Source: a virus. Taken from it: a DNA stretch of 49,781 nt. Below the pieces are notes generated by a model. The model ran no database searches. It was not told where the DNA came from and saw only the letters and a program-made list of their open reading frames with translations. A program made the position numbers and the translations under genes. The stretch lies in IMG/VR virus record IMGVR_UViG_3300027996_000051, positions 1 through 49,781 of that record. One strand, given 5' to 3'. Positions 1-49,781 of the stretch are shown here, in pieces; the stretch's first letter is position 1; every line of letters starts with the position of its first letter.

Positions 1-1300
1 TCCCTTCTCCTACTGAAAGACCATGAGCTGCTTGAACGATCTCGTATGAAGATCCTCCTGATGCGTCTACTGCTTCCCATCTTAGATTTGCTAAGTTATA
101 TGTCAATACTTGTCCGTCTTCTGGAGCCGGTACTGAAACGTCAGCTATTTCATCAAGATTAGTAGTGTCGCCAACTGGTGAAGGTCTTAGGCATTTAATT
201 TGTAAAGTGTTTGCATCTTCAACGTAGAATAAAGGATTCGAATATCCTGATACTGGTTGAGTAATTGTTGGTAGTCCTGCTGTAGCTTCTGATTGGAAAT
301 AATACTCTCCAATTGTAAATCCGTGACTTGCTACTTCTATGCGTCCAAAATCCGCCGCTACAAAAGTATTTGCGTCAATAACTTCTACTACTGTATGATA
401 AGCTAAAGTACTTGGATCGTTTGCTTGAGCTAAAACGTAGTTAGCACCGTCATGATAGATACCATTACCTACTGCTAATCCGTGAGCTGTTTGATCGATT
501 TCGAAAGATGTTGATCCTCCTCCGCCTACAGGTTGAAGCTCGTTTGTAATTACTTGATACATTTTTAAAGTATCTGTTGCGAAACAAAGTTGTCCGTCCG
601 AAGCTGTTGCCGCGTAAGTTATAAGGTTTGCTTCTGTATCTTGTTTTACATCTAATCTTGTAGGAGTCTCGATTGATCCTGAGATTGTGTTTGATGAATC
701 TAATGTTTTATTTTGAAGTGTCTCTGATTTAGCCGGTAATGCGTCTATTTCAGATTGAAGCTCATCTAAAGCTCCTTGAACGTCTGTTGCTACTAAGTTA
801 CCAGTTGGTGCGTTAGAGATTGCTGATGCATCGTGTGCGTCTACAGCGTCTACTAAGTGATCTGATAAAGCTGTTTCAGAAGAATCTAGTCTTCCTTCAA
901 CTTCGTCAATAGCTGCTTGTACGTCCGTTGCTGCAAGTCCTGAAGTACTGTTATCATAATTGATCTCAGAAGCTTCATTTTGCCCTTCTAGAGCCGTTTT
1001 AACCGCTAATGCTGATGGTATCTCAGTGTCAGTAGCTGCGCCGCTTAAATCAGTGTTTAAGACTCCTGCTTTAAGATTATCTGTTTCTAGATTAGAAATT
1101 GTGTTATTATCTGCGTCGATTGACTTATTAGATAGGTCTTGAGATTGATCCTCAGTTACTACAGCTCTTTCTGCAGAATCTAAAAAAATCTTTTGTTTAT
1201 TATCAGCAGAGTCAGTACGTTGCTCTCCTTCTAATGTTGCCGCATCTGTTGTAGGTTTTGTGCGAATACCTTTTTGAAACTTCCTTGATTTAATACTCAT
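1..1300 (-). CDS. Fibre-like virion protein, N-terminal part (cut by window edge)
   Basis: The frame is open for 433 codons from an ATG at 1300, preceded by AGGAGAAATA, to the left edge, so the C-terminus lies outside. The protein is rich in Ala, Thr, Asp and Ser. Two copies of a repeat like ATDVQAAIDE lie near residues 125 and 168, and segments like LSNKSIDADNNTISN and LQNKTLDSSNTIS lie before and after them; both patterns are common in phage tail fibres. Two copies of a domain beginning (F/Y)EI-Q-AHGL-VG start near residues 263 and 425, so a repeated beta-rich domain probably continues leftwards. It is the last gene seen in the late operon. A fibre or baseplate-type adhesin is an inference; no receptor-binding domain is visible. 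Confidence 0.75.
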   Translation of the reverse strand, partial: MSIKSRKFQKGIRTKPTTDAATLEGEQRTDSADNKQKIFLDSAERAVVTEDQSQDLSNKSIDADNNTISNLETDNLKAGVLNTDLSGAATDTEIPSALAVKTALEGQNEASEINYDNSTSGLAATDVQAAIDEVEGRLDSSETALSDHLVDAVDAHDASAISNAPTGNLVATDVQGALDELQSEIDALPAKSETLQNKTLDSSNTISGSIETPTRLDVKQDTEANLITYAATASDGQLCFATDTLKMYQVITNELQPVGGGGSTSFEIDQTAHGLAVGNGIYHDGANYVLAQANDPSTLAYHTVVEVIDANTFVAADFGRIEVASHGFTIGEYYFQSEATAGLPTITQPVSGYSNPLFYVEDANTLQIKCLRPSPVGDTTNLDEIADVSVPAPEDGQVLTYNLANLRWEAVDASGGSSYEIVQAAHGLSVGEG

Positions 1301-1389
1301 TATTTCTCCTTAAAACCTCTTTGATGCAATCTCCGATTTCACGATCTCTGTCGTGTTACTAAGTTAATTATTATTATCGTTTTACTCAT

Positions 1390-1875
1390 TTACGCAAAAT
1401 AAGCCTCGTCGACCTTCGCCGATGCTGAGAACTTAATTACTACTGTGTCTGTACCTGCTATTTCTAAATATTTGAATCTGAATTGTCCACCATTTACGTC
1501 AAACTCTACCTCTGTATCGTCTCCTGAAAGATCCGTGCTGAAGTTGATTTCTGTACCGTTATATACGCCTTCAATTGAAAAAGCTTCAACTTGAGTAGCT
1601 GCTGCTGCGTATGTTCTTGTGATGTGTCCTGTGATTATTAATGATTGAACGTATGCTGTATCGAATACTAAGTTTGTAATATCTCCAGTTACATATCCTC
1701 CAGATGATGCTCCTAGTAGACTTGTCTCTGTAGTAGGAATATCTCCCGGTCCTGATACTTGTGCTGCAACTGCTGTTATAGCCTCTGCCCAACCTGTAGC
1801 CTCTTCACCGTAGTTATTGTCTCCGGTTACTGGATATTCATATATCTCGTCTACGACTATTAAATTTTTAGGCAT
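1390..1875 (-). CDS. Structural protein candidate downstream of major capsid gene
   Basis: 161 residues, acidic, Thr/Val/Gly rich and apparently all-beta, with no signal peptide or membrane segment. It begins MPKNLIVVDEIYEYPV behind an AAGGGGAAATC ribosome site. It lies between the capsid gene terminator and the fibre-like gene and has its own late-type promoter motif about 25 bp upstream. Position and composition suggest a head decoration, head-completion or head-tail joining protein. I do not recognise the family. Confidence 0.7.
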   Translation of the reverse strand: MPKNLIVVDEIYEYPVTGDNNYGEEATGWAEAITAVAAQVSGPGDIPTTETSLLGASSGGYVTGDITNLVFDTAYVQSLIITGHITRTYAAAATQVEAFSIEGVYNGTEINFSTDLSGDDTEVEFDVNGGQFRFKYLEIAGTDTVVIKFSASAKVDEAYFA

Positions 1876-1895
1876 GATTTCCCCTTTATATCTCT

Positions 1896-1916
1896 ATTAT
1901 ATAGTTGCTAATATGT
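1896..1916 (-). promoter_or_regulatory. Late-type promoter motif, copy 1
   Basis: On the minus strand this reads ACATATTAGCAACTATATAAT, ending about 20 bases before the ATG at 1875. Nearly the same 21-mer precedes three other minus-strand genes (7132, 10192, 16985). It contains a TATAAT-like end but no good -35, so an activator or a phage-specified specificity factor may be needed. Confidence 0.7.
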
Positions 1917-1980
1917 GCGGAAATCCACCCATCTTTTTAGGAGGTTTTTCGCTATTTTAAGTAATTACGGTAGGTTAAAC

Positions 1981-2005
1981 AAAAAAGCCCCGGATTAACC
2001 GAGGC
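1981..2005 (-). terminator. Rho-independent terminator after major capsid gene
   Basis: On the minus strand GCCTCGG-TTAAT-CCGGGGC forms a 7-bp stem followed by six U residues. One pair is G-U in the minus-strand RNA but C-A on the plus strand, so the terminator works leftwards. It lies just past the capsid stop codon at 2030 and would limit read-through into 1875 and 1300. Confidence 0.85.
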
Positions 2006-2029
2006 TCTGTTTATTGTAAATTTTTAATC

Positions 2030-3310
2030 TTAAGCTTCAGCTTTGATATATCTTAATTGACAGATCGATGCCGGACGAGAAGTGAATAACGCTTGGTCAG
2101 TCATACATCTCATTTCAACTCCATGTTTACCTTCTAGTAACTTGAAGAATTCTTCACCATCAGGTCTCTTGAATGTTACTTCAGTAGATCCGATTCTCTT
2201 AAGGTCCTTCTCACAGATGATATAAGCGTATCCTTGCTTAACAAATGTAGAAGCTTTAATTTTGATTGTTCCATTCTGACCAAAGAATTCGATCTCTCTA
2301 GCACCTGATTGGTGTTTAGCAGATGAATATGAACTATCGATAACTCTTTTAGAGTCTTGCTCGCTTAGTAAGTCATCCCATTGCTTAGGGTTAACATATA
2401 CAGAAACTTCTTCTTCCATTAGACCTTTCTCAACCATTGAAGCAATTCCTTCTTCAATTTTAGCTTGTGAAAGAACAACTGGAGTTGATAATGTACCAAC
2501 GTCAACGATAGATCCTTGAAATAAAGGCTCGTTAGCATTTGGAACACCAAATAAGTTAACAGTTTCTTCAGAGATAGCGTGAACACCGATGAACTCATTA
2601 AGAGTTGCCGGAGCACCTGCAATACATGCACCTTTGAAAAAGATAACATCTGTAGCAGCTATTTCAGCAGCACCAATATTTCCTGAAGATTTCTTAAGTG
2701 AAACTGTTTTATCTTTAAGAGAGTATCCTAAGATTTCATATGCATTTGAATCTCTGTTAGTTGATTTGTCAGCAGAAAATACTTCTACTTTAGCACCAGT
2801 AGTACCATTCCAAACACCTGCAGCCCATTCAGAAACTTCGATTTCGATAGCTTCATCATTTGCTCCACCTGCACTATCAGTCTTAACAATTCCAAGTCCT
2901 GATTGTCCGTAGAACATTTGAACTTCTAATCTGTGATAGATTGATTTAAGCATGTTTCCAACCATAAGGTCCATTGCTTTTTCGATTGATTGCTCACCAG
3001 AAGCTGATCTGTTTAGTGCTGCAATAGAAATTGCAGATCTTAAAACAAGTTCTCTTGCTTTAACAGAAGCTTTCTTCATTTTAAATTCTTTAGCGTCTTC
3101 AAGATCAAAAAGAGATCCATCTTCACCACCATAAGTAAATCCTGATTCTAAAGAAAGGATAACAGGCTCAACATAAGCGTCTCCAACTTTTTTAGATGAA
3201 TCATACTTTACAGCATTATACAATTTAACATGATCTGGTACTAGTTTTGTTACTTCAGACGCGTATCTGTCTTTATATAGACCGTTCAGCGTAGCTACTT
3301 CATTAGCCAT
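2030..3310 (-). CDS. Major capsid protein
   Basis: 426 residues from the ATG at 3310 (MANEVATLNGLYKDRY). I chose this start because AAAGGAAATTAAA sits directly before it; an ATG 33 bases upstream is in frame but has no ribosome site. The gene follows the scaffold gene in a small terminase, large terminase, portal, scaffold, coat order, and its size is close to the P22 coat protein (about 430 residues). The early segment on Lys-Val-Gly-Asp-Ala with Val-Glu-Pro-Val-Ile and the alternating helix/strand content fit a P22/HK97-fold coat. A roughly 200-nt leader follows a weak late-promoter match at 3514-3534, and a strong terminator follows the gene, as expected for the most abundant late protein. 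Confidence 0.85.
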   Translation of the reverse strand: MANEVATLNGLYKDRYASEVTKLVPDHVKLYNAVKYDSSKKVGDAYVEPVILSLESGFTYGGEDGSLFDLEDAKEFKMKKASVKARELVLRSAISIAALNRSASGEQSIEKAMDLMVGNMLKSIYHRLEVQMFYGQSGLGIVKTDSAGGANDEAIEIEVSEWAAGVWNGTTGAKVEVFSADKSTNRDSNAYEILGYSLKDKTVSLKKSSGNIGAAEIAATDVIFFKGACIAGAPATLNEFIGVHAISEETVNLFGVPNANEPLFQGSIVDVGTLSTPVVLSQAKIEEGIASMVEKGLMEEEVSVYVNPKQWDDLLSEQDSKRVIDSSYSSAKHQSGAREIEFFGQNGTIKIKASTFVKQGYAYIICEKDLKRIGSTEVTFKRPDGEEFFKLLEGKHGVEMRCMTDQALFTSRPASICQLRYIKAEA

Positions 3311-3596
3311 TTTAATTTCCTTTGTCCTACTTCTTTCAGACATTTAGTTTAGTTAAAAGTTACACGAAAACGACCATCCTATTCTTCTTGTTAGTAAAAA
3401 TTGGTATTTCAGATCTAGAGCAGGAGTCCGAAGATATCCTGATTGTTCCGAAAATCTCCTTAAACGGCATAAGCAGCTTCTAGAGGTCTTTTCTAAGGGC
3501 AAAATTACCCTTCATAACATAGTTGTTAATTTAAAGCAACTGTAATCGCATAAAAAACAATAAAAATTAGCTTTTTCAACAATTACAGCAACTTAG
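3311..3596. other. Gene-free leader of the capsid gene
   Basis: 286 bases without a credible gene. It holds the weak late-promoter match (3514-3534), a small hairpin on the minus strand (AAGGG-TAATTTTG-CCCTT) just after it, and the capsid ribosome site at its left end. I see nothing else convincing. Confidence 0.5.
3514..3534 (-). promoter_or_regulatory. Weak late-type promoter motif upstream of capsid gene
   Basis: Minus strand TTAAATTAACAACTATGTTAT matches the 21-mer of the strong late motifs at 15 of 21 positions, including the AACTAT core. It lies about 200 bases upstream of the capsid start. Confidence 0.45.
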
Positions 3597-4592
3597 TTAT
3601 CTAAATAATTCACTCAGTTTTCTTCCCGGAGCTTTATTTGCTTCCTCGTCTGCAGGTTTAGATGCAACGTCTTTATTAATAGACTTTGTATTCTTAATTT
3701 GAGTTTCTTTAGCATTTTGAAGTCTCTCTTCTCTAAGCTTTTCAATCAAATTCTTTCCTAAGTACTTCTTAAGAACATCAGTACTCTTAAATCTACCTGC
3801 TGCTTTTTCATATTGCTGCTTAAGTTGATCCTTAACAGTTGGAAGTACATCCTTTGCTGTCATATCGTAACCATTCTTAACTGCCCACATTAACTCGTTA
3901 GCAATTAGTCCAATAGTTTCTTTATCCGCTATAAGCTCGTCATCGCTATCTAATGCCGCCATAATATCTGTTTGAATCTCATCAGCTAATTGTCTTCTTT
4001 GCTCAGATTGCTCTCTATCATTCTTCTCTTGAGCCATTTTATCGCGCTCTGCTCTAAGTTGCTCTAACTCAGTATCTCTTTCTACTGCCGCTTTTTCTTC
4101 CGGACTCATTTGAGCTGCTGCATGTCTTTTGTTAACAAAGTCTGTTACATAAGCCATTTCATCGAAATCTGGATCTAGTGATTTTAAAGCTGCGAATGGA
4201 TCGTTTAAGATGTTCTGAAGTCCTGCATTATAAGTCTTCTTTAATTCAGCTAACTCTTGAGTACTTTTCTGACCCTTTGCTGCTAATTGAAGTTGACGAA
4301 TCATCTCTTCTTCATTGTTTACGTCGATCTCTCTAACTAATTCTTTACCATCAACTTTGATAGTATACTGGCGAATCATGTCTTTGATTTCTTCTTCTGA
4401 TGCACCATCTTCTGCTGCTGCTTGAATCTCATCTTCTAATTCAGCTTCTGTTTCAGCTTGAACTTCTGGCGCACTACCTTCCGATATTGGCTCAGATATT
4501 TCTTCGCTTACTTCCTGTGATACTTCTGCTGACTCTTCTTGAATCGGCGCACTTTCTTCTACTACAGCCTCTGCTGCAACTTCTTCTGACAT
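3597..4592 (-). CDS. Capsid scaffolding protein
   Basis: 331 residues. The first 85 or so are an extremely acidic Glu/Ser/Ala stretch. A helical middle follows, with a predicted coiled coil around residues 150-210 rich in Glu, Arg and Gln, and the C-terminus is basic (NKAPGRKLSELFR). Phage scaffolds typically show this charge layout: acidic and disordered first, basic helix-turn-helix last to bind coat protein. It lies between the portal side and the capsid gene, where a scaffold is expected, and its length compares with 303 residues for P22 scaffold. Start at 4592 follows AAGGAGATAAT. Confidence 0.85.
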   Translation of the reverse strand: MSEEVAAEAVVEESAPIQEESAEVSQEVSEEISEPISEGSAPEVQAETEAELEDEIQAAAEDGASEEEIKDMIRQYTIKVDGKELVREIDVNNEEEMIRQLQLAAKGQKSTQELAELKKTYNAGLQNILNDPFAALKSLDPDFDEMAYVTDFVNKRHAAAQMSPEEKAAVERDTELEQLRAERDKMAQEKNDREQSEQRRQLADEIQTDIMAALDSDDELIADKETIGLIANELMWAVKNGYDMTAKDVLPTVKDQLKQQYEKAAGRFKSTDVLKKYLGKNLIEKLREERLQNAKETQIKNTKSINKDVASKPADEEANKAPGRKLSELFR

Positions 4593-4650
4593 ATTATCTC
4601 CTTGCTAGTCTTTCGATGTAGCATAGTTACCTCGTCATTATGATAGAGGT

Positions 4651-5004
4651 TTAATTATTGTCGTTTTCTAATTTCTTTAGTCGCTCTTCTCTTTCATGAG
4701 TTTTCTGATCATAACCTTTAGGCTTAACTCCGAATGTTCTTTGTCGAGATTCTCTCTTGAATTCAACTCCTAAACTTTCTAGGTCTTCTCTTGCCTCTTT
4801 TTTCAGCATGTTCATATTTTTATGTGTGCGACTCTTTTTTACAAATTCTTTATTTCTTTCATTTCGAATATAATATTCCATTTCTTCTTCATTTATTATG
4901 ACGCGATATTTAGCTCCTGTTTTTTTAGAAGTATACATCCTTAGAGATATTTTACATCCCGGTCTATGATCATATTTAATGTAGCGGATTCTATTAGCTG
5001 CCAC
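4651..5004 (-). CDS. Small basic protein between portal and scaffold, unknown
   Basis: 117 residues, strongly basic, with many Lys, Arg and Glu and a helical C-terminal half. It starts with GTG at 5004, sharing the G of the portal TAG stop (TAGTG), so it is probably translated by coupling to the portal. It has no membrane segment or known motif. The location suggests a minor head or assembly protein, but no family is recognised. Confidence 0.65.
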   Translation of the reverse strand: MAANRIRYIKYDHRPGCKISLRMYTSKKTGAKYRVIINEEEMEYYIRNERNKEFVKKSRTHKNMNMLKKEAREDLESLGVEFKRESRQRTFGVKPKGYDQKTHEREERLKKLENDNN

Positions 5005-7112
5005 TATAAATCACCCGGTTCCGTTGGCATATTATCTGGTAGTATAGTCCCTTCTCCTGCCGGACGAGGCATGTTTGGCATACCTGCTGCATTAGAATCT
5101 TGTGGAGCCATCATAGGCGCGTTACCTTGATCCATCGGTACACCTTCTTGTCCCGGAGGCATTGGAGGTGCAGGGGGTTGTCCGCCTTGTTGACCCATAT
5201 TATCCGGCATAGGAGCAGGAGCTATAGGAGTTTCGCCATTCATTTGAAGTAATGCAGGATCTGTAGTTCGCAGTAAGTTAACATGCTCTTGAACATGATC
5301 TAATACTAATTGAACTAGTTGAGGATCTTTTTTAAGCTCGGTATCGTTTAGAACTTCCATATGCTCTTTTATGTGCATTGAATGTTTCTCTGACCATATT
5401 GCTTGTTGAGGATCTCCGTTAACCATTCCTTCATTTTCTGATTTGATTAAAGTTAAGTTATCAATCTTACCATCTGTTAGGTAATCTAAGTTTCCAGTAT
5501 TTAATACCATTAGATATTTATCTGCATTATCAATTAGACCCATTTGTAGAAGGTTTTCAGCAACTTGCGCTCTACCTGCTGTACTTTGCATTAAAGCATT
5601 TCCTGCGTCTACAATTACTCTGTTAATCGATGTGATATCATCAGACTTGAATTCCTTCATCTCTGACGTATTATTAATTCCTGCAATAGCTATCATTCTT
5701 GGAGCTTTTGCAAAGTCTTTTAGTAAGTTAATTAATCCAGTTCCTACGTCTTCTAATAGGCGAATATATGACTGTTGTAGTCCCGAAACAAATTGTAATG
5801 CTTGAGATTGAACTAGTGCTAATGCGTTACCAGATCTAAGTGATTGCTCTGGATTACCACGCGCTACCGAGTTTACTCCCGATAAAGTTTCCATAGTCTT
5901 TTCTAATAGGTTCATCATCTGATAAACTTCTGGACTTGTAGCAACTAATTGTAGTGGTTCTGGTTTTCCAAACTGAGCGTTATATTTTAAGAACTGCATA
6001 CCGTCACCAACATCTTCCGGCTCAATATCACAGCCTCTAGGAGCTAGGATACTTTGAATACCAAATGCGTTGATGTTTGTTGCTGCCGTTGAATATAAGC
6101 TGTTAAGCATTTCTTGTAGTGGTAATAAATCGAACATATCAGAGTATCCATAAGGAGTTCCAATAATGTTTGAAGGTGTGATTCTATATACTGGTAATCC
6201 GCGATATGGGAGAACTGTATCTTCTAATATTATCTCTTCGTTACAGTACATGAAATAGTTTCCATCTGGCATAGAAGCTGTTCTTTTGTGGAACATCTCG
6301 TAAATAAATACGTCCGAAGTTTCATTTCTTTTTGAATATGATGCCGAGTTTTTAGCTTTCATATGCTTATCAACTGTATCTAGCTCTATTATCTGTTTTC
6401 TTAATTCTGGATATTTAGCGGCTAAGTCATACTTGTTTATTTTAGATCTAACTAGAACCCAATCGTTCTTGTCGTAGTATTCTTTTGTTGCGTCAAATAC
6501 AACATCATATGGGGATATTAGTGAGAAGTCTACGTCACCTTCATGGATATTAAATCCGTCTAGTACGTTTCCTTGTTCATCTAACGGTACTCCATCCTCA
6601 TCTGTTGAGTATATGGAATCAGGATCAGGCTCCACTACGTCGTGAATTTCGCCCTTGTTACTATTCCATTCAAGTTTTACATAACCTGATCCTAGGACTA
6701 TTGCGTATTGTACTGCATCTTTTAAAATTTCTTCTAATCTTTCTTCTCTCATATAATAATCAAGTAAGCCATTTCCTAGCTTTGCTTGTATTAGTGATTT
6801 TCTATCTGTATTTACTGCCCTACATTGAAATGCTGGTCTTGTACCAGTTACCATAACATGAATATGACGCGCTAAGTTTCTATAGTGATTTACTGCTAGA
6901 TTTACTAGTTCGCCGTTTTCTCCGCCAAAAGATATTGCGTGATCTCCCTTTCCTGATGAACCGTAGTAATCTCCGTAATATGCTTTGTATGATCTTTCGA
7001 TCTTATTTAGATAGTTAGAGTCGTTTATACCTGCGAACCAATCTGCTGATTTCTCGCGCAATACTCTTACTTTAACTTCTGGCTTATCTGCCGCAAAATA
7101 TACGTTGTTCAT
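5004..7112 (-). CDS. Portal protein
   Basis: 702 residues, similar in size to the P22 portal (725). The portal forms the dodecameric ring through which the terminase threads DNA. It is called from position directly after the large terminase, length, an aromatic-rich N-terminal part (around KAYYGDYYGSS), a helical core (NSLYSTAATNINAFG) typical of portal stems, and a disordered Pro/Met/Gly/Gln-rich C-terminal tail of about 80 residues. It has its own late-type promoter motif (7132-7152) and a ribosome site AAAGGATAAT before the ATG. It ends in TAG overlapping the next gene's GTG. Confidence 0.9.
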   Translation of the reverse strand: MNNVYFAADKPEVKVRVLREKSADWFAGINDSNYLNKIERSYKAYYGDYYGSSGKGDHAISFGGENGELVNLAVNHYRNLARHIHVMVTGTRPAFQCRAVNTDRKSLIQAKLGNGLLDYYMREERLEEILKDAVQYAIVLGSGYVKLEWNSNKGEIHDVVEPDPDSIYSTDEDGVPLDEQGNVLDGFNIHEGDVDFSLISPYDVVFDATKEYYDKNDWVLVRSKINKYDLAAKYPELRKQIIELDTVDKHMKAKNSASYSKRNETSDVFIYEMFHKRTASMPDGNYFMYCNEEIILEDTVLPYRGLPVYRITPSNIIGTPYGYSDMFDLLPLQEMLNSLYSTAATNINAFGIQSILAPRGCDIEPEDVGDGMQFLKYNAQFGKPEPLQLVATSPEVYQMMNLLEKTMETLSGVNSVARGNPEQSLRSGNALALVQSQALQFVSGLQQSYIRLLEDVGTGLINLLKDFAKAPRMIAIAGINNTSEMKEFKSDDITSINRVIVDAGNALMQSTAGRAQVAENLLQMGLIDNADKYLMVLNTGNLDYLTDGKIDNLTLIKSENEGMVNGDPQQAIWSEKHSMHIKEHMEVLNDTELKKDPQLVQLVLDHVQEHVNLLRTTDPALLQMNGETPIAPAPMPDNMGQQGGQPPAPPMPPGQEGVPMDQGNAPMMAPQDSNAAGMPNMPRPAGEGTILPDNMPTEPGDL

Positions 7113-7131
7113 ATTATCCTTTATAGTTTCT

Positions 7132-7152
7132 ATTATATAGTTGCTAAAATGT
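7132..7152 (-). promoter_or_regulatory. Late-type promoter motif, copy 2 (portal)
   Basis: Minus strand ACATTTTAGCAACTATATAAT lies about 20 bases before the portal ATG, in the gap between terminase and portal. It matches copy 1 at 20 of 21 positions. Confidence 0.7.
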
Positions 7153-7162
7153 ATTAATTATT

Positions 7163-8638
7163 TTATCTTTTTTTTCCAATATTCATGATTTTCCTCATAG
7201 TTTCAGCAGTTTGCGACGTTCTTCTAGCTTTTAATTTAGCTGATTGATAAGTATTTGGACCTATATTAGTACCATATCCAACTGGAAAAGGATTCCTATA
7301 AGCATGTATGTTCCTAATTAGGTAGTATAACGCCGGTATAGCATCGACGTGACCGCCCTTGATAGTTTTGTCAGGTGAATCATTTAAACGCTTAAAATCG
7401 CTTCTTTTGCTGTTCCATTGACCATATTCTAGGTGATATATAAGATGCTTACATCGTTCATGAATCCTGATTCTACCTTGACCCATCCAGATCTTCATCT
7501 CATTAATAGCTCCGGCTTTATTATCTTTCTTCGTTGGCATAAACTGAATATTATGTAGTTGGCGTAAATCGTTGATTAATTTCAAGTCATTATCCATAAC
7601 TCTAAGATACGGCTCAGTATTTTGTCCATCTTTGAAGAATCTAAGTTTCTCTTTTTTCTTGATCTCTAAAGCTAATGCTTCTGTAGTCATTGTAGCCCCG
7701 GACATTACTAGTTCGTCAGTTATAACTAAGGTGGCATTTTTGAAATCATAGTATCCAAATAACATTACCGTTAAATCGACATATCCAATATCTGCCCCAA
7801 TATAGAAATCTGTATGCTCTGGAACTTCATAATCGCTAATAACTATTTCATCTTTGTTTAGTGCAAATTCAGCACATACTGCTGATTCTGTATCAATTGC
7901 AACTTCGCACATATACTCGCGCTTAAAGTCGGGATCTTCTACACCTCTTGGATAATCTTCTATAATCTCTTGAACGATCTCAGGAGTAAAGTTTGGATTA
8001 TCATATATTGTAAATATCTTAAGTCTTCCTGAAGCTTTATATGGAATCATATATTCAGTTACAAACTCATGGTCCGGACTTTTAGATGGCGTAGAAGCCA
8101 TAATAATCCTACCCCCAGTAGTTCGAATAGTTGGCGACAATACTGATCTAATTGCATATTTAAGATCATCTACGAATCCTGCTTCATCTACGATACAAAG
8201 GTGAGCGAACCCTCCCCTAATCGAATCGATCCCTCCACCATCAGATCCTGCTAATTGTATTTGCGATCCGTTATAAAAGTTGAATATCTTATCTTGAGTA
8301 TTGAATATCGGCTTTAATTCTTCTGGGCAATCTTCTGTGATCATTCTCATAACCGGTATGATGTTTGTCTTTGCATCTTTTGCTTTTGGAAATACGAACT
8401 TAACTACCGAATTAGGTTGCTTCAAACATTGCATTAAAGCTTCTATAACTAGCCAGTACGTTTTACCAGTTCTTCGAGAAACTACTACTACCGAAGTCTT
8501 TGTAGTGTCGGTATCAACTGTATGCTTAAGCTCTTTCTGAACTCTATTTAATTTCCACGAAAGTTCGCCCTGTTCCCAAAGTTTAGCAATAGCTTCTTGT
8601 TTAGTAATAGGGGTTCTTTTCTTGGACCTACTTTTCAT
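7163..8638 (-). CDS. terL: Terminase large subunit (packaging ATPase-nuclease)
   Basis: 491 residues, the usual TerL length. Walker A-like SRRTGKT is at residues 54-60 and Walker B LCIVDEAG at about 147-154. The coupling motif ASTPSKS is at 181-187. A RNase H-like nuclease follows, with acidic residues at GADIGY (D283), RVMDND (about 346-351) and GHVDA (D432). It translocates DNA into the prohead through the portal and cuts concatemers. It overlaps the preceding small subunit gene by 11 bases. Several non-coding-strand matches inside it are shadows. Confidence 0.95.
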   Translation of the reverse strand: MKSRSKKRTPITKQEAIAKLWEQGELSWKLNRVQKELKHTVDTDTTKTSVVVVSRRTGKTYWLVIEALMQCLKQPNSVVKFVFPKAKDAKTNIIPVMRMITEDCPEELKPIFNTQDKIFNFYNGSQIQLAGSDGGGIDSIRGGFAHLCIVDEAGFVDDLKYAIRSVLSPTIRTTGGRIIMASTPSKSPDHEFVTEYMIPYKASGRLKIFTIYDNPNFTPEIVQEIIEDYPRGVEDPDFKREYMCEVAIDTESAVCAEFALNKDEIVISDYEVPEHTDFYIGADIGYVDLTVMLFGYYDFKNATLVITDELVMSGATMTTEALALEIKKKEKLRFFKDGQNTEPYLRVMDNDLKLINDLRQLHNIQFMPTKKDNKAGAINEMKIWMGQGRIRIHERCKHLIYHLEYGQWNSKRSDFKRLNDSPDKTIKGGHVDAIPALYYLIRNIHAYRNPFPVGYGTNIGPNTYQSAKLKARRTSQTAETMRKIMNIGKKR

Positions 8639-8996
8639 CTAAACTGCCTACTATTTTTAGTAGCTCTGCTGTAGATTCTTTCTTTGTCGGTTTAACCATA
8701 GAATCGTTCTTACCTCTAATCTGACGTAAGTTCTTTAAAAGGATATCGTAATTTTTAATATCTTTTTCATCAAATTCTTGATCCCTAACTAGAGTAGCTA
8801 TATATCGAATACCATCCATACAGATCTGCTCTTCTACAGATGTAAGCTCTATACCCTCTAATTCGTCTTCTAAACCGTTTTCAATGATAACGTCTTTTAA
8901 CTTACCGTTCTCAGCTTCAACTGCCGAGATTCGCTCCTTAAGAGCTTTTAACTCAGCTTCGAATTCATTAAAGTCGTCTCCAGTTTCAAAGTCCAT
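8628..8996 (-). CDS. terS: Terminase small subunit (probable)
   Basis: 122 residues. An N-terminal coiled coil (residues 8-40, many Glu and Lys heptads) is followed by a helical segment with EEQICMDGIRYIATLV and then LLKNLRQIRGK, a pattern I know from small terminase-like proteins of marine and T4-like phages. It lies immediately upstream of terL and overlaps it by 11 bases. It would recognise the packaging site and regulate the large subunit. No classical winged-helix motif is evident, so the call rests on position and pattern. Confidence 0.7.
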   Translation of the reverse strand: MDFETGDDFNEFEAELKALKERISAVEAENGKLKDVIIENGLEDELEGIELTSVEEQICMDGIRYIATLVRDQEFDEKDIKNYDILLKNLRQIRGKNDSMVKPTKKESTAELLKIVGSLDEK

Positions 8997-8997
8997 T

Positions 8998-9306
8998 TTA
9001 CCATCCTGCTACGTTTTGAGATTGTCTACTAGCTGTAGTCTTAGATAGATCTTTAAACTTAACTTTTCCAATTTCTTTTTCAAGACTGTCCATTCTATCT
9101 TTATTGGTTTTATTGATCTCTTCTAGTCTTTCTGCAAAGATCTTCTCGTAATCAGGTTTCTTAATGGATTCTAAATAAAGCTTATATCCCGATAATCCTG
9201 CTAATCCTAAAATTGAAATTGAAACCGAAATATCCGGCTTTACAAATGATAGTCCTACTAGAGCTACTAATAGAATAAATGGTAGTGCGTTTTTTAAGTT
9301 TTTCAT
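8998..9306 (-). CDS. Two-helix membrane protein, possible holin
   Basis: 102 residues from the ATG at 9306. An in-frame ATG six bases upstream lies inside the AAGGA ribosome site, so I chose the second one. Two hydrophobic stretches (about residues 6-20 and 27-42, separated by VKPDIS) are followed by a charged, helical, Lys/Glu-rich cytoplasmic tail. This is the layout of a class II holin, and lysis genes often sit near terminase genes. The function is inferred from topology only; it could be another late membrane protein. Confidence 0.6.
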   Translation of the reverse strand: MKNLKNALPFILLVALVGLSFVKPDISVSISILGLAGLSGYKLYLESIKKPDYEKIFAERLEEINKTNKDRMDSLEKEIGKVKFKDLSKTTASRQSQNVAGW

Positions 9307-9319
9307 AAACATCCTTGTT

Positions 9320-9448
9320 TTATTTTTTCTTTTTTATTGCGTTACGGATCTTGCTAAATAGTTCCTTGTCTTTAGACTTAAGAGGTTCTATCTTACCTTC
9401 TTTACGTTTCTTGACTTTATCTAGCTCTTTATCTTTAACTATATTCAT
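9320..9448 (-). CDS. Very small basic late protein
   Basis: 42 residues, of which 16 are Lys (MNIVKDKELDKV at the start and KIRNAIKKKK at the end). Its ATG overlaps the stop of the preceding gene as TAATG, and it fills the gap before the membrane protein. No function is recognised; high Lys content suggests nucleic-acid or membrane contact. Confidence 0.6.
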   Translation of the reverse strand: MNIVKDKELDKVKKRKEGKIEPLKSKDKELFSKIRNAIKKKK

Positions 9449-10167
9449 TATTCTAACCCTAACTCTTTTCTTCTTTTTAGTCTATGTTCAGAAGCTGCAT
9501 TTTCTTTATCTTCTTGAGACATTCCTTTCTCAGCATAATCACTGGCTGAGTCTTTAGCGTCTAACATATCTCTTATCTCTTGATCACCATTTTCTCTAAG
9601 GCGGTCCGATACTTCACCACTTCTTTGATCTTTTATAGCTCTTAATTCTTTAAAATAATCCATGTTGCTTTGTTCTGGTAAATCTTGACCTATGGAGTCT
9701 AATCTATTAGCTCTTGCAGGAGATCTACTATAATCCTTTCTACCTTGAGCTTCTGCTATCATCATATCATCGTCTAATGCCGATTCTCCAACTTCTGATG
9801 CGTCCGCTGCTTCGCTTGCTAATAATAAAGGTAGTCCTGCTAACCCTGCTGCAGCTTTACCTAGACCTTTTCCTCCTATCTTACTTCCTAATTTAGAAAG
9901 CATTGAAGTTTCAGCTTTATTAGCCATTCTAGATCCTGACTTACCTAATGGTTTAGTCAAATCATCGATTGTAGATGCTCCTGACATTCTAGAAGCTAAT
10001 TCTTTCTCAGGCATCATGTTTTCTGCAAGATCCCCTGTCATTCCCATTCTATCTCTAATATTAGCAGCTAGAGGTCTTTTTTTACCTAGCTCTAAATTAT
10101 CTAATTCTTTTTTAGAAGCCATTCTAGCGTCTATAAGTTGTTCTAAAATATCTTTTTCGTCAGCCAT
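9448..10167 (-). CDS. Ala/Gly-rich late protein, possible internal virion protein
   Basis: 239 residues, first gene of the late operon, about 25 bases behind a strong late-type promoter motif and with an AGGAGACATT ribosome site. Charged helical ends flank a Gly/Ala/Leu-rich amphipathic centre (about residues 90-125, including GLGKAAAGLAGLPLLLASEA). Such a segment can insert into membranes, as in ejection proteins of short-tailed phages. No family is recognised; a virion or ejection role is an inference. Confidence 0.6.
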   Translation of the reverse strand: MADEKDILEQLIDARMASKKELDNLELGKKRPLAANIRDRMGMTGDLAENMMPEKELASRMSGASTIDDLTKPLGKSGSRMANKAETSMLSKLGSKIGGKGLGKAAAGLAGLPLLLASEAADASEVGESALDDDMMIAEAQGRKDYSRSPARANRLDSIGQDLPEQSNMDYFKELRAIKDQRSGEVSDRLRENGDQEIRDMLDAKDSASDYAEKGMSQEDKENAASEHRLKRRKELGLE

Positions 10168-10191
10168 AATGTCTCCTGTTTATATGGGTCC

Positions 10192-10212
10192 ATTATATAG
10201 TTGCTAATATGA
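10192..10212 (-). promoter_or_regulatory. Late-type promoter motif, copy 3 (start of late operon)
   Basis: Minus strand TCATATTAGCAACTATATAAT, about 25 bases upstream of the ATG at 10167. As the rightmost copy on the left arm it probably starts the whole terminase-portal transcript. Confidence 0.7.
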
Positions 10213-10332
10213 AGGTATTCTATTGTATTAAATATTTTAAAATTCAGTGATTTTAAGTATTTAGACACAAGAATTCCTAAGAGTATTAGTATAATTCCCT
10301 TTGTGAGTCCCAATACAGACATTACCCAAAGG

Positions 10333-10364
10333 TAGGTTAACTGACCTATAAAATAGGTTAACCT
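10333..10364. promoter_or_regulatory. Operator-like repeat cluster
   Basis: Two TAGGTTAAC copies start 21 bp apart (10333 and 10354), which is two helical turns. The second lies in the perfect palindrome AGGTTAACCT (10355-10364). ACCTAT and ATAGGT form an inverted pair in between (10344-10349, 10353-10358). Position between divergent early and late transcripts suggests a binding site for a regulator. Confidence 0.5.
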
Positions 10365-10633
10365 CGCAATATACAAAGGTGATCTTCCATGATCTATAAG
10401 CCTCACGCTAGATTCCTAGCTATGAGAGGGTACTGGTAATACCATCTTCTCTACCTGTCTTGCGTAAATAACCGCAAACTCTGGGTATAAAGTCATCCTG
10501 CTACCGAGTCTCTTAAGGTTGGCTCCCTGACAGTTTAACTTACTTTGTATTTTGAGATATAGTCCCTAGCGATCCACTCTTCCATCGTAATAAACTTATA
10601 CCTTCTAGAATATTGTAACATATAAATTAATTC

Positions 10634-10662
10634 TTGACAAGTGTTTTATTTAGGAGTATAAT
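10634..10662 (+). promoter_or_regulatory. Sigma70 promoter of the rightward early operon
   Basis: Perfect TTGACA (10634-10639) and TATAAT (10657-10662) with a 17-bp spacer. It is the first rightward promoter of the window and drives a long untranslated leader before the gene at 10849. Confidence 0.85.
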
Positions 10663-10668
10663 TAATTA

Positions 10669-10848
10669 TTGCTTTACGGAGCTTTCAGTCCGGTAAGACG
10701 TGAAAAACTACCGAACACTTGTAACCTAAGTGTGAGCTATGAAACGCAAGCGAGAGTGTAAACCGGGATATCCGTCAGAGCGTTAGGAGAGGATCTTGGG
10801 AAGAGGCTAAGTGGTTAGGTTGGCGAGCTATCGCTACTAAAGGAAAAT
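10669..10848 (+). ncRNA. Long hairpin-rich 5' leader
   Basis: About 180 bases between the predicted transcription start and the first ATG contain no good reading frame but several helices: CGGA/TCCG, CGGTA/TACCG, the perfect ACACTT-GTAACCT-AAGTGT hairpin, CGC-AA-GCG, and GCGA-GCTA-TCGC close to the ribosome site. This may be a regulatory leader or a small RNA. No known riboswitch class was recognised. Confidence 0.45.
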
Positions 10849-11013
10849 ATGATAGGAAAAGTAGCGAAATTACAAGTGCCTTTATTCTTCACATTTGATG
10901 AGGAGAAGGTAGAGTTAATAGTAGAAATGTTATCGGAAGGATTGGAGTATCATTATGCGAATATTGATCTTTTTCAATTCCCTGACGACTTAGATCCTTG
11001 GGAGGATGAATAA
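10849..11013 (+). CDS. Small acidic protein, first gene of early operon
   Basis: 54 residues with an acidic C-terminus (DDLDPWEDE). ATG at 10849 is preceded by AAAGGAAAAT. It ends as TAATG overlapping the next start. No family is recognised. Confidence 0.7.
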   Translation: MIGKVAKLQVPLFFTFDEEKVELIVEMLSEGLEYHYANIDLFQFPDDLDPWEDE

Positions 11014-11327
11014 TGGTAATTAGTATTATATTAGTACTGGTAGTGGCGATAATCGCAGTTACCTCAATAAAAATAAATACGACCTATGGATTGTTCCAAA
11101 GTACGGTATTGGGACTATTATGTGTGATTCCTTATCTTCTAGGATTGATCACAGATGCTCTTCAATTTGGTGTTGCAATGCTGTTTAGATTGGCGTTTGC
11201 ACTCGGGGGCAGTAGTGTGGATGAATTGATAGCTTCTAACTTGACAAAAAAGGGTATCCCTGTTAAGGTAGTGGTTAAGGGTGACGGATCAGATATACCG
11301 CCCAAAATCGACGAAGACTTACATTAA
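11013..11327 (+). CDS. Membrane protein with two hydrophobic segments
   Basis: 104 residues. Hydrophobic segments at about 1-18 and 26-60 (the second long and possibly split), then a soluble tail of about 40 residues. The ATG overlaps the upstream stop and the gene is early, so inner-membrane targeting soon after infection (exclusion or host take-over) is possible. No family is recognised. Confidence 0.7.
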   Translation: MVISIILVLVVAIIAVTSIKINTTYGLFQSTVLGLLCVIPYLLGLITDALQFGVAMLFRLAFALGGSSVDELIASNLTKKGIPVKVVVKGDGSDIPPKIDEDLH

Positions 11328-11336
11328 AGGTGACAG

Positions 11337-11627
11337 ATGAGTAATAAAGCATTAGAAGAATTAATGACTATAGCAGGAATAGAAGGTATTAACCCTACAA
11401 TGGGAAGTATAGCTCGCGAAGAAGCTTTGAGACTTTGGATTAAGGAATATACCGTAAATATAGATGTAGGGCAGGATATTATTAAGAAAAAGTTAACAGA
11501 TGAAGATAAAGCTTTTATCAAGTGTCATATAGCTAGTAACATAACTGATGAATTATTCGAAGACTGTGTAGATTTTAAAATAGAGAAGACTAAAGTAGTC
11601 GGAACTGTATTGGCGTTAAAGCGATGA
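11337..11627 (+). CDS. Unknown early protein
   Basis: 96 residues, helical, soluble, mixed charge. AAGGTGACAG precedes the ATG. Its end overlaps the next gene as ATGA. No motif is recognised. Confidence 0.7.
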   Translation: MSNKALEELMTIAGIEGINPTMGSIAREEALRLWIKEYTVNIDVGQDIIKKKLTDEDKAFIKCHIASNITDELFEDCVDFKIEKTKVVGTVLALKR

Positions 11628-11833
11628 AATTACCTCCTCGCGCTACCAAGTGTTTAGAATTACTAGATGAGATAGCTTTTACTGTCGATTATTATAGCGG
11701 CGGAAATGATCTCCATGTTAAAGATATCAAGTATTTGAAAGAATATATTGCCGAGATTTCGGAGAGTAAAAAGCTTACTAATATAAAACTTGCGGTTAAG
11801 ATCAAGAAGGAATTAGATGTTAGCGATTCTTAA
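11624..11833 (+). CDS. Unknown small protein
   Basis: 69 residues, Lys/Glu/Leu-rich and probably helical. ATGA overlap with the upstream gene, and 17 bases of overlap with the downstream gene. No family is recognised. Confidence 0.65.
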   Translation: MKLPPRATKCLELLDEIAFTVDYYSGGNDLHVKDIKYLKEYIAEISESKKLTNIKLAVKIKKELDVSDS

Positions 11834-12008
11834 ATCATTATTTTATATAGCGACTTTAGAATCAGCATCGTATATTTCAATATGCGATAAAGATCTAAGT
11901 CACTTGAATTACAAGAAACAAATAGATATTTCAATCGCATGTAGCGTAAATGCAAGCGGCGGAAATTATAGCGAAGATTATTTAGAGGAATTATATGAGC
12001 AACTTTAG
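11817..12008 (+). CDS. Unknown small protein
   Basis: 63 residues from the ATG at 11817, which has AAGGAATTAG upstream inside the previous gene. Hydrophobic N-terminus (MLAILKSLFYIA), then acidic and Ser-rich. It overlaps the next gene by 14 bases. No family is recognised. Confidence 0.6.
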   Translation: MLAILKSLFYIATLESASYISICDKDLSHLNYKKQIDISIACSVNASGGNYSEDYLEELYEQL

Positions 12009-12393
12009 TAAGTTTAAAAGAGGTGACTCAGTAGCTAATAACTATGGTGGTAAGTTCAAAGTTTTAAATACTTATAGAATAGAAGGTAAGTTTATGATTC
12101 AGGTAGAGTCCGACTCTGGTATGAGAACGGATTACAAAGAAGAGGATCTTAAGTTCTATCATGCTGATATTGCAGAAAAAAGCTATGTATCTCCAGAACA
12201 TATAGGGGAGAAGTGTCCAGTATGTAGCACTCCTTGGACCATTACTAAGTTTGGGACTAATAACTGGAAGGACTGTAAGCCATGCGGTAAGACAGCAGAA
12301 GACCTTCTAGATAAATCTACCAAGTGGAGTAGTTCTGTTAGTATTGAGGACGAGGATTGGTACGATGTAGTTAATGATTGGGGATCGGACTAG
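11995..12393 (+). CDS. Zinc-ribbon protein with N-terminal SH3-like part
   Basis: 132 residues. The first 55 alternate small strands (FKRGDSVANNYGG, FKVLNTYRIEGKFMIQVES), like the small KOW/SH3-type folds common in phage accessory proteins. A zinc ribbon follows, with CPVC and CKPC at about residues 77-80 and 97-100, and the tail is acidic. It ends its transcription unit: its TAG overlaps the base of a strong terminator. Confidence 0.7.
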   Translation: MSNFSKFKRGDSVANNYGGKFKVLNTYRIEGKFMIQVESDSGMRTDYKEEDLKFYHADIAEKSYVSPEHIGEKCPVCSTPWTITKFGTNNWKDCKPCGKTAEDLLDKSTKWSSSVSIEDEDWYDVVNDWGSD

Positions 12394-12423
12394 CAAATTT
12401 CTTTTCAGAAATGTTGCTTTTTT
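12392..12423 (+). terminator. Rho-independent terminator
   Basis: AGCAA-ATTTCT, loop TTTC, AGAAAT-(G)-TTGCT gives an 11-bp stem with one bulged G, followed by TTTTT. It lies directly after the zinc-ribbon gene and ends the first early transcription unit. Confidence 0.85.
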
Positions 12424-12445
12424 GGACGATCTATGTTAATATATA

Positions 12446-12473
12446 GCTTATACAGCCAAAACACTGTATAAGC
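12446..12473. promoter_or_regulatory. Perfect 10-bp inverted repeat, operator or leader hairpin
   Basis: GCTTATACAG, 8-base loop, CTGTATAAGC, located between the terminator at 12392 and the gene at 12499. A poor promoter-like TTGGAC (12422) lies just upstream. There is no U run, so it is not a terminator. A dimeric repressor site or a 5' hairpin are the likeliest readings. Confidence 0.55.
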
Positions 12474-12498
12474 GGTAGTGCCGAAAGTTTGGAGACAC

Positions 12499-12669
12499 AT
12501 GGAAGAAATAACGATTACCTTTTTAACGCCCCATAAAGAAGATTTTACTGGTACAGCGGTAGAAATAGCGGCGGAACTTCATGTAAGAACCCTCAAATAT
12601 GGAACTTGCGGCTACCAGTTACCTGCTAACGTATCATTTTTATTTGATTTGGAGGACTTTAATGCTTAG
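12499..12669 (+). CDS. Unknown small protein
   Basis: 56 residues from the ATG at 12499, chosen because GGAGACAC precedes it; a GTG seven codons upstream lacks a ribosome site and overlaps the inverted repeat region. Two beta-like stretches are visible. It overlaps the next gene by 8 bases. Confidence 0.65.
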   Translation: MEEITITFLTPHKEDFTGTAVEIAAELHVRTLKYGTCGYQLPANVSFLFDLEDFNA

Positions 12670-12949
12670 AAAGGCTATAGTGTTCCCTAGTAGATCAAAA
12701 ATGAGAGACGCTTTCCACAAATTCAAGGATGATAATCCAGAGTTCATGTTCTTTATGTTAGATTTTAAGGTTATAACTCCAAATACGGAGATACAGTTCC
12801 TAAGTCCGGAAGGTATCAATGAGAAATTAAGAGGTTCCACCTTTCATGAGGTCGTAATAATAGAGAAAATGTGGCTATCACAGGATGAAATCAACAACTT
12901 ACAATTAACTGTAGTGCCGACAGGTGGCAGTTTTAGGACATTGAAATGA
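12662..12949 (+). CDS. Unknown protein
   Basis: 95 residues starting MLRKAIVFPSRSK behind GGAGGACTTTA. The frame extends upstream, but that part reads the other gene out of frame. Mixed alpha/beta. No family is recognised. Confidence 0.65.
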   Translation: MLRKAIVFPSRSKMRDAFHKFKDDNPEFMFFMLDFKVITPNTEIQFLSPEGINEKLRGSTFHEVVIIEKMWLSQDEINNLQLTVVPTGGSFRTLK

Positions 12950-13134
12950 AAGAATTTAAACCATTTGAAGATCCAGTAGAGGTCGAAAAGATCCTAGAGA
13001 AGCGAGAAGAGCTTATTCAAAGCCTCCAAGACTTTACTATTACCGAAGATGAAAAACGCTTCATATTAAGAAAAATTTCTATAATTTCCAATAAGTTACT
13101 GGAGAAAGCACGATATAAAAAGGATAGGGAATGA
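12946..13134 (+). CDS. Unknown small helical protein
   Basis: 62 residues, highly charged, Lys/Glu heptads throughout. ATGA overlaps on both sides show tight coupling with the neighbouring genes. Confidence 0.65.
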   Translation: MKEFKPFEDPVEVEKILEKREELIQSLQDFTITEDEKRFILRKISIISNKLLEKARYKKDRE

Positions 13135-13355
13135 ATAAAAGAATGTTACAAGGTTTATCAGTGTATCAATGGATACTACAAGTTAGCGATATTGAAAGCG
13201 GAGTTATAGCCTGTACCGATAAGACTTTGAAGATTACAGTAGAAGTACTGGACCCAAAAGATAGAGGTGTTAAAACTAATTTCGTAGTATATGATGAGAG
13301 TGGAGAAGTTGATTATAGTGATTATAAGGAGTTACACTTAGATGGTAAGAAATAA
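13131..13355 (+). CDS. Unknown small protein
   Basis: 74 residues, beta-rich, acidic. ATGA overlap upstream and 14 bases of overlap downstream. No family is recognised. Confidence 0.65.
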   Translation: MNKRMLQGLSVYQWILQVSDIESGVIACTDKTLKITVEVLDPKDRGVKTNFVVYDESGEVDYSDYKELHLDGKK

Positions 13356-13485
13356 CATTAAAGTAGCCGCACTACTTACTATAGGATGTATTATCCTTTC
13401 AGGATTTGGAGAAAATTTTTATCTTGCTATTTTCCAAGTACTGTTGTATATTATAATTGCATATTTAATCTTAAAGGAGAATTAA
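13342..13485 (+). CDS. Very small membrane protein
   Basis: 47 residues with two hydrophobic helices (about 7-20 and 24-43) and a short charged tail (LKEN). It starts inside the previous gene and ends as TAATG with the next, and its last codons (AAAGGAG) supply that gene's ribosome site. Function unknown. Confidence 0.6.
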   Translation: MVRNNIKVAALLTIGCIILSGFGENFYLAIFQVLLYIIIAYLILKEN

Positions 13486-13772
13486 TGAATTTAGAAAGAG
13501 AAGAGATTACAAAGCAAAGATTAATAACAGAGTATGATTTTTCTGTAGAAACTACCATCACAGGACACAATGGAGAGGAAATTCTCATATTATCCGCAGA
13601 AAGCGCTAGAAATAAAAGTAAAGCAGCTACACAAGCTAAGAATAATCTATATTCAAACCAAGGACTTTTCTATAAAAACGGACAAAGTGAATTCTTAAGT
13701 ACTGATTATTATACGATCAGCAAAGTAACGGTAACTGAAATAGACTCTAGACAGGTTTTAGTAGATGTTTGA
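13485..13772 (+). CDS. Unknown protein
   Basis: 95 residues starting MNLEREEITKQ behind AAAGGAGAATTA, which decides the start over the longer frame. Ser/Thr-rich beta pattern. The gene overlaps the AAGGAG site of the next one. Confidence 0.65.
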   Translation: MNLEREEITKQRLITEYDFSVETTITGHNGEEILILSAESARNKSKAATQAKNNLYSNQGLFYKNGQSEFLSTDYYTISKVTVTEIDSRQVLVDV

Positions 13773-13783
13773 AGGAGTATGTA

Positions 13784-14044
13784 ATGAATAGTATGTATTT
13801 AGTAGTGGCATGTAATTTTACAAGAAAAGACGTAGACCTGACAAAATCCGAAAGAGGTTCTTTAATGTCCAAATTCTTTGAATCAAAAGAAGAAGCTGTA
13901 GATTATATAGAGAACAGCAGTAATGTTTATCATAATTTTAACATGAGATTATTTGAGGTTGGTAAAGAATATAAGTTCAACCTAGTAGAAGTCGAGGAAA
14001 TACAAGAGGTTATAAGCATAGTGAATAAACTGGAGATGGTATAA
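13784..14044 (+). CDS. Unknown protein
   Basis: 86 residues from MNSMYLVVACNF. AAGGAGTATGTA lies directly before this ATG, so the in-frame TTG at 13769 is rejected. Mixed alpha/beta, acidic tail. It ends as TAATG. Confidence 0.65.
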   Translation: MNSMYLVVACNFTRKDVDLTKSERGSLMSKFFESKEEAVDYIENSSNVYHNFNMRLFEVGKEYKFNLVEVEEIQEVISIVNKLEMV

Positions 14045-14241
14045 TGTTTGATGTAATGATTAAGATAATGCCAAATAACCGCATATTAGTCCGTAATAGC
14101 CGCACAGGAGCCTCCGAGACTATGAAGGCGACCCAAGCATTAGCTTATGTAGAAGAGGTCTTAGAAGCCTCCATACAAGCTGATTTAGCGCAGGAACAAA
14201 AGGTAGCCGCAATAAAAGCTGAAGCCGAGGAGCGAGAATGA
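14044..14241 (+). CDS. Unknown small protein
   Basis: 65 residues. A short beta N-terminus (MFDVMIKIMPNNRILVRN) is followed by an Ala/Glu-rich helix. ATG shares bases with the upstream TAA. No family is recognised. Confidence 0.65.
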   Translation: MFDVMIKIMPNNRILVRNSRTGASETMKATQALAYVEEVLEASIQADLAQEQKVAAIKAEAEERE

Positions 14242-14555
14242 GTACTTATATAGATCCAACAGGACAAATGGTTCAAGATTTAGTGAAAAAAGCCGCTAAA
14301 CATAAGGAATCATTGATACTAGATCAGTTAAATGAGCTTATATCAAGAGATTTACTAGTAATAGAAGAGACAGAGATGATGCTTATGAGATCTCAGGACA
14401 GCAATGAGATAAGTATGTCCCAGAAAGTCCGCTTAGTTTTGAAGGATCAAGAGTATATAGAGTCTTTGGAGAGTAAAATTGCAGACTTAGAGGATAAAGT
14501 CGCGACATTTGAGCAACGATTCGAGGATATGAAGTTTGCTTTAGGAGATTTATAG
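14238..14555 (+). CDS. Coiled-coil protein
   Basis: 105 residues, almost entirely helical. The C-terminal half has clear heptads (about residues 74-100, from LESKIADLEDKVATFEQRF). It probably oligomerises. ATGA overlap upstream. Function unknown. Confidence 0.65.
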   Translation: MSTYIDPTGQMVQDLVKKAAKHKESLILDQLNELISRDLLVIEETEMMLMRSQDSNEISMSQKVRLVLKDQEYIESLESKIADLEDKVATFEQRFEDMKFALGDL

Positions 14556-14583
14556 TGAAAGTAATCGAAACTAGGAGTTTCTC

Positions 14584-14736
14584 ATGAAAGTATTCGTAGT
14601 AATGGTAAATAAAGGAATAACTCAATCTGTAGACTCTGTGTATCGATTTAAGACTAATGCGAACACTAGAAAGTACGAGCTACTTAATGAAGGTGATGCT
14701 CAAAGTGTTAAAATTGTTGAAAAGGAACTGGAATGA
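14584..14736 (+). CDS. Unknown 50-residue protein with duplicated 3' end
   Basis: 50 residues from the ATG at 14584 behind TAGGAGTTTCTC. Its last 33 bases, coding for KIVEKELE and the stop, are part of a 35-bp segment repeated at 14862-14896 with one mismatch. It overlaps the following cassette gene as ATGA. Confidence 0.65.
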   Translation: MKVFVVMVNKGITQSVDSVYRFKTNANTRKYELLNEGDAQSVKIVEKELE

Positions 14737-14737
14737 A
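14703..14737 (+). repeat. 35-bp direct repeat, copy 1
   Basis: Begins AAGTGTTAAAATTGTTG and ends GGAATGAA. It matches 14862-14896 at 34 of 35 positions (C/T at 14729). It covers the 3' end of the 50-residue gene and the start codon of the next. Confidence 0.9.
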
Positions 14738-14870
14738 TTTAAAAGAAGATGTTTACGAGACAGTGAGATTATATTTAGAGGAAAATGATATAGAAGTAAC
14801 TGATGAAGAGTTTGAGAAATTAGCTTTAGAAGCTTTTAAGGACGCGGTTAAAAGTATGATTAAGTGTTAA
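14733..14870 (+). CDS. Small acidic helical protein in a repeat-bounded cassette
   Basis: 45 residues, helical and acidic (MNLKEDVYETVRLYLEEN). ATGA overlap with the upstream gene. The gene lies between two 35-bp direct repeats, and its stop TAA is in the second copy, which is there read in a different frame. This suggests it arrived as an insertion or tandem duplication event. Confidence 0.6.
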   Translation: MNLKEDVYETVRLYLEENDIEVTDEEFEKLALEAFKDAVKSMIKC

Positions 14871-14896
14871 AATTGTTGAAAAGGAATTGGAATGAA
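14862..14896 (+). repeat. 35-bp direct repeat, copy 2
   Basis: Second copy of 14703-14737. Its GGAATGA end supplies the start codon of the gene at 14892, so the original junction of the 50-residue gene with 14892 was probably the same ATGA overlap. Confidence 0.9.
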
Positions 14897-15125
14897 GGTT
14901 AAGGAGCTAATAGCGGCGTTACAGGCTTATGATGAGGATATGGAAGTTGTACTACGTTCTCAAGGAGATGATGATTACTGCTATGAGAAGTTTATAGTAT
15001 TTAAAACGAAAGACGTTTATGATTGGGATTCTTATGAAGTGTACCCAACAGATGTAAGATTTGGAGGGAAGCTAAGAGAAGAGTGTGAAAAGAAGCCTAT
15101 TATTAAGGTGTTATTAATTGAATAG
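14892..15125 (+). CDS. Unknown small phage protein
   Basis: 77 residues starting MKVKELIAALQAYDEDMEVV, a beginning (KELI-L-D--V-L) common among small phage proteins. Then acidic, beta-rich and ending in hydrophobic KVLLIE. AAAAGGAATTGGA precedes the ATG. No function is known to me. Confidence 0.7.
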   Translation: MKVKELIAALQAYDEDMEVVLRSQGDDDYCYEKFIVFKTKDVYDWDSYEVYPTDVRFGGKLREECEKKPIIKVLLIE

Positions 15126-15155
15126 TGTATTAAGGATAAATAAGGTGAAGAATTT

Positions 15156-15413
15156 ATGAAATTGAATATAGTATATATGAATGGATCTCCAACCACTGTT
15201 AGAGGAATTCCGGCTATTTGCCTAATAACGAGTCTGGTAGATGAGTGGATCGAGTATAATACCACAGTTCCGACATATATAGGAATCAGTAAGGTATTTA
15301 GGGAAAAGTTGGACTCTGAATTTGGAGCTAGGGTGGATATTATAACTACGCTAGTGGGAGATTTACGAGTTGTAGATAAAGATTTAGAGGATTATATAGT
15401 AGAACTGTATTAA
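15156..15413 (+). CDS. Unknown small phage protein
   Basis: 85 residues, mixed alpha/beta. The ATG follows TAAGGTGAAGAATTT. Last gene before the large gene-free region. The segment YIGISKVFREKLDSEFG looks like a conserved core, but no name is recognised. Confidence 0.65.
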   Translation: MKLNIVYMNGSPTTVRGIPAICLITSLVDEWIEYNTTVPTYIGISKVFREKLDSEFGARVDIITTLVGDLRVVDKDLEDYIVELY

Positions 15414-15491
15414 GGTATTTTTAGGTTCCTCTGTAATCAGACCATAACAGTAAATAACCCAACTGCTCTGCACCAGACACCCCTCCCCCCC

Positions 15492-15673
15492 TGCAAGTCT
15501 CATGCCAACTCTCTAGAATATCCGCACTAAATAAATCTTATTGATTATCTTGGCACACCGTTTGCATTAGCAAGAATGATGCCATCTATATCGTGCCAAC
15601 TATTATAGGGCTTTTCCCATATGCAAGAATCATGCCACCTTTGGTTACGATCCCTATGCAATATCGGTGCCAA
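15492..15673. repeat. Six-site iteron-like array TGCAA-N6-TGCCAA
   Basis: Sites on the plus strand: 15492-15508 (TGCAA, GTCTCA, TGCCAA), 15569-15585 (AGCAA, GAATGA, TGCCAT), 15622-15638 (TGCAA, GAATCA, TGCCAC) and 15657-15673 (TGCAA, TATCGG, TGCCAA). One site is inverted at 15550-15566 (TTGGCA, CACCGT, TTGCA), and there is a half site TGCCAA at 15594-15599. The two half sites are always 11 bp apart, one helical turn, so a protein could bind one face of the DNA. Confidence 0.75.
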
Positions 15674-15858
15674 GTAGCCAACGTATAAGTGCCTACTATC
15701 TATGGCTGCTCAGATTAGCTTGTATAGCATTTAAACGGTCTACCCTATATGATAGGTCATCTTTTACTAGGATCGATTTAAGAGGGTAATGCGGAGCTTA
15801 CAGGTATTGTCAAGTAAAATCGTTCCATATAATAATAAAAGATAACTGATAATAAAGT

Positions 15859-15887
15859 TTGACGCATTGCAGTAATTGTGTTACTAT
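15859..15887 (+). promoter_or_regulatory. Sigma70 promoter in the gene-free region
   Basis: TTGACG, 17-bp spacer, TACTAT. The spacer begins CATTGCA, related to the ACGCA/ATGCA element of the early promoters. No gene follows before the next promoter, so it may make an untranslated or origin-activating transcript. Confidence 0.6.
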
Positions 15888-16007
15888 ATAAGTAAGCTAA
15901 TCAGCTAAATCAAACACTACCTAAATTATTATTGTATCCAATAGTTTCACAGCTCAAGGATGAGTTTCGTTCCATCAAAAATAAATGATATTATATTAAT
16001 ATAGTAG

Positions 16008-16036
16008 TTGACATGATTAACGCAACGTGTTATACT
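16008..16036 (+). promoter_or_regulatory. Early promoter with ACGCA spacer element
   Basis: TTGACA, 17-bp spacer, TATACT followed by TAATTAAGG. ACGCA occupies spacer positions 7-11. The leader continues to AACAAGGAGAATAGA before the ATG at 16066. Confidence 0.8.
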
Positions 16037-16065
16037 TAATTAAGGAAACAAACAAGGAGAATAGA

Positions 16066-16158
16066 ATGGAATTAATAATAACAGTAATAGGAGCTTATTT
16101 AATAGGGACGATTAACGGATTAATTATCCTAAGTATGATTAAAGACGGTGATTTATAA
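16066..16158 (+). CDS. 30-residue single-helix membrane protein
   Basis: MELIITVIGAYLIGTINGLI begins a single hydrophobic helix with a charged KDGDL end. It has an ideal promoter (16008) and ribosome site (CAAGGAGAATAGA), so despite its size it is probably expressed. Function unknown. Confidence 0.6.
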   Translation: MELIITVIGAYLIGTINGLIILSMIKDGDL

Positions 16159-16179
16159 CGCAATGCAAAAGGAGATTAT

Positions 16180-16290
16180 ATGAGTTTATTAGAGAAGTAT
16201 CAGTTAAGATTAGAGCAGTTAGAGAAGGGAGCTAAAGAATTTTACACTGGAGAAAAACAGAACATATTAACAATACTTAAACTAGGTTAA
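16180..16290 (+). CDS. 36-residue helical protein
   Basis: MSLLEKYQLRLEQLEKGAKE begins an amphipathic helix. AAAAGGAGATTAT precedes the ATG. It lies in the same small operon as the membrane peptides on both sides. Confidence 0.55.
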   Translation: MSLLEKYQLRLEQLEKGAKEFYTGEKQNILTILKLG

Positions 16291-16309
16291 TACACCTAAA
16301 GGATCAATC

Positions 16310-16483
16310 ATGTTTATTGATAACTTACTAGATAATTTACTTACACTAGTCGTAATACTTTGTACACTAATTGGCTTTATTCTTTATGGGTCATTATTGG
16401 TTTATGTAGTGGCGATGTTTCAACCGTTATCTTTTCTTTTGATCGGTATAGTATTAATATACTTAGGAGTAAGAAGTTATTGA
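16310..16483 (+). CDS. 57-residue membrane protein
   Basis: Two long hydrophobic helices (about residues 9-36 and 40-53) and a basic last turn (GVRSY). ATG at 16310 follows TAAAGGATCAATC. Together with 16066 it forms a cluster of tiny membrane proteins. Function unknown. Confidence 0.6.
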   Translation: MFIDNLLDNLLTLVVILCTLIGFILYGSLLVYVVAMFQPLSFLLIGIVLIYLGVRSY

Positions 16484-16770
16484 AAGTTGACTTTTGGGTA
16501 TAGAACTCTTTACCTGTAGTGGCGAAAAGCCTGTAAGGTATTGATTTCTTGTTAACTCTTATCGTGATTCCCGAGTTAAAAGTATGCAGTAATTTCTAGT
16601 ACTTAGAGCAACGCTTTCCGCTAGTCGATTCTGGCTTTCTCGATTCTAGTAATCAGTCTTATTGCATTTCAGCTTAAAGTCTACCCTAAACTTATTTTGT
16701 TTAGTATCGCCCTGATTCCTGTCCCTTTAGGTTCTTTCGTTCCATACGGTTTTTTTTACGGTCGTTAATC
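16484..16770. other. Gene-free stretch with an inverted repeat
   Basis: No gene is seen. It contains a weak promoter-like TTGACT-N17-TTACCT (16487), one exact GTAGTGGCGAAAA (16516-16528), the inverted repeat TTAACTC-N14-GAGTTAA near 16553-16580, two direct copies of TCGATTCT, and the hairpin CTAAAC/GTTTAG near 16687-16705 that may end the minus-strand gene's transcript. Confidence 0.45.
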
Positions 16771-16971
16771 TTATACGTTCTTCAAAGCTTCGGATATTTT
16801 GTCCGATGCTGTCTTTCTATTCATATTAGAATCAAATCTTATGCCAAGTTTACGCATCAATGAAATTTGTTTAGCAGTTACTTTCTTAGACTTGTTTTTA
16901 GCGATTGACTCACCTTTTTGTCTTCTAACCTTTTCTTCTAAATTTCGTTTACCATAATTCATTTTTGACAT
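16771..16971 (-). CDS. Small basic protein under a late-type promoter
   Basis: 66 residues, very basic N-terminal half. The C-terminal module TAKQISLMRKLGIRFDSN with TASDKISEALK resembles a short helical module seen at the ends of phage and plasmid DNA-processing proteins. It is the only minus-strand gene in the right arm, and it has the same 21-bp late motif as the virion operons (16985-17005), so it should be expressed late, against early transcription. Function unknown. Confidence 0.7.
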   Translation of the reverse strand: MSKMNYGKRNLEEKVRRQKGESIAKNKSKKVTAKQISLMRKLGIRFDSNMNRKTASDKISEALKNV

Positions 16972-17326
16972 ATTATTCTCTCTTAATATATAGTTGCTAA
17001 AATGTAGCTAACTTGTGTCATCTTTTTTATCTATCAATATTCTAATCATCATAGGTTTTATCTATTTAACATTTGTTAATCCTATAAGAATTTCGATTGC
17101 TACTATAATTATCTCATATTATCCTCAATATTGCAATACCTAATTTTTGTGGCAATTAATTAAAGAATATACGCTGTAACTAGAATCTGTTTATGCTTAT
17201 GCCTCCAGATATTGTCAAGCTGATACCTTGCTGAGAGCATTTAAAAGTATTATTGATACTAGGTTAAGGACTCCGATAAAATGGCTGTAGTGGCGAATAT
17301 GGAGCTTAGAAGGCTATGAATAGATT
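16972..17326. other. Gene-free AT-rich stretch
   Basis: It holds the late motif of the minus-strand gene, small inverted repeats (AGTAT-N5-ATACT near 17250 and ATTGC/GCAAT near 17130), and an exact GTAGTGGC copy at 17287. Nothing else is supported. Confidence 0.4.
16985..17005 (-). promoter_or_regulatory. Late-type promoter motif, copy 4
   Basis: Minus strand ACATTTTAGCAACTATATATT, about 14 bases before the ATG at 16971. It matches copy 2 at 20 of 21 positions. It is the only strong copy outside the left arm. Confidence 0.7.
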
Positions 17327-17428
17327 ATGTTTAGGGAAAATTTGCGTGACCTTAAGAATTATTTAGTTGACAGCGGAAAAGTTACGGAAGTCAAGGATTA
17401 TTTACTTAATTTTTCTTTAGTAAAATAA
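17327..17428 (+). CDS. Possible 33-residue protein
   Basis: MFRENLRDLKNYLVDSGKV begins a charged helical peptide. The nearest purine-rich site (AGAAGG) is 13 bases or more upstream, so translation is uncertain. No promoter was found. Confidence 0.3.
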   Translation: MFRENLRDLKNYLVDSGKVTEVKDYLLNFSLVK

Positions 17429-17450
17429 TTTGAGTAGTGGCGTTTTTTGG

Positions 17451-17479
17451 TTGACTTATTATGACGCATGGTGTAAACT
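17451..17479 (+). promoter_or_regulatory. Early promoter with ACGCA spacer element
   Basis: TTGACT, 17-bp spacer with GACGCATGG, TAAACT. The downstream leader TATATATAGGAACTTAAC plus GAGGAGTTAAAAA is nearly identical to that of the promoter at 19584. Confidence 0.75.
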
Positions 17480-17509
17480 ATATATAGGAACTTAACGAGG
17501 AGTTAAAAA

Positions 17510-17755
17510 ATGATTCATTTACTACAACTTTACAAGATGATCGACGACAAGAAATTATTCATAGGGATATTCAACGGATTTTTTCATGAATGTCAAGATA
17601 TGGGTTATGCAGGAGGTTTTGAAGATGAGCTATTTAATGAGATGCTTTTAAACCATTTTGGACTTGAAATTGAGTGTTCTAAGCAATTAAATAGAATCAC
17701 AAACGCAGTACTTGATAAATTAGATTTAAGTTTTTTAGAGTCGATAGTAAGATAA
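17510..17755 (+). CDS. Unknown small early protein
   Basis: 81 residues, helical, Leu/Phe-rich and acidic. It is the first gene after its own promoter, with an ACGAGGAGTTAAAAA ribosome site. Its final codons run into the next promoter. No family is recognised. Confidence 0.7.
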   Translation: MIHLLQLYKMIDDKKLFIGIFNGFFHECQDMGYAGGFEDELFNEMLLNHFGLEIECSKQLNRITNAVLDKLDLSFLESIVR

Positions 17756-17758
17756 AGC

Positions 17759-17787
17759 TTGACAAGATTAACGCAGTATGTTATAAT
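17759..17787 (+). promoter_or_regulatory. Early promoter with ACGCA spacer element
   Basis: Perfect TTGACA and TATAAT, 17-bp spacer with ACGCA at positions 7-11 exactly as in the promoter at 16008, then TAATTAAC. Confidence 0.85.
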
Positions 17788-17816
17788 TAATTAACACTTA
17801 AACAAAGGAAATAAAA

Positions 17817-18113
17817 ATGAAACAAACTATTAACTTTTCACAATTTTGCGACGCTTTTCATAACATGGGTAGAGAAGATCAATTCAGCTATGAGGGCAAA
17901 AAAGCTTTATTCGAGTATTTAGAGCAATTATCAGACGATTGCGGTATTGAAATTGAATTAGATGTAATTGCATTATGTTGCGAATATTCGGAATATAGTG
18001 ACCTTGAAGAGATTCAAGAGGATTATACTAATATTGAAAGTTTAGAAGATTTATATGACCATACTCAAGTAATCGAGTTCAATAATGATTCTTTAATCAT
18101 AGCGAGGTATTAA
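17817..18113 (+). CDS. Conserved small acidic phage protein
   Basis: 98 residues. The pattern F-DAFHNMGREDQFSYEG, then ALFEYLEQL, IELDVIALCCEYSEY and acidic -VIEFNNDSLIIARY is one I know from a widespread small protein of phages and mobile elements whose role is not established. It has its own promoter at 17759. It is acidic, so DNA mimicry or inhibition of a host factor is possible but speculative. Confidence 0.75.
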   Translation: MKQTINFSQFCDAFHNMGREDQFSYEGKKALFEYLEQLSDDCGIEIELDVIALCCEYSEYSDLEEIQEDYTNIESLEDLYDHTQVIEFNNDSLIIARY

Positions 18114-18149
18114 TATGACAAAAAATAATGGAAGGGACGCAAATAAAGC

Positions 18150-18178
18150 TTGACTTGTAATTGACGCTATGCTATAAT
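18150..18178 (+). promoter_or_regulatory. Early promoter with ACGCT spacer element
   Basis: TTGACT, 17-bp spacer containing GACGCTATG, TATAAT. It drives 18220 and the following overlapping genes. Confidence 0.8.
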
Positions 18179-18219
18179 AAAGTAAGAGGAAAACTTAACA
18201 ACTAACAAAAGGAATTAAA

Positions 18220-18618
18220 ATGAGAAACTTTCAAAATGTAATTATCTTATCAGCGGAATTATCAACGAATACTTTCGAGGGTAACAGACAACGTACTCTA
18301 AATTTAAAAGGTTGCTTAGAGGACTTAAATATATCTCATAAAGGAGCTACTGGAGTTTATAAAGGTGATTCGGAAGTTTCTTTCGTTTGTTTACCTAAAA
18401 ACTTAGAAGAAATCGAGGCTTTAAAAGATTTTGCTTTTAAGAACTTCAAGCAAGAGTCTGTTTTAATGCAAGATACTAGCGGAACGTGTCACTTAATTTA
18501 TGAAGATGATTCAAGCGAATCAATCGGCAAATTTAGGACTGTTAATCCAAAACTCACAGACGTTTTAGAATCTTATACTGTTTTAAATGGCGTAGTATAT
18601 ACAACTGAGGTGGTATAA
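18220..18618 (+). CDS. Unknown early protein
   Basis: 132 residues, mixed alpha/beta. NRQRTLNLKGCLEDL, then a beta segment VSFVCLPKN, then FKQESVLMQDTSGTCHLIYED suggest a compact domain of a type seen in small phage proteins (loosely DUF3293-like; weak). ACAAAAGGAATTAAA precedes the ATG. The stop overlaps the next start as TAATG. Confidence 0.65.
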   Translation: MRNFQNVIILSAELSTNTFEGNRQRTLNLKGCLEDLNISHKGATGVYKGDSEVSFVCLPKNLEEIEALKDFAFKNFKQESVLMQDTSGTCHLIYEDDSSESIGKFRTVNPKLTDVLESYTVLNGVVYTTEVV

Positions 18619-18788
18619 TGAAAAAAGTTAGGACGTTAGACAAGGTTATTAAGGGACAAATCGTATCATTTAAAAAGGGTAGGGACGCAAAAAAGAAATA
18701 TGAAGTTATTAATGTTAGAAAATTAATTCCAATACTTGACGAGCCTAAAGGCTATCTAGTAGAATTAGAGGAGGTTAAGAGTGAGTAA
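18618..18788 (+). CDS. Small basic protein
   Basis: 56 residues, Lys-rich with a beta C-terminus. TAATG overlap upstream and 8 bases of overlap downstream. It carries an AGGGACGCAAA element in its coding sequence, echoing the promoter spacer motif. Confidence 0.6.
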   Translation: MKKVRTLDKVIKGQIVSFKKGRDAKKKYEVINVRKLIPILDEPKGYLVELEEVKSE

Positions 18789-19101
18789 ATTTAAAGTAGG
18801 AGATGAAGTTAAAATTATAAGGCTTTTAAGTGAGAGTAGTTTGCATAAAGTAGGAGATATATTTAATATATATAGTTTAGATGATATAGGGGGAGAAGTT
18901 TACAGAAAATCAGAAGAAGTAGGGGACTATTTTTATGAGTCAGAAATAGAGCATGTAGAGCCAAAAATCGAGACTACAGATTTAACAAAAGACTTAAAAA
19001 AAGCCTTGACATTTTTAGATTTACATGATAAGGATCAATTTATGATGGATAATATCGTTTCGACGTTAGAGGATAATATTGATGAAATTAGAAGAACTTA
19101 A
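18781..19101 (+). CDS. Small protein with SH3-like N-terminus
   Basis: 106 residues, GTG start behind GAGGAGGTTAAGA. The N-terminal MSKFKVGDEVKIIRLL and following strands look like a small SH3/KOW-type barrel; the C-terminus is helical and acidic. No family is recognised. Confidence 0.65.
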   Translation: MSKFKVGDEVKIIRLLSESSLHKVGDIFNIYSLDDIGGEVYRKSEEVGDYFYESEIEHVEPKIETTDLTKDLKKALTFLDLHDKDQFMMDNIVSTLEDNIDEIRRT

Positions 19102-19390
19102 GGAATCTTTAGTTGACAATTTTGATGCATCATGGCACGCTATTAGACGCATGGTGCAAAGAGATATCGATAAACTTGATATGATAAAAGCTATAAAAAA
19201 TGGACGTGTTCAATATTGTATGGACGATGTTATTAAGTTTAAAAATGATGATATTATAATAGTAGTATCCTCATTGACGGCCAAAATTATAACTGTAATG
19301 ATTCAAGGTAACAAACAAGGTAAACCGAGTAAACAACGAAAAAATAGGATTGCCAAGAAAAAGAGGCGGTCATGGAAGGAGAAATTATAA
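19082..19390 (+). CDS. DUF4258-like protein with basic tail
   Basis: 102 residues from the ATG at 19082. The segment WHAIRRMVQRDIDKLDMI with AIKNGRVQY matches the DUF4258 pattern (His-x3-Arg-Met--Arg-x-Ile), a family found in phages and toxin-like loci. The last 30 residues are very basic (QRKNRIAKKKRRSWKEKL), so nucleic-acid binding is likely. It overlaps the previous gene by 20 bases. Confidence 0.6.
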   Translation: MKLEELKESLVDNFDASWHAIRRMVQRDIDKLDMIKAIKNGRVQYCMDDVIKFKNDDIIIVVSSLTAKIITVMIQGNKQGKPSKQRKNRIAKKKRRSWKEKL

Positions 19391-19506
19391 TGGATTTATA
19401 TGTAAAAACAAAAGAAGCTAGAGTTTTGGAAAAGTTAATAGACCTTGCAATAAAAAAAGACTATATTTCTATAGAATTTGAAGATTATGAACTAGAGGTT
19501 TTATAA
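19390..19506 (+). CDS. 38-residue protein
   Basis: Helix plus acidic end (FEDYELEVL). AAGGAGAAATTATA precedes the ATG, and its end overlaps the next start as TAATG. Confidence 0.55.
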   Translation: MDLYVKTKEARVLEKLIDLAIKKDYISIEFEDYELEVL

Positions 19507-19580
19507 TGGACACAATTGCAATGATTTTATGTATTGGCACAATATTTGCAGTAATTAAATTATATAATAGTGTTAAATAG
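19506..19580 (+). CDS. 24-residue membrane peptide
   Basis: MDTIAMILCIGTIFAVIKLY begins a single hydrophobic helix with a short polar end. TAATG overlap upstream argues for coupled translation. Function unknown. Confidence 0.45.
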   Translation: MDTIAMILCIGTIFAVIKLYNSVK

Positions 19581-19583
19581 TTG

Positions 19584-19612
19584 TTGACACGATGCAATAA
19601 AAATGTTATAAT
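19584..19612 (+). promoter_or_regulatory. Early promoter with ATGCA spacer element
   Basis: TTGACA, 17-bp spacer beginning CGATGCA, TATAAT. Its leader is nearly identical to that of the promoter at 17451. Confidence 0.85.
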
Positions 19613-19641
19613 ATATATAGGAACTTAACGAGGAGTTAAAA

Positions 19642-19866
19642 ATGGATAAAAGAGATTTATTTTTCGCCAATAAAAAAAGAATCGAGCAAGTTTGGAAATT
19701 GTTAGAGGTTTCTATGGAATTATTAAACGATATTGTAGATACTACGGATTCTAGTTTTTCAAATTCTTATGAGGTTTATGAGCTACTTAGTAAAGCAAAT
19801 GGTGATCTATACGAAACTTATGACGATAATATAACTAAATTTAGTGAAAATAAAACCTTGACATAA
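19642..19866 (+). CDS. Unknown small helical protein
   Basis: 74 residues, acidic and helical. CGAGGAGTTAAAA ribosome site. Its last codons (ACC TTG ACA TAA) form the -35 box of the next promoter, so coding and promoter sequence overlap. Confidence 0.65.
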   Translation: MDKRDLFFANKKRIEQVWKLLEVSMELLNDIVDTTDSSFSNSYEVYELLSKANGDLYETYDDNITKFSENKTLT

Positions 19867-19886
19867 ATAACGCGATATGTTATAAT
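19858..19886 (+). promoter_or_regulatory. Early promoter with ACGCG spacer element
   Basis: TTGACA, 17-bp spacer with ACGCG at positions 7-11, TATAAT, then TAATTAAGAC. The -35 overlaps the stop region of the preceding gene. Confidence 0.85.
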
Positions 19887-19912
19887 TAATTAAGACTTAA
19901 CAAGGAGATAAA

Positions 19913-20260
19913 ATGAGTTGGAGTGATAAAGCGTATGACAATTGGAAACTATCAAGTCCACCTGAATGGGAAAATGAAATCGAGGTTTTTAAAGCTGAAA
20001 ATTATCAAGCTTATAGTACTAGTGAAGATGATACTCAAAAGTTTGAGGAGGCTATGGAATCGGTTCAATACCATGTGATTCAACCCGAATATGATTCAAG
20101 AGAAGAGTACCTTGAAGAGTGTGAGGGTAATTTTTCAGATGATTTTGATATGCATTGTGAGGAGTATAGAGCCATAGAAGCGTTTCAAGAAAATGAGTAT
20201 AGTTTATATTTAGATGCAGTAGAAAACGGCTATAAAGGCAAATTTAAGAGGAGATTTTAG
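19913..20260 (+). CDS. Very acidic early protein
   Basis: 115 residues with strong Glu/Asp/Tyr content and few basic residues until the C-terminal FKRRF. AACAAGGAGATAAA ribosome site. Strongly acidic early proteins are often DNA mimics or inhibitors, but no family is recognised here. Confidence 0.65.
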   Translation: MSWSDKAYDNWKLSSPPEWENEIEVFKAENYQAYSTSEDDTQKFEEAMESVQYHVIQPEYDSREEYLEECEGNFSDDFDMHCEEYRAIEAFQENEYSLYLDAVENGYKGKFKRRF

Positions 20261-20261
20261 T

Positions 20262-20504
20262 ATGAATAATTTACATGATAGGCTTGACAACGTGTTTACA
20301 GTTTTATACGATTACGAGTATATAGATATAGATAAGTTCTATAATTATCCAGAGAATAGCGAGTTGTTAGATACCTTACAAGAAGTAACAAGTCGAGGTT
20401 ACGCAAAATTTGAAGATATGGAATTTTTACAAGAGCTTTACGATAATTTAGATGATTTTATAAAGTTTGAAACAAATTATAATAGTACAATAGGAGATTT
20501 TTAA
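20262..20504 (+). CDS. Acidic early protein
   Basis: 80 residues, Asp/Glu/Tyr/Leu-rich. AGAGGAGATTTTAGT precedes the ATG. It resembles its upstream neighbour in composition only. Confidence 0.6.
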   Translation: MNNLHDRLDNVFTVLYDYEYIDIDKFYNYPENSELLDTLQEVTSRGYAKFEDMEFLQELYDNLDDFIKFETNYNSTIGDF

Positions 20505-20505
20505 T

Positions 20506-20700
20506 ATGCAATATCTATGCCAAAATGGAGAGGATTACGATGAGTGTGAAGAAATTGTAGAAGTTAAAAATAGCGTATGCAATTGTTGTGCCGAAAAAGC
20601 TTATGACTTATATTTAGAAGATTTTTACGGTGGATCAAGTCCAGTGACGCAAAAAGAGCGATATGAAGATACTATGAAAAAATTACATGGTATCAAATAA
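20506..20700 (+). CDS. Small Cys-containing acidic protein
   Basis: 64 residues. Cysteines at C5, C14 and the CNCC group (about 25-28) could bind zinc. AGGAGATTTTTAAT precedes the ATG. Function unknown. Confidence 0.6.
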   Translation: MQYLCQNGEDYDECEEIVEVKNSVCNCCAEKAYDLYLEDFYGGSSPVTQKERYEDTMKKLHGIK

Positions 20701-20714
20701 GAGCAATAAAGTAC

Positions 20715-20743
20715 TTGACACGACGCATTAAATTTGCTATACT
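20715..20743 (+). promoter_or_regulatory. Early promoter with ACGCA spacer element
   Basis: TTGACA, 17-bp spacer beginning CGACGCATTAAA, TATACT. The promoter, leader and first codons are closely similar to the module at 23174-23264. Confidence 0.85.
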
Positions 20744-20772
20744 AAATAAGAGGAAACAAACAAGGAGATACA

Positions 20773-21312
20773 ATGAAACAAACAATTGAAAAGATTTTAG
20801 ACAAGGCATCGAATCAAGATAGGCATGATGGAAAAATTTGGTATACTAGACTAAATAGACATTGTAGAGATTTAGGGCTTAAATATGGTCAACCGACTTG
20901 GAAAGTTACCGCTATAATGAGTGCATTATCGCCTAGAACATCGTTTCAAAATAACTTACATGATACTGAAAGCTTATTAAAAAATGGTAGAGACGCATAT
21001 TTAAAAAGTCCACTATTTAGAAAAAAAGCTATTGCAATTTATGATGCAACGTGTTATAATGAAGTAAGGTCATTGTTTAGAGAAAAGACAGGACGCAAAA
21101 CATTATCTTTTTGGGAGAACTTAATGTTAGTAGGTAATCGCGCGACAATTGATGTTCATATGATTAGGCATTTAGGAATTGAAGGGAGCTTAACGCAAAA
21201 GAAATATAGAGAAGCTGAATTGGCTATACAAGAGTATGCTGATAAGATTAACATGAAAGCCTATGACCTACAGGCGGTTATATGGTGTACAGTAAGAGGA
21301 GAATCATTTTAA
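20773..21312 (+). CDS. Phage HhH/glycosylase-like protein (DUF7178-type)
   Basis: 179 residues. The layout WYTRLNRHC near the start, then VTAIMSALSPRTSFQNNLHD, KAIAIYDA, GRKTLSFWENL, ATIDVHMIRHLG and LQAVIWCTVRG matches a common phage family whose invariant Ser-Pro-Arg and Thr-Ile-Asp-Val-His resemble a helix-hairpin-helix DNA glycosylase core. A role in DNA repair or modification is inferred; no enzyme activity is known to me for certain. Promoter at 20715. Its first 13 codons belong to a duplicated 5' module shared with 23232. Confidence 0.75.
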   Translation: MKQTIEKILDKASNQDRHDGKIWYTRLNRHCRDLGLKYGQPTWKVTAIMSALSPRTSFQNNLHDTESLLKNGRDAYLKSPLFRKKAIAIYDATCYNEVRSLFREKTGRKTLSFWENLMLVGNRATIDVHMIRHLGIEGSLTQKKYREAELAIQEYADKINMKAYDLQAVIWCTVRGESF

Positions 21313-21566
21313 TGGCAAGTATAAATTATAATGAGAAAAGTACTTTTAAACAACGATTAATATATCTATGTTTGAAAGATATGGATAATAGCGATATTAC
21401 TGCTTTAATGGTAGGAGGTTTTAAAGGTTTTGATAATTTTACAGAAGAAGAGTTGATGGAATCGGTTAAAGATAGGTATGAACTATATGACGACCATAAT
21501 GATGAACAGGTTTACAAATTAACTAAATTAATTATAACACAAACTGTTGAGGAGATTTTTGAATGA
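21312..21566 (+). CDS. Unknown small protein
   Basis: 84 residues from MASINYNEKSTF. This ATG overlaps the upstream stop as TAATG; the frame extends upstream only as overlap with the previous gene. Acidic and helical. ATGA overlap downstream. Confidence 0.65.
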   Translation: MASINYNEKSTFKQRLIYLCLKDMDNSDITALMVGGFKGFDNFTEEELMESVKDRYELYDDHNDEQVYKLTKLIITQTVEEIFE

Positions 21567-21817
21567 ATACACAAGAAATTAAAAAATTAGTAGGTAACAA
21601 GATTTTTTCAGCTACGTTTATCAAGAAAAACGGCGAAAAAAGGAAGATTTTATGTAAGTTAGGAGTAAAAAAGCATCTTAAGGGTGGCGAAAAGAAATAT
21701 GACGCTGAGAGCCTTAATTTACTGACTGTATGGAGCTTTGATAAGAAAGCCTATAGAACTATCAACTTAAGTACGTTAACGCAAATAAAGGCAAATGGTG
21801 AGGTTATAGAGCTATGA
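21563..21817 (+). CDS. Unknown basic beta-rich protein
   Basis: 84 residues. The sequence around FSATFIKKNGEKRKILCKLGV and ESLNLLTVWSFDKKAYRTINL is typical of small SH3-like proteins (WYL/KOW-type barrels) in phages, where such a domain often replaces a DUF2693-like protein. The assignment is only structural. ATGA overlaps on both sides. Confidence 0.6.
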   Translation: MNTQEIKKLVGNKIFSATFIKKNGEKRKILCKLGVKKHLKGGEKKYDAESLNLLTVWSFDKKAYRTINLSTLTQIKANGEVIEL

Positions 21818-21993
21818 ATAAAGATTATCAAAGATCATATACAAAAAAAGCATTGAATAAATTTATTGAAGAGGTATTTGAAATAGCTTATGGAGATGAT
21901 GCAATAAATAGAGAATTTTCTATGAAAAATGTAGTCGAAACTTTAAAAGAATATGCCGAGAAAAGTTGGCAATATGAGGAATTAGATAAATGA
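21814..21993 (+). CDS. Unknown helical protein
   Basis: 59 residues, helical, mixed charge. It is joined by ATGA overlaps to both neighbours. No family is recognised. Confidence 0.65.
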   Translation: MNKDYQRSYTKKALNKFIEEVFEIAYGDDAINREFSMKNVVETLKEYAEKSWQYEELDK

Positions 21994-22151
21994 AAGCATA
22001 CGGAATTTTTACGGACAGTACAGGTAAAGGAATTTTCAAACGAGTAGAGAAGTTTCCTATCTTCATAGAAAAATATGTAGCAGAAGCATATTTAAAAAAG
22101 TATGTAAATATTACAGGTATAAAAGAATTTGTTGTAAGACAATTAGAATAA
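21990..22151 (+). CDS. Unknown small protein
   Basis: 53 residues. MKAYGIFTDSTGKGIFKRVE then KYVAEAYLKKYV resembles small phage proteins with a beta-beta-alpha fold. ATGA overlap upstream. Its last codons contain the -35 of the lipoprotein promoter. Confidence 0.6.
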   Translation: MKAYGIFTDSTGKGIFKRVEKFPIFIEKYVAEAYLKKYVNITGIKEFVVRQLE

Positions 22152-22160
22152 TGATATAAT
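22132..22160 (+). promoter_or_regulatory. Sigma70 promoter, extended -10, for the lipoprotein gene
   Basis: TTGTAA, 17-bp spacer, TATAAT with TGA immediately upstream of the -10 (extended -10). The leader ends in CAAGGAGATTAA before the ATG at 22182. Confidence 0.7.
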
Positions 22161-22181
22161 AGAAATAGTCAAGGAGATTAA

Positions 22182-22943
22182 ATGAAAAAAGTATTAGGAA
22201 TTTTAGCAGTAGTGGTATTGTTACCATTAACAACTTCATGCGGTAAAAATGAAATTATCCAAAGTGTAATGAAAGAATCTATTGACGGTGTAAAGGTAGT
22301 GGCAAAAGGTGCGTTTGATACTATAGATACCGGAGCTAAGGCAGTAAACGATGCGCATAATGAGTCGAAAAGGTTCTTAACAAATGCTAAGAGGGTTGCT
22401 GATAAAGGCTTGACAGATAGTAAAAATTATGTAGACGAGTCCTTAACTGAAAATAAAAGAAACTTAGACGAAAATGCTCATAGACTTATAAGAGATGTCG
22501 GCAAGGAAGTAGAGACTATCGGACAATTTCCTAGAGAATTAGCAAATGATTTATTAGGGACTGATCCTGATAGTAATGAAGATTTAGCCGATTTAGAAAA
22601 TAGGGTGGACTCTCTTTATGATGCATTAAATACGTTAAGCAATCAAGTTAATGATAATAGTGTAGATCAAGATAATTTATCTAATATAATAGCCTCTCAT
22701 ACAGCTTATATACTCAAAGTTGAAAATAATCTATCGGTAGCTGAAGTCATTGATCCATGTGGTGATTATTCTAATCATTTTGACGAGGTGTTATTAGTAA
22801 TGTCAGATGGGTCAATTGTAGCATACTTTGAAAGTAGAGGTAAGAGATTTTTAACTATATTACAAAATGGATCATATAGGACTACAGATAAGCAATCATG
22901 TAGGTTTAAAGTAGTAAATGGAAAATATAAGGGGATTAAATGA
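22182..22943 (+). CDS. Early lipoprotein with long periplasmic helix
   Basis: 253 residues. Signal peptide with lipobox (LTTSC, Cys 20), then about 110 residues of heptad-like helix with recurring Asn, Lys and Asp, and a globular C-terminal domain from about 190 containing DPCGDYSNHFDEVLLVMSDGS and RFLTILQNGSYRTTD and a Cys pair (DPCGD, KQSCRF) suited to a disulfide. Expressed early from its own promoter and sent to the envelope, it could act in superinfection exclusion or membrane remodelling; that is inference. Confidence 0.75.
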   Translation: MKKVLGILAVVVLLPLTTSCGKNEIIQSVMKESIDGVKVVAKGAFDTIDTGAKAVNDAHNESKRFLTNAKRVADKGLTDSKNYVDESLTENKRNLDENAHRLIRDVGKEVETIGQFPRELANDLLGTDPDSNEDLADLENRVDSLYDALNTLSNQVNDNSVDQDNLSNIIASHTAYILKVENNLSVAEVIDPCGDYSNHFDEVLLVMSDGSIVAYFESRGKRFLTILQNGSYRTTDKQSCRFKVVNGKYKGIK

Positions 22944-23122
22944 ATTTAGAAACGATAAAAGAAATTGAAGAGCAAATTGATTACCACTTAGAAACTCATG
23001 ACGAGGCTTTAAAAGAAGGTAACAATGAGATCGTAGCTAACTGTTTACTAGTCATAACGAGCTTAATAGACAGCTTGGACGGTGATACTGTTAACTTAAG
23101 AACAGAAAAAATAATTCAATAA
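22940..23122 (+). CDS. Unknown small helical protein
   Basis: 60 residues, acidic and helical. ATGA overlap with the lipoprotein gene; last gene before a strong terminator. Function unknown. Confidence 0.65.
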   Translation: MNLETIKEIEEQIDYHLETHDEALKEGNNEIVANCLLVITSLIDSLDGDTVNLRTEKIIQ

Positions 23123-23135
23123 TTGTAAAATTTAC

Positions 23136-23164
23136 AGGGTAGGGCGAAAATCCTACCCTCTTTT
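23136..23164 (+). terminator. Rho-independent terminator
   Basis: AGGGTAGG, loop GCGAAAAT, CCTACCCT: a perfect 8-bp stem followed by CTTTT. It closes the lipoprotein transcription unit just before the promoter at 23174. Confidence 0.85.
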
Positions 23165-23173
23165 AAATAGTAC

Positions 23174-23202
23174 TTGACACGATGCATAAGCTTTGATATA
23201 CT
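23174..23202 (+). promoter_or_regulatory. Early promoter with ATGCA spacer element
   Basis: TTGACA, 17-bp spacer beginning CGATGCATAAG, TATACT. Promoter, leader and first codons parallel the module at 20715-20805. Confidence 0.85.
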
Positions 23203-23231
23203 TAATGAGTAGAAACAAACAAGGAGAATAA

Positions 23232-23456
23232 ATGAGAAAAATAATTGAAAAGATTTTAGACAAGTTTAAGGTAGTGAAAATTTGTGAGAGCAAGCTTGAA
23301 GAAGATTTATATGACGATGGTGCAAATGAGTTTTATGACGAGGAGGATGTGGACGAGATTACCGAACTTGAATGTCCTAACTGTGGAGGTCATAGATATG
23401 AAGTAGACTGTTACAATGTGAAATGTTTAGACTGTGGTACAGAGTGGGAGTGGTAA
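23232..23456 (+). CDS. Small zinc-ribbon protein
   Basis: 74 residues. Acidic middle, then a zinc ribbon with CPNCGG and CLDCG about 20 residues apart. The first 11 codons (IIEKILDKF) are nearly the same as in the unrelated protein at 20773, including 22 identical bases, so the 5' end was shuffled together with its promoter. It could be a transcription regulator, but only the metal site is visible. Confidence 0.7.
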   Translation: MRKIIEKILDKFKVVKICESKLEEDLYDDGANEFYDEEDVDEITELECPNCGGHRYEVDCYNVKCLDCGTEWEW

Positions 23457-23457
23457 G

Positions 23458-24399
23458 ATGATAGGACAATTGATAAATAAATTTGATGCGTTACCAGAAG
23501 AAAAATGTAATGTTGGAACTTTTAACGAAATGTTTAAAGCCGACATAGGTACTGATTTGAGCGTTAAAGTTGAGATAGGTGAGATACTAACCGGAGGATT
23601 AAGAGCCGTTACAATAGGCTCTGAGACTGTTAGAATAGCTATTAGAGATATAAAGCCGAACCTTAAAGGTACTACACAGTTTATAGAGGAGTTCAGATAT
23701 GATCTTTTTGATGAAGGAGTTTTAATAGGGACTTATACGGAGAAGAATATAATTGCTGAATTTTTAGGAAAATCGGTAACTACTGTTAATAATATGATAA
23801 CTAAAGGATATGTTTGCGACGAGATATATACTTTAAAAGCTACTAAAACAGGTGAGAGGCTTAAGAAATTTATAAAAGATGCTAATACGATCAAGACTTT
23901 TAAACCTGTAGATAATAGTAGACAGTTCGGTAGGAATTATTATATTATTAAAAAAGATGGAATTGAGATTTGTTGTAATAGTGTAGCGGATTGTGTAGTT
24001 ATTATGAAAACATCAGCTTTAAAGTTTGGACAAATATACAAGACAGGTAAAAGTTTATACGGTTATACTATAGCTAAACATAGAATGACGGACGTAGAGG
24101 TTGATATAAAAGCAGCATATAGAAAAAAGATACAAGACTTGTCGCCTAGAGTAGAACCTCCTAGAAAGCGTAGAATTAGTAAAAATACTACGAAGAGGAA
24201 TAATCATAAAGGGGCTAAGGCTAAATATACATGGAGCGTAAAAGTAGAAGACGGTATTAAATTATTTAGAGCTACTTCGGATCTAGCAAAGTTTATAAAT
24301 AGGACGCGACAATGTCTTACAATGAATTTTAAAGAAGATTGTACAAAAGAAATTAACGGTTACTCAATAACGAGAATGACAATAGAAATAGGATACTAA
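23458..24399 (+). CDS. DNA-binding protein with repeated HTH (NUMOD-like) modules
   Basis: 313 residues from the ATG at 23458 (GGGAGTGGTAAG upstream). Three related helix-turn-helix segments end in a Gly-Tyr turn: NIIAEFLGKSVTTVNNMITKG (near 100), the segment before KSLYGYTIAKHRM (near 185), and DLAKFINRTRQCLTMNF (near 275), followed by INGYSI. A basic linker (RKRRISKNTTKRN) lies between modules 2 and 3. Such modules occur beside GIY-YIG or HNH nuclease domains in homing endonucleases, but no nuclease domain is seen. It may be an orphan binding protein derived from such an enzyme, or a regulator. Confidence 0.65.
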   Translation: MIGQLINKFDALPEEKCNVGTFNEMFKADIGTDLSVKVEIGEILTGGLRAVTIGSETVRIAIRDIKPNLKGTTQFIEEFRYDLFDEGVLIGTYTEKNIIAEFLGKSVTTVNNMITKGYVCDEIYTLKATKTGERLKKFIKDANTIKTFKPVDNSRQFGRNYYIIKKDGIEICCNSVADCVVIMKTSALKFGQIYKTGKSLYGYTIAKHRMTDVEVDIKAAYRKKIQDLSPRVEPPRKRRISKNTTKRNNHKGAKAKYTWSVKVEDGIKLFRATSDLAKFINRTRQCLTMNFKEDCTKEINGYSITRMTIEIGY

Positions 24400-24621
24400 A
24401 TGGAAAAAATTAAGAGATACACGAACAGAAAGCTTTACTCGACTAAAACTAACAGTTATGTAAAACTAGAATATATTGCAGATCTTGTAAAAAGCGGCGA
24501 TAAGTTTCAAGTTATTGATAACGCTACGAAAGAAGATATTACTGTGAAAACTTTACATAGCGCGTTAATTACTCTTGACCTATCAGCTAAAACTGTGGTA
24601 GACTTAATAAGGAATAATTAA
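24400..24621 (+). CDS. PhaR-type (PHB_acc_N) DNA-binding domain protein
   Basis: 73 residues. The segment IKRYTNRKLYSTKTNSYV, then L-YIADLVKSGDKFQVID, then EDIT follows the PHB/PHA accumulation regulator N-terminal domain pattern (KRY-NRRLYDT--S-Y-TL--IA-LV--GEDF-V-DA-TGEDIT) almost residue by residue. In bacteria this domain binds DNA and polyhydroxybutyrate and represses phasin genes. Here it is the whole protein; the C-terminal part of PhaR is absent. It may repress host or phage promoters, or act on host storage granules. Confidence 0.8.
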   Translation: MEKIKRYTNRKLYSTKTNSYVKLEYIADLVKSGDKFQVIDNATKEDITVKTLHSALITLDLSAKTVVDLIRNN

Positions 24622-24630
24622 GGAGATCTT

Positions 24631-24828
24631 ATGAATTTACAAGAAAGAGTTTTAGAATTAATTAAAAGTGACGATGGTTATGTAGATGCTTTTGATAGGA
24701 TTATTAAAAGAAAATATGATAGATTATCAGAAGAAGAAAAAGAAAAGCTTGACGATATTTTTATATCATTATGCGGATTCGGTTTAAATACTATTATAGA
24801 TAATCCAGTAGAATTAGGAGTTGATTAA
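24631..24828 (+). CDS. Unknown small protein
   Basis: 65 residues, helical, charged. AAGGAGATCTT ribosome site. TAATG overlap with the next gene. Confidence 0.65.
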   Translation: MNLQERVLELIKSDDGYVDAFDRIIKRKYDRLSEEEKEKLDDIFISLCGFGLNTIIDNPVELGVD

Positions 24829-25040
24829 TGTGGCTAATAGCATTAGTTATCCTATCGGCTTTATTTGCATTAGCATTATCAGCTAGAGAACGTGAGATAG
24901 CTTTACAAGCAAGAGAAGATCTTATAGATGCTAGAATAGAGTTTAATAACTCTTTGATGGAAATGCAAATAGAATATAATAGAGATATAGCAGAATTAAA
25001 TATTGAGAACGCAATGTTAAGAGAGGATCAAAGACTATGA
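24828..25040 (+). CDS. Membrane-anchored coiled coil, small
   Basis: 70 residues. One N-terminal hydrophobic helix (WLIALVILSALFALALS), then a continuous charged helix with heptads. This is the topology of an inner-membrane spanin or of a small anchored inhibitor, but the gene sits in the early region. ATGA overlap downstream. Confidence 0.6.
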   Translation: MWLIALVILSALFALALSAREREIALQAREDLIDARIEFNNSLMEMQIEYNRDIAELNIENAMLREDQRL

Positions 25041-25312
25041 CTAAAAAAGAGTTTCAACGTAGAGTTTCTAAATTAAAAGGTAAGTGGGGCTATGTTTGCT
25101 TAAATCTTAGAAAAGAGTTTGAAGAGCATGGTTTTGATCTTGATAAAAATAAGGTTTGCATCTTATATAGAAATATTATGGGTGGTAAAGATAATTCTTC
25201 CCATGGTCTTTTCGGGAAAGTAAATGATGAATATAATAGTAAAAAAAGAGAAATGTCGCTGTATTTTTTTGAGCAAGTAGTAATTGAATATAAATTATAT
25301 AAGGAGTTTTAA
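25037..25312 (+). CDS. Unknown basic protein
   Basis: 91 residues, Lys-rich, helical. The segment RKEFEEHGFDLDKNKVCILYRN looks conserved. ATGA upstream and TAATG downstream overlaps. Function unknown. Confidence 0.6.
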   Translation: MTKKEFQRRVSKLKGKWGYVCLNLRKEFEEHGFDLDKNKVCILYRNIMGGKDNSSHGLFGKVNDEYNSKKREMSLYFFEQVVIEYKLYKEF

Positions 25313-25548
25313 TGAGTTTTATTAGCACAGATATGTTATTAGCAGTATTAACAGAACAATTAATGAAGAATGGTTTAGATTATGAGGTGACGTTAGAAGG
25401 GTCAGGAACGTCCGTGAGACTCATCGACAGTATGACTAATACTTCGCTAGGGTTTAGTAAGCAAGAGACGTTAGAAGAGGCTTTAATGACCGTATTAGCT
25501 CAAGCAGCAAGTAGAGCCGGTGGAAATCAAGGGTTGAGTATATTATGA
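25312..25548 (+). CDS. Unknown small protein
   Basis: 78 residues, compact alpha/beta, Thr/Leu-rich. AAGGAGTTTTA ribosome site; ATGA overlap downstream. Confidence 0.65.
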   Translation: MSFISTDMLLAVLTEQLMKNGLDYEVTLEGSGTSVRLIDSMTNTSLGFSKQETLEEALMTVLAQAASRAGGNQGLSIL

Positions 25549-25718
25549 ATATAAATGATATGACTAATGACTCTGATGTTGTAAAATCTATACTTAATAG
25601 GTTTGGAGAACCTGTAGAATCTTTTGATGGCGAGATTATATTCTATAAGGTAGATCCGGTAGCTTTGTATAGACTAGTAATGCTTTCTAAAAAGTTGAGG
25701 AGTACGGATGAGAAGTAG
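25545..25718 (+). CDS. Unknown small protein
   Basis: 57 residues, acidic. ATGA overlap with the previous gene and 11 bases of overlap with the next. No family is recognised. Confidence 0.6.
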   Translation: MNINDMTNDSDVVKSILNRFGEPVESFDGEIIFYKVDPVALYRLVMLSKKLRSTDEK

Positions 25719-25860
25719 TACCAAGTATTTAATATTTACTTATGTATGCATATTTTCGGCTCTACCTTTTATGGGTAGTCCTGTAGCTCTTATTTTAGGT
25801 GCAGCAGGGATCGTATTTGCATTTTTAGGAATTAGTGAGAATGAAAAGGAGCAAAGATGA
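25708..25860 (+). CDS. Small membrane protein
   Basis: 50 residues, two hydrophobic helices (about 7-22 and 26-42), charged C-terminal NEKEQR. ATGA overlap with the following lipoprotein gene, so the two envelope proteins are probably coupled. Confidence 0.6.
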   Translation: MRSSTKYLIFTYVCIFSALPFMGSPVALILGAAGIVFAFLGISENEKEQR

Positions 25861-26057
25861 AGTATATAATTTTTACAATGCTATTGACAAGCTGTGTGAC
25901 TCCGAGGTATACTTATAAAGCTCCAGAGAAGCGAGGGTACAATGACCTTACTACTACTGAGAAAGTGGAACAATGTGTCTACAGATTGATTGAGCGTGAT
26001 GGTATTGCGGCAAAAGATGCAGAAGAAACTTGTAGTAAGATTTTTAGGAGAAAATAA
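25857..26057 (+). CDS. Small lipoprotein
   Basis: 66 residues. Very short signal peptide with lipobox (LLTSC, Cys 12) followed by a 54-residue mature part containing two further Cys (C39, C58) that could pair. ATGA overlap upstream and TAATG downstream. A promoter-like TTGACA-N18-TATACT lies inside it (25884-25913). Small phage lipoproteins often block superinfection; this is an inference. Confidence 0.7.
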   Translation: MKYIIFTMLLTSCVTPRYTYKAPEKRGYNDLTTTEKVEQCVYRLIERDGIAAKDAEETCSKIFRRK

Positions 26058-26479
26058 TGACTAGGATTAATGTGGTGCCGGTAAAAGAATTAGCAGATCA
26101 GCATTTACTTGCAGAGATTCGTGAAATTACGCGATTACCTAGTAATTTAAGAACATCTCTTAATCGAAAGTCAGGACCTCTTAGGGACTCTGAAATACCC
26201 TTAGAATACGTTTTAGGTAAGGGACATGTAAAGTTCTTTATGGACAAATTTAAGTGGCTAGAAGGACGGTTTCTGAGCTTATTAGAAGAATGTGATAATC
26301 GCGGCTTTACAATTTCCAATAGAGATGCTACTATATTTAAGAATGTTCCTAGTAAGTTTTATGGAGCTTATCAAGTCAATGAAGCAGCTAAGGAATTAAA
26401 TAGAGTTAGGATTCAAGAAAGAATTGCAGCTAAGCCAGAATTTTATAGATATAAAGGAGCTAAGTATGGGCAAATATAG
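26057..26479 (+). CDS. denV: Pyrimidine dimer DNA glycosylase (T4 DenV-like)
   Basis: 140 residues; T4 endonuclease V has 138. It starts MTRINVVPVKELADQHLLAE. Thr2 (the imine-forming nucleophile), Arg3, Arg22, Glu23 and Arg26, known to be important in T4 DenV, are all present at the same positions. VLGKGHVKFFMDKFKWL and the C-terminal EFYRYKGAKYG also match. It removes UV-induced pyrimidine dimers by glycosylase/lyase action. TAATG overlap upstream and 14 bases of overlap downstream. Confidence 0.92.
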   Translation: MTRINVVPVKELADQHLLAEIREITRLPSNLRTSLNRKSGPLRDSEIPLEYVLGKGHVKFFMDKFKWLEGRFLSLLEECDNRGFTISNRDATIFKNVPSKFYGAYQVNEAAKELNRVRIQERIAAKPEFYRYKGAKYGQI

Positions 26480-26840
26480 AGAAAAGTTTAAAGAAGCTGA
26501 CGATTGGTTTAAGATAATAGGGATGCATACTAGAGATAGGAGAGACATATTTCTAGCTTTAGTAGGAGATTCTAAAGAAGTTAGAACAGCTTATAGAAAA
26601 GAAGTAGAAAGAAACTCGGCAGTAACTGCGGCAACAAAAGCAGGATCATTCTATAAACTAAATAAAAAAGGTATTATTAAATTTCAAAAGACAGAGAAGT
26701 ATAAAGTGTATCGTAGAAAATATGAAGCAGGTTATAGAAATGAGTATAGGATGAGAGTAAATTATAATAGTTGGAGAAGTATTACTAAGCCTACTCCAAT
26801 GCAAGAAATTGATTATTTACTTAAGAGGTTTTTACGATGA
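26466..26840 (+). CDS. Unknown basic protein
   Basis: 124 residues from MGKYREKFKEADDWFK, chosen because AAAGGAGCTAAGT lies just upstream. Very basic (many Lys, Arg and Tyr) and helical, probably nucleic-acid binding. It lies between DenV and a zinc-ribbon gene. Confidence 0.65.
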   Translation: MGKYREKFKEADDWFKIIGMHTRDRRDIFLALVGDSKEVRTAYRKEVERNSAVTAATKAGSFYKLNKKGIIKFQKTEKYKVYRRKYEAGYRNEYRMRVNYNSWRSITKPTPMQEIDYLLKRFLR

Positions 26841-27151
26841 GCAAACGAGCATTTAGTAGATCATTTGATATGCCGACAATAGATCCAGATAAAGAGGATG
26901 AGATTCCGGAGATTGATATTAAGATCGATGGTAAAAAGAATAAGATAAGTTGGGCAGAAGTTGCTAAGGCTTTTAAAGTACCTGAATCTAGAGAAGTGCG
27001 GATTCAAGGAATTTTAGATGATGGCCATGTAGAGTATAAACGAGAGTATAATTGTCCAGTAGTGGCAAAAAGTTGTGACCATAAGTGGAAAAATTATACA
27101 GGATTAAGCGAGCAATTTGAATATTGTGAAATTTGTGATGAGAGGAAGTAA
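26837..27151 (+). CDS. Zinc-ribbon protein
   Basis: 104 residues. Central IKIDGKKNKISWAEVAKAF, then a C-terminal metal site with CDHKW and CEICDERK. This C-terminal module is frequent in small phage proteins of unknown role. ATGA and TAATG overlaps. Confidence 0.65.
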   Translation: MSKRAFSRSFDMPTIDPDKEDEIPEIDIKIDGKKNKISWAEVAKAFKVPESREVRIQGILDDGHVEYKREYNCPVVAKSCDHKWKNYTGLSEQFEYCEICDERK

Positions 27152-27411
27152 TGAAGACTAAAGAAATTAATGTATTCGTTCCAGAGTATATAAATCACGA
27201 CGATGTAGAAGGTATTATAGAAGATGATGGTAATCTAGTGGGGGATATAATGTATATAGATGGAGTAGAATTCTATAGAGCAAAACTTATCATAGAAATT
27301 CCAGAGAAAAAGATCGAGATTACTGAGGAAGCCTTTGATGAGGCTTATTACAAGATTTTTGGTACTACTGAGAGTTTATGTCCTAGATTAAAAAAAGAAT
27401 TAGGATTTTAA
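27151..27411 (+). CDS. Unknown small acidic protein
   Basis: 86 residues, beta-rich first half, acidic. It directly precedes the Cas4-like nuclease gene (no gap). No family is recognised. Confidence 0.65.
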   Translation: MKTKEINVFVPEYINHDDVEGIIEDDGNLVGDIMYIDGVEFYRAKLIIEIPEKKIEITEEAFDEAYYKIFGTTESLCPRLKKELGF

Positions 27412-28491
27412 ATGACTAAACCAATAAACCTATCAAATTCTCAAATATCAACTTATCTCGATTGTCAGCAAAAATGGTATCTCGATAAAGTAGCTAGAAT
27501 CAGACCGACTTATTTAGGTAGTGCGCTATTTTTCGGGACTCTACTTGATAATACTATCGAGCATATTCTTTTGAAACAAGAGGGATCATATAAAGATACC
27601 TTTTATAAATGCTTGAATAACTTTGAAGTGAACGGCGTAAAAAAGAAAATGCCGGAAGATTTACTTGATATGCGATTCTTTGCAGGAGATGTTGATGCTG
27701 ATTTAGTAGATCAGAAACATGTAAATGATGCGTGTGATAGACTCAAGATTGACCTATTAGATAAAAAAGACTTCCTAGATTACTGTAAGCAACAACGTAA
27801 GAATAAAAAGAAGTTGAACGATATCGAACAATACCTATTTAATTATATGGCGTGGGTTAGTTTAGAGCAAAAAGGTTTGATGCTTGTCGAAAAGTTCAAA
27901 GAATGGATCGAAGAAAATGTAGCCGAAGTTCATAGCGTTCAAAAAAAGATCGAGATTGAAAATGGTAGTGGCGATAAATTCATAGGATTCTTAGATTTTG
28001 TAGTGACCTTGAAGACTGATTGTGACAATTGTGAAGGGTATGGTCTAATTGATGTACTAGATGCAGGGGGAGTAGAGTTAGGTCAAGATACATGTTCAGA
28101 TTGTAATCCGAAGAAAGTCCTAGTAGATCTTAAGACGAGTTCTAATCCGACTCAATATTATCCGGCTGATAGTGCGGCAAAAAGTATGCAATTAGGGATT
28201 TATTCTCAAGAGGAAAAGATTCCAGATGTGGCATATTTAGTTGGCGATAAGAAGATTCGTAAGAGAGAGCCTAGAGTACGTCTAAAATTCGTTGAAGGTG
28301 TTATTACTGAGGAATGGTTAGATGAGGTATTCGAGGTTATAGAAGGCGTTACAGAAGAGATTAAAGAGAAGTTACCGGAAGGAAAAAGCGCTTTTGAGAA
28401 AAACTTGGACAGTTGTAGTAAATTCGGCAATTGCCAATACCGTGGTTTGTGCGAAAAAAATTCAATGAAGAATTTAGAGGTTATAAAGTGA
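27412..28491 (+). CDS. Cas4/RecB-like PD-(D/E)XK nuclease with Fe-S and zinc sites
   Basis: 359 residues. The PD-(D/E)XK core shows GFLDFV (D195), LVDLKTS (D239-x-K241) and the helix with Q260 (SMQLGIYSQ). Cys18 (YLDCQQKWYL) together with a C-terminal CSKFGNCQYRGLC cluster fits the four-cysteine iron-sulfur staple of Cas4/AddB nucleases. An extra zinc-ribbon (CDNC about 204-207, CSDC about 228-231) is inserted between the first acidic motif and the DLK motif. A 5'-resecting nuclease acting with the annealing protein at 29669 in phage recombination is likely. Confidence 0.88.
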   Translation: MTKPINLSNSQISTYLDCQQKWYLDKVARIRPTYLGSALFFGTLLDNTIEHILLKQEGSYKDTFYKCLNNFEVNGVKKKMPEDLLDMRFFAGDVDADLVDQKHVNDACDRLKIDLLDKKDFLDYCKQQRKNKKKLNDIEQYLFNYMAWVSLEQKGLMLVEKFKEWIEENVAEVHSVQKKIEIENGSGDKFIGFLDFVVTLKTDCDNCEGYGLIDVLDAGGVELGQDTCSDCNPKKVLVDLKTSSNPTQYYPADSAAKSMQLGIYSQEEKIPDVAYLVGDKKIRKREPRVRLKFVEGVITEEWLDEVFEVIEGVTEEIKEKLPEGKSAFEKNLDSCSKFGNCQYRGLCEKNSMKNLEVIK

Positions 28492-28670
28492 GTAAAAATT
28501 ACACGGATTTTAGATCCTCAAAGAAGAGATTAGTCCTATGCTTGACATTATCTAGCATGGTGTGCTATACTCTTATAGGAAGCTTTCCAGATGAAAATAA
28601 GATTCTGGCATTAGCATTATTACCCATGTGTGCTATGCAGTTATGGGATTGGATTAGGAGACAGAAATGA
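28488..28670 (+). CDS. Small membrane protein
   Basis: 60 residues from GTG at 28488 (AGAGGTTATAAA upstream; GTGA overlap with the nuclease stop). A longer frame upstream only shadows the nuclease gene. Two hydrophobic helices (about 15-32 and 38-52). It contains the promoter at 28542. Confidence 0.6.
   Translation: MSKNYTDFRSSKKRLVLCLTLSSMVCYTLIGSFPDENKILALALLPMCAMQLWDWIRRQK
28542..28571 (+). promoter_or_regulatory. Internal sigma70 promoter
   Basis: TTGACA, 18-bp spacer, TATACT with TGC before the -10 (extended). It lies inside the membrane protein gene and would serve 28667 onwards. Confidence 0.55.
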
Positions 28671-28963
28671 TTTTAACATGTTTAACTACGGTACTTTTAA
28701 ATATATCAGCTATCGATTATAATGCTCAAGATTATAAGAATCTAGCAAGAGCATCTTATGTATGCGGCGAAAAAGAAGGTTGTCTTAAGAGTTTTCAAAA
28801 AAGAGAGCAAGGAATTTATAGAGCAATGTGCGGAAAAAAGCAGGAGTTCGATAAAAGTATATTTGACAAGGTTGAGTTAGATGTGATATTATATGAGTTG
28901 AGACATTTAAGTTTGGAAGAAAAGAAGATAAAATTAAGAGCAATTGGATTGGAGGTAAAATGA
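28667..28963 (+). CDS. Possible exported small protein
   Basis: 98 residues. Short hydrophobic N-terminus (MILTCLTTVLLNISA) that may be a signal peptide, then three Cys in the mature part. ATGA overlaps on both sides. A second promoter-like element (TTGACA-N18-TATTAT, 28863-28892) lies within it. Function unknown. Confidence 0.6.
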   Translation: MILTCLTTVLLNISAIDYNAQDYKNLARASYVCGEKEGCLKSFQKREQGIYRAMCGKKQEFDKSIFDKVELDVILYELRHLSLEEKKIKLRAIGLEVK

Positions 28964-29295
28964 GTTTACAGTTAGAAAAATTAGAGGACCTATTAACAAT
29001 AGACGAAAACAAATTAAAGTCACCGGATAAATCAGCAATAATCCGTAAGGTTAAACAATTACTAAAAGCTGAGAATAAAGCTGATGTAATTGCTGACGAT
29101 GAATCTGAGGACTTTCCATATGAAGGTGTATCTATTGTCGGCAATACCTATGTATCGATAAAGTTTGACCTTGAATCTAGAAAAGCTAGAGTTGTAGAGA
29201 CTCATACTCATCCAACAGATACTAGAGGTAAGAACTATATGGTAGGAGCAGAAGCTATTAAAAAGATGCAAAAGCTTATTAAGGAGCAAAAATAA
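28960..29295 (+). CDS. Unknown protein next to recombination genes
   Basis: 111 residues. Helical, charged N-terminal half, then a beta segment (VSIVGNTYVSIKFDLESRKA) and a basic helical end. TAATG overlap with the next gene. Its place before the annealing protein suggests a recombination accessory role, which is inference. Confidence 0.6.
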   Translation: MSLQLEKLEDLLTIDENKLKSPDKSAIIRKVKQLLKAENKADVIADDESEDFPYEGVSIVGNTYVSIKFDLESRKARVVETHTHPTDTRGKNYMVGAEAIKKMQKLIKEQK

Positions 29296-29669
29296 TGAAA
29301 AAGGTGAACACGACATTAATCAATGCGAGACAGCGTGAAAAAGAAGACATCGTAAGATTAGGAACTCAATTGGCTCAATATGAAGCTAATGGAATTACTA
29401 TCGAAGGTGCTATTGAAGACGCAAGAAAAGAATTAGAGCTTGGAGAAGATAAGATCTTCCTATTAGAAGCTGAAAATGCGATGAAAGTTATCAATAAAGA
29501 TACTCAAAACTTTGTAGCGTTTACAAATGCTATTAATAAAGCTGAGGAATCTGGAGTAGTTACTAATGAAGAATTAGAGCCGCTAAGAAAAGTACAAAAA
29601 AAACTTGAAGTTTCTATAATTAAGAGGTATAATCTTGAAGCAGAAGATTTATACGAGGAGGAAGATTAA
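29295..29669 (+). CDS. Unknown helical protein next to recombination genes
   Basis: 124 residues, almost wholly helical and acidic, ending LYEEED. It lies directly before the annealing protein gene, with TAATG overlaps on both sides. No family is recognised. Confidence 0.65.
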   Translation: MKKVNTTLINARQREKEDIVRLGTQLAQYEANGITIEGAIEDARKELELGEDKIFLLEAENAMKVINKDTQNFVAFTNAINKAEESGVVTNEELEPLRKVQKKLEVSIIKRYNLEAEDLYEEED

Positions 29670-30205
29670 TGAGTACCGAGACAATATTTGAACAATTGAA
29701 TAAGATTAGCGTTAAAGGTAAGACTGATACTAAAGGTAAGTTTACATACTTATCTTGGGTATATGCTTGGTCGGAACTTAAAAAGGTAGCTCCGGATTCT
29801 ACGGTAAAAGTTTACCATGATGAAAGAACAGGTCTTCCTTATTTTGCAGATGGTGATGCAGGAGTTATGGTAAAAGTCGGCGTTACAGTTAACGGACTTG
29901 AGCATATTAATTATCTACCTTGTATGAACTTTAGTAATAAAGCGATTAAAGCTTCTGATGTTAATATGATGGATGTAAATAAAGCTATTCAAAGAGCTAC
30001 AGTTAAGGCAATTGCTTTACATGGTCTAGGGCTTTATATCTATGCAGGAGAGGATCTTCCAGAAGGTGAAGAGCCAGTTAAGTCTCCAGTGAAAAAAGCT
30101 GTAAAAGCTGCTGATAAGCCTAAAGTAGTGGCGAAAAGTAAGAATAGTTTTAGAGATAGTAAGAAACCAGAAGCAGCTCCGGTTGTTGAAGAAGAGGAGA
30201 TTTAA
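29669..30205 (+). CDS. Single-strand annealing protein, Sak3 type (DUF1071)
   Basis: 178 residues. N-terminal IFEQLNKISVKGKT with FTYLSWVYAWSELKK and DVNKAIQRATVKAIALHGLGLYIYAGEDL are the hallmarks of DUF1071/Sak3 single-strand annealing proteins. The C-terminal 45 residues are a disordered Lys/Pro/Ala linker with an acidic end (VVEEEEI), as in proteins that contact partners through their tails. It would anneal single strands made by the nuclease at 27412. Confidence 0.9.
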   Translation: MSTETIFEQLNKISVKGKTDTKGKFTYLSWVYAWSELKKVAPDSTVKVYHDERTGLPYFADGDAGVMVKVGVTVNGLEHINYLPCMNFSNKAIKASDVNMMDVNKAIQRATVKAIALHGLGLYIYAGEDLPEGEEPVKSPVKKAVKAADKPKVVAKSKNSFRDSKKPEAAPVVEEEEI

Positions 30206-30549
30206 TGGAAAAGTTAGATCAGAAAAGTGAAGAAAAGATTGATAAGTTAACTGAGAACATCGTAGAAGGTGTAGAAAGGACTTTAAATGAGCTTGGGACT
30301 AAGTTACCTGATCAGATAGATGCAATGAGTCCTAAACAGCTTAGAAGGGCTTTAAAAGCTACTGTGAACTACATCTATAAGAAAGATCCGGATGTAGATC
30401 TAAAGACTATGGCGAAAAGAGAGCAAGAGTTTCTAGGTGGAATGTTTAGCTTAGTTGAAGCAGGTGCAAGTTATACGATGCATATTTTAGGTGAATTACA
30501 ACGAGAACAAGATAATAAAGCGCGAGAAGCGGCAAAAGGAGAGAAGTAA
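30205..30549 (+). CDS. Unknown helical protein
   Basis: 114 residues, helical, Lys/Glu-rich. TAATG overlaps with the annealing protein and the following gene put it in the recombination operon. No family is recognised. Confidence 0.65.
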   Translation: MEKLDQKSEEKIDKLTENIVEGVERTLNELGTKLPDQIDAMSPKQLRRALKATVNYIYKKDPDVDLKTMAKREQEFLGGMFSLVEAGASYTMHILGELQREQDNKAREAAKGEK

Positions 30550-30902
30550 TGGCAAAATTTGTGGATGTAGGGTATTTAGGTGCAAAGTCGGTTTATAATA
30601 AAGACGAGAAAAAGTTCGAGAAGAACGAAAACGGTGGACCAGTATTTGAAAAAGATGCTCAAGGTCGATTGAAATATACGGTCAAGTTTAGTGACGAAGT
30701 AGAAGTTACTATCAACGGACAAGTAGTAAAAGCGATTCATTTTGGAAACAAAATTAGTAAGCTTGAATCTTCTATAGCTAAAGCCGGTGACGAAGGTGAC
30801 GAAGAAAAGATCGAGAGCTTAGAGAAAACTAAGAAGCGTTTTGAAAAAGATGGTGACTTAAGTTTCATCAAGCAAGATGGATTTGTAGTATTTGACGATT
30901 AA
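30549..30902 (+). CDS. Possible single-stranded-DNA-binding accessory protein
   Basis: 117 residues. N-terminal beta-rich stretch (FVDVGYLGAKSVYN; LKYTVKFSDEVEVTING), a charged helix (about 77-100) and an acidic, aromatic C-terminus (FIKQDGFVVFDD), reminiscent of SSB-type tails. It lies between the annealing protein and the helicase. I do not recognise the family; the SSB-like role is a guess from layout. Confidence 0.55.
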   Translation: MAKFVDVGYLGAKSVYNKDEKKFEKNENGGPVFEKDAQGRLKYTVKFSDEVEVTINGQVVKAIHFGNKISKLESSIAKAGDEGDEEKIESLEKTKKRFEKDGDLSFIKQDGFVVFDD

Positions 30903-30911
30903 TTAAACTAT

Positions 30912-31060
30912 GGCGAAACCTGCCTGTAGTCGATGCATAGACTAAGTGGTTTGACTGTCAGGAGAGTTACTGGCTACCTTTTAGATATTGACGTGGGGAA
31001 AGACCTGACAGGGTTCGAGATGTACCTGTATAAAAACGTGTGGACAGCTCGGAAAGACGG
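30912..31060 (+). ncRNA. Candidate structured RNA A (related to 37745-37867)
   Basis: Three blocks are shared in order with 37745-37867: GGCGAAACCTGCCTGT (14 of 16 identical), GAGAGTTACTGGCTA (with one gap), and GACAGCTCGGAAAGACGG (17 of 18). It also has its own perfect 8-bp pairing CTGTCAGG (30955-30962) with CCTGACAG (31004-31011). It lies at the beginning of the frame 30933-31298, where codon choice looks unlike the neighbouring genes (several GTG, CTG, GGG and CGG codons). Confidence 0.5.
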
Positions 31061-31298
31061 GCATTATTTTTTCAAGGAGATTACCATTTTTAATCCAGAA
31101 GATTTCAGAGCCAGAAAAGGCGACATTATAAGGCATTTTAATAAGAAAGGTGTTACTGATGAATCTATTGCAGAATATTGTAGTTTAGCAGGGATTCCAA
31201 TTACAGTAGCGTGTACTTTTATTATAGAGGAGTTTCCAGAACATGAGCAAGAATGTAGAGAAAAAATCAGAGAACTTAGACAATTCTACGGATACTAA
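30933..31298 (+). CDS. Unknown protein, start uncertain
   Basis: Up to 121 residues. No ribosome site precedes the ATG at 30933, and the first 40 or so codons overlap candidate RNA A. A good AAGGAG site (near 31075) is followed in frame only by ATT codons. The part from about residue 45 on (KDGHYFFKEITIFNPEDF and the rest) looks like a normal phage protein. I am confident a gene ends at 31298 but not where it begins. Confidence 0.5.
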   Translation: MHRLSGLTVRRVTGYLLDIDVGKDLTGFEMYLYKNVWTARKDGHYFFKEITIFNPEDFRARKGDIIRHFNKKGVTDESIAEYCSLAGIPITVACTFIIEEFPEHEQECREKIRELRQFYGY

Positions 31299-31374
31299 AC
31301 CTGTAGAGAAAACTTGTGGATTTTGTAAAGTATTTTGTGGAAATGATCATTGTATAACTAAGGAAAAGAAATGA
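31243..31374 (+). CDS. 43-residue zinc-binding protein
   Basis: N-terminal charged half, then CGFCKVFCGNDHC, a compact Cys/His cluster suited to zinc. ATG at 31243 (GAGGAG 10 bases upstream) lies in the previous gene, and ATGA overlaps the helicase start, so it is translationally linked to the helicase. Confidence 0.6.
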   Translation: MSKNVEKKSENLDNSTDTKPVEKTCGFCKVFCGNDHCITKEKK

Positions 31375-32384
31375 ATTTGAATGAAGCTAGATTGAAACAA
31401 GCAGGTGTTAGAAGCTTAGGTGATATGAAACGTCAGGGATTAGTATCTGGAAAGGTAGATCCGAAGAAAGCTGTAAAAGGTCCAAAGGATATTGATTGTC
31501 TAATTAGACCTTGGCAGCGTGGTGATATGACCGGTATTCTAGCAGGTACAGGAGTAGGTAAGACTACGTTCGTTCTAAAACTATTAAAAGCGATTCTTCA
31601 AAATAATGCAGAAGGTGTAGTTGCATTTGTTTCACTGGAACTTGTAGCGGCGGAAATTGCTGAGAAATGGTTTAAAGCTACCGAAGATTGTCCAGAACTT
31701 GCGGATAGATTATATATAGTCGAAAACTTTGACGATGATGGAAACTGTTTAGATTTAACGGTGTCCGATATTGAAATAGAGCTTACGAAAATAAAAGATG
31801 TTCTCGGCACTACCATTCATGCTTATGCTCTAGATCATCTTCATGAGATATCGATTAAAGGCGGCAGCGTAGATTATAATCCTATCGTTAGAAAAGTTAA
31901 GAATATGACCGTAGCTTTAGATAGTCATGGGTTTATCTTATCTCAGACTACTAAAGGAAAAGGTATTGGTGATATTCCAGTTCCTAAAGATGGCTGTTAT
32001 GGCTGTAGTAAATATGAGAATTTAATGACGAATATTATTACGGTATTCCAACCCTTACGACGAGTAGAGAAAGAGTGTAACTTAGCTGTTACTGGATGGC
32101 AGTATGCAAAGATCCGCTATAAGAATAAAGGTGATGAATGTAAGGAAGGAATGAATTATCTATTGAGATATGATTTTGATTCGGAAGATTTAGTTAAGCT
32201 AGATACTAACGAACTTTCTACTTTCAAGATGTACTATGATAAAGTTCTAGAGCTTAGAAAAAATGAAGAAAAGTTTAAATCGTACCAATTTTGCCTTAGT
32301 ACTACAGTAGAAGGTAAGGACGGTAAAAGAGTAGAGATTTCTGAAGTGTTTGGAGGAGGGACTCCTGATGACGATGAAATCTGA
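31371..32384 (+). CDS. DnaB-like replicative helicase (RecA fold)
   Basis: 337 residues. Walker A GTGVGKTT at 60-67 (preceded by MTGILA), motif 1a around VSLELVAAEIAEKW (88-100), Walker B YALDHLHEIS with D155, and motif H3 ILSQTTKGKG (about 189-198). There is no primase domain; that is a separate gene at 34043. The C-terminal 29 residues (from LSTTVEGKDGK to the acidic GGGTPDDDEI) recur in the protein at 32883. The GGAGGAGGG in this tail also serves as ribosome site for the HNH endonuclease that follows. Confidence 0.85.
   Translation: MNLNEARLKQAGVRSLGDMKRQGLVSGKVDPKKAVKGPKDIDCLIRPWQRGDMTGILAGTGVGKTTFVLKLLKAILQNNAEGVVAFVSLELVAAEIAEKWFKATEDCPELADRLYIVENFDDDGNCLDLTVSDIEIELTKIKDVLGTTIHAYALDHLHEISIKGGSVDYNPIVRKVKNMTVALDSHGFILSQTTKGKGIGDIPVPKDGCYGCSKYENLMTNIITVFQPLRRVEKECNLAVTGWQYAKIRYKNKGDECKEGMNYLLRYDFDSEDLVKLDTNELSTFKMYYDKVLELRKNEEKFKSYQFCLSTTVEGKDGKRVEISEVFGGGTPDDDEI
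32295..32384 (+). repeat. Helicase 3'-end coding tail, copy A
   Basis: Codes for LSTTVEGKDGKRVEISEVF plus GGGTPDDDEI and the stop. Copy B is at 33105-33197. The proteins agree at 21 of 29 aligned residues, while many third codon positions differ, so the similarity is old or was kept by protein-level selection. Confidence 0.8.
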
Positions 32385-32886
32385 GATATGGAAAGATATC
32401 CAAGGATATGAAGGATTATACCAAGTAAGTAATCTTGGGAGAGTTAAGAGAGTAGAAGGTATTCAGTGTAGAAAAGATAGGATATTGAATCCGGCTACTC
32501 ATCGACAAGGTTATAAAAGAATTCGCATATCGAAACATGATTACGGTAAAAACTTCCTAGTTCATAGATTAGTAGCGTTGGCTTTTATAGATAATCCTGA
32601 GAATAAGTCATTTGTGAATCATATTAACGGAATTAAAGATGATAATAGGGTAGAGAATTTAGAATGGTCAACTTATTCGGAAAATAACCAACATGCTTAT
32701 GACAATAACTTGAATTCTAATAAGGGTACAAAAGGGTATAGAAGATTGAATAAAAAGCTTGTGCTTGAAATAAGATCATGGTATGCTGATGGTAATGTTT
32801 CTCAGAGCTTTATAGCTAGAGAAATGGGAGTATCTTTAACTACTATTAGCAGAGTTGTTAATAGAATTACATGGAGTCACATATGA
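32368..32886 (+). CDS. NUMOD4-HNH homing endonuclease 1
   Basis: About 172 residues (ATG at 32368; another ATG two codons later is equally possible). NUMOD4 segment EIWKDIQGYEGLYQVSNLGR, then HNH core VHRLVALAFIDNPENKSFVNH with INGIKDDNRVENLEWST, and a C-terminal helix-turn-helix (IAREMGVSLTTISRVVN). It is a homolog of the gene at 43672. It starts within the helicase tail and its stop overlaps the next ATG. As a free-standing HNH endonuclease it probably cuts alleles lacking it and spreads by repair. Confidence 0.9.
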   Translation: MTMKSEIWKDIQGYEGLYQVSNLGRVKRVEGIQCRKDRILNPATHRQGYKRIRISKHDYGKNFLVHRLVALAFIDNPENKSFVNHINGIKDDNRVENLEWSTYSENNQHAYDNNLNSNKGTKGYRRLNKKLVLEIRSWYADGNVSQSFIAREMGVSLTTISRVVNRITWSHI

Positions 32887-33197
32887 TAGATATTTATCAA
32901 TTTTACGATAATGGAAAAATCATACAAGAATTAGATATGTCAGATTATCAATGCTTTGCTATCAAAGGTAGAGTGTCTATTAACGAAGCTTGTGGCGGAT
33001 GTGTAGGGTGTATGTTAGAACAAGCAATGTACGGGGGGAATTGGCATGATTTTCATAACGAAGTCGTAGACGGCAAAAATATTATAAAACTAGTATATGT
33101 TGATCTATCTACTACAATAAAAGGTAAAGACGGTAAAACGGTTGTGCTTAACGAAGTATTCGGCGGCGGAACTCCAGACAGCGATGATGAAATATGA
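32883..33197 (+). CDS. Cys-rich protein carrying a second helicase-type tail
   Basis: 104 residues from the ATG at 32883 (GGAGTCACAT upstream; ATGA overlap with the endonuclease stop). N-terminal 70 residues contain CGGCVGCMLEQAMYGGNWHDF, a compact Cys motif. The last 30 residues (LSTTIKGKDGK to GGGTPDSDDEI) repeat the helicase C-terminus. It ends in ATGA with the next gene, an undisturbed junction. It is either a partner protein sharing an interaction tail with the helicase or a fusion of an unrelated gene with a displaced helicase tail. Confidence 0.65.
   Translation: MIDIYQFYDNGKIIQELDMSDYQCFAIKGRVSINEACGGCVGCMLEQAMYGGNWHDFHNEVVDGKNIIKLVYVDLSTTIKGKDGKTVVLNEVFGGGTPDSDDEI
33105..33197 (+). 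repeat. Helicase-type 3'-end coding tail, copy B
   Basis: Second copy of 32295-32384, one codon longer (Ser before DDEI). It directly overlaps the next start codon as ATGA, suggesting that this copy, not copy A, marks the ancestral operon junction. Confidence 0.75.
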
Positions 33198-33553
33198 AAG
33201 CGAGTAAGTTAAAGCTTATAGAAAAGCAAAGTTACTGTAACGACGAAGATATTGTATATGCCTTAAAGGATATTAAAGATACTGCTGAGTCAGTTGAGAT
33301 TTTACTTGATGAGGGATTGATTGTATCTTATGATAATCGAGATGGATGGTACGATTTCGCTTTTTATGATTGGGCTTATGGTTCTGATGACGGAGATTAT
33401 TACAATTTACTATGTACAGTTTCAGGACCTTCAGACTATCTTCAAGAGTGTCGGCATACTCACTTTGCTAATGATGGGTATGTTTTTTATATGAATAAGA
33501 AAGTTATGATTGCCATGTTAGAGTTTTTAGAACAATATTATGATATGGATTAG
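33194..33553 (+). CDS. Unknown acidic protein
   Basis: 119 residues, Asp/Tyr-rich. DNRDGWYDFAFYDWAYGSDDG and HTHFANDGYVFYMNKK give aromatic clusters. ATGA overlap upstream. No family is recognised. Confidence 0.65.
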   Translation: MKASKLKLIEKQSYCNDEDIVYALKDIKDTAESVEILLDEGLIVSYDNRDGWYDFAFYDWAYGSDDGDYYNLLCTVSGPSDYLQECRHTHFANDGYVFYMNKKVMIAMLEFLEQYYDMD

Positions 33554-33560
33554 GAGATTT

Positions 33561-33800
33561 ATGAAAGCGACAATAGAATTTGATTTAGACAACGAAGATG
33601 ATCTTAGACGATATAATCTTATGAACGATGCTGAAAAAATGGTAGAACAATTGGATGATATTTGGGAGTATTGTTTTCGCCCGAATAATAAGCATGGATA
33701 TTCTGGTAAGCTTCAAGAATTAATTGACACTAATCCTGATCTATGCTACGATGTAATTGAGGAATTAATAAGTCGATACAATAGTATCATGGAGGATTAA
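33561..33800 (+). CDS. Unknown small acidic protein
   Basis: 79 residues from MKATIEFDLDNEDDLRRYNL. TTAGGAGATTT decides this start over upstream codons in frame. The first part (I-FDLDNEDD--R---) resembles a frequent small phage protein of unknown role. Confidence 0.65.
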   Translation: MKATIEFDLDNEDDLRRYNLMNDAEKMVEQLDDIWEYCFRPNNKHGYSGKLQELIDTNPDLCYDVIEELISRYNSIMED

Positions 33801-33801
33801 A

Positions 33802-34041
33802 ATGACATTAATTATGTTATGGACGACTTTAGTTTGTATAGGAGGTGAGATTAGAGGTAATGCTTTCTTCGGACCTAATATATACTCTAATGATTTATAC
33901 ACTTCAATAGAGTCTGCGGAAATTGCAGCTTATAATTGGCAAAAGCCTCAATATAACCAAGGAGAGTGTATAACTTTCATGGTCCAAAAAGAGGATGTTT
34001 ACTCTAAAAAAATAATAAAAGAGATATTAGGTTTATATTAA
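33802..34041 (+). CDS. Possible exported small protein
   Basis: 79 residues with a hydrophobic N-terminus (LIMLWTTLVCIGGEI) that may be a weak signal. The rest is polar and aromatic. ATGGAGGATTAAA precedes the ATG. Function unknown. Confidence 0.6.
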   Translation: MTLIMLWTTLVCIGGEIRGNAFFGPNIYSNDLYTSIESAEIAAYNWQKPQYNQGECITFMVQKEDVYSKKIIKEILGLY

Positions 34042-34042
34042 T

Positions 34043-34897
34043 ATGAAACTATCAATCTTTCCTAAAGCAAAAGCATTACCGTCAAAAGACGAGAAAGGTC
34101 GTGAAGCAAGATTCACTTCTAAACCGTATTTGCCAGAAGTAGTGAATTTTGCGACTCATCAGGAATTAATCGATATTATATGTGAGAAAGCTTGGAGTCC
34201 TTTTGTGTTCGAAGAATATAGATCACAGGATGGATTTTGTAGTGCCGATGTTTTGGCTTTTGATATAGATCACGGACAAACTATTGAAGAAGCCGAAGCA
34301 ATGGTACATAAGCTAGATATTGCGGCATTATGTATACCAAGTACGAGTCATTCAGATGATGACCATAGATTCCGATTGATATTCCCATTAGCCAAGACCA
34401 TAACAAAAGCTGACGTTTATAAAGCGACTTATGCTAAAATAGCGGAGTACTTTCATGTAGATCCTGCATGTAAAGATACGGCAAGATTCTTCTTTGGAGG
34501 AAAACTTGTGGACGGATTTTGGTTCGAAGGTAAACTTCTAGATCCTGTAGTCCCTGAGAGGGCTAAAAAGGCTGAAGTAAAGCGGTATGATTCTAGAGAG
34601 CCTGTGGTAGTAGGAGATTCAATTGAAGAGCTTGTAGTGGCATTATACGGTGAATCTAGAGTTAAGATTCCTGATAATATTGCTTTTTGGCTAGAAGAAT
34701 CTCCAAATGGATTAAACGGCGAATGGCATAATACTTGTAATTCGGCTATTTTTACTTTAGGATTGCAAAATGTAGATCAAGAAATTGTAGAGGAAGTTTT
34801 TAGAACAATAGCTCCTAATGATTTAGATCAACATGATGAATATTTACTTGACAGAGCGTGGCAAGATGGTTATAATGCTAGAGGAGAGGAGTTATGA
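34043..34897 (+). CDS. AEP-type DNA primase (primase-polymerase)
   Basis: 284 residues. The archaeo-eukaryotic primase motifs are visible in order: hhDhD in VLAFDIDHG (D74, D76), the Ser/His strand pair STSHSDDDHRFRLIF (about 100-114), and the third acidic segment VDPACKDTARFFF (about 139-150). The C-terminal 90 residues are a helical, acidic domain. It probably lays primers for the polymerase at 35431 and works with the helicase at 31371. The last codons contain a perfect sigma70 promoter. Confidence 0.8.
   Translation: MKLSIFPKAKALPSKDEKGREARFTSKPYLPEVVNFATHQELIDIICEKAWSPFVFEEYRSQDGFCSADVLAFDIDHGQTIEEAEAMVHKLDIAALCIPSTSHSDDDHRFRLIFPLAKTITKADVYKATYAKIAEYFHVDPACKDTARFFFGGKLVDGFWFEGKLLDPVVPERAKKAEVKRYDSREPVVVGDSIEELVVALYGESRVKIPDNIAFWLEESPNGLNGEWHNTCNSAIFTLGLQNVDQEIVEEVFRTIAPNDLDQHDEYLLDRAWQDGYNARGEEL
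34848..34876 (+). promoter_or_regulatory. Perfect sigma70 promoter inside the primase gene
   Basis: TTGACA (34848-34853), 17-bp spacer, TATAAT (34871-34876), both boxes at consensus. It lies in the last 50 bases of the primase gene and would boost 34894, 35181 and the polymerase. Confidence 0.65.
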
Positions 34898-35181
34898 GAC
34901 AAAGTAGTTCATGTTGGACTTCCGACGACCTTTTCTTCTATACGCCGCTTTATTTCGAAGTCAACGGAATTAGAGCAGAAGTCGAAGATATGGAAGATGA
35001 CTATTTAGTTGACGAGGTATCCTATTTAGGGCAAGATGATGACGAGATCGATCAGATCTTATACGATTTTATAACTGTTCCAAGATTGACTGAGAAGGAT
35101 CGACAGAAATTGATTAACTTCTATGTAATTTGTTCGATTGAGGATTATTTAGTAATAGATGTAAACGGAGAGGTGTGGTAA
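34894..35181 (+). CDS. Unknown acidic protein
   Basis: 95 residues, Asp/Tyr-rich, with an acidic middle (DMEDDYLVDEVSYLGQDDDE). AGAGGAGAGGAGTT upstream and ATGA overlap. Between primase and polymerase. No family is recognised. Confidence 0.65.
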   Translation: MRQSSSCWTSDDLFFYTPLYFEVNGIRAEVEDMEDDYLVDEVSYLGQDDDEIDQILYDFITVPRLTEKDRQKLINFYVICSIEDYLVIDVNGEVW

Positions 35182-35429
35182 TGGAAGTAATAGAGAGTAT
35201 TAAAAAAATAATACAAAATAGAAAGACTAAAAAAATAGAGGATTATTCTTATTTAAAAATATCACTATCAGCTACTAATGAAAATGGTATAATTGCTTTT
35301 CCAGAAATGGCGGCGCAAATATATAAAGGAATGGGAAGACCTTGTTTTCAATTTAATCAAATAGTGAGAGCGAAAGATTCCCAAGATCGTCATGCGAATG
35401 TTTATATTAGAATAGAGATGTTAGATTAG
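35181..35429 (+). CDS. Unknown small basic protein
   Basis: 82 residues from MEVIESIKKIIQN. TAATG overlap with the upstream stop favours this ATG over an in-frame GTG two codons before. It directly precedes the polymerase gene. Confidence 0.65.
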   Translation: MEVIESIKKIIQNRKTKKIEDYSYLKISLSATNENGIIAFPEMAAQIYKGMGRPCFQFNQIVRAKDSQDRHANVYIRIEMLD

Positions 35430-35430
35430 T

Positions 35431-37722
35431 ATGAATAAAAACTATCATATAATTTCACATGATTTACAAATGGACGCAGCTTTTAAACATATAGAAGCTT
35501 ATGATTTTCACGGATTCGATACGGAAACTACCGGATTAAATACGAGAAAAGATAAGGTCATAGGTATGTCATTTAGCGGCGAAATAGGCACAGCGTTCTA
35601 TATCGTGCGTCATACTTGGTGTGCCGAAAAAGAGGAGCTTATAAGAGGCGTTTCTGAGGATCTATTTGTAAAAGCTTTAGAGATGATCGCTGAAAAAGAT
35701 CTGCTTATGTGGAACGCTAGTTATGATTGTCGAATCGTCAAGAGTAACTTTAAGATAGATTTAAAGCCGAGTTTAGCAGCAGATGTTATGCTTATGAAAC
35801 ATACGGTTGACGAAGATGCAAACTTTGCGTTAAAAAGAACTGCGATTGAATTACAAGAGTTCCTTGGACTAAACATGGAAAGAGCTGCCAATGAAGAGCA
35901 GGTAGCTATGAAAGCTAATGTTCTTAAGAACGGTGGTCAATGGAAATTAGCGCAGAAAGATATGTATATGGCTGATTTAGACGTTATGGGACCATATGCC
36001 TGTGCCGATGCAGATTTAACACTAAGAATCGGATTCTACTATTTAGATAAGATTCGAGAAGAAGAGTTAGAAGAGTTCTTCTTTGATAAAGAGGTAATGC
36101 CACTTTATCGTGAAGTTACGATTCCTATGGAAGAACATGGATTATGTTTGAACCTTCCTCAAATTGAACAAGCGAAAATAGATATTCAAGTCGATATAGA
36201 CATCCTAGAGAATCGGGTAATGCAGGAAATTTGTGCTACTGAGGATTTCTATAATTGGGAAACTGATAAAGCTGCTAGTAAGTATCCTGCAAAAAGTACT
36301 GGTAAATTCGGTCAAGCTTTTGTAGAGTTCTATAATATAGATTTACCTAAAACCAAAGCCGGTAAATATAGTATGTCGATGGGTACTTTGATAGATTCGG
36401 ATTGTGAGAAAAAACTCGCACTACTTTTTAATTGTTTTGATAGGATCGATAAAGATGATATCCTTCAAATTCAAAAAGATTTATACTTAGCTGATGAAAA
36501 GAATGTATTTAATATAAGCTCTAAAAAGCAACTTGGAGAGGTAGTGTTCGAATATATGGGAATTAAACCTTTATCGAAAACTCCAAAAGGTGCGCCAAAG
36601 TTTGACGATGATTTTATCGAACATCTTGGAACTTTAGACTTAACTTGGACAAAAGATTTATCGAACTATAATAAGCTGATAAAGATTCGTGGGACTTATA
36701 TCGATCGATTCTTAGATAATCATGAGGATGGATATTACTATGCGAGTTTTAAACAGCATGGAACTATATCAGGAAGATATGGGTCAGATTTACAGCAGCT
36801 ACCTAGACCGAAAGAAGAGGGTGAACTTGATGAAGTTGTTTTAAAGTATAATAATATTATTCGAGGATTCTTTATTGCAGGTGAAGGTCGTATGTTTGTT
36901 GACGATGATTATGAATCTTTAGAGCCGCATGTTTTTGCTCACGTTTCTGGAGATGAAGGTCTTAAGGATATTTTCCGTAAAGGTCACGATTTCTATTCAA
37001 CGATTGCAATTGCTACTGAAAAGATGGAAGGTGTTAGTGCGGACAAAAAGGCTGAGAACTATCTTGGAAAAGTTAATAAGCAAGTTAGGCAAGCAGCTAA
37101 AGCTTACTGCTTAGGAGTTCCTTACGGAATGACAGCGTTTGCACTAGGTAAAACTCTTGGAATTTCTACAGAAGAAGCTGAGGTACTTATAGAAGGGTAT
37201 CTATCAGGATTTCCGGAGCTTAGAAAATGGATGATCGAATCTGAACATAAGGCTCATACTTTTGGCTTTATCAGATCTGAGTCAGGTAGAGTTCGTCATT
37301 TGCCAAAAGTTAAAGCGTTATATGCAAAACATGGAACGAAGCTTCTAGATTGGAAATATCGTGCGAAACTAATCAAAAAGCATACGGCAAGATTAGGTAA
37401 AGAGGAAGCGAAAAAGCAGGTAGAGTCGGCATATAAAGATTATAAGAACGGTGTAAATAATGCGAAGAATTGGCAGATACAAAGTCTTGGGGCATCTATT
37501 GTAAATCTATCGGCAATAGCTATTAATCGTGAGTTTAAGAAAAGAGGGATTAACGCTTGGGTCGCACTACAGATCCATGATCAATTAGTTATGAATGTTC
37601 CAAAAGAAAAAGCTAAAGAATGTCAGAAATTAGTTCAAGAGATTATGGAAAATAATTATAAGTTAAGTATTAAATTGAAAGCTCCTGCGGAATTGGCTCT
37701 GAATTTACTTGACGGTCATTAA
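35431..37722 (+). CDS. polA: Family A DNA polymerase with 3'-5' exonuclease
   Basis: 763 residues, no 5'-nuclease domain. Exonuclease motifs: FDTETTGLN (D30, E32), NASYDC (D99) and YACADAD (189-195). Polymerase: GTISGRYGSDLQQLPR before motif A DDYESLE (D493, E498), O-helix RQAAKAYCLGVPYG (R553, K557, Y565) and motif C LQIHDQLV (D717). The residue equal to E. coli Phe762 is Leu561, and the Glu after the catalytic Asp of motif C is Gln718. The replicative polymerase of this phage, working with the primase and helicase upstream. Confidence 0.95.
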   Translation: MNKNYHIISHDLQMDAAFKHIEAYDFHGFDTETTGLNTRKDKVIGMSFSGEIGTAFYIVRHTWCAEKEELIRGVSEDLFVKALEMIAEKDLLMWNASYDCRIVKSNFKIDLKPSLAADVMLMKHTVDEDANFALKRTAIELQEFLGLNMERAANEEQVAMKANVLKNGGQWKLAQKDMYMADLDVMGPYACADADLTLRIGFYYLDKIREEELEEFFFDKEVMPLYREVTIPMEEHGLCLNLPQIEQAKIDIQVDIDILENRVMQEICATEDFYNWETDKAASKYPAKSTGKFGQAFVEFYNIDLPKTKAGKYSMSMGTLIDSDCEKKLALLFNCFDRIDKDDILQIQKDLYLADEKNVFNISSKKQLGEVVFEYMGIKPLSKTPKGAPKFDDDFIEHLGTLDLTWTKDLSNYNKLIKIRGTYIDRFLDNHEDGYYYASFKQHGTISGRYGSDLQQLPRPKEEGELDEVVLKYNNIIRGFFIAGEGRMFVDDDYESLEPHVFAHVSGDEGLKDIFRKGHDFYSTIAIATEKMEGVSADKKAENYLGKVNKQVRQAAKAYCLGVPYGMTAFALGKTLGISTEEAEVLIEGYLSGFPELRKWMIESEHKAHTFGFIRSESGRVRHLPKVKALYAKHGTKLLDWKYRAKLIKKHTARLGKEEAKKQVESAYKDYKNGVNNAKNWQIQSLGASIVNLSAIAINREFKKRGINAWVALQIHDQLVMNVPKEKAKECQKLVQEIMENNYKLSIKLKAPAELALNLLDGH

Positions 37723-37737
37723 AATATATGATAACAT
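37709..37737 (+). promoter_or_regulatory. Promoter overlapping the polymerase stop
   Basis: TTGACG, 17-bp spacer, TAACAT, then TAATTAAGG as in the early promoters. The -35 is in the last polymerase codons. It would start candidate RNA B and gene 37892. Confidence 0.6.
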
Positions 37738-37744
37738 TAATTAA

Positions 37745-37867
37745 GGCGTAACCTGTCTGTCAACGTCGAGAGAGTTTAATGGCTAACAGAGTCGCACTCA
37801 AAAGTGGTTGAGTATAGGATGTGTACGCATTAAGAACATGACAGTCTTTGACAGCTTGGAAAGACGG
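37745..37867 (+). ncRNA. Candidate structured RNA B / leader (related to 30912-31060)
   Basis: Begins at the expected transcription start of the promoter at 37709. CTGTCAA (37757-37763) can pair with TTGACAG (37848-37854), enclosing the hairpin ACTCAA-N6-TTGAGT (37796-37813). Blocks GGCGTAACCTGTCTGT, GAGAGTTTAATGGCTA and GACAGCTTGGAAAGACGG recur in RNA A. It ends just before the AGGAGG ribosome site of 37892, so it may be a regulatory leader or a released small RNA. Confidence 0.5.
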
Positions 37868-37891
37868 CTCTAAAACTTAGGAGGTTTTACT

Positions 37892-38113
37892 ATGAAAGCA
37901 TACATCAAGTATATTATTTTTTGTCCTAATAATTATCAAGGTGGATCTGGTTCTTACTTTGAACATTCTACAATGTTGGATTTAGATCCTGACCTAGAAT
38001 TTAGAGACTTACATGAGCTTATTGATGATAAAATTAGACCAATAATGGTAGAGAATTCTCACAATTGGCAAGGTGGTTCATATTCAATAAAACATATAGA
38101 GGTTCTACTGTGA
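37892..38113 (+). CDS. Unknown small protein
   Basis: 73 residues. NNYQGGSGSYFEHS and HNWQGGSYSIKHIEV are two related NxQGGS-Y halves, suggesting an internal repeat. TTAGGAGGTTTTACT ribosome site. It is preceded by candidate RNA B, and its end overlaps the first copy of a 27-bp repeat. Confidence 0.65.
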   Translation: MKAYIKYIIFCPNNYQGGSGSYFEHSTMLDLDPDLEFRDLHELIDDKIRPIMVENSHNWQGGSYSIKHIEVLL

Positions 38114-38135
38114 TAATTGTGGAAAAGTTTTTGAC
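38109..38135 (+). repeat. 27-bp direct repeat, copy 1 (decayed start of zinc-finger gene)
   Basis: TGTGATAATTGTGGAAAAG plus TTTTTGAC matches 38404-38430 at 25 of 27 positions. Read in the same frame it codes CDNCGKVFD and then stops, so it looks like a remnant of the zinc-finger start of 38398 without its ATG. Its end forms the -35 box of the promoter at 38131. Confidence 0.7.
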
Positions 38136-38159
38136 TTTTAATTATCTATCGAATATAAT
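38131..38159 (+). promoter_or_regulatory. Sigma70 promoter
   Basis: TTGACT, 17-bp spacer, TATAAT. The transcript would begin with a 7-bp hairpin (AGGAATT 38166-38172, AATTCCT 38186-38192) right at its 5' end, which could stabilise the mRNA, followed by TTAGGAGAATAA and the ATG at 38208. Confidence 0.75.
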
Positions 38160-38207
38160 ATTTATAGGAATTGTGTGTTATTATAAATTCCTCTATTAGG
38201 AGAATAA

Positions 38208-38408
38208 ATGGAATCTTTTATTACATTTGACGAAAATGGCAGGGCTACAATATCTTTTGAACTATGGAAGGCTCTTTTAAGAAATGCTAGAACTTCTCAA
38301 AAAGGTAGGCGAGGATTGAGTTCACGGAAAATTAGAGTCCAGAAAAAGATAGTTGCTAAGGAATTAGAAATCAGTATATTAAAAGGAATGTCTAAGAATG
38401 ACTTGTGA
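38208..38408 (+). CDS. Small basic protein in a repeat-bounded cassette
   Basis: 66 residues, basic C-terminal half (SSRKIRVQKKIVAKE), probably DNA or RNA binding. The gene and its own promoter lie between two copies of a 27-bp repeat. It overlaps the zinc-finger gene by 11 bases. Confidence 0.65.
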   Translation: MESFITFDENGRATISFELWKALLRNARTSQKGRRGLSSRKIRVQKKIVAKELEISILKGMSKNDL

Positions 38409-38520
38409 TAATTGCGGAAAAGATTTTGACGAACTTTCAACTTCAGGGTTGAATAACGGTAATAAAGACGACGGTTGGTATTGCGACGATTGTTATAAGG
38501 AAATTCATGAAGAAAAATGA
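38398..38520 (+). CDS. 40-residue zinc-finger protein
   Basis: MTCDNCGKDFDELSTSG then WYCDDCYKEI: two CxxC pairs about 26 residues apart, a zinc ribbon. Start overlaps 38208 and the end overlaps 38507. A decayed copy of its 5' end lies at 38109-38135. Confidence 0.65.
   Translation: MTCDNCGKDFDELSTSGLNNGNKDDGWYCDDCYKEIHEEK
38404..38430 (+). repeat. 27-bp direct repeat, copy 2
   Basis: Intact counterpart of 38109-38135, inside the zinc-finger gene (codons for CDNCGKDFD). Confidence 0.75.
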
Positions 38521-38911
38521 TTTTAAGGACAGATTTAAAGTAGGTGATATTATCAGAAGAGGTGGTCATATTAGATCAGGACAGCTTATGATAGTAGAAT
38601 CCTTCGACTCATCAAGAGGTTATTTTGATGACCGAGAAGCTTATACTTGTCAAGATTTGTTTAGAGATGGGCAAAAGTGGGGTGCGTATGAAGAAGATGA
38701 CTTTACTTTAGCTACAGATGATGACATAATATCTGAGATAGCTTCTAGAATGACTACAATGATAGATGTGGATACTTATTTTGGTAAATTAGAGCTTGAT
38801 ATTAATGATACAATGATATATGTTACTATTGACGATGGAACTATAATGTTAGATCCTAAATCAGCTATAAAGCTAAGAGACATTATTAACCAATACGTCG
38901 AGGAAGGTTAA
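38507..38911 (+). CDS. Unknown two-part acidic protein
   Basis: 134 residues. N-terminal beta part (FKVGDIIRRGGHIRSGQLMIV, SH3-like), then an acidic alpha/beta part (DDGTIMLDPKSAIKLRDIIN). Start lies in the end of the zinc-finger gene. No family is recognised. Confidence 0.65.
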   Translation: MKKNDFKDRFKVGDIIRRGGHIRSGQLMIVESFDSSRGYFDDREAYTCQDLFRDGQKWGAYEEDDFTLATDDDIISEIASRMTTMIDVDTYFGKLELDINDTMIYVTIDDGTIMLDPKSAIKLRDIINQYVEEG

Positions 38912-38912
38912 G

Positions 38913-39107
38913 ATGAAGAAAAGTGATTTTATAAAGAAAGTACTAAAGAGTCGTAAAAATACTGTGTTCGTAAATGAAGAACAAGTTTCCAATAGTTTAG
39001 AGATATTCGAATCTTTAGGGATGGTAGCTCCGGAAGTTTCGCCACTACCTCAAAGTGTTATAGATAACTGCGAAAGTGGTAATTATTGGGAGAATGAAGA
39101 TGAGTAA
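38913..39107 (+). CDS. Unknown small protein
   Basis: 64 residues, Lys-rich N-terminus, acidic C-terminus. AGGAAGGTTAAG precedes the ATG. It contains the only exact minus-strand GTAGTGGC copy that I found (39041-39048). Confidence 0.6.
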   Translation: MKKSDFIKKVLKSRKNTVFVNEEQVSNSLEIFESLGMVAPEVSPLPQSVIDNCESGNYWENEDE

Positions 39108-39564
39108 CTTGTACTATTCAATATTACGATTGTATCACTTTATAGAACGATTCTTATATTACGGATATCATGGAGCAAAGTATACCAGAGCATATGATGC
39201 AAGTGGCTCTCATAGCCTCATATATGCCCATATGAAGCGTGTAAAGAAATTCATGAACTCTGATAAGACTCATTTACTATGGAACGACAAGCCCGATACG
39301 AAGCTTATGAAGGTAATGGCGGAATTCACAGAATTAGCTCGTAGAATGAGTGAAAATGAGATGACGACTTATTATAACTATAATAAGTTTAAAGCTAAAT
39401 ATCCGGACTGTAATGATATTAGTAAATTATTCGGTGAAGATAGAGATCCATTAATGAGAAAAGAGATGAAGTTGGCGTTTAAAAAAGATCGCGCAATTAG
39501 TAAACAGTTAACTGATAGGTATTTTTACTTATTGGAAAATAAGATGGCGAGTTTTTGGGACTAG
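39100..39564 (+). CDS. Unknown conserved-looking phage protein
   Basis: 154 residues from MSNLYYSILRLYHFIERF; GGGAGAATGAAG decides this start. Helical, aromatic N-terminus, with recognisable blocks such as HSLIYAHMKRVKKFM and KLMKVMAEFTELARRM. Soluble. No name is recognised. Confidence 0.65.
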   Translation: MSNLYYSILRLYHFIERFLYYGYHGAKYTRAYDASGSHSLIYAHMKRVKKFMNSDKTHLLWNDKPDTKLMKVMAEFTELARRMSENEMTTYYNYNKFKAKYPDCNDISKLFGEDRDPLMRKEMKLAFKKDRAISKQLTDRYFYLLENKMASFWD

Positions 39565-39582
39565 TATACCCAAAAGGGTATA
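39565..39582. promoter_or_regulatory. Perfect 7-bp inverted repeat between genes
   Basis: TATACCC-AAAA-GGGTATA, directly after the TAG at 39564 and without a U run. The second arm runs into TATAAT (39579-39584) with a TTGGGA 18 bp upstream, so it could be an operator of a weak promoter or an mRNA processing hairpin. Confidence 0.45.
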
Positions 39583-39594
39583 ATGGGAGTTATA

Positions 39595-39816
39595 ATGAAT
39601 CAAAATAAGATTGACCTATTAGAAAATGAACTTACGGATTTTCTTCAAAAGCATCTACATTTAATCGGACTACAGTTTGAAATTAGCAAGAATTTAGCAA
39701 AGATTGACAAACCGGAAGATAGGATGTACTATTTAAGTATAGAGCTTATGGATAGCTTTTATTCACTGAAAGATGAGCTGAGTAACTTAGATGTTATGTT
39801 GAAGGAGTTAAAATGA
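39595..39816 (+). CDS. Unknown small helical protein
   Basis: 73 residues from MNQNKIDLLENEL. GGGAGTTATA directly precedes this ATG, so the ATG 12 bases upstream is less likely. Leu/Asp/Lys-rich helices. ATGA overlap downstream. Confidence 0.65.
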   Translation: MNQNKIDLLENELTDFLQKHLHLIGLQFEISKNLAKIDKPEDRMYYLSIELMDSFYSLKDELSNLDVMLKELK

Positions 39817-40013
39817 AAAAAGGATACTACACTATTGACAATTCCGATCTTTACTGGAGCTTTATTCCGAAATATAAAAGCGATACTTATATAAAAGGTA
39901 AGTTGACTTTATTTTATAAAAAAGGTACAATGAAAGGTGTTCCACTAGAAGAAAAGAATTACAAGTTATATTTAGATAAGATTCAACATTGGGAAAGATA
40001 TGAAGCAAGATAG
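39813..40013 (+). CDS. Unknown small basic protein
   Basis: 66 residues, Lys/Tyr-rich, beta-like. AAGGAGTTAAA ribosome site. It overlaps the metallophosphatase start by 14 bases. Confidence 0.65.
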   Translation: MKKGYYTIDNSDLYWSFIPKYKSDTYIKGKLTLFYKKGTMKGVPLEEKNYKLYLDKIQHWERYEAR

Positions 40014-40650
40014 AAAGTCTATATTTTTCACCTCAGATTGGCACATAGGTCACGCTAATTCGATAGTGTTTGATGATAGACCTTTCAAAGATCTGGATCA
40101 TATGCATCAAGTTTTGATTAATAACTATAATGCGGTAGTGCCGGAAGATGGGATCTGCTATCATTTGGGTGACGTAGGAATGGCTAATGTCGAAACTTTG
40201 TCAGGAGTGTTGTCGAAACTAAATGGAACTAAGGTTCTAGTTTTGGGTAATCATGATGGTAATGTGAACCGTATGTATAGACTAGGATTCGATGTAGTTT
40301 TATATGGAGCAACTTTATATATTGCCGGAGAAGAAGTTACCTTGACTCATTGTCCTCTTCGTGGTATATTTAGAGAAGACATTACTGGAATGAGAGGTGT
40401 GGTAGATGGAGATCTTTGGCATGGGGAACATAAGCAGATTAGATTCTCGACAGAAGATCGCGGACAGTTTCATCTTCACGGGCATATTCATAGTTCAAAG
40501 GCTAATGACAAGTTAACGAAAGATGGAAAACAATGGGATATCGGAGTTCCGGCAAACGATTACCGTCCAGTGAGTATAAGTAAAGTAGAATCATGGATAT
40601 CAAAATATAAACAAAAGGAAAAAGATGAACTTACAGCTAGTAGTAGATAG
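40000..40650 (+). CDS. Calcineurin-like metallophosphatase 1
   Basis: 216 residues. Metal-binding motifs in order: FTSDWHIGH (D-x-H), YHLGDVG (GD), LVLGNHD (GNHD), LTHCPL (H) and HLHGHIHSS (GHxH). All ligands are present, so it should hydrolyse phosphoesters with two metal ions. Phage members may act as 2',3'-cyclic or nucleotide phosphodiesterases; substrate unknown. One of three metallophosphatases in the window. Confidence 0.88.
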   Translation: MKQDRKSIFFTSDWHIGHANSIVFDDRPFKDLDHMHQVLINNYNAVVPEDGICYHLGDVGMANVETLSGVLSKLNGTKVLVLGNHDGNVNRMYRLGFDVVLYGATLYIAGEEVTLTHCPLRGIFREDITGMRGVVDGDLWHGEHKQIRFSTEDRGQFHLHGHIHSSKANDKLTKDGKQWDIGVPANDYRPVSISKVESWISKYKQKEKDELTASSR

Positions 40651-40984
40651 TGGGAAGAATTTTAAAAGAAGATCTAGTGGAATGTGGCTTAAGACTGTAG
40701 ACGGTAAAATTATTACTACCGAAGCTATGTTAACCTACCAAATGAATACCGATGACATTTTAGCTGATGATTGGGAAATTGAAGAGGATAAGCCTACTAG
40801 TTTGGAATTATCTGATGATATTTTAAGAGATTGTAGAATACAGTTAATGAATAACCATTTACATGGTACTTATATATGTACTACTGACTACGGAGTTAAT
40901 CTAAAAGAAAAAGATATTGACAAAATTTTAACTTTCCTATATAATAACACTGAGATCGGCAAAAGTCGCATTACACCGTTTTAA
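40625..40984 (+). CDS. Possible Tad2-like (DUF2829) protein with C-terminal extension
   Basis: 119 residues. GKNFKRRSSGMWLKTVDGK, then ITTEAMLTYQMNTDDILADDWEI resembles the C-terminal half of DUF2829/Tad2, where an MW-L--K--DG segment is followed by PSQ-D-LA-DWEI. Tad2 proteins sequester the Thoeris signal molecule. The N-terminal part is short and there is an unrelated C-terminal domain of about 60 residues, so this is a tentative call. AAAAGGAAAAAG ribosome site. Confidence 0.45.
   Translation: MNLQLVVDSGKNFKRRSSGMWLKTVDGKIITTEAMLTYQMNTDDILADDWEIEEDKPTSLELSDDILRDCRIQLMNNHLHGTYICTTDYGVNLKEKDIDKILTFLYNNTEIGKSRITPF
40917..40945 (+). promoter_or_regulatory. Perfect sigma70 promoter before the envelope cluster
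   Basis: TTGACA (40917-40922), 17-bp spacer, TATAAT (40940-40945), both consensus, in the last codons of 40625. It is placed to drive the signal-peptide and membrane genes 40992-42248. Confidence 0.65.
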
Positions 40985-40991
40985 GGATCAT

Positions 40992-41144
40992 ATGAAAAAA
41001 CTATTAGAATGGCTGTTATCATTTTTTGCTTCGAAAGAAGAGAAAAAGGCAGTAGAAAGAATTGAGAAGTTGAAACAAGAATTAAAGGAGATACGAGATG
41101 AGAATCCTAGCGATGATGATATTCTTGATCACTTTAATAAGTAG
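40992..41144 (+). CDS. Small protein with amphipathic N-terminus and coiled coil
   Basis: 50 residues. MKKLLEWLLSFFASKEE then a Lys/Glu heptad helix and an acidic end. It overlaps the next signal-peptide gene by 47 bases in another frame. First gene of the envelope cluster; a small membrane-active or lysis-related peptide is possible. Confidence 0.5.
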   Translation: MKKLLEWLLSFFASKEEKKAVERIEKLKQELKEIRDENPSDDDILDHFNK

Positions 41145-41286
41145 TGGCGAAGTTTTGGCTCAAAGTCTAAATAAGATGATCTGCGAAAATGTCGGACCGT
41201 CAATAACTAGATGTAGCAACAAAGAAGTTATATGTTACGTTAGAAATAACGGCGGAGTCTTTTGTAAATTCAAGGAGAAGAAATGA
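41098..41286 (+). CDS. Small exported Cys-rich protein
   Basis: 62 residues. Signal peptide (MRILAMMIFLITLISSGEVLAQ, likely cleaved after LA) followed by about 40 residues with four Cys that can form two disulfides. AAAGGAGATACGAG ribosome site. The start lies within the previous gene, like nested lysis genes. Function unknown. Confidence 0.65.
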   Translation: MRILAMMIFLITLISSGEVLAQSLNKMICENVGPSITRCSNKEVICYVRNNGGVFCKFKEKK

Positions 41287-41609
41287 AGAATTTAGTGGTA
41301 ATGATATTATTGACCGCTTTAATGACTAGTTGTAATATAGTTACAGATAATACTGGAAAATGCTTCTCGATGATTTCTGATAAGTATAACGATCCGAGGT
41401 ATTATCTAGTATTTAACAGTGATGATGATTTTATATTCTGGGATAGTATATATGATGTTTACGGACCTTTATCCAAACTGTATATCTTTGGGACGGAAAT
41501 ACCTTGTCCTGAAAAACTACATATAAGACCATCGCTAAAAAATGACTTAAACAGACATGGAGTTTATGATGAAATTAGTAAGTTTATTAATATTAGTACT
41601 GATTACTAA
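41283..41609 (+). CDS. Lipoprotein
   Basis: 108 residues. Lipobox LMTSC (Cys 17), then a soluble domain with two Cys (GKCFS and IPCPE). ATGA overlap upstream; the end overlaps the next signal-peptide gene by 41 bases. In a lysis context it could be an outer-membrane spanin component; superinfection exclusion is the alternative. Confidence 0.65.
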   Translation: MKNLVVMILLTALMTSCNIVTDNTGKCFSMISDKYNDPRYYLVFNSDDDFIFWDSIYDVYGPLSKLYIFGTEIPCPEKLHIRPSLKNDLNRHGVYDEISKFINISTDY

Positions 41610-41916
41610 TACAGCATTTGCTCAAAATGCGGCACTACTTAATAAAGGTGATTCAGCTCCATTTAAGGGAGTCTTATTAACCTCTGAGAGGGCTGAGAAA
41701 GCCATGAAAGCTGAGAAGGCGAACATAGTATTAAAAGATCTTCAAGTGGCTCAGGAAGAGCTTACAGAGTATCATAGACAAGCGGCTAGGATAGCTAGGA
41801 CAGAGCTTTCAAAGGCTCAATTCAGCGGATTCTGGGCTAATACTGGCTTTTTCGCTCTAGGAGTCATATTAACAGGGTTTGCATTTAAAGTTAATCAAAA
41901 AATAAGCGATCTGTAA
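41569..41916 (+). CDS. Exported protein with C-terminal membrane anchor, lysis-associated type
   Basis: 115 residues from the ATG with GGAGTTTATG upstream. Signal peptide (LVSLLILVLITNTAFAQ), then NKGDSAPFKGVLLTSERAEK, a pattern I know from lysis-region proteins of Gram-negative phages, a heptad helix, and a C-terminal hydrophobic helix (FFALGVILTGFAF). It could span the periplasm between membranes in the manner of a spanin. The pattern is recalled, not searched. Confidence 0.6.
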   Translation: MKLVSLLILVLITNTAFAQNAALLNKGDSAPFKGVLLTSERAEKAMKAEKANIVLKDLQVAQEELTEYHRQAARIARTELSKAQFSGFWANTGFFALGVILTGFAFKVNQKISDL

Positions 41917-41957
41917 AACAGAGAGTGTATGAGGCGATAGCCGAAAGGAGATATTTA

Positions 41958-42248
41958 ATGGTAGGATTAGGAATTTTAACGATAAGTCTTTTTATAGCAC
42001 TTTTGTTTGCGGCTTATAAATATGAGCAATTAGAGGCTGATAATGAGCTATATGATAATCTTTTGGAAGATTGTAATGATAGAGAGGATGATTTAGAGGC
42101 TAGGATCATAGATTTACAAGAAACTATCGATAAAGCTATGGAAGGCGGTATGCGACTAGTTATAGAAAATATAGAGCTTAATAATACTATCAATATGCTT
42201 GCAGAAGCAGAAGTAGCGGCACTTTATCCGGAGGAAGTTAATGAGTAA
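41958..42248 (+). CDS. Inner-membrane spanin-like protein (Rz type)
   Basis: 96 residues from the ATG behind AAAGGAGATATTTA (the longer GTG start is rejected). One N-terminal hydrophobic helix (about 2-22), then a long acidic coiled coil. This is the topology of an Rz-type i-spanin. It follows lipoprotein and exported genes, as in spanin loci. No holin or endolysin was found beside it. Confidence 0.55.
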   Translation: MVGLGILTISLFIALLFAAYKYEQLEADNELYDNLLEDCNDREDDLEARIIDLQETIDKAMEGGMRLVIENIELNNTINMLAEAEVAALYPEEVNE

Positions 42249-42513
42249 AAAAGAAAAACTACTAGAGATTATTGAGCAGATTCAAGAACTTTATCCGAAG
42301 CTTAATAGGTTGATGGTTACTGATATGGATGATCCAGAATCGATTATAATTACTACGGAAGAGAACCTTATTAGTATGGCTGAAGAGTACGGATTAGATC
42401 CAGAAATGATTGAGCAGTTTTCTGAAGAGGATTTACAAGACCCTTTAGATGAATACTTAGCTCAGATTGATTGGGACGATGATGACGATGAAGGTGGAGG
42501 AATGTTGCAATGA
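42241..42513 (+). CDS. Acidic protein
   Basis: 90 residues, extremely acidic, C-terminal IDWDDDDDEGGGMLQ. It overlaps the spanin-like gene by 8 bases and the metallophosphatase gene as ATGA. No family is recognised. Confidence 0.65.
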   Translation: MSKKEKLLEIIEQIQELYPKLNRLMVTDMDDPESIIITTEENLISMAEEYGLDPEMIEQFSEEDLQDPLDEYLAQIDWDDDDDEGGGMLQ

Positions 42514-43187
42514 AGATTGTTTGTATTTCCGACACTCATTGTAGATTGCGGCATATTGCTGTAGATCTTCATGAAGGTGACGTTTTGATTCATGCAGGAG
42601 ATGCTTTAAGTCAAGGTACTTTTTCTGAATGGGGTGCATTTATTAAAGAGTTTGCGGCACTACCTCATAAACATAAGATATATGTCCCGGGAAATCATGA
42701 TAGAATTACTGAACTTGATGAAGATTTAGTTAAAAAAGATTGCGCAAAAGTAGGTGTTATCTATCTAAATAATACTGGTATAGAGATCGAAGGGAAGTAT
42801 TTCTATGGAAGTGCTATTACTCCGAGATTTCATAATTGGGCTTGGAATAGGGACTCTGGTAACTGTGGAACCTCATACGAGTCAGATCATCCGGACTACC
42901 AAGATATCGCTCCATATTGGGGTGCTATTCCTGAGAAGACTGATGTTTTGATTACTCACGGACCTCCTCAAGGGATTATGGATATTTCTATTTATGATAA
43001 GGTAGAGTGCGGATGTCCTATATTGCGACATAGAGTTCATGAAGTAGATCCGACTTATCATATATTTGGTCATATTCATAATTGGCATGGTATTGAAGTA
43101 GTAGGATCGACAACTTTTATAAATGCATCGTCTTGTGATGAAAAATATAGAGCAGTAAATACACCTATAACAGTGGAGTTAAAATGA
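42510..43187 (+). CDS. Calcineurin-like metallophosphatase 2
   Basis: 225 residues. CISDTHC (D-x-H), LIHAGDALS (GD), YVPGNHDRI (GNHD), LITHGPPQG and HIFGHIHNWHG (GHxH) are complete. The ITHGPPQGI and FGHIH blocks resemble the UPF0046/MPPED-type phosphodiesterases. Substrate unknown. ATGA overlaps on both sides. Confidence 0.9.
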   Translation: MKIVCISDTHCRLRHIAVDLHEGDVLIHAGDALSQGTFSEWGAFIKEFAALPHKHKIYVPGNHDRITELDEDLVKKDCAKVGVIYLNNTGIEIEGKYFYGSAITPRFHNWAWNRDSGNCGTSYESDHPDYQDIAPYWGAIPEKTDVLITHGPPQGIMDISIYDKVECGCPILRHRVHEVDPTYHIFGHIHNWHGIEVVGSTTFINASSCDEKYRAVNTPITVELK

Positions 43188-43438
43188 ACAATAAGATAAT
43201 AGATTATGAAGAAGCTGTAAAACAGTTAAATCTACTTTCAGCAGTTCAAGGGTTCATGAAGCAATTAAAATGTATAACAGTGGAAGATCAAAGAGTCACA
43301 CGAGAGAATATTAGAGTTCGACGAAAAGAGATTAATCTACTATTGTCAATTATTGCGTCGGAAAAGAAGGCTAGGAAGTTATATGGAAGGTTGATATCTA
43401 TTTCGGGAGTTAGTTCTACGAAAAGAGGACCTAAATGA
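43184..43438 (+). CDS. Unknown small basic protein
   Basis: 84 residues, basic and helical, ending STKRGPK. ATGA overlaps with the metallophosphatase gene and the next gene. Confidence 0.6.
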   Translation: MNNKIIDYEEAVKQLNLLSAVQGFMKQLKCITVEDQRVTRENIRVRRKEINLLLSIIASEKKARKLYGRLISISGVSSTKRGPK

Positions 43439-43671
43439 TAAAAATATTAGAAGGTGGGCATTGGGAGAAAAAGGGTTACAATTATACCTTATTTTTGACA
43501 CTACCAAGTTATTCTAGTAATAAAGTTAGAAGTATTGCAGGATCTGAGTTGGTGTCAAAAAGACTTGAAGCTAATACTGGATTTATTATAGTTAGTAATA
43601 GTATTTATTGTAATATATCTATCATGGTATTAGGTTTTGGTATAGGATTAGAAATCCATAGTAGAGGATGA
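43435..43671 (+). CDS. Small beta-rich protein with duplicated 3' end
   Basis: 78 residues, beta-rich (GYNYTLFLTLPSYSS, GFIIVSNSIYCNIS), function unknown. Its last 23 codons (SIYCNISIMVLGFGIGLEIH and on) recur downstream of the HNH gene at 44222-44299 as SIYCNIVIKLLGFGMGLEIH. The upstream copy is the one now in frame with the gene body, so the gene seems to have been completed by a tail that came with the endonuclease gene. Confidence 0.7.
   Translation: MIKILEGGHWEKKGYNYTLFLTLPSYSSNKVRSIAGSELVSKRLEANTGFIIVSNSIYCNISIMVLGFGIGLEIHSRG
43600..43671 (+). repeat. 3'-end coding tail, copy A (before HNH 2)
   Basis: 24 codons including the stop. Against copy B the protein agrees at 18 of the first 22 residues while most third codon positions differ. 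Confidence 0.85.
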
Positions 43672-44220
43672 ATGAAAGAGATTTGGAAAGATATAATAGG
43701 ATATGAAGGTTATTATCAAGTTAGTAATTTAGGTAGAGTTAGAAGTTTAGATAGAACTATAAGTCACGGGAAAGGTGAGTCTAAAAGAAGAGTAGAAGGT
43801 AAAATGATATCTCAAATAAATACTATGGGATATCTAGCAGTAGGTTTAAGTATGAAAGGAAAGGGTAAGTTCGTAAAAGTTCATAGACTTGTAGCAGGAG
43901 CGTTTATATCAAATCCAGAAAATAAACCTTGTGTAAACCATAAAGATAGAGATAGGGCTAATAATAAATTAGACAATTTAGAATGGTGTACTTATAGAGA
44001 TAATATGTTGCATATACATGAAACTGGTGCTAATATGTGTAAGGGGGAGGATCATAAGATGACTACTTTAACATCTTCTCAGGTTTTAGAGATAAAGCTG
44101 AGTTTGCGTAGTGGGGAAACTGGCACATCTCTAGCAGAGAAGTTTGATGTGTCAAGTGCAACTATAAGTAGAATAAAAACAGGAAAAGTTTGGAATTCTA
44201 TAAAAATAGTTGACAATTAG
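43672..44220 (+). CDS. NUMOD4-HNH homing endonuclease 2
   Basis: 182 residues. NUMOD4 EIWKDIIGYEGYYQVSNLGR, HNH core VHRLVAGAFISNPENKPCVNH with KLDNLEWCTYRDN, and C-terminal helix-turn-helix (LAEKFDVSSATISRIK). It follows the stop of 43671 without a gap and ends two bases before tail copy B. Homologous to the gene at 32368 over its whole length, but clearly diverged, so these are two members of one family rather than a recent copy. Confidence 0.9.
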   Translation: MKEIWKDIIGYEGYYQVSNLGRVRSLDRTISHGKGESKRRVEGKMISQINTMGYLAVGLSMKGKGKFVKVHRLVAGAFISNPENKPCVNHKDRDRANNKLDNLEWCTYRDNMLHIHETGANMCKGEDHKMTTLTSSQVLEIKLSLRSGETGTSLAEKFDVSSATISRIKTGKVWNSIKIVDN

Positions 44221-44238
44221 ATCTATTTATTGTAACAT
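44210..44238 (+). promoter_or_regulatory. Promoter at the end of HNH 2
   Basis: TTGACA, 17-bp spacer, TAACAT. The -35 lies in the last HNH codons and the -10 in tail copy B. It restores transcription of the metallophosphatase gene at 44296 after the insertion. Confidence 0.65.
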
Positions 44239-44299
44239 AGTAATTAAGCTACTCGGATTTGGGATGGGCTTAGAAATACATTCAAGGAGATTTAAATGA
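44222..44299 (+). pseudogene. Stranded 3'-end tail, copy B (gene remnant)
   Basis: Reads SIYCNIVIKLLGFGMGLEIH, SRRFK and stop in one frame. It is cut off from any gene body: a TAG at 44207 closes the frame upstream. Its stop overlaps the ATG at 44296 as ATGA and it carries that gene's AAGGAG ribosome site, so this copy is the original 3' end of the gene now ending at 43671. Confidence 0.8.
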
Positions 44300-45012
44300 G
44301 TAACGAGGTTGAAAACAGTAGAGTATTGGTTATTTCCGATCTTCATATTCCATATGAGCATCAAGATGTAGTCTCATTTTTAAAAGAAGTGAAAAGAGTA
44401 TATAAGCCGGATAGAGTAATTTGTATTGGAGATGAAGTTGATAAACACGCGATGAGTTTCCATGATTCTGATCCAGATTTGCCAAGTGCCGGTGATGAAT
44501 TAGAAGAAGCTATCGAAAAGTTACAGCCTATTTATAAGCTCTTTCCGGTGGTTGATTTGGTAGATTCAAACCACGGATCGATGGTGTATCGTAAAGGGAA
44601 GCACCACGGAATTCCACGGAAATACCTAAGAGATTACGGTGAAGTTCTAGATGCTCCTGTAGGTTGGCAATGGCACAATGATTTGAAGATTACTTTATCT
44701 GATGGTCAAAGAGTTTACTTTCATCATGGATTAGCTTCTGATGGGCAAAAGGTAGCGCAAAGACTCGGCATAAACTTTATTCAAGGTCACTTTCATAATT
44801 CATTCGAAATTAAATATACAGGTACTCCAGATAAGTTACTTTGGAATATGACGATAGGATGTTTAATCGATGATAAAGCTTTAGCATTTGCTTATAATAA
44901 AACGACTCTAGGGAGACCTCTAATAGGTCTAGGAATAATTTTAGATGGTCAACCAATGTTGATACCTATGATTTTAGATCAAGATGGTAGGTGGATTGGA
45001 GAGCTTAAGTAA
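44296..45012 (+). CDS. Calcineurin-like metallophosphatase 3
   Basis: 238 residues. VISDLHIPY (D-x-H), CIGDEVD (GDE), VDSNHGSM (NH), FHHGLASDG and FIQGHFHNS (GHxH) are present; this arrangement resembles the MRE11-like or phage-type metallophosphatases. It probably hydrolyses a phosphodiester; substrate unknown. Start overlaps the stranded tail, TAATG downstream. Confidence 0.85.
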   Translation: MSNEVENSRVLVISDLHIPYEHQDVVSFLKEVKRVYKPDRVICIGDEVDKHAMSFHDSDPDLPSAGDELEEAIEKLQPIYKLFPVVDLVDSNHGSMVYRKGKHHGIPRKYLRDYGEVLDAPVGWQWHNDLKITLSDGQRVYFHHGLASDGQKVAQRLGINFIQGHFHNSFEIKYTGTPDKLLWNMTIGCLIDDKALAFAYNKTTLGRPLIGLGIILDGQPMLIPMILDQDGRWIGELK

Positions 45013-45371
45013 TGGCTACAAAAAAACCGAGATATCCTACATCAATCCCATTTCACTACATGGGTTTTGATTGGGAGATTAAATTCATAGATATAGAAGC
45101 TACCGACTTTGGAGAAACAGACTCCGATCAAAAAGAAGTTAGAATCTATTATAAAAATAGAACTGAACAGAATGTTATTGAAACTTTACTTCACGAATTA
45201 TGTCATGTGGTAATGTTCGAATTAGCTGATTCTGTCTTTCACTTCGAAAAAGAAAAGGTTTATGAGAAAGAGGAGAACTTAATTCGATTGACTTCTCCTA
45301 GAGCTTTTGCTATAATAAGAGATAATCCAGATTTGGTGGATTTTGTAATAAAAAGAGTTAGGAGTTTATAA
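45012..45371 (+). CDS. HExxH metalloprotein (SprT/ImmA-like)
   Basis: 119 residues. LLHELCHVV gives HExxH at H61-E62-H65 in a helix following a beta strand (VRIYYKNR) and an acidic segment, as in small phage SprT-like or ImmA/IrrE-like putative peptidases. A third ligand is not certain. TAATG overlaps on both sides. Confidence 0.7.
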   Translation: MATKKPRYPTSIPFHYMGFDWEIKFIDIEATDFGETDSDQKEVRIYYKNRTEQNVIETLLHELCHVVMFELADSVFHFEKEKVYEKEENLIRLTSPRAFAIIRDNPDLVDFVIKRVRSL

Positions 45372-45652
45372 TGAAATGCGTAGTAACACATGAAGAAACG
45401 AGTAATCATACAAATGGAATTCCCCTATCAAAAAAAGGTAGAGATATTCTAGTAGAAATTATAAACGCTCATAATGAAAAGGTAGCCGATTTTTTTGTAG
45501 AAAAGACTAAAGCTGACAATCCTGAAGCAGCTTTTACAGATGAAGGTCTTAGAAGATTTGCTCCAAAGATAAATAAAAGACAGGCGTTAAACTTGCTAAA
45601 AATTAAAGAGTCAGATATAATGGAAACTAGAGCTGAAGTTTTGGAGGAATAA
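45371..45652 (+). CDS. Unknown small protein
   Basis: 93 residues. CVVTHEETSNHTNGIPLSKKG, a beginning like a degenerate zinc-binding or knuckle motif, then helical Lys/Glu-rich. TAATG overlaps. No family is recognised. Confidence 0.6.
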   Translation: MKCVVTHEETSNHTNGIPLSKKGRDILVEIINAHNEKVADFFVEKTKADNPEAAFTDEGLRRFAPKINKRQALNLLKIKESDIMETRAEVLEE

Positions 45653-45993
45653 TGTATCAAGAAGGTGAGATTTTAGAAGTTGTAGAAGCTTTTGGAAAGA
45701 AAGATAATAGGATAGAAGTTGGAACATCGGTAGAGTTCGTTCAAGCGGCAGATAGTGCTGATCTAGGACAGACTCTTATTGCTGTCAAATACGGTGATAG
45801 AACTCTTGTAACGAAAGAGACTAATGTTAGGGTCAAGTCTTGGTGGAGGCGTAGAAAAGCCTTTAGACAGTTTAATAAGCAGATGATGATTAATAACCCA
45901 AGATTGAGAAGATATAGTTCGAATCCTTTTGTAAAATATTGGTTCAGAGCTTATTATTGGTATGTGGATAAATTTGGAGGAAGTAATGTTTAA
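45652..45993 (+). CDS. Unknown protein with basic C-terminus
   Basis: 113 residues. N-terminal beta barrel-like half (VGTSVEFVQAADSADLGQTL), then a Trp/Arg/Tyr-rich basic half (SWWRRRKAFRQFNKQM). Its last codons (GGAGGAAGT) form the ribosome site of the next gene, with 8 bases of overlap. Confidence 0.6.
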   Translation: MYQEGEILEVVEAFGKKDNRIEVGTSVEFVQAADSADLGQTLIAVKYGDRTLVTKETNVRVKSWWRRRKAFRQFNKQMMINNPRLRRYSSNPFVKYWFRAYYWYVDKFGGSNV

Positions 45994-46495
45994 AGTTGGT
46001 GATATATTAGAAGCTGTAGACCCTGGGGTCCCTTATTTGGGAACTGGAGATATTGTAGAAGTTGTCCAAGTTAATCCTTCCGAAATTGATCCTGATTTTG
46101 ACCTATTACAGTTCGAAGGAGTTAAAGACTCTCATTGGGCATGTAGATTTAAAAGATATGAGGGTTATACAAATCAAGAAATGATAGATAGGATCGAAAA
46201 GGCTGAGAGTATGTTACAGTCAGCAGCTCCTTCAATTAATGAGATTATTAGAAATGGGTTAATAACAGGTCAAGAAAAGGTAGCGGCATCGGAAACTCAG
46301 GTAGCAGGAAATCATTACTCTAAGTTAAAGATTCAACCCATGGAATATTGCCTTCAGAATGATCTAAATTATGGTCAATCTAATGCTATTAAATATATCA
46401 CGCGGTATAAAGATAAGAACGGTATCGAGGATTTAAAGAAAGCAATTCATTGTATAGAATTATTAATCGAGTTTGAAGAAAAAGACATTGACTAA
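45986..46495 (+). CDS. DUF3310 protein
   Basis: 169 residues from MFKVGDILEAVDPG (GGAGGAAGTA upstream; the longer frame is rejected). N-terminal SH3-like part, and the C-terminal DUF3310 block VAGNHYSKLKIQPMEYCLQN with AIKYITRYKDKNGIEDLKKA. DUF3310 is common in phages and annotated as nucleotide-kinase-like, without firm function. It lies near the ribonucleotide reductase genes, which would fit nucleotide metabolism. Confidence 0.8.
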   Translation: MFKVGDILEAVDPGVPYLGTGDIVEVVQVNPSEIDPDFDLLQFEGVKDSHWACRFKRYEGYTNQEMIDRIEKAESMLQSAAPSINEIIRNGLITGQEKVAASETQVAGNHYSKLKIQPMEYCLQNDLNYGQSNAIKYITRYKDKNGIEDLKKAIHCIELLIEFEEKDID

Positions 46496-46517
46496 AAAGT
46501 AAAATTCTGTTAACCTA

Positions 46518-46877
46518 GTGAGTAAGGGAGTCCATCTGAAATCTAAAAAAGGCGATAAAGTGAAAGAACCGAAATCAGCAGAAGTTGCAAAACTGAAGAA
46601 GCGTATAAGGTTACTAGAAAAGCAGAAGAAAGATCTAGTTTCGCAGTTAAAATCTGCTGAAAAAGCCTTAGAGCGTAATATGAAATTCCTAAAAGGTTCC
46701 GTAGAAGATATATCTGTCGAAGAGCTGATTGAAGCGGCGAAAGAAGATAAAACATTGAAGGAAGTTAAAGTGGAAAAAGAGTGTCCGAATTGTGGAAGTA
46801 AAAATTTAAAAGTCATGAACATTTTAGGTGGAAAGATTGAGATCTGTCCTGATTGTTCTCATCGAGGTAAATTGTAG
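46518..46877 (+). CDS. Coiled-coil zinc-ribbon protein, start uncertain
   Basis: Up to 119 residues from GTG at 46518, without a clear ribosome site. A promoter-like TTGACT-N17-TAACCT (46488-46516) just upstream would place the transcript start after this GTG, so a GTG near 46560 may be used instead. Heptad helix in the middle (LKKRIRLLEKQKKDLVSQLK) and a C-terminal zinc ribbon (CPNCGS, CPDCS). TAGTG overlap with the next gene. Confidence 0.6.
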   Translation: MSKGVHLKSKKGDKVKEPKSAEVAKLKKRIRLLEKQKKDLVSQLKSAEKALERNMKFLKGSVEDISVEELIEAAKEDKTLKEVKVEKECPNCGSKNLKVMNILGGKIEICPDCSHRGKL

Positions 46878-47350
46878 TGGCGAAAAAGAAAGGTCGTAAA
46901 CCTACTACTGGTAGAAAAACTACGAAACGAGATATATTTGAAGATCCTATAAAGTTAAAAGGTAGAGTCCTAACTTTAATGAGAGCTGATTTTAAGAAGT
47001 CTCCGATGTATGCTGCTGCTAAGAAGAGTTCCTTTTTAGGACAATCTATATACCAGTGTCCCTTATGTATGGTGATGGTCTATACAGGAGTTAGTGATAA
47101 GAACTACGAGAAGCTTAAATTAGAGCATCCTAAGTTACAACGAGGAAAAGAGTCTAAGATGTTCAATCTGGATCATGTAGAGCCTATAGTACCTTATGAT
47201 CGGGCTACAAAAGACATGTCCTTGGATGAACTTGCTCCTAGAGTATATTGCCATGAAGATAATATGCAATATATTTGTAAAGAGTGTCATAAGATTAAAA
47301 GCGCACATGAATCGGGATTAAGAAAAGAAGAGAGGAAGAAGAAAAAATAG
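46877..47350 (+). CDS. HNH nuclease
   Basis: 157 residues, GTG start overlapping the upstream TAG. Basic N-terminus (KKKGRKPTTGRKTTKRD). HNH fold: CPLC, then FNLDHVEPIVPYD with the His-metal segment, N in EDNMQ and CKECHKIK. The zinc knuckle CxxC...CxxC and DHVEPIV resemble phage-type HNH enzymes, but it has no NUMOD modules, so it differs from the two homing endonucleases. A free-standing nicking or processing nuclease is likely. Confidence 0.8.
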   Translation: MAKKKGRKPTTGRKTTKRDIFEDPIKLKGRVLTLMRADFKKSPMYAAAKKSSFLGQSIYQCPLCMVMVYTGVSDKNYEKLKLEHPKLQRGKESKMFNLDHVEPIVPYDRATKDMSLDELAPRVYCHEDNMQYICKECHKIKSAHESGLRKEERKKKK

Positions 47351-47379
47351 TTGACAAATTAACAAAAATCAAGTAAAAT
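47351..47379 (+). promoter_or_regulatory. Sigma70 promoter of the ribonucleotide reductase operon
   Basis: TTGACA, 17-bp spacer, TAAAAT, directly after the HNH stop. The leader ends in TTAAAGGAGTTTA before nrdB. Confidence 0.75.
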
Positions 47380-47415
47380 ATACCCCAGACATTCAAACAA
47401 CATTAAAGGAGTTTA

Positions 47416-48390
47416 ATGAGTTTACTAAAACCTAGAGAAGTATATAAACCTTTTGAGTACCCTAAAGCTTTTGATTTTTGGGAGAAGCAGCAAAATGCTC
47501 ATTGGCTACCTTCAGAGGTATCATTAGCCGGAGATATCAAGAATTGGAAAGAGGATCTTGTTCAGAGCGAAAGAGATGTTTATGGTCAGATTTTAAAATC
47601 ATTTACTCAAATTGAACTAGTAGTTGGTAATGACTATTGGAGACATTTAGGAAATCTTATAAGAAAGCCTGAAATTCAAATGATGTGTGCAGCTTTTTCT
47701 AACATGGAAACAATTCATACACAGGCGTATAGTTATTTAAACGACTCGTTAGGACTTGATAATTATGAGGCTTTTTTACAGGATGAAACGTCTGTAGCTA
47801 AACTAGATAAACTTAAAAACATTAAAGGTAAATCAAAAAGAGATATTGCGCGACGTTTGGCTATATTCTCAGGTTTCACAGAAGGTGTCAATCTATTCAG
47901 CTCTTTTGCAATTCTTATAAGTCTTTCTAGATATAATCTTATGGGTGGTATGAAGAATATAATTGAATGGTCAGCTTTAGACGAAGACTTACACTCTAGA
48001 GCCGGAATCTGGTTATTCAACACTCTTATTTCGGAAAATCCTGATATATGGGATAAAGAGTTAAAGTCGGAAATTTATGAAGCGGCGAGAGTCTCAGTTC
48101 AATTAGAAGATGATTTTATAGATAAAGCTTTCTCTTTAGGGACTATTCGAGGATTAGATCATAGAGATGTTAAAAATTATATTAGAAATAGAGCTAATGA
48201 CAAACTAGTCTCTATGGGGCTAAAGACTAATTGGAAAAACATAGATCAAGAATCACTTAAGAAGATGGATTGGTTTGAGGAGATGGTATTTGGTCAAAAT
48301 TTATCAGATTTCTTTCATGCAAGGGTTACTGATTACAGTAAGTCTAATATTTCAGTAGATAATTTATTTAAAGGATACGACATTGAATAA
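47416..48390 (+). CDS. nrdB: Ribonucleotide reductase class Ia small subunit
   Basis: 324 residues. First Glu in QIELVVGND, then NMETIHTQAY with Glu-x-x-His and the radical Tyr three residues after His (as Y122 in E. coli R2), FTEGVNLF (E204 equivalent) and LDEDLHSRAG (E238-x-x-H241 equivalent). All iron ligands and the tyrosine are present, so it should make the di-iron tyrosyl radical for NrdA. The operon order is nrdB-nrdA, opposite to the common nrdA-nrdB. Confidence 0.95.
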   Translation: MSLLKPREVYKPFEYPKAFDFWEKQQNAHWLPSEVSLAGDIKNWKEDLVQSERDVYGQILKSFTQIELVVGNDYWRHLGNLIRKPEIQMMCAAFSNMETIHTQAYSYLNDSLGLDNYEAFLQDETSVAKLDKLKNIKGKSKRDIARRLAIFSGFTEGVNLFSSFAILISLSRYNLMGGMKNIIEWSALDEDLHSRAGIWLFNTLISENPDIWDKELKSEIYEAARVSVQLEDDFIDKAFSLGTIRGLDHRDVKNYIRNRANDKLVSMGLKTNWKNIDQESLKKMDWFEEMVFGQNLSDFFHARVTDYSKSNISVDNLFKGYDIE

Positions 48391-49781
48391 AATACAAGTA
48401 GAACTACAAAAATTAAAAGACTCTAACGAAGCTCCTGAATGGTTAACCTTGGAAGGTTTTACAACTTTAAAAGGAGGGTATCTTCTTGAGGATGAGACTC
48501 CTAAGGGGATGTATCGTAGAGTTGCTAGAGCTGCGGCAAAGTCTGGTAAGTTCTCAGACGACTTTAAGGACGATTTCTTTGAGGTTATCTACAAAGGGTA
48601 CCTTGGACCTGCATCTCCGATCCTGATGAATCTAGGGACACATAGAGGTCTTCCTATAAGCTGTTTCGGACTAGAACTTGAAGATGAGATGGAAGATATC
48701 ATGGGTAGAGGTCTAGGTGAACTTTCTATGATGAGTAAAAACTCTGGCGGAGTAGGTGTAGGTTTTGATAAACTAAGACCTGCCGGTAGTCCTATTCAAG
48801 GTGGTAAAAATGGTACTAGTGATGGTGTAATTCCATTTACTAAGGTATATGATTCAGCGACACTAGCGAGTAAGCAGGGTAGAGTTAGGAGAGGTAATAC
48901 TTCGGCTAATATAAATATTGAACATAAAGATTGGTGGGATTTTATTAAAATGAGAAGACCTGAAGGTGATGTAAATCGACAGGCTTTAAATATTCACCAT
49001 TGTTCTATGATTAATGATGAGTTTATGCATAAGGTGAAAAACGGTGATCAGGAAGCTAGGCTTAAATGGGCAGAGCTTTTAAAAACTAGATTAGAAACTG
49101 GTGAATCTTATATCATGTTTAATGATACTGTTAATAATGCTAATCCTCCTGCGTATAAAAATAATGGATTAAAAGTTAATATGACAAACATTTGTTCGGA
49201 AATAACGCTCCACACAGATAGAGATCATAGTTTCATCTGTTGCTTATCAAGTTTAAATTTATATACATATGATACTTGGAAAAGTTATAAATCAACTAGA
49301 ACAGGCTTTACAGTACCTCAAATTGCAACATTATTTCTGAATGGAGTACTTGACGAGTTTATAAATAAAGCTGCAAATATTCCTTATATGGAAAAGACTG
49401 TAGCTAGTGCGAAAAAAGGCAGAGCTATTGGGATCGGTGTAATGGGTTGGCATAGTTTTCTACAAAGTAAGATGGTAGCATTTGAATCTTTTTCTGCTAT
49501 GAAGTTAAATAATGAGATTCATAAGTTTATAAAAGAAGAGGCTGTTAAAGCGACAGAAGCTTTAGCTCTAGAACGTGGTGAACCTGAGTGGTGTAAGGGT
49601 ACTGGAGTATATAACTCCCATTTAATGGCTCTAGCTCCTACAAGATCTAACTCTATTATATGTGGTGATATAGGTCCAAGTATCGAAGCTTTTGTCTCTA
49701 ATGCATATAATGATATCACCGCTAAAGGGACATTTCAACGTAGAAATAAACATCTTAAAGTATTACTAGAACAAAAAGGTC
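48383..49781 (+). CDS. nrdA: Ribonucleotide reductase class Ia large subunit, 5' part
   Basis: 466 codons to the window edge, C-terminus missing. Start is TTG at 48383 (AAAGGATACGACA upstream), overlapping the nrdB stop by 8 bases. Redox Cys in LPISCFG, active-site NICSE (Asn-x-Cys-x-Glu), and nucleotide/specificity segments (KNSGGVGVGFDKL, GRAIGIGVMGWHS, APTRSNSII) are all visible. There is no N-terminal ATP-cone, so overall dATP inhibition is probably lost, as in many phage enzymes. Confidence 0.95.
   Translation, partial: MNKIQVELQKLKDSNEAPEWLTLEGFTTLKGGYLLEDETPKGMYRRVARAAAKSGKFSDDFKDDFFEVIYKGYLGPASPILMNLGTHRGLPISCFGLELEDEMEDIMGRGLGELSMMSKNSGGVGVGFDKLRPAGSPIQGGKNGTSDGVIPFTKVYDSATLASKQGRVRRGNTSANINIEHKDWWDFIKMRRPEGDVNRQALNIHHCSMINDEFMHKVKNGDQEARLKWAELLKTRLETGESYIMFNDTVNNANPPAYKNNGLKVNMTNICSEITLHTDRDHSFICCLSSLNLYTYDTWKSYKSTRTGFTVPQIATLFLNGVLDEFINKAANIPYMEKTVASAKKGRAIGIGVMGWHSFLQSKMVAFESFSAMKLNNEIHKFIKEEAVKATEALALERGEPEWCKGTGVYNSHLMALAPTRSNSIICGDIGPSIEAFVSNAYNDITAKGTFQRRNKHLKVLLEQKG

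What the first reader, a model, noticed from the sequence alone, without database searches (positions are those of the whole stretch)
43600..44299. HNH endonuclease inserted with a replacement copy of its host gene's 3' end
The 78-residue gene 43435-43671 ends in SIYCNISIMVLGFGIGLEIH. After the NUMOD4-HNH gene the same coding end occurs again (44222-44299, SIYCNIVIKLLGFGMGLEIH), detached from any gene body but still fused by ATGA overlap and AAGGAG to the next gene. The simplest story is that the endonuclease arrived with its own version of the target's 3' end, completed the interrupted gene, and left the old end stranded. The two ends differ mostly at third codon positions, so the site could be resistant to the endonuclease while the protein is kept. 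From memory, comparable tail-replacing endonuclease insertions are known in fungal mitochondrial genes (Allomyces atp6); I do not know a clear phage description.
Basis: partly seen in the sequence, partly recalled or inferred. Interest (0 to 1): 0.88.

Follow-up and report, generated by a model that had tools for sequence, protein, structure and literature searches.

The report
Phage nuclease swaps gene's tail
A selfish DNA-cutting gene sits in a phage genome between a replacement copy of its host gene's tail (upstream) and the original tail left stranded behind it; the same arrangement turned up at other genes and in other phages, so it looks like a recurrent way for such elements to invade genes without breaking them.

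Summary
The 78-aa gene (43435-43671) ends in copy A. A NUMOD4-HNH endonuclease gene (43672-44220) follows with no gap, then a second coding end (copy B). Copy B reaches further upstream than reported, to 44210, overlapping the last HNH codons. Endonuclease-free relatives carry one uninterrupted gene with a single tail, two of them running straight into the same metallophosphoesterase (L003, L006). Copy B is the native end by junction and residues; copy A is the intruder. A second phage (L167) has an HNH gene at the same site with a decayed copy B. The window's other NUMOD4-HNH gene (32350-32886) did the same to a DnaB-like helicase gene, and two unrelated viral contigs (L110, L135) show it at exonuclease genes. 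L135 is clearest: against an endonuclease-free phage the gene is ~92% identical for 139 codons, then ~50% to its end, then HNH, then a stranded tail matching 41/42 bases. Stranded tails at this locus keep a sigma70-type promoter (TTGACA-N17-TAAYAT) that copy A lost. The anatomy matches fungal mitochondrial tail-replacing endonucleases; I found no phage description in the open-access papers searched. Cleavage and resistance are untested.

The parts
43435..43572 (+). native body of the 78-aa host gene (codons 1-46)
   Evidence: 42/46 residues and 78% of bases identical to endonuclease-free L001
43573..43671 (+). copy A: replacement 3' end of the host gene (codons 47 to stop; left boundary approximate)
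   Evidence: identity to L001 falls to 22/32 residues (Fisher p=0.007 against body plus copy B); lacks the promoter -35 found in native tails
43672..44220 (+). NUMOD4-HNH endonuclease gene, 182 aa
   Evidence: Pfam NUMOD4 5.5e-15 and HNH_3 6.9e-8; PHROG 59 HNH endonuclease 1.8e-54
44210..44299 (+). copy B: stranded native 3' end of the host gene
   Evidence: aligns with the tails of endonuclease-free relatives; a blastn match with L006 runs from the tail into the next gene (44258-45347, 75.7%)
44210..44238 (+). putative sigma70-type promoter TTGACA-N17-TAACAT inside copy B
   Evidence: same element in L001, L002, L003, L006 tails and in the decayed L167 relic; -35 absent from both copy A tails; strict pattern enriched in the window, 8 against 0.69 expected
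44284..44289 (+). ribosome-binding site AAGGAG for the next gene, inside copy B
   Evidence: sequence
44296..45012 (+). downstream metallophosphoesterase gene, native neighbour of copy B
   Evidence: PHROG 221 2.2e-60; directly follows the single tail in L003 and L006
31371..32291 (+). native body of the DnaB-like helicase gene, host of the second insertion
   Evidence: Pfam DnaB_C 2.7e-7; 92% aa identity to endonuclease-free L168
32292..32384 (+). second case, copy A: replacement tail of the helicase gene
   Evidence: 68% aa identity to L168 against 92% for the body (nt Fisher p=2e-4); C replaces the D conserved in four relatives
32350..32886 (+). second NUMOD4-HNH endonuclease gene
   Evidence: Pfam NUMOD4 3.9e-15, HNH_3 1.1e-9
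33102..33197 (+). second case, copy B: stranded native helicase tail, now the C-terminus of ORF 32871-33197
   Evidence: DLSTTIKGKDGKTVVLNEVFGGGTPDSDDEI; 79% aa and 77% nt identity to L168 tail

Best explanation
This is a free-standing HNH homing-endonuclease gene that invaded the 3' end of a phage gene together with the donor's version of that 3' end. The foreign tail (copy A) joins in frame to the native body, so the host gene stays whole as a hybrid. The endonuclease gene follows directly, and the original tail (copy B) is left stranded behind it, no longer translated with the gene but still carrying the promoter and ribosome-binding site of the next gene. Most likely mechanism (inferred): the enzyme breaks the native tail; the upstream broken end invades the homologous donor gene and copies its 3' part plus the adjacent endonuclease gene; the downstream end, lacking homology, is joined by a short or illegitimate junction. 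If so, the start of copy B marks roughly where the native gene was cut. Divergence between donor and native tails would then protect the occupied site. Shown by sequence: hybrid gene, direction (B native, A foreign), empty sites, recurrence at other genes. Inferred: cleavage, cut position, repair route, resistance, promoter use.
For: Empty sites with a single tail in four relatives. The body and copy B both match L001 at 91% of residues, copy A at 69% (p=0.007). Homology with L006 runs unbroken from copy B into the next gene. L167 has an HNH gene at the same position with a relic tail that aligns better to endonuclease-free L002 (72.5) than to its own upstream tail (55.5) and contains in-frame stops. 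The second HNH gene in the window sits between two helicase tails, with single-tail relatives L168-L171. L110 has the same anatomy at an exonuclease gene, with single-tail relatives L174-L176; its A and B differ at 19 sites, 15 of them third positions. L135 against endonuclease-free prophage phiEG37K: ~92% nt identity for codons 1-139, 43-70% for the rest of the gene, then HNH, then a stranded 42-base tail 41/42 identical (copy A 29/42, p=7e-4) continuing into 95% identical downstream DNA. No Rfam intron at these loci.
Against: At this locus a site-by-site test does not by itself show B closer than A to relatives (B:A support L001 11:6, L002 9:7, L005 4:9, L006 5:7); direction here rests on residues, junction and the relic. 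The donor of copy A was not found. No cleavage data exist. The left boundary is sharp only in L135; in the window it is a drop around codon 47 and not precisely placed. In the helicase case about 220 extra bases lie between HNH and copy B, so that event was not a simple single insertion or was modified later. A common ancestral insertion with L167 cannot be told from two homing events.
Confidence: 0.83

Rival explanations
1. Local duplication: the endonuclease or its repair duplicated the gene's own 3' end (a long target-site duplication) and the two copies then drifted apart.
For: It would give the same order A-HNH-B without a foreign donor (anatomy).
Against: Drift of a stranded, untranslated copy should not keep 82% of residues while differences pile up at third positions (39 of 65 pooled, p=1e-5; L110 15 of 19, p=6e-5). 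In L135 the body diverges abruptly from codon 140 while the stranded tail stays 41/42 identical to the endonuclease-free phage, so A came from outside.
Confidence: 0.07
2. Copy B is a separate small expressed gene (TTG start at 44210, 29 aa) and its resemblance to the host gene's end is paralogy.
For: An open frame from TTG 44210 to 44299 exists.
Against: No such separate gene in four endonuclease-free relatives; the equivalent in L167 has in-frame stops; copy B has no gene body of its own.
Confidence: 0.03
3. The HNH gene lies in a self-splicing intron, copy B being the downstream exon and copy A an alternative in-intron tail.
For: HNH genes often reside in phage group I introns (for example PMC7344957).
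Against: No Rfam intron match in the window even at E up to 1 for 31000-45600; the HNH ORF abuts copy A with zero bases and overlaps copy B, leaving no room for a ribozyme core.
Confidence: 0.04
4. The endonuclease gene was carried in passively: ordinary recombination between diverged phages swapped a block, and the endonuclease had no part in it.
For: Phage genomes are mosaics (established knowledge); cleavage by these enzymes was not tested.
Against: The tail duplication is repeatedly centred on an HNH gene at unrelated loci, with the breakpoint at or close behind the HNH 3' end in most cases. Homologous exchange on both sides would not leave a second tail. Caveat: non-nuclease genes were not scanned as a control.
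Confidence: 0.1

Closest known systems
Tail-replacing mobile endonuclease ORFs of fungal mitochondria (Allomyces macrogynus atp6; Glomus atp6, atp9, cox2, nad3; PMC3630166)
   Same: Foreign C-terminal coding end attached in frame to the host gene, endonuclease ORF next, native end stranded downstream; the native end matches relatives better than the inserted one; protein conserved while DNA differs.
   Different: LAGLIDADG or GIY-YIG enzymes in mitochondria; here NUMOD4-HNH in phages, with phage operon signals. A promoter in the stranded tail was not reported in the passages I read.
Free-standing phage homing endonucleases (T4 mob/seg, lactococcal Skunavirus HNH; PMC2988022, PMC12724721)
   Same: Endonuclease genes next to conserved phage genes, presence/absence polymorphism between relatives, co-conversion of flanks.
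   Different: Described as lying between genes; the passages read do not describe a replacement tail plus a stranded native tail.
mobE inside nrdA of phage Aeh1 (listed in PMC2988022; details from memory)
   Same: HNH endonuclease gene inserted within a phage coding sequence.
   Different: There the host gene is split into two expressed pieces (from memory); here the host gene is completed by a foreign tail and the old tail is not needed.

Membership tests
NUMOD4-HNH (HNH_3) homing endonuclease family | NUMOD4 and HNH_3 domains | tested here: met
   Pfam scores above curated cut-offs for both window HNH proteins and L167
NUMOD4-HNH (HNH_3) homing endonuclease family | presence/absence at a fixed site among relatives | tested here: met
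   absent in L001, L002, L003, L006; present in window and L167
NUMOD4-HNH (HNH_3) homing endonuclease family | site-specific cleavage of the empty allele and super-Mendelian inheritance | not testable with these tools
   needs enzyme and phage crosses
Tail-replacing mobile endonuclease ORF (fungal mitochondrial type) | C-terminal coding end of the host gene present on both sides of the endonuclease ORF | tested here: met
Tail-replacing mobile endonuclease ORF (fungal mitochondrial type) | downstream end is native, upstream end foreign | tested here: met
   decisive in L135; supported at this locus by residues, junction and relic, though the site-by-site test alone is inconclusive
Tail-replacing mobile endonuclease ORF (fungal mitochondrial type) | hybrid gene transcribed with the inserted tail, native tail not used | not testable with these tools
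   no RNA data; stops in the L167 relic agree
Tail-replacing mobile endonuclease ORF (fungal mitochondrial type) | LAGLIDADG or GIY-YIG endonuclease in a mitochondrial genome | tested here: not met
   HNH enzyme in a phage: works like that kind, is not a member of it
Group I intron with endonuclease ORF | intron core RNA between the exons | tested here: not met
   no Rfam match; no space between the ORFs

The most novel reading that the evidence does not exclude
Phages harbour a general class of tail-replacing homing endonucleases. They enter the 3' ends of conserved genes (helicase, DNA-repair exonuclease, perhaps terminase) by one-sided homologous repair, make hybrid host proteins, leave a stranded native tail whose start records the cut site, and in compact phages that tail survives because it is the promoter and leader of the next gene.
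Probability: 0.55. Interest if true: 0.74.

Novelty: new variant of a known kind. Interest (0 to 1): 0.66.

Why it matters
It shows how a nuclease gene can land inside a coding sequence of a compact phage genome without an intron or intein and without breaking the gene. It gives a sequence signature (duplicated tail flanking an endonuclease gene) that can be searched for and that may point to the cut site of each enzyme. It also means that 3' ends of phage genes next to HNH genes can be of foreign origin, which matters for phage phylogenies and annotation. The fungal mitochondrial version has been known since 1994; finding it in phages would make the mechanism testable in fast-growing laboratory systems.

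Tried and rejected
Phage (INPHARED) and plasmid collections hold no relative of the 78-aa gene. The site-by-site test of B against A closeness was inconclusive at this locus and at L110. Copy A tails of window and L167 are not more alike (17/32) than other pairs, so no shared donor can be claimed. A genome-contig scan plus 8 phage regions gave 29 further HNH loci with no convincing tail duplication (the best scores, L354 and L356, look like composition or ribosome-site similarity). L262 (terminase large subunit, ERHLLSDGFFTF*/ERNLMNDTFFTF*) looks like another case, but its score (48) is inside the null range and no close empty-site relative was found. Intron reading rejected. No structure prediction was run; it would not bear on the question.

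Full report
Observation. The 78-aa gene 43435-43671 ends in ...SIYCNISIMVLGFGIGLEIHSRG*. The HNH gene starts immediately after it (43672), and a second version of the same end occurs behind it, joined to the next gene by ATGA and AAGGAG. Searching the record with the 78-aa protein finds the second copy at E=6.5e-8; the DNA alignment of the two ends scores 63 against a shuffled maximum of 43.5. Copy B starts at TTG 44210, not 44222: TTGACA aligns with the Leu-Thr codons of relatives, and the HNH frame reads through it in another phase to its stop at 44218-44220.

Empty sites. The window is an IMG/VR virus record. Its relatives L001, L002, L003/L005 and L006/L166 have no HNH gene here and carry one intact gene with one tail. 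In L003 and L006 the tail runs straight into the metallophosphoesterase gene that follows copy B in the window, and blastn aligns L006 with the window without a break from copy B into that gene (44258-45347). L001 and L002 have other genes after the tail.

Which copy is native. Against L001 the body matches at 42/46 residues, copy B at 20/22 and copy A with its preceding codons at 22/32 (Fisher p=0.007). Copy B shares NIVIKLLGFG with L001; copy A has S, M and V where L001, L002 and L003 have V, K/R/S and L. A site-by-site count is not decisive (B:A 11:6 for L001, others mixed), so at this locus the direction rests on residues, the junction and the relic described next.

A second phage. L167 (62,966-bp record) has a homologous gene followed at the same position by an HNH gene 45% identical in protein, and behind it a decayed tail ending GFGIGLEIQSKS* with in-frame stops. 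The relic aligns better with endonuclease-free L002 (72.5) than with L167's own upstream tail (55.5). Copy B is therefore not maintained as a gene.

The same window holds a second case. The other NUMOD4-HNH gene (32350-32886) follows a DnaB-like helicase gene whose end (...CLSTTVEGKDGKRVEISEVFGGGTPDDDEI) recurs at 33102-33197 (DLSTTIKGKDGKTVVLNEVFGGGTPDSDDEI). Four endonuclease-free relatives (L168-L171) have one tail and the conserved D that copy B keeps and copy A lost. The body is 83% identical in DNA to L168, copy A 65%, copy B 77%. About 220 bases of unrelated coding sequence lie between HNH and copy B, so the stranded tail is now the C-terminus of a 108-aa ORF; no relative of that extra part was found in the loci held.

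Other phages. Of 149 distinct NUMOD4/HNH ORFs in fetched viral contigs, the upstream end recurs downstream clearly in both window cases, L167 and L110, and more weakly in L135 and L262. L110 lies at the end of a gene matching the C-terminus of a DNA-repair exonuclease family (phrog_704): copy B GFLHHKEFGQVARLTHLFK equals that stretch of the single tail of L175/L176, copy A does not, and A and B differ at 19 sites, 15 of them third positions. L135 is decisive: compared with the endonuclease-free Enterococcus gallinarum prophage phiEG37K (LC625742, L361), its gene is about 92% identical in DNA for 139 codons, then 43-70% to the stop; after the HNH gene comes a 42-base tail 41/42 identical to phiEG37K (copy A 29/42) and 95% identical DNA beyond. 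There the foreign part is some 268 codons of the host gene plus the HNH gene, and the HNH frame ends inside the native tail. L258 and L294 show a duplicated gene start instead, possibly a mirror image. Twenty-nine further loci from bacterial genomes and phage records gave no case, so the pattern is a minority (about 3%) among such genes.

Mechanism. A-B divergence concentrated at third positions (39 of 65 pooled, p=1e-5) means both tails spent most of their history under protein selection, as expected for orthologs from two phages and not for a local duplication followed by drift. The L135 boundary means that the HNH gene and the 3' part of the donor gene came in as one tract. I infer a break in the native tail, invasion of the donor gene by the upstream end, copying through the donor's 3' end and HNH gene, and a non-homologous or short-homology join on the other side. 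Such one-sided repair leaves exactly A-HNH-B, and the start of B approximates the cut. Resistance of A would follow from divergence. None of these steps was assayed.

What the stranded tail still does. All native tails and both stranded ones contain TTGAC(A/T)-N17-TAA(T/C)AT (window 44210-44238, L001 5154, L002 5154, L003 871, L006 4903, L167 5774); both copy A tails lack the -35 (ATAGTT, ATCGTA). The L167 relic keeps the element although its frame is destroyed. The strict pattern TTGACA-N16-18-TAWWWT occurs 8 times in the window against 0.69 expected, and others sit in gene 3' ends, such as 40917, conserved in L001, L002 and L006. So copy B probably survives as promoter and leader of the metallophosphoesterase gene. 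This is inference from sequence.

Known relatives. PMC3630166 describes the same anatomy in fungal mitochondria (Glomus atp6, atp9, cox2, nad3; Allomyces atp6 as first case), with LAGLIDADG or GIY-YIG enzymes, the native end closer to relatives, and hybrid transcripts. The phage papers searched (PMC2988022, PMC12724721, PMC10448857, PMC7344957) do not describe it in the passages read. The library holds open-access papers only, so a description in a subscription journal may exist. Verdict: new variant of a known kind, well supported in anatomy and history, untested in enzymology.

Noticed in passing
window 32871-33197: 108-aa ORF made of an unrelated 70-odd-residue part (MIDIYQFYDNG...) fused in frame to the stranded helicase tail; no relative of the new part in the loci held.
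   Followed up: partly
L258 1782-2766 and L294 1775-2806: HNH genes flanked by two copies of a gene's start rather than its end: possible mirror-image, head-replacing insertions.
   Followed up: partly
L262 1500-2310: HNH gene after a terminase large-subunit gene, with a possible 13-codon tail duplication (ERHLLSDGFFTF* / ERNLMNDTFFTF*); no close empty-site relative found.
   Followed up: partly
window 16008, 17759, 19584, 19858, 20715, 23174, 34848, 40917, 47351: Series of near-consensus TTGACA-N17-TATAAT promoters, several with a similar leader (such as AAACAAACAAGGAG) before small ORFs; some lie inside the 3' ends of upstream genes.
   Followed up: partly
L001 5239-5634; L002 5239-6480; window 44296: Different genes follow the same tail in different relatives, so the site just behind this gene is a spot of gene turnover.
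   Followed up: no
window 46877-47350: ORF with cysteine pairs and an HNH-like stretch (CPLC...LDHVEPIVPYD...CKEC), with apparent homologues in L002 and L005: a different HNH-type protein that seems fixed in the family.
   Followed up: no
L002 8389-8985: NUMOD4-HNH gene placed between a promoter and the gene homologous to window 46518-46877: another insertion site in this phage family.
   Followed up: no
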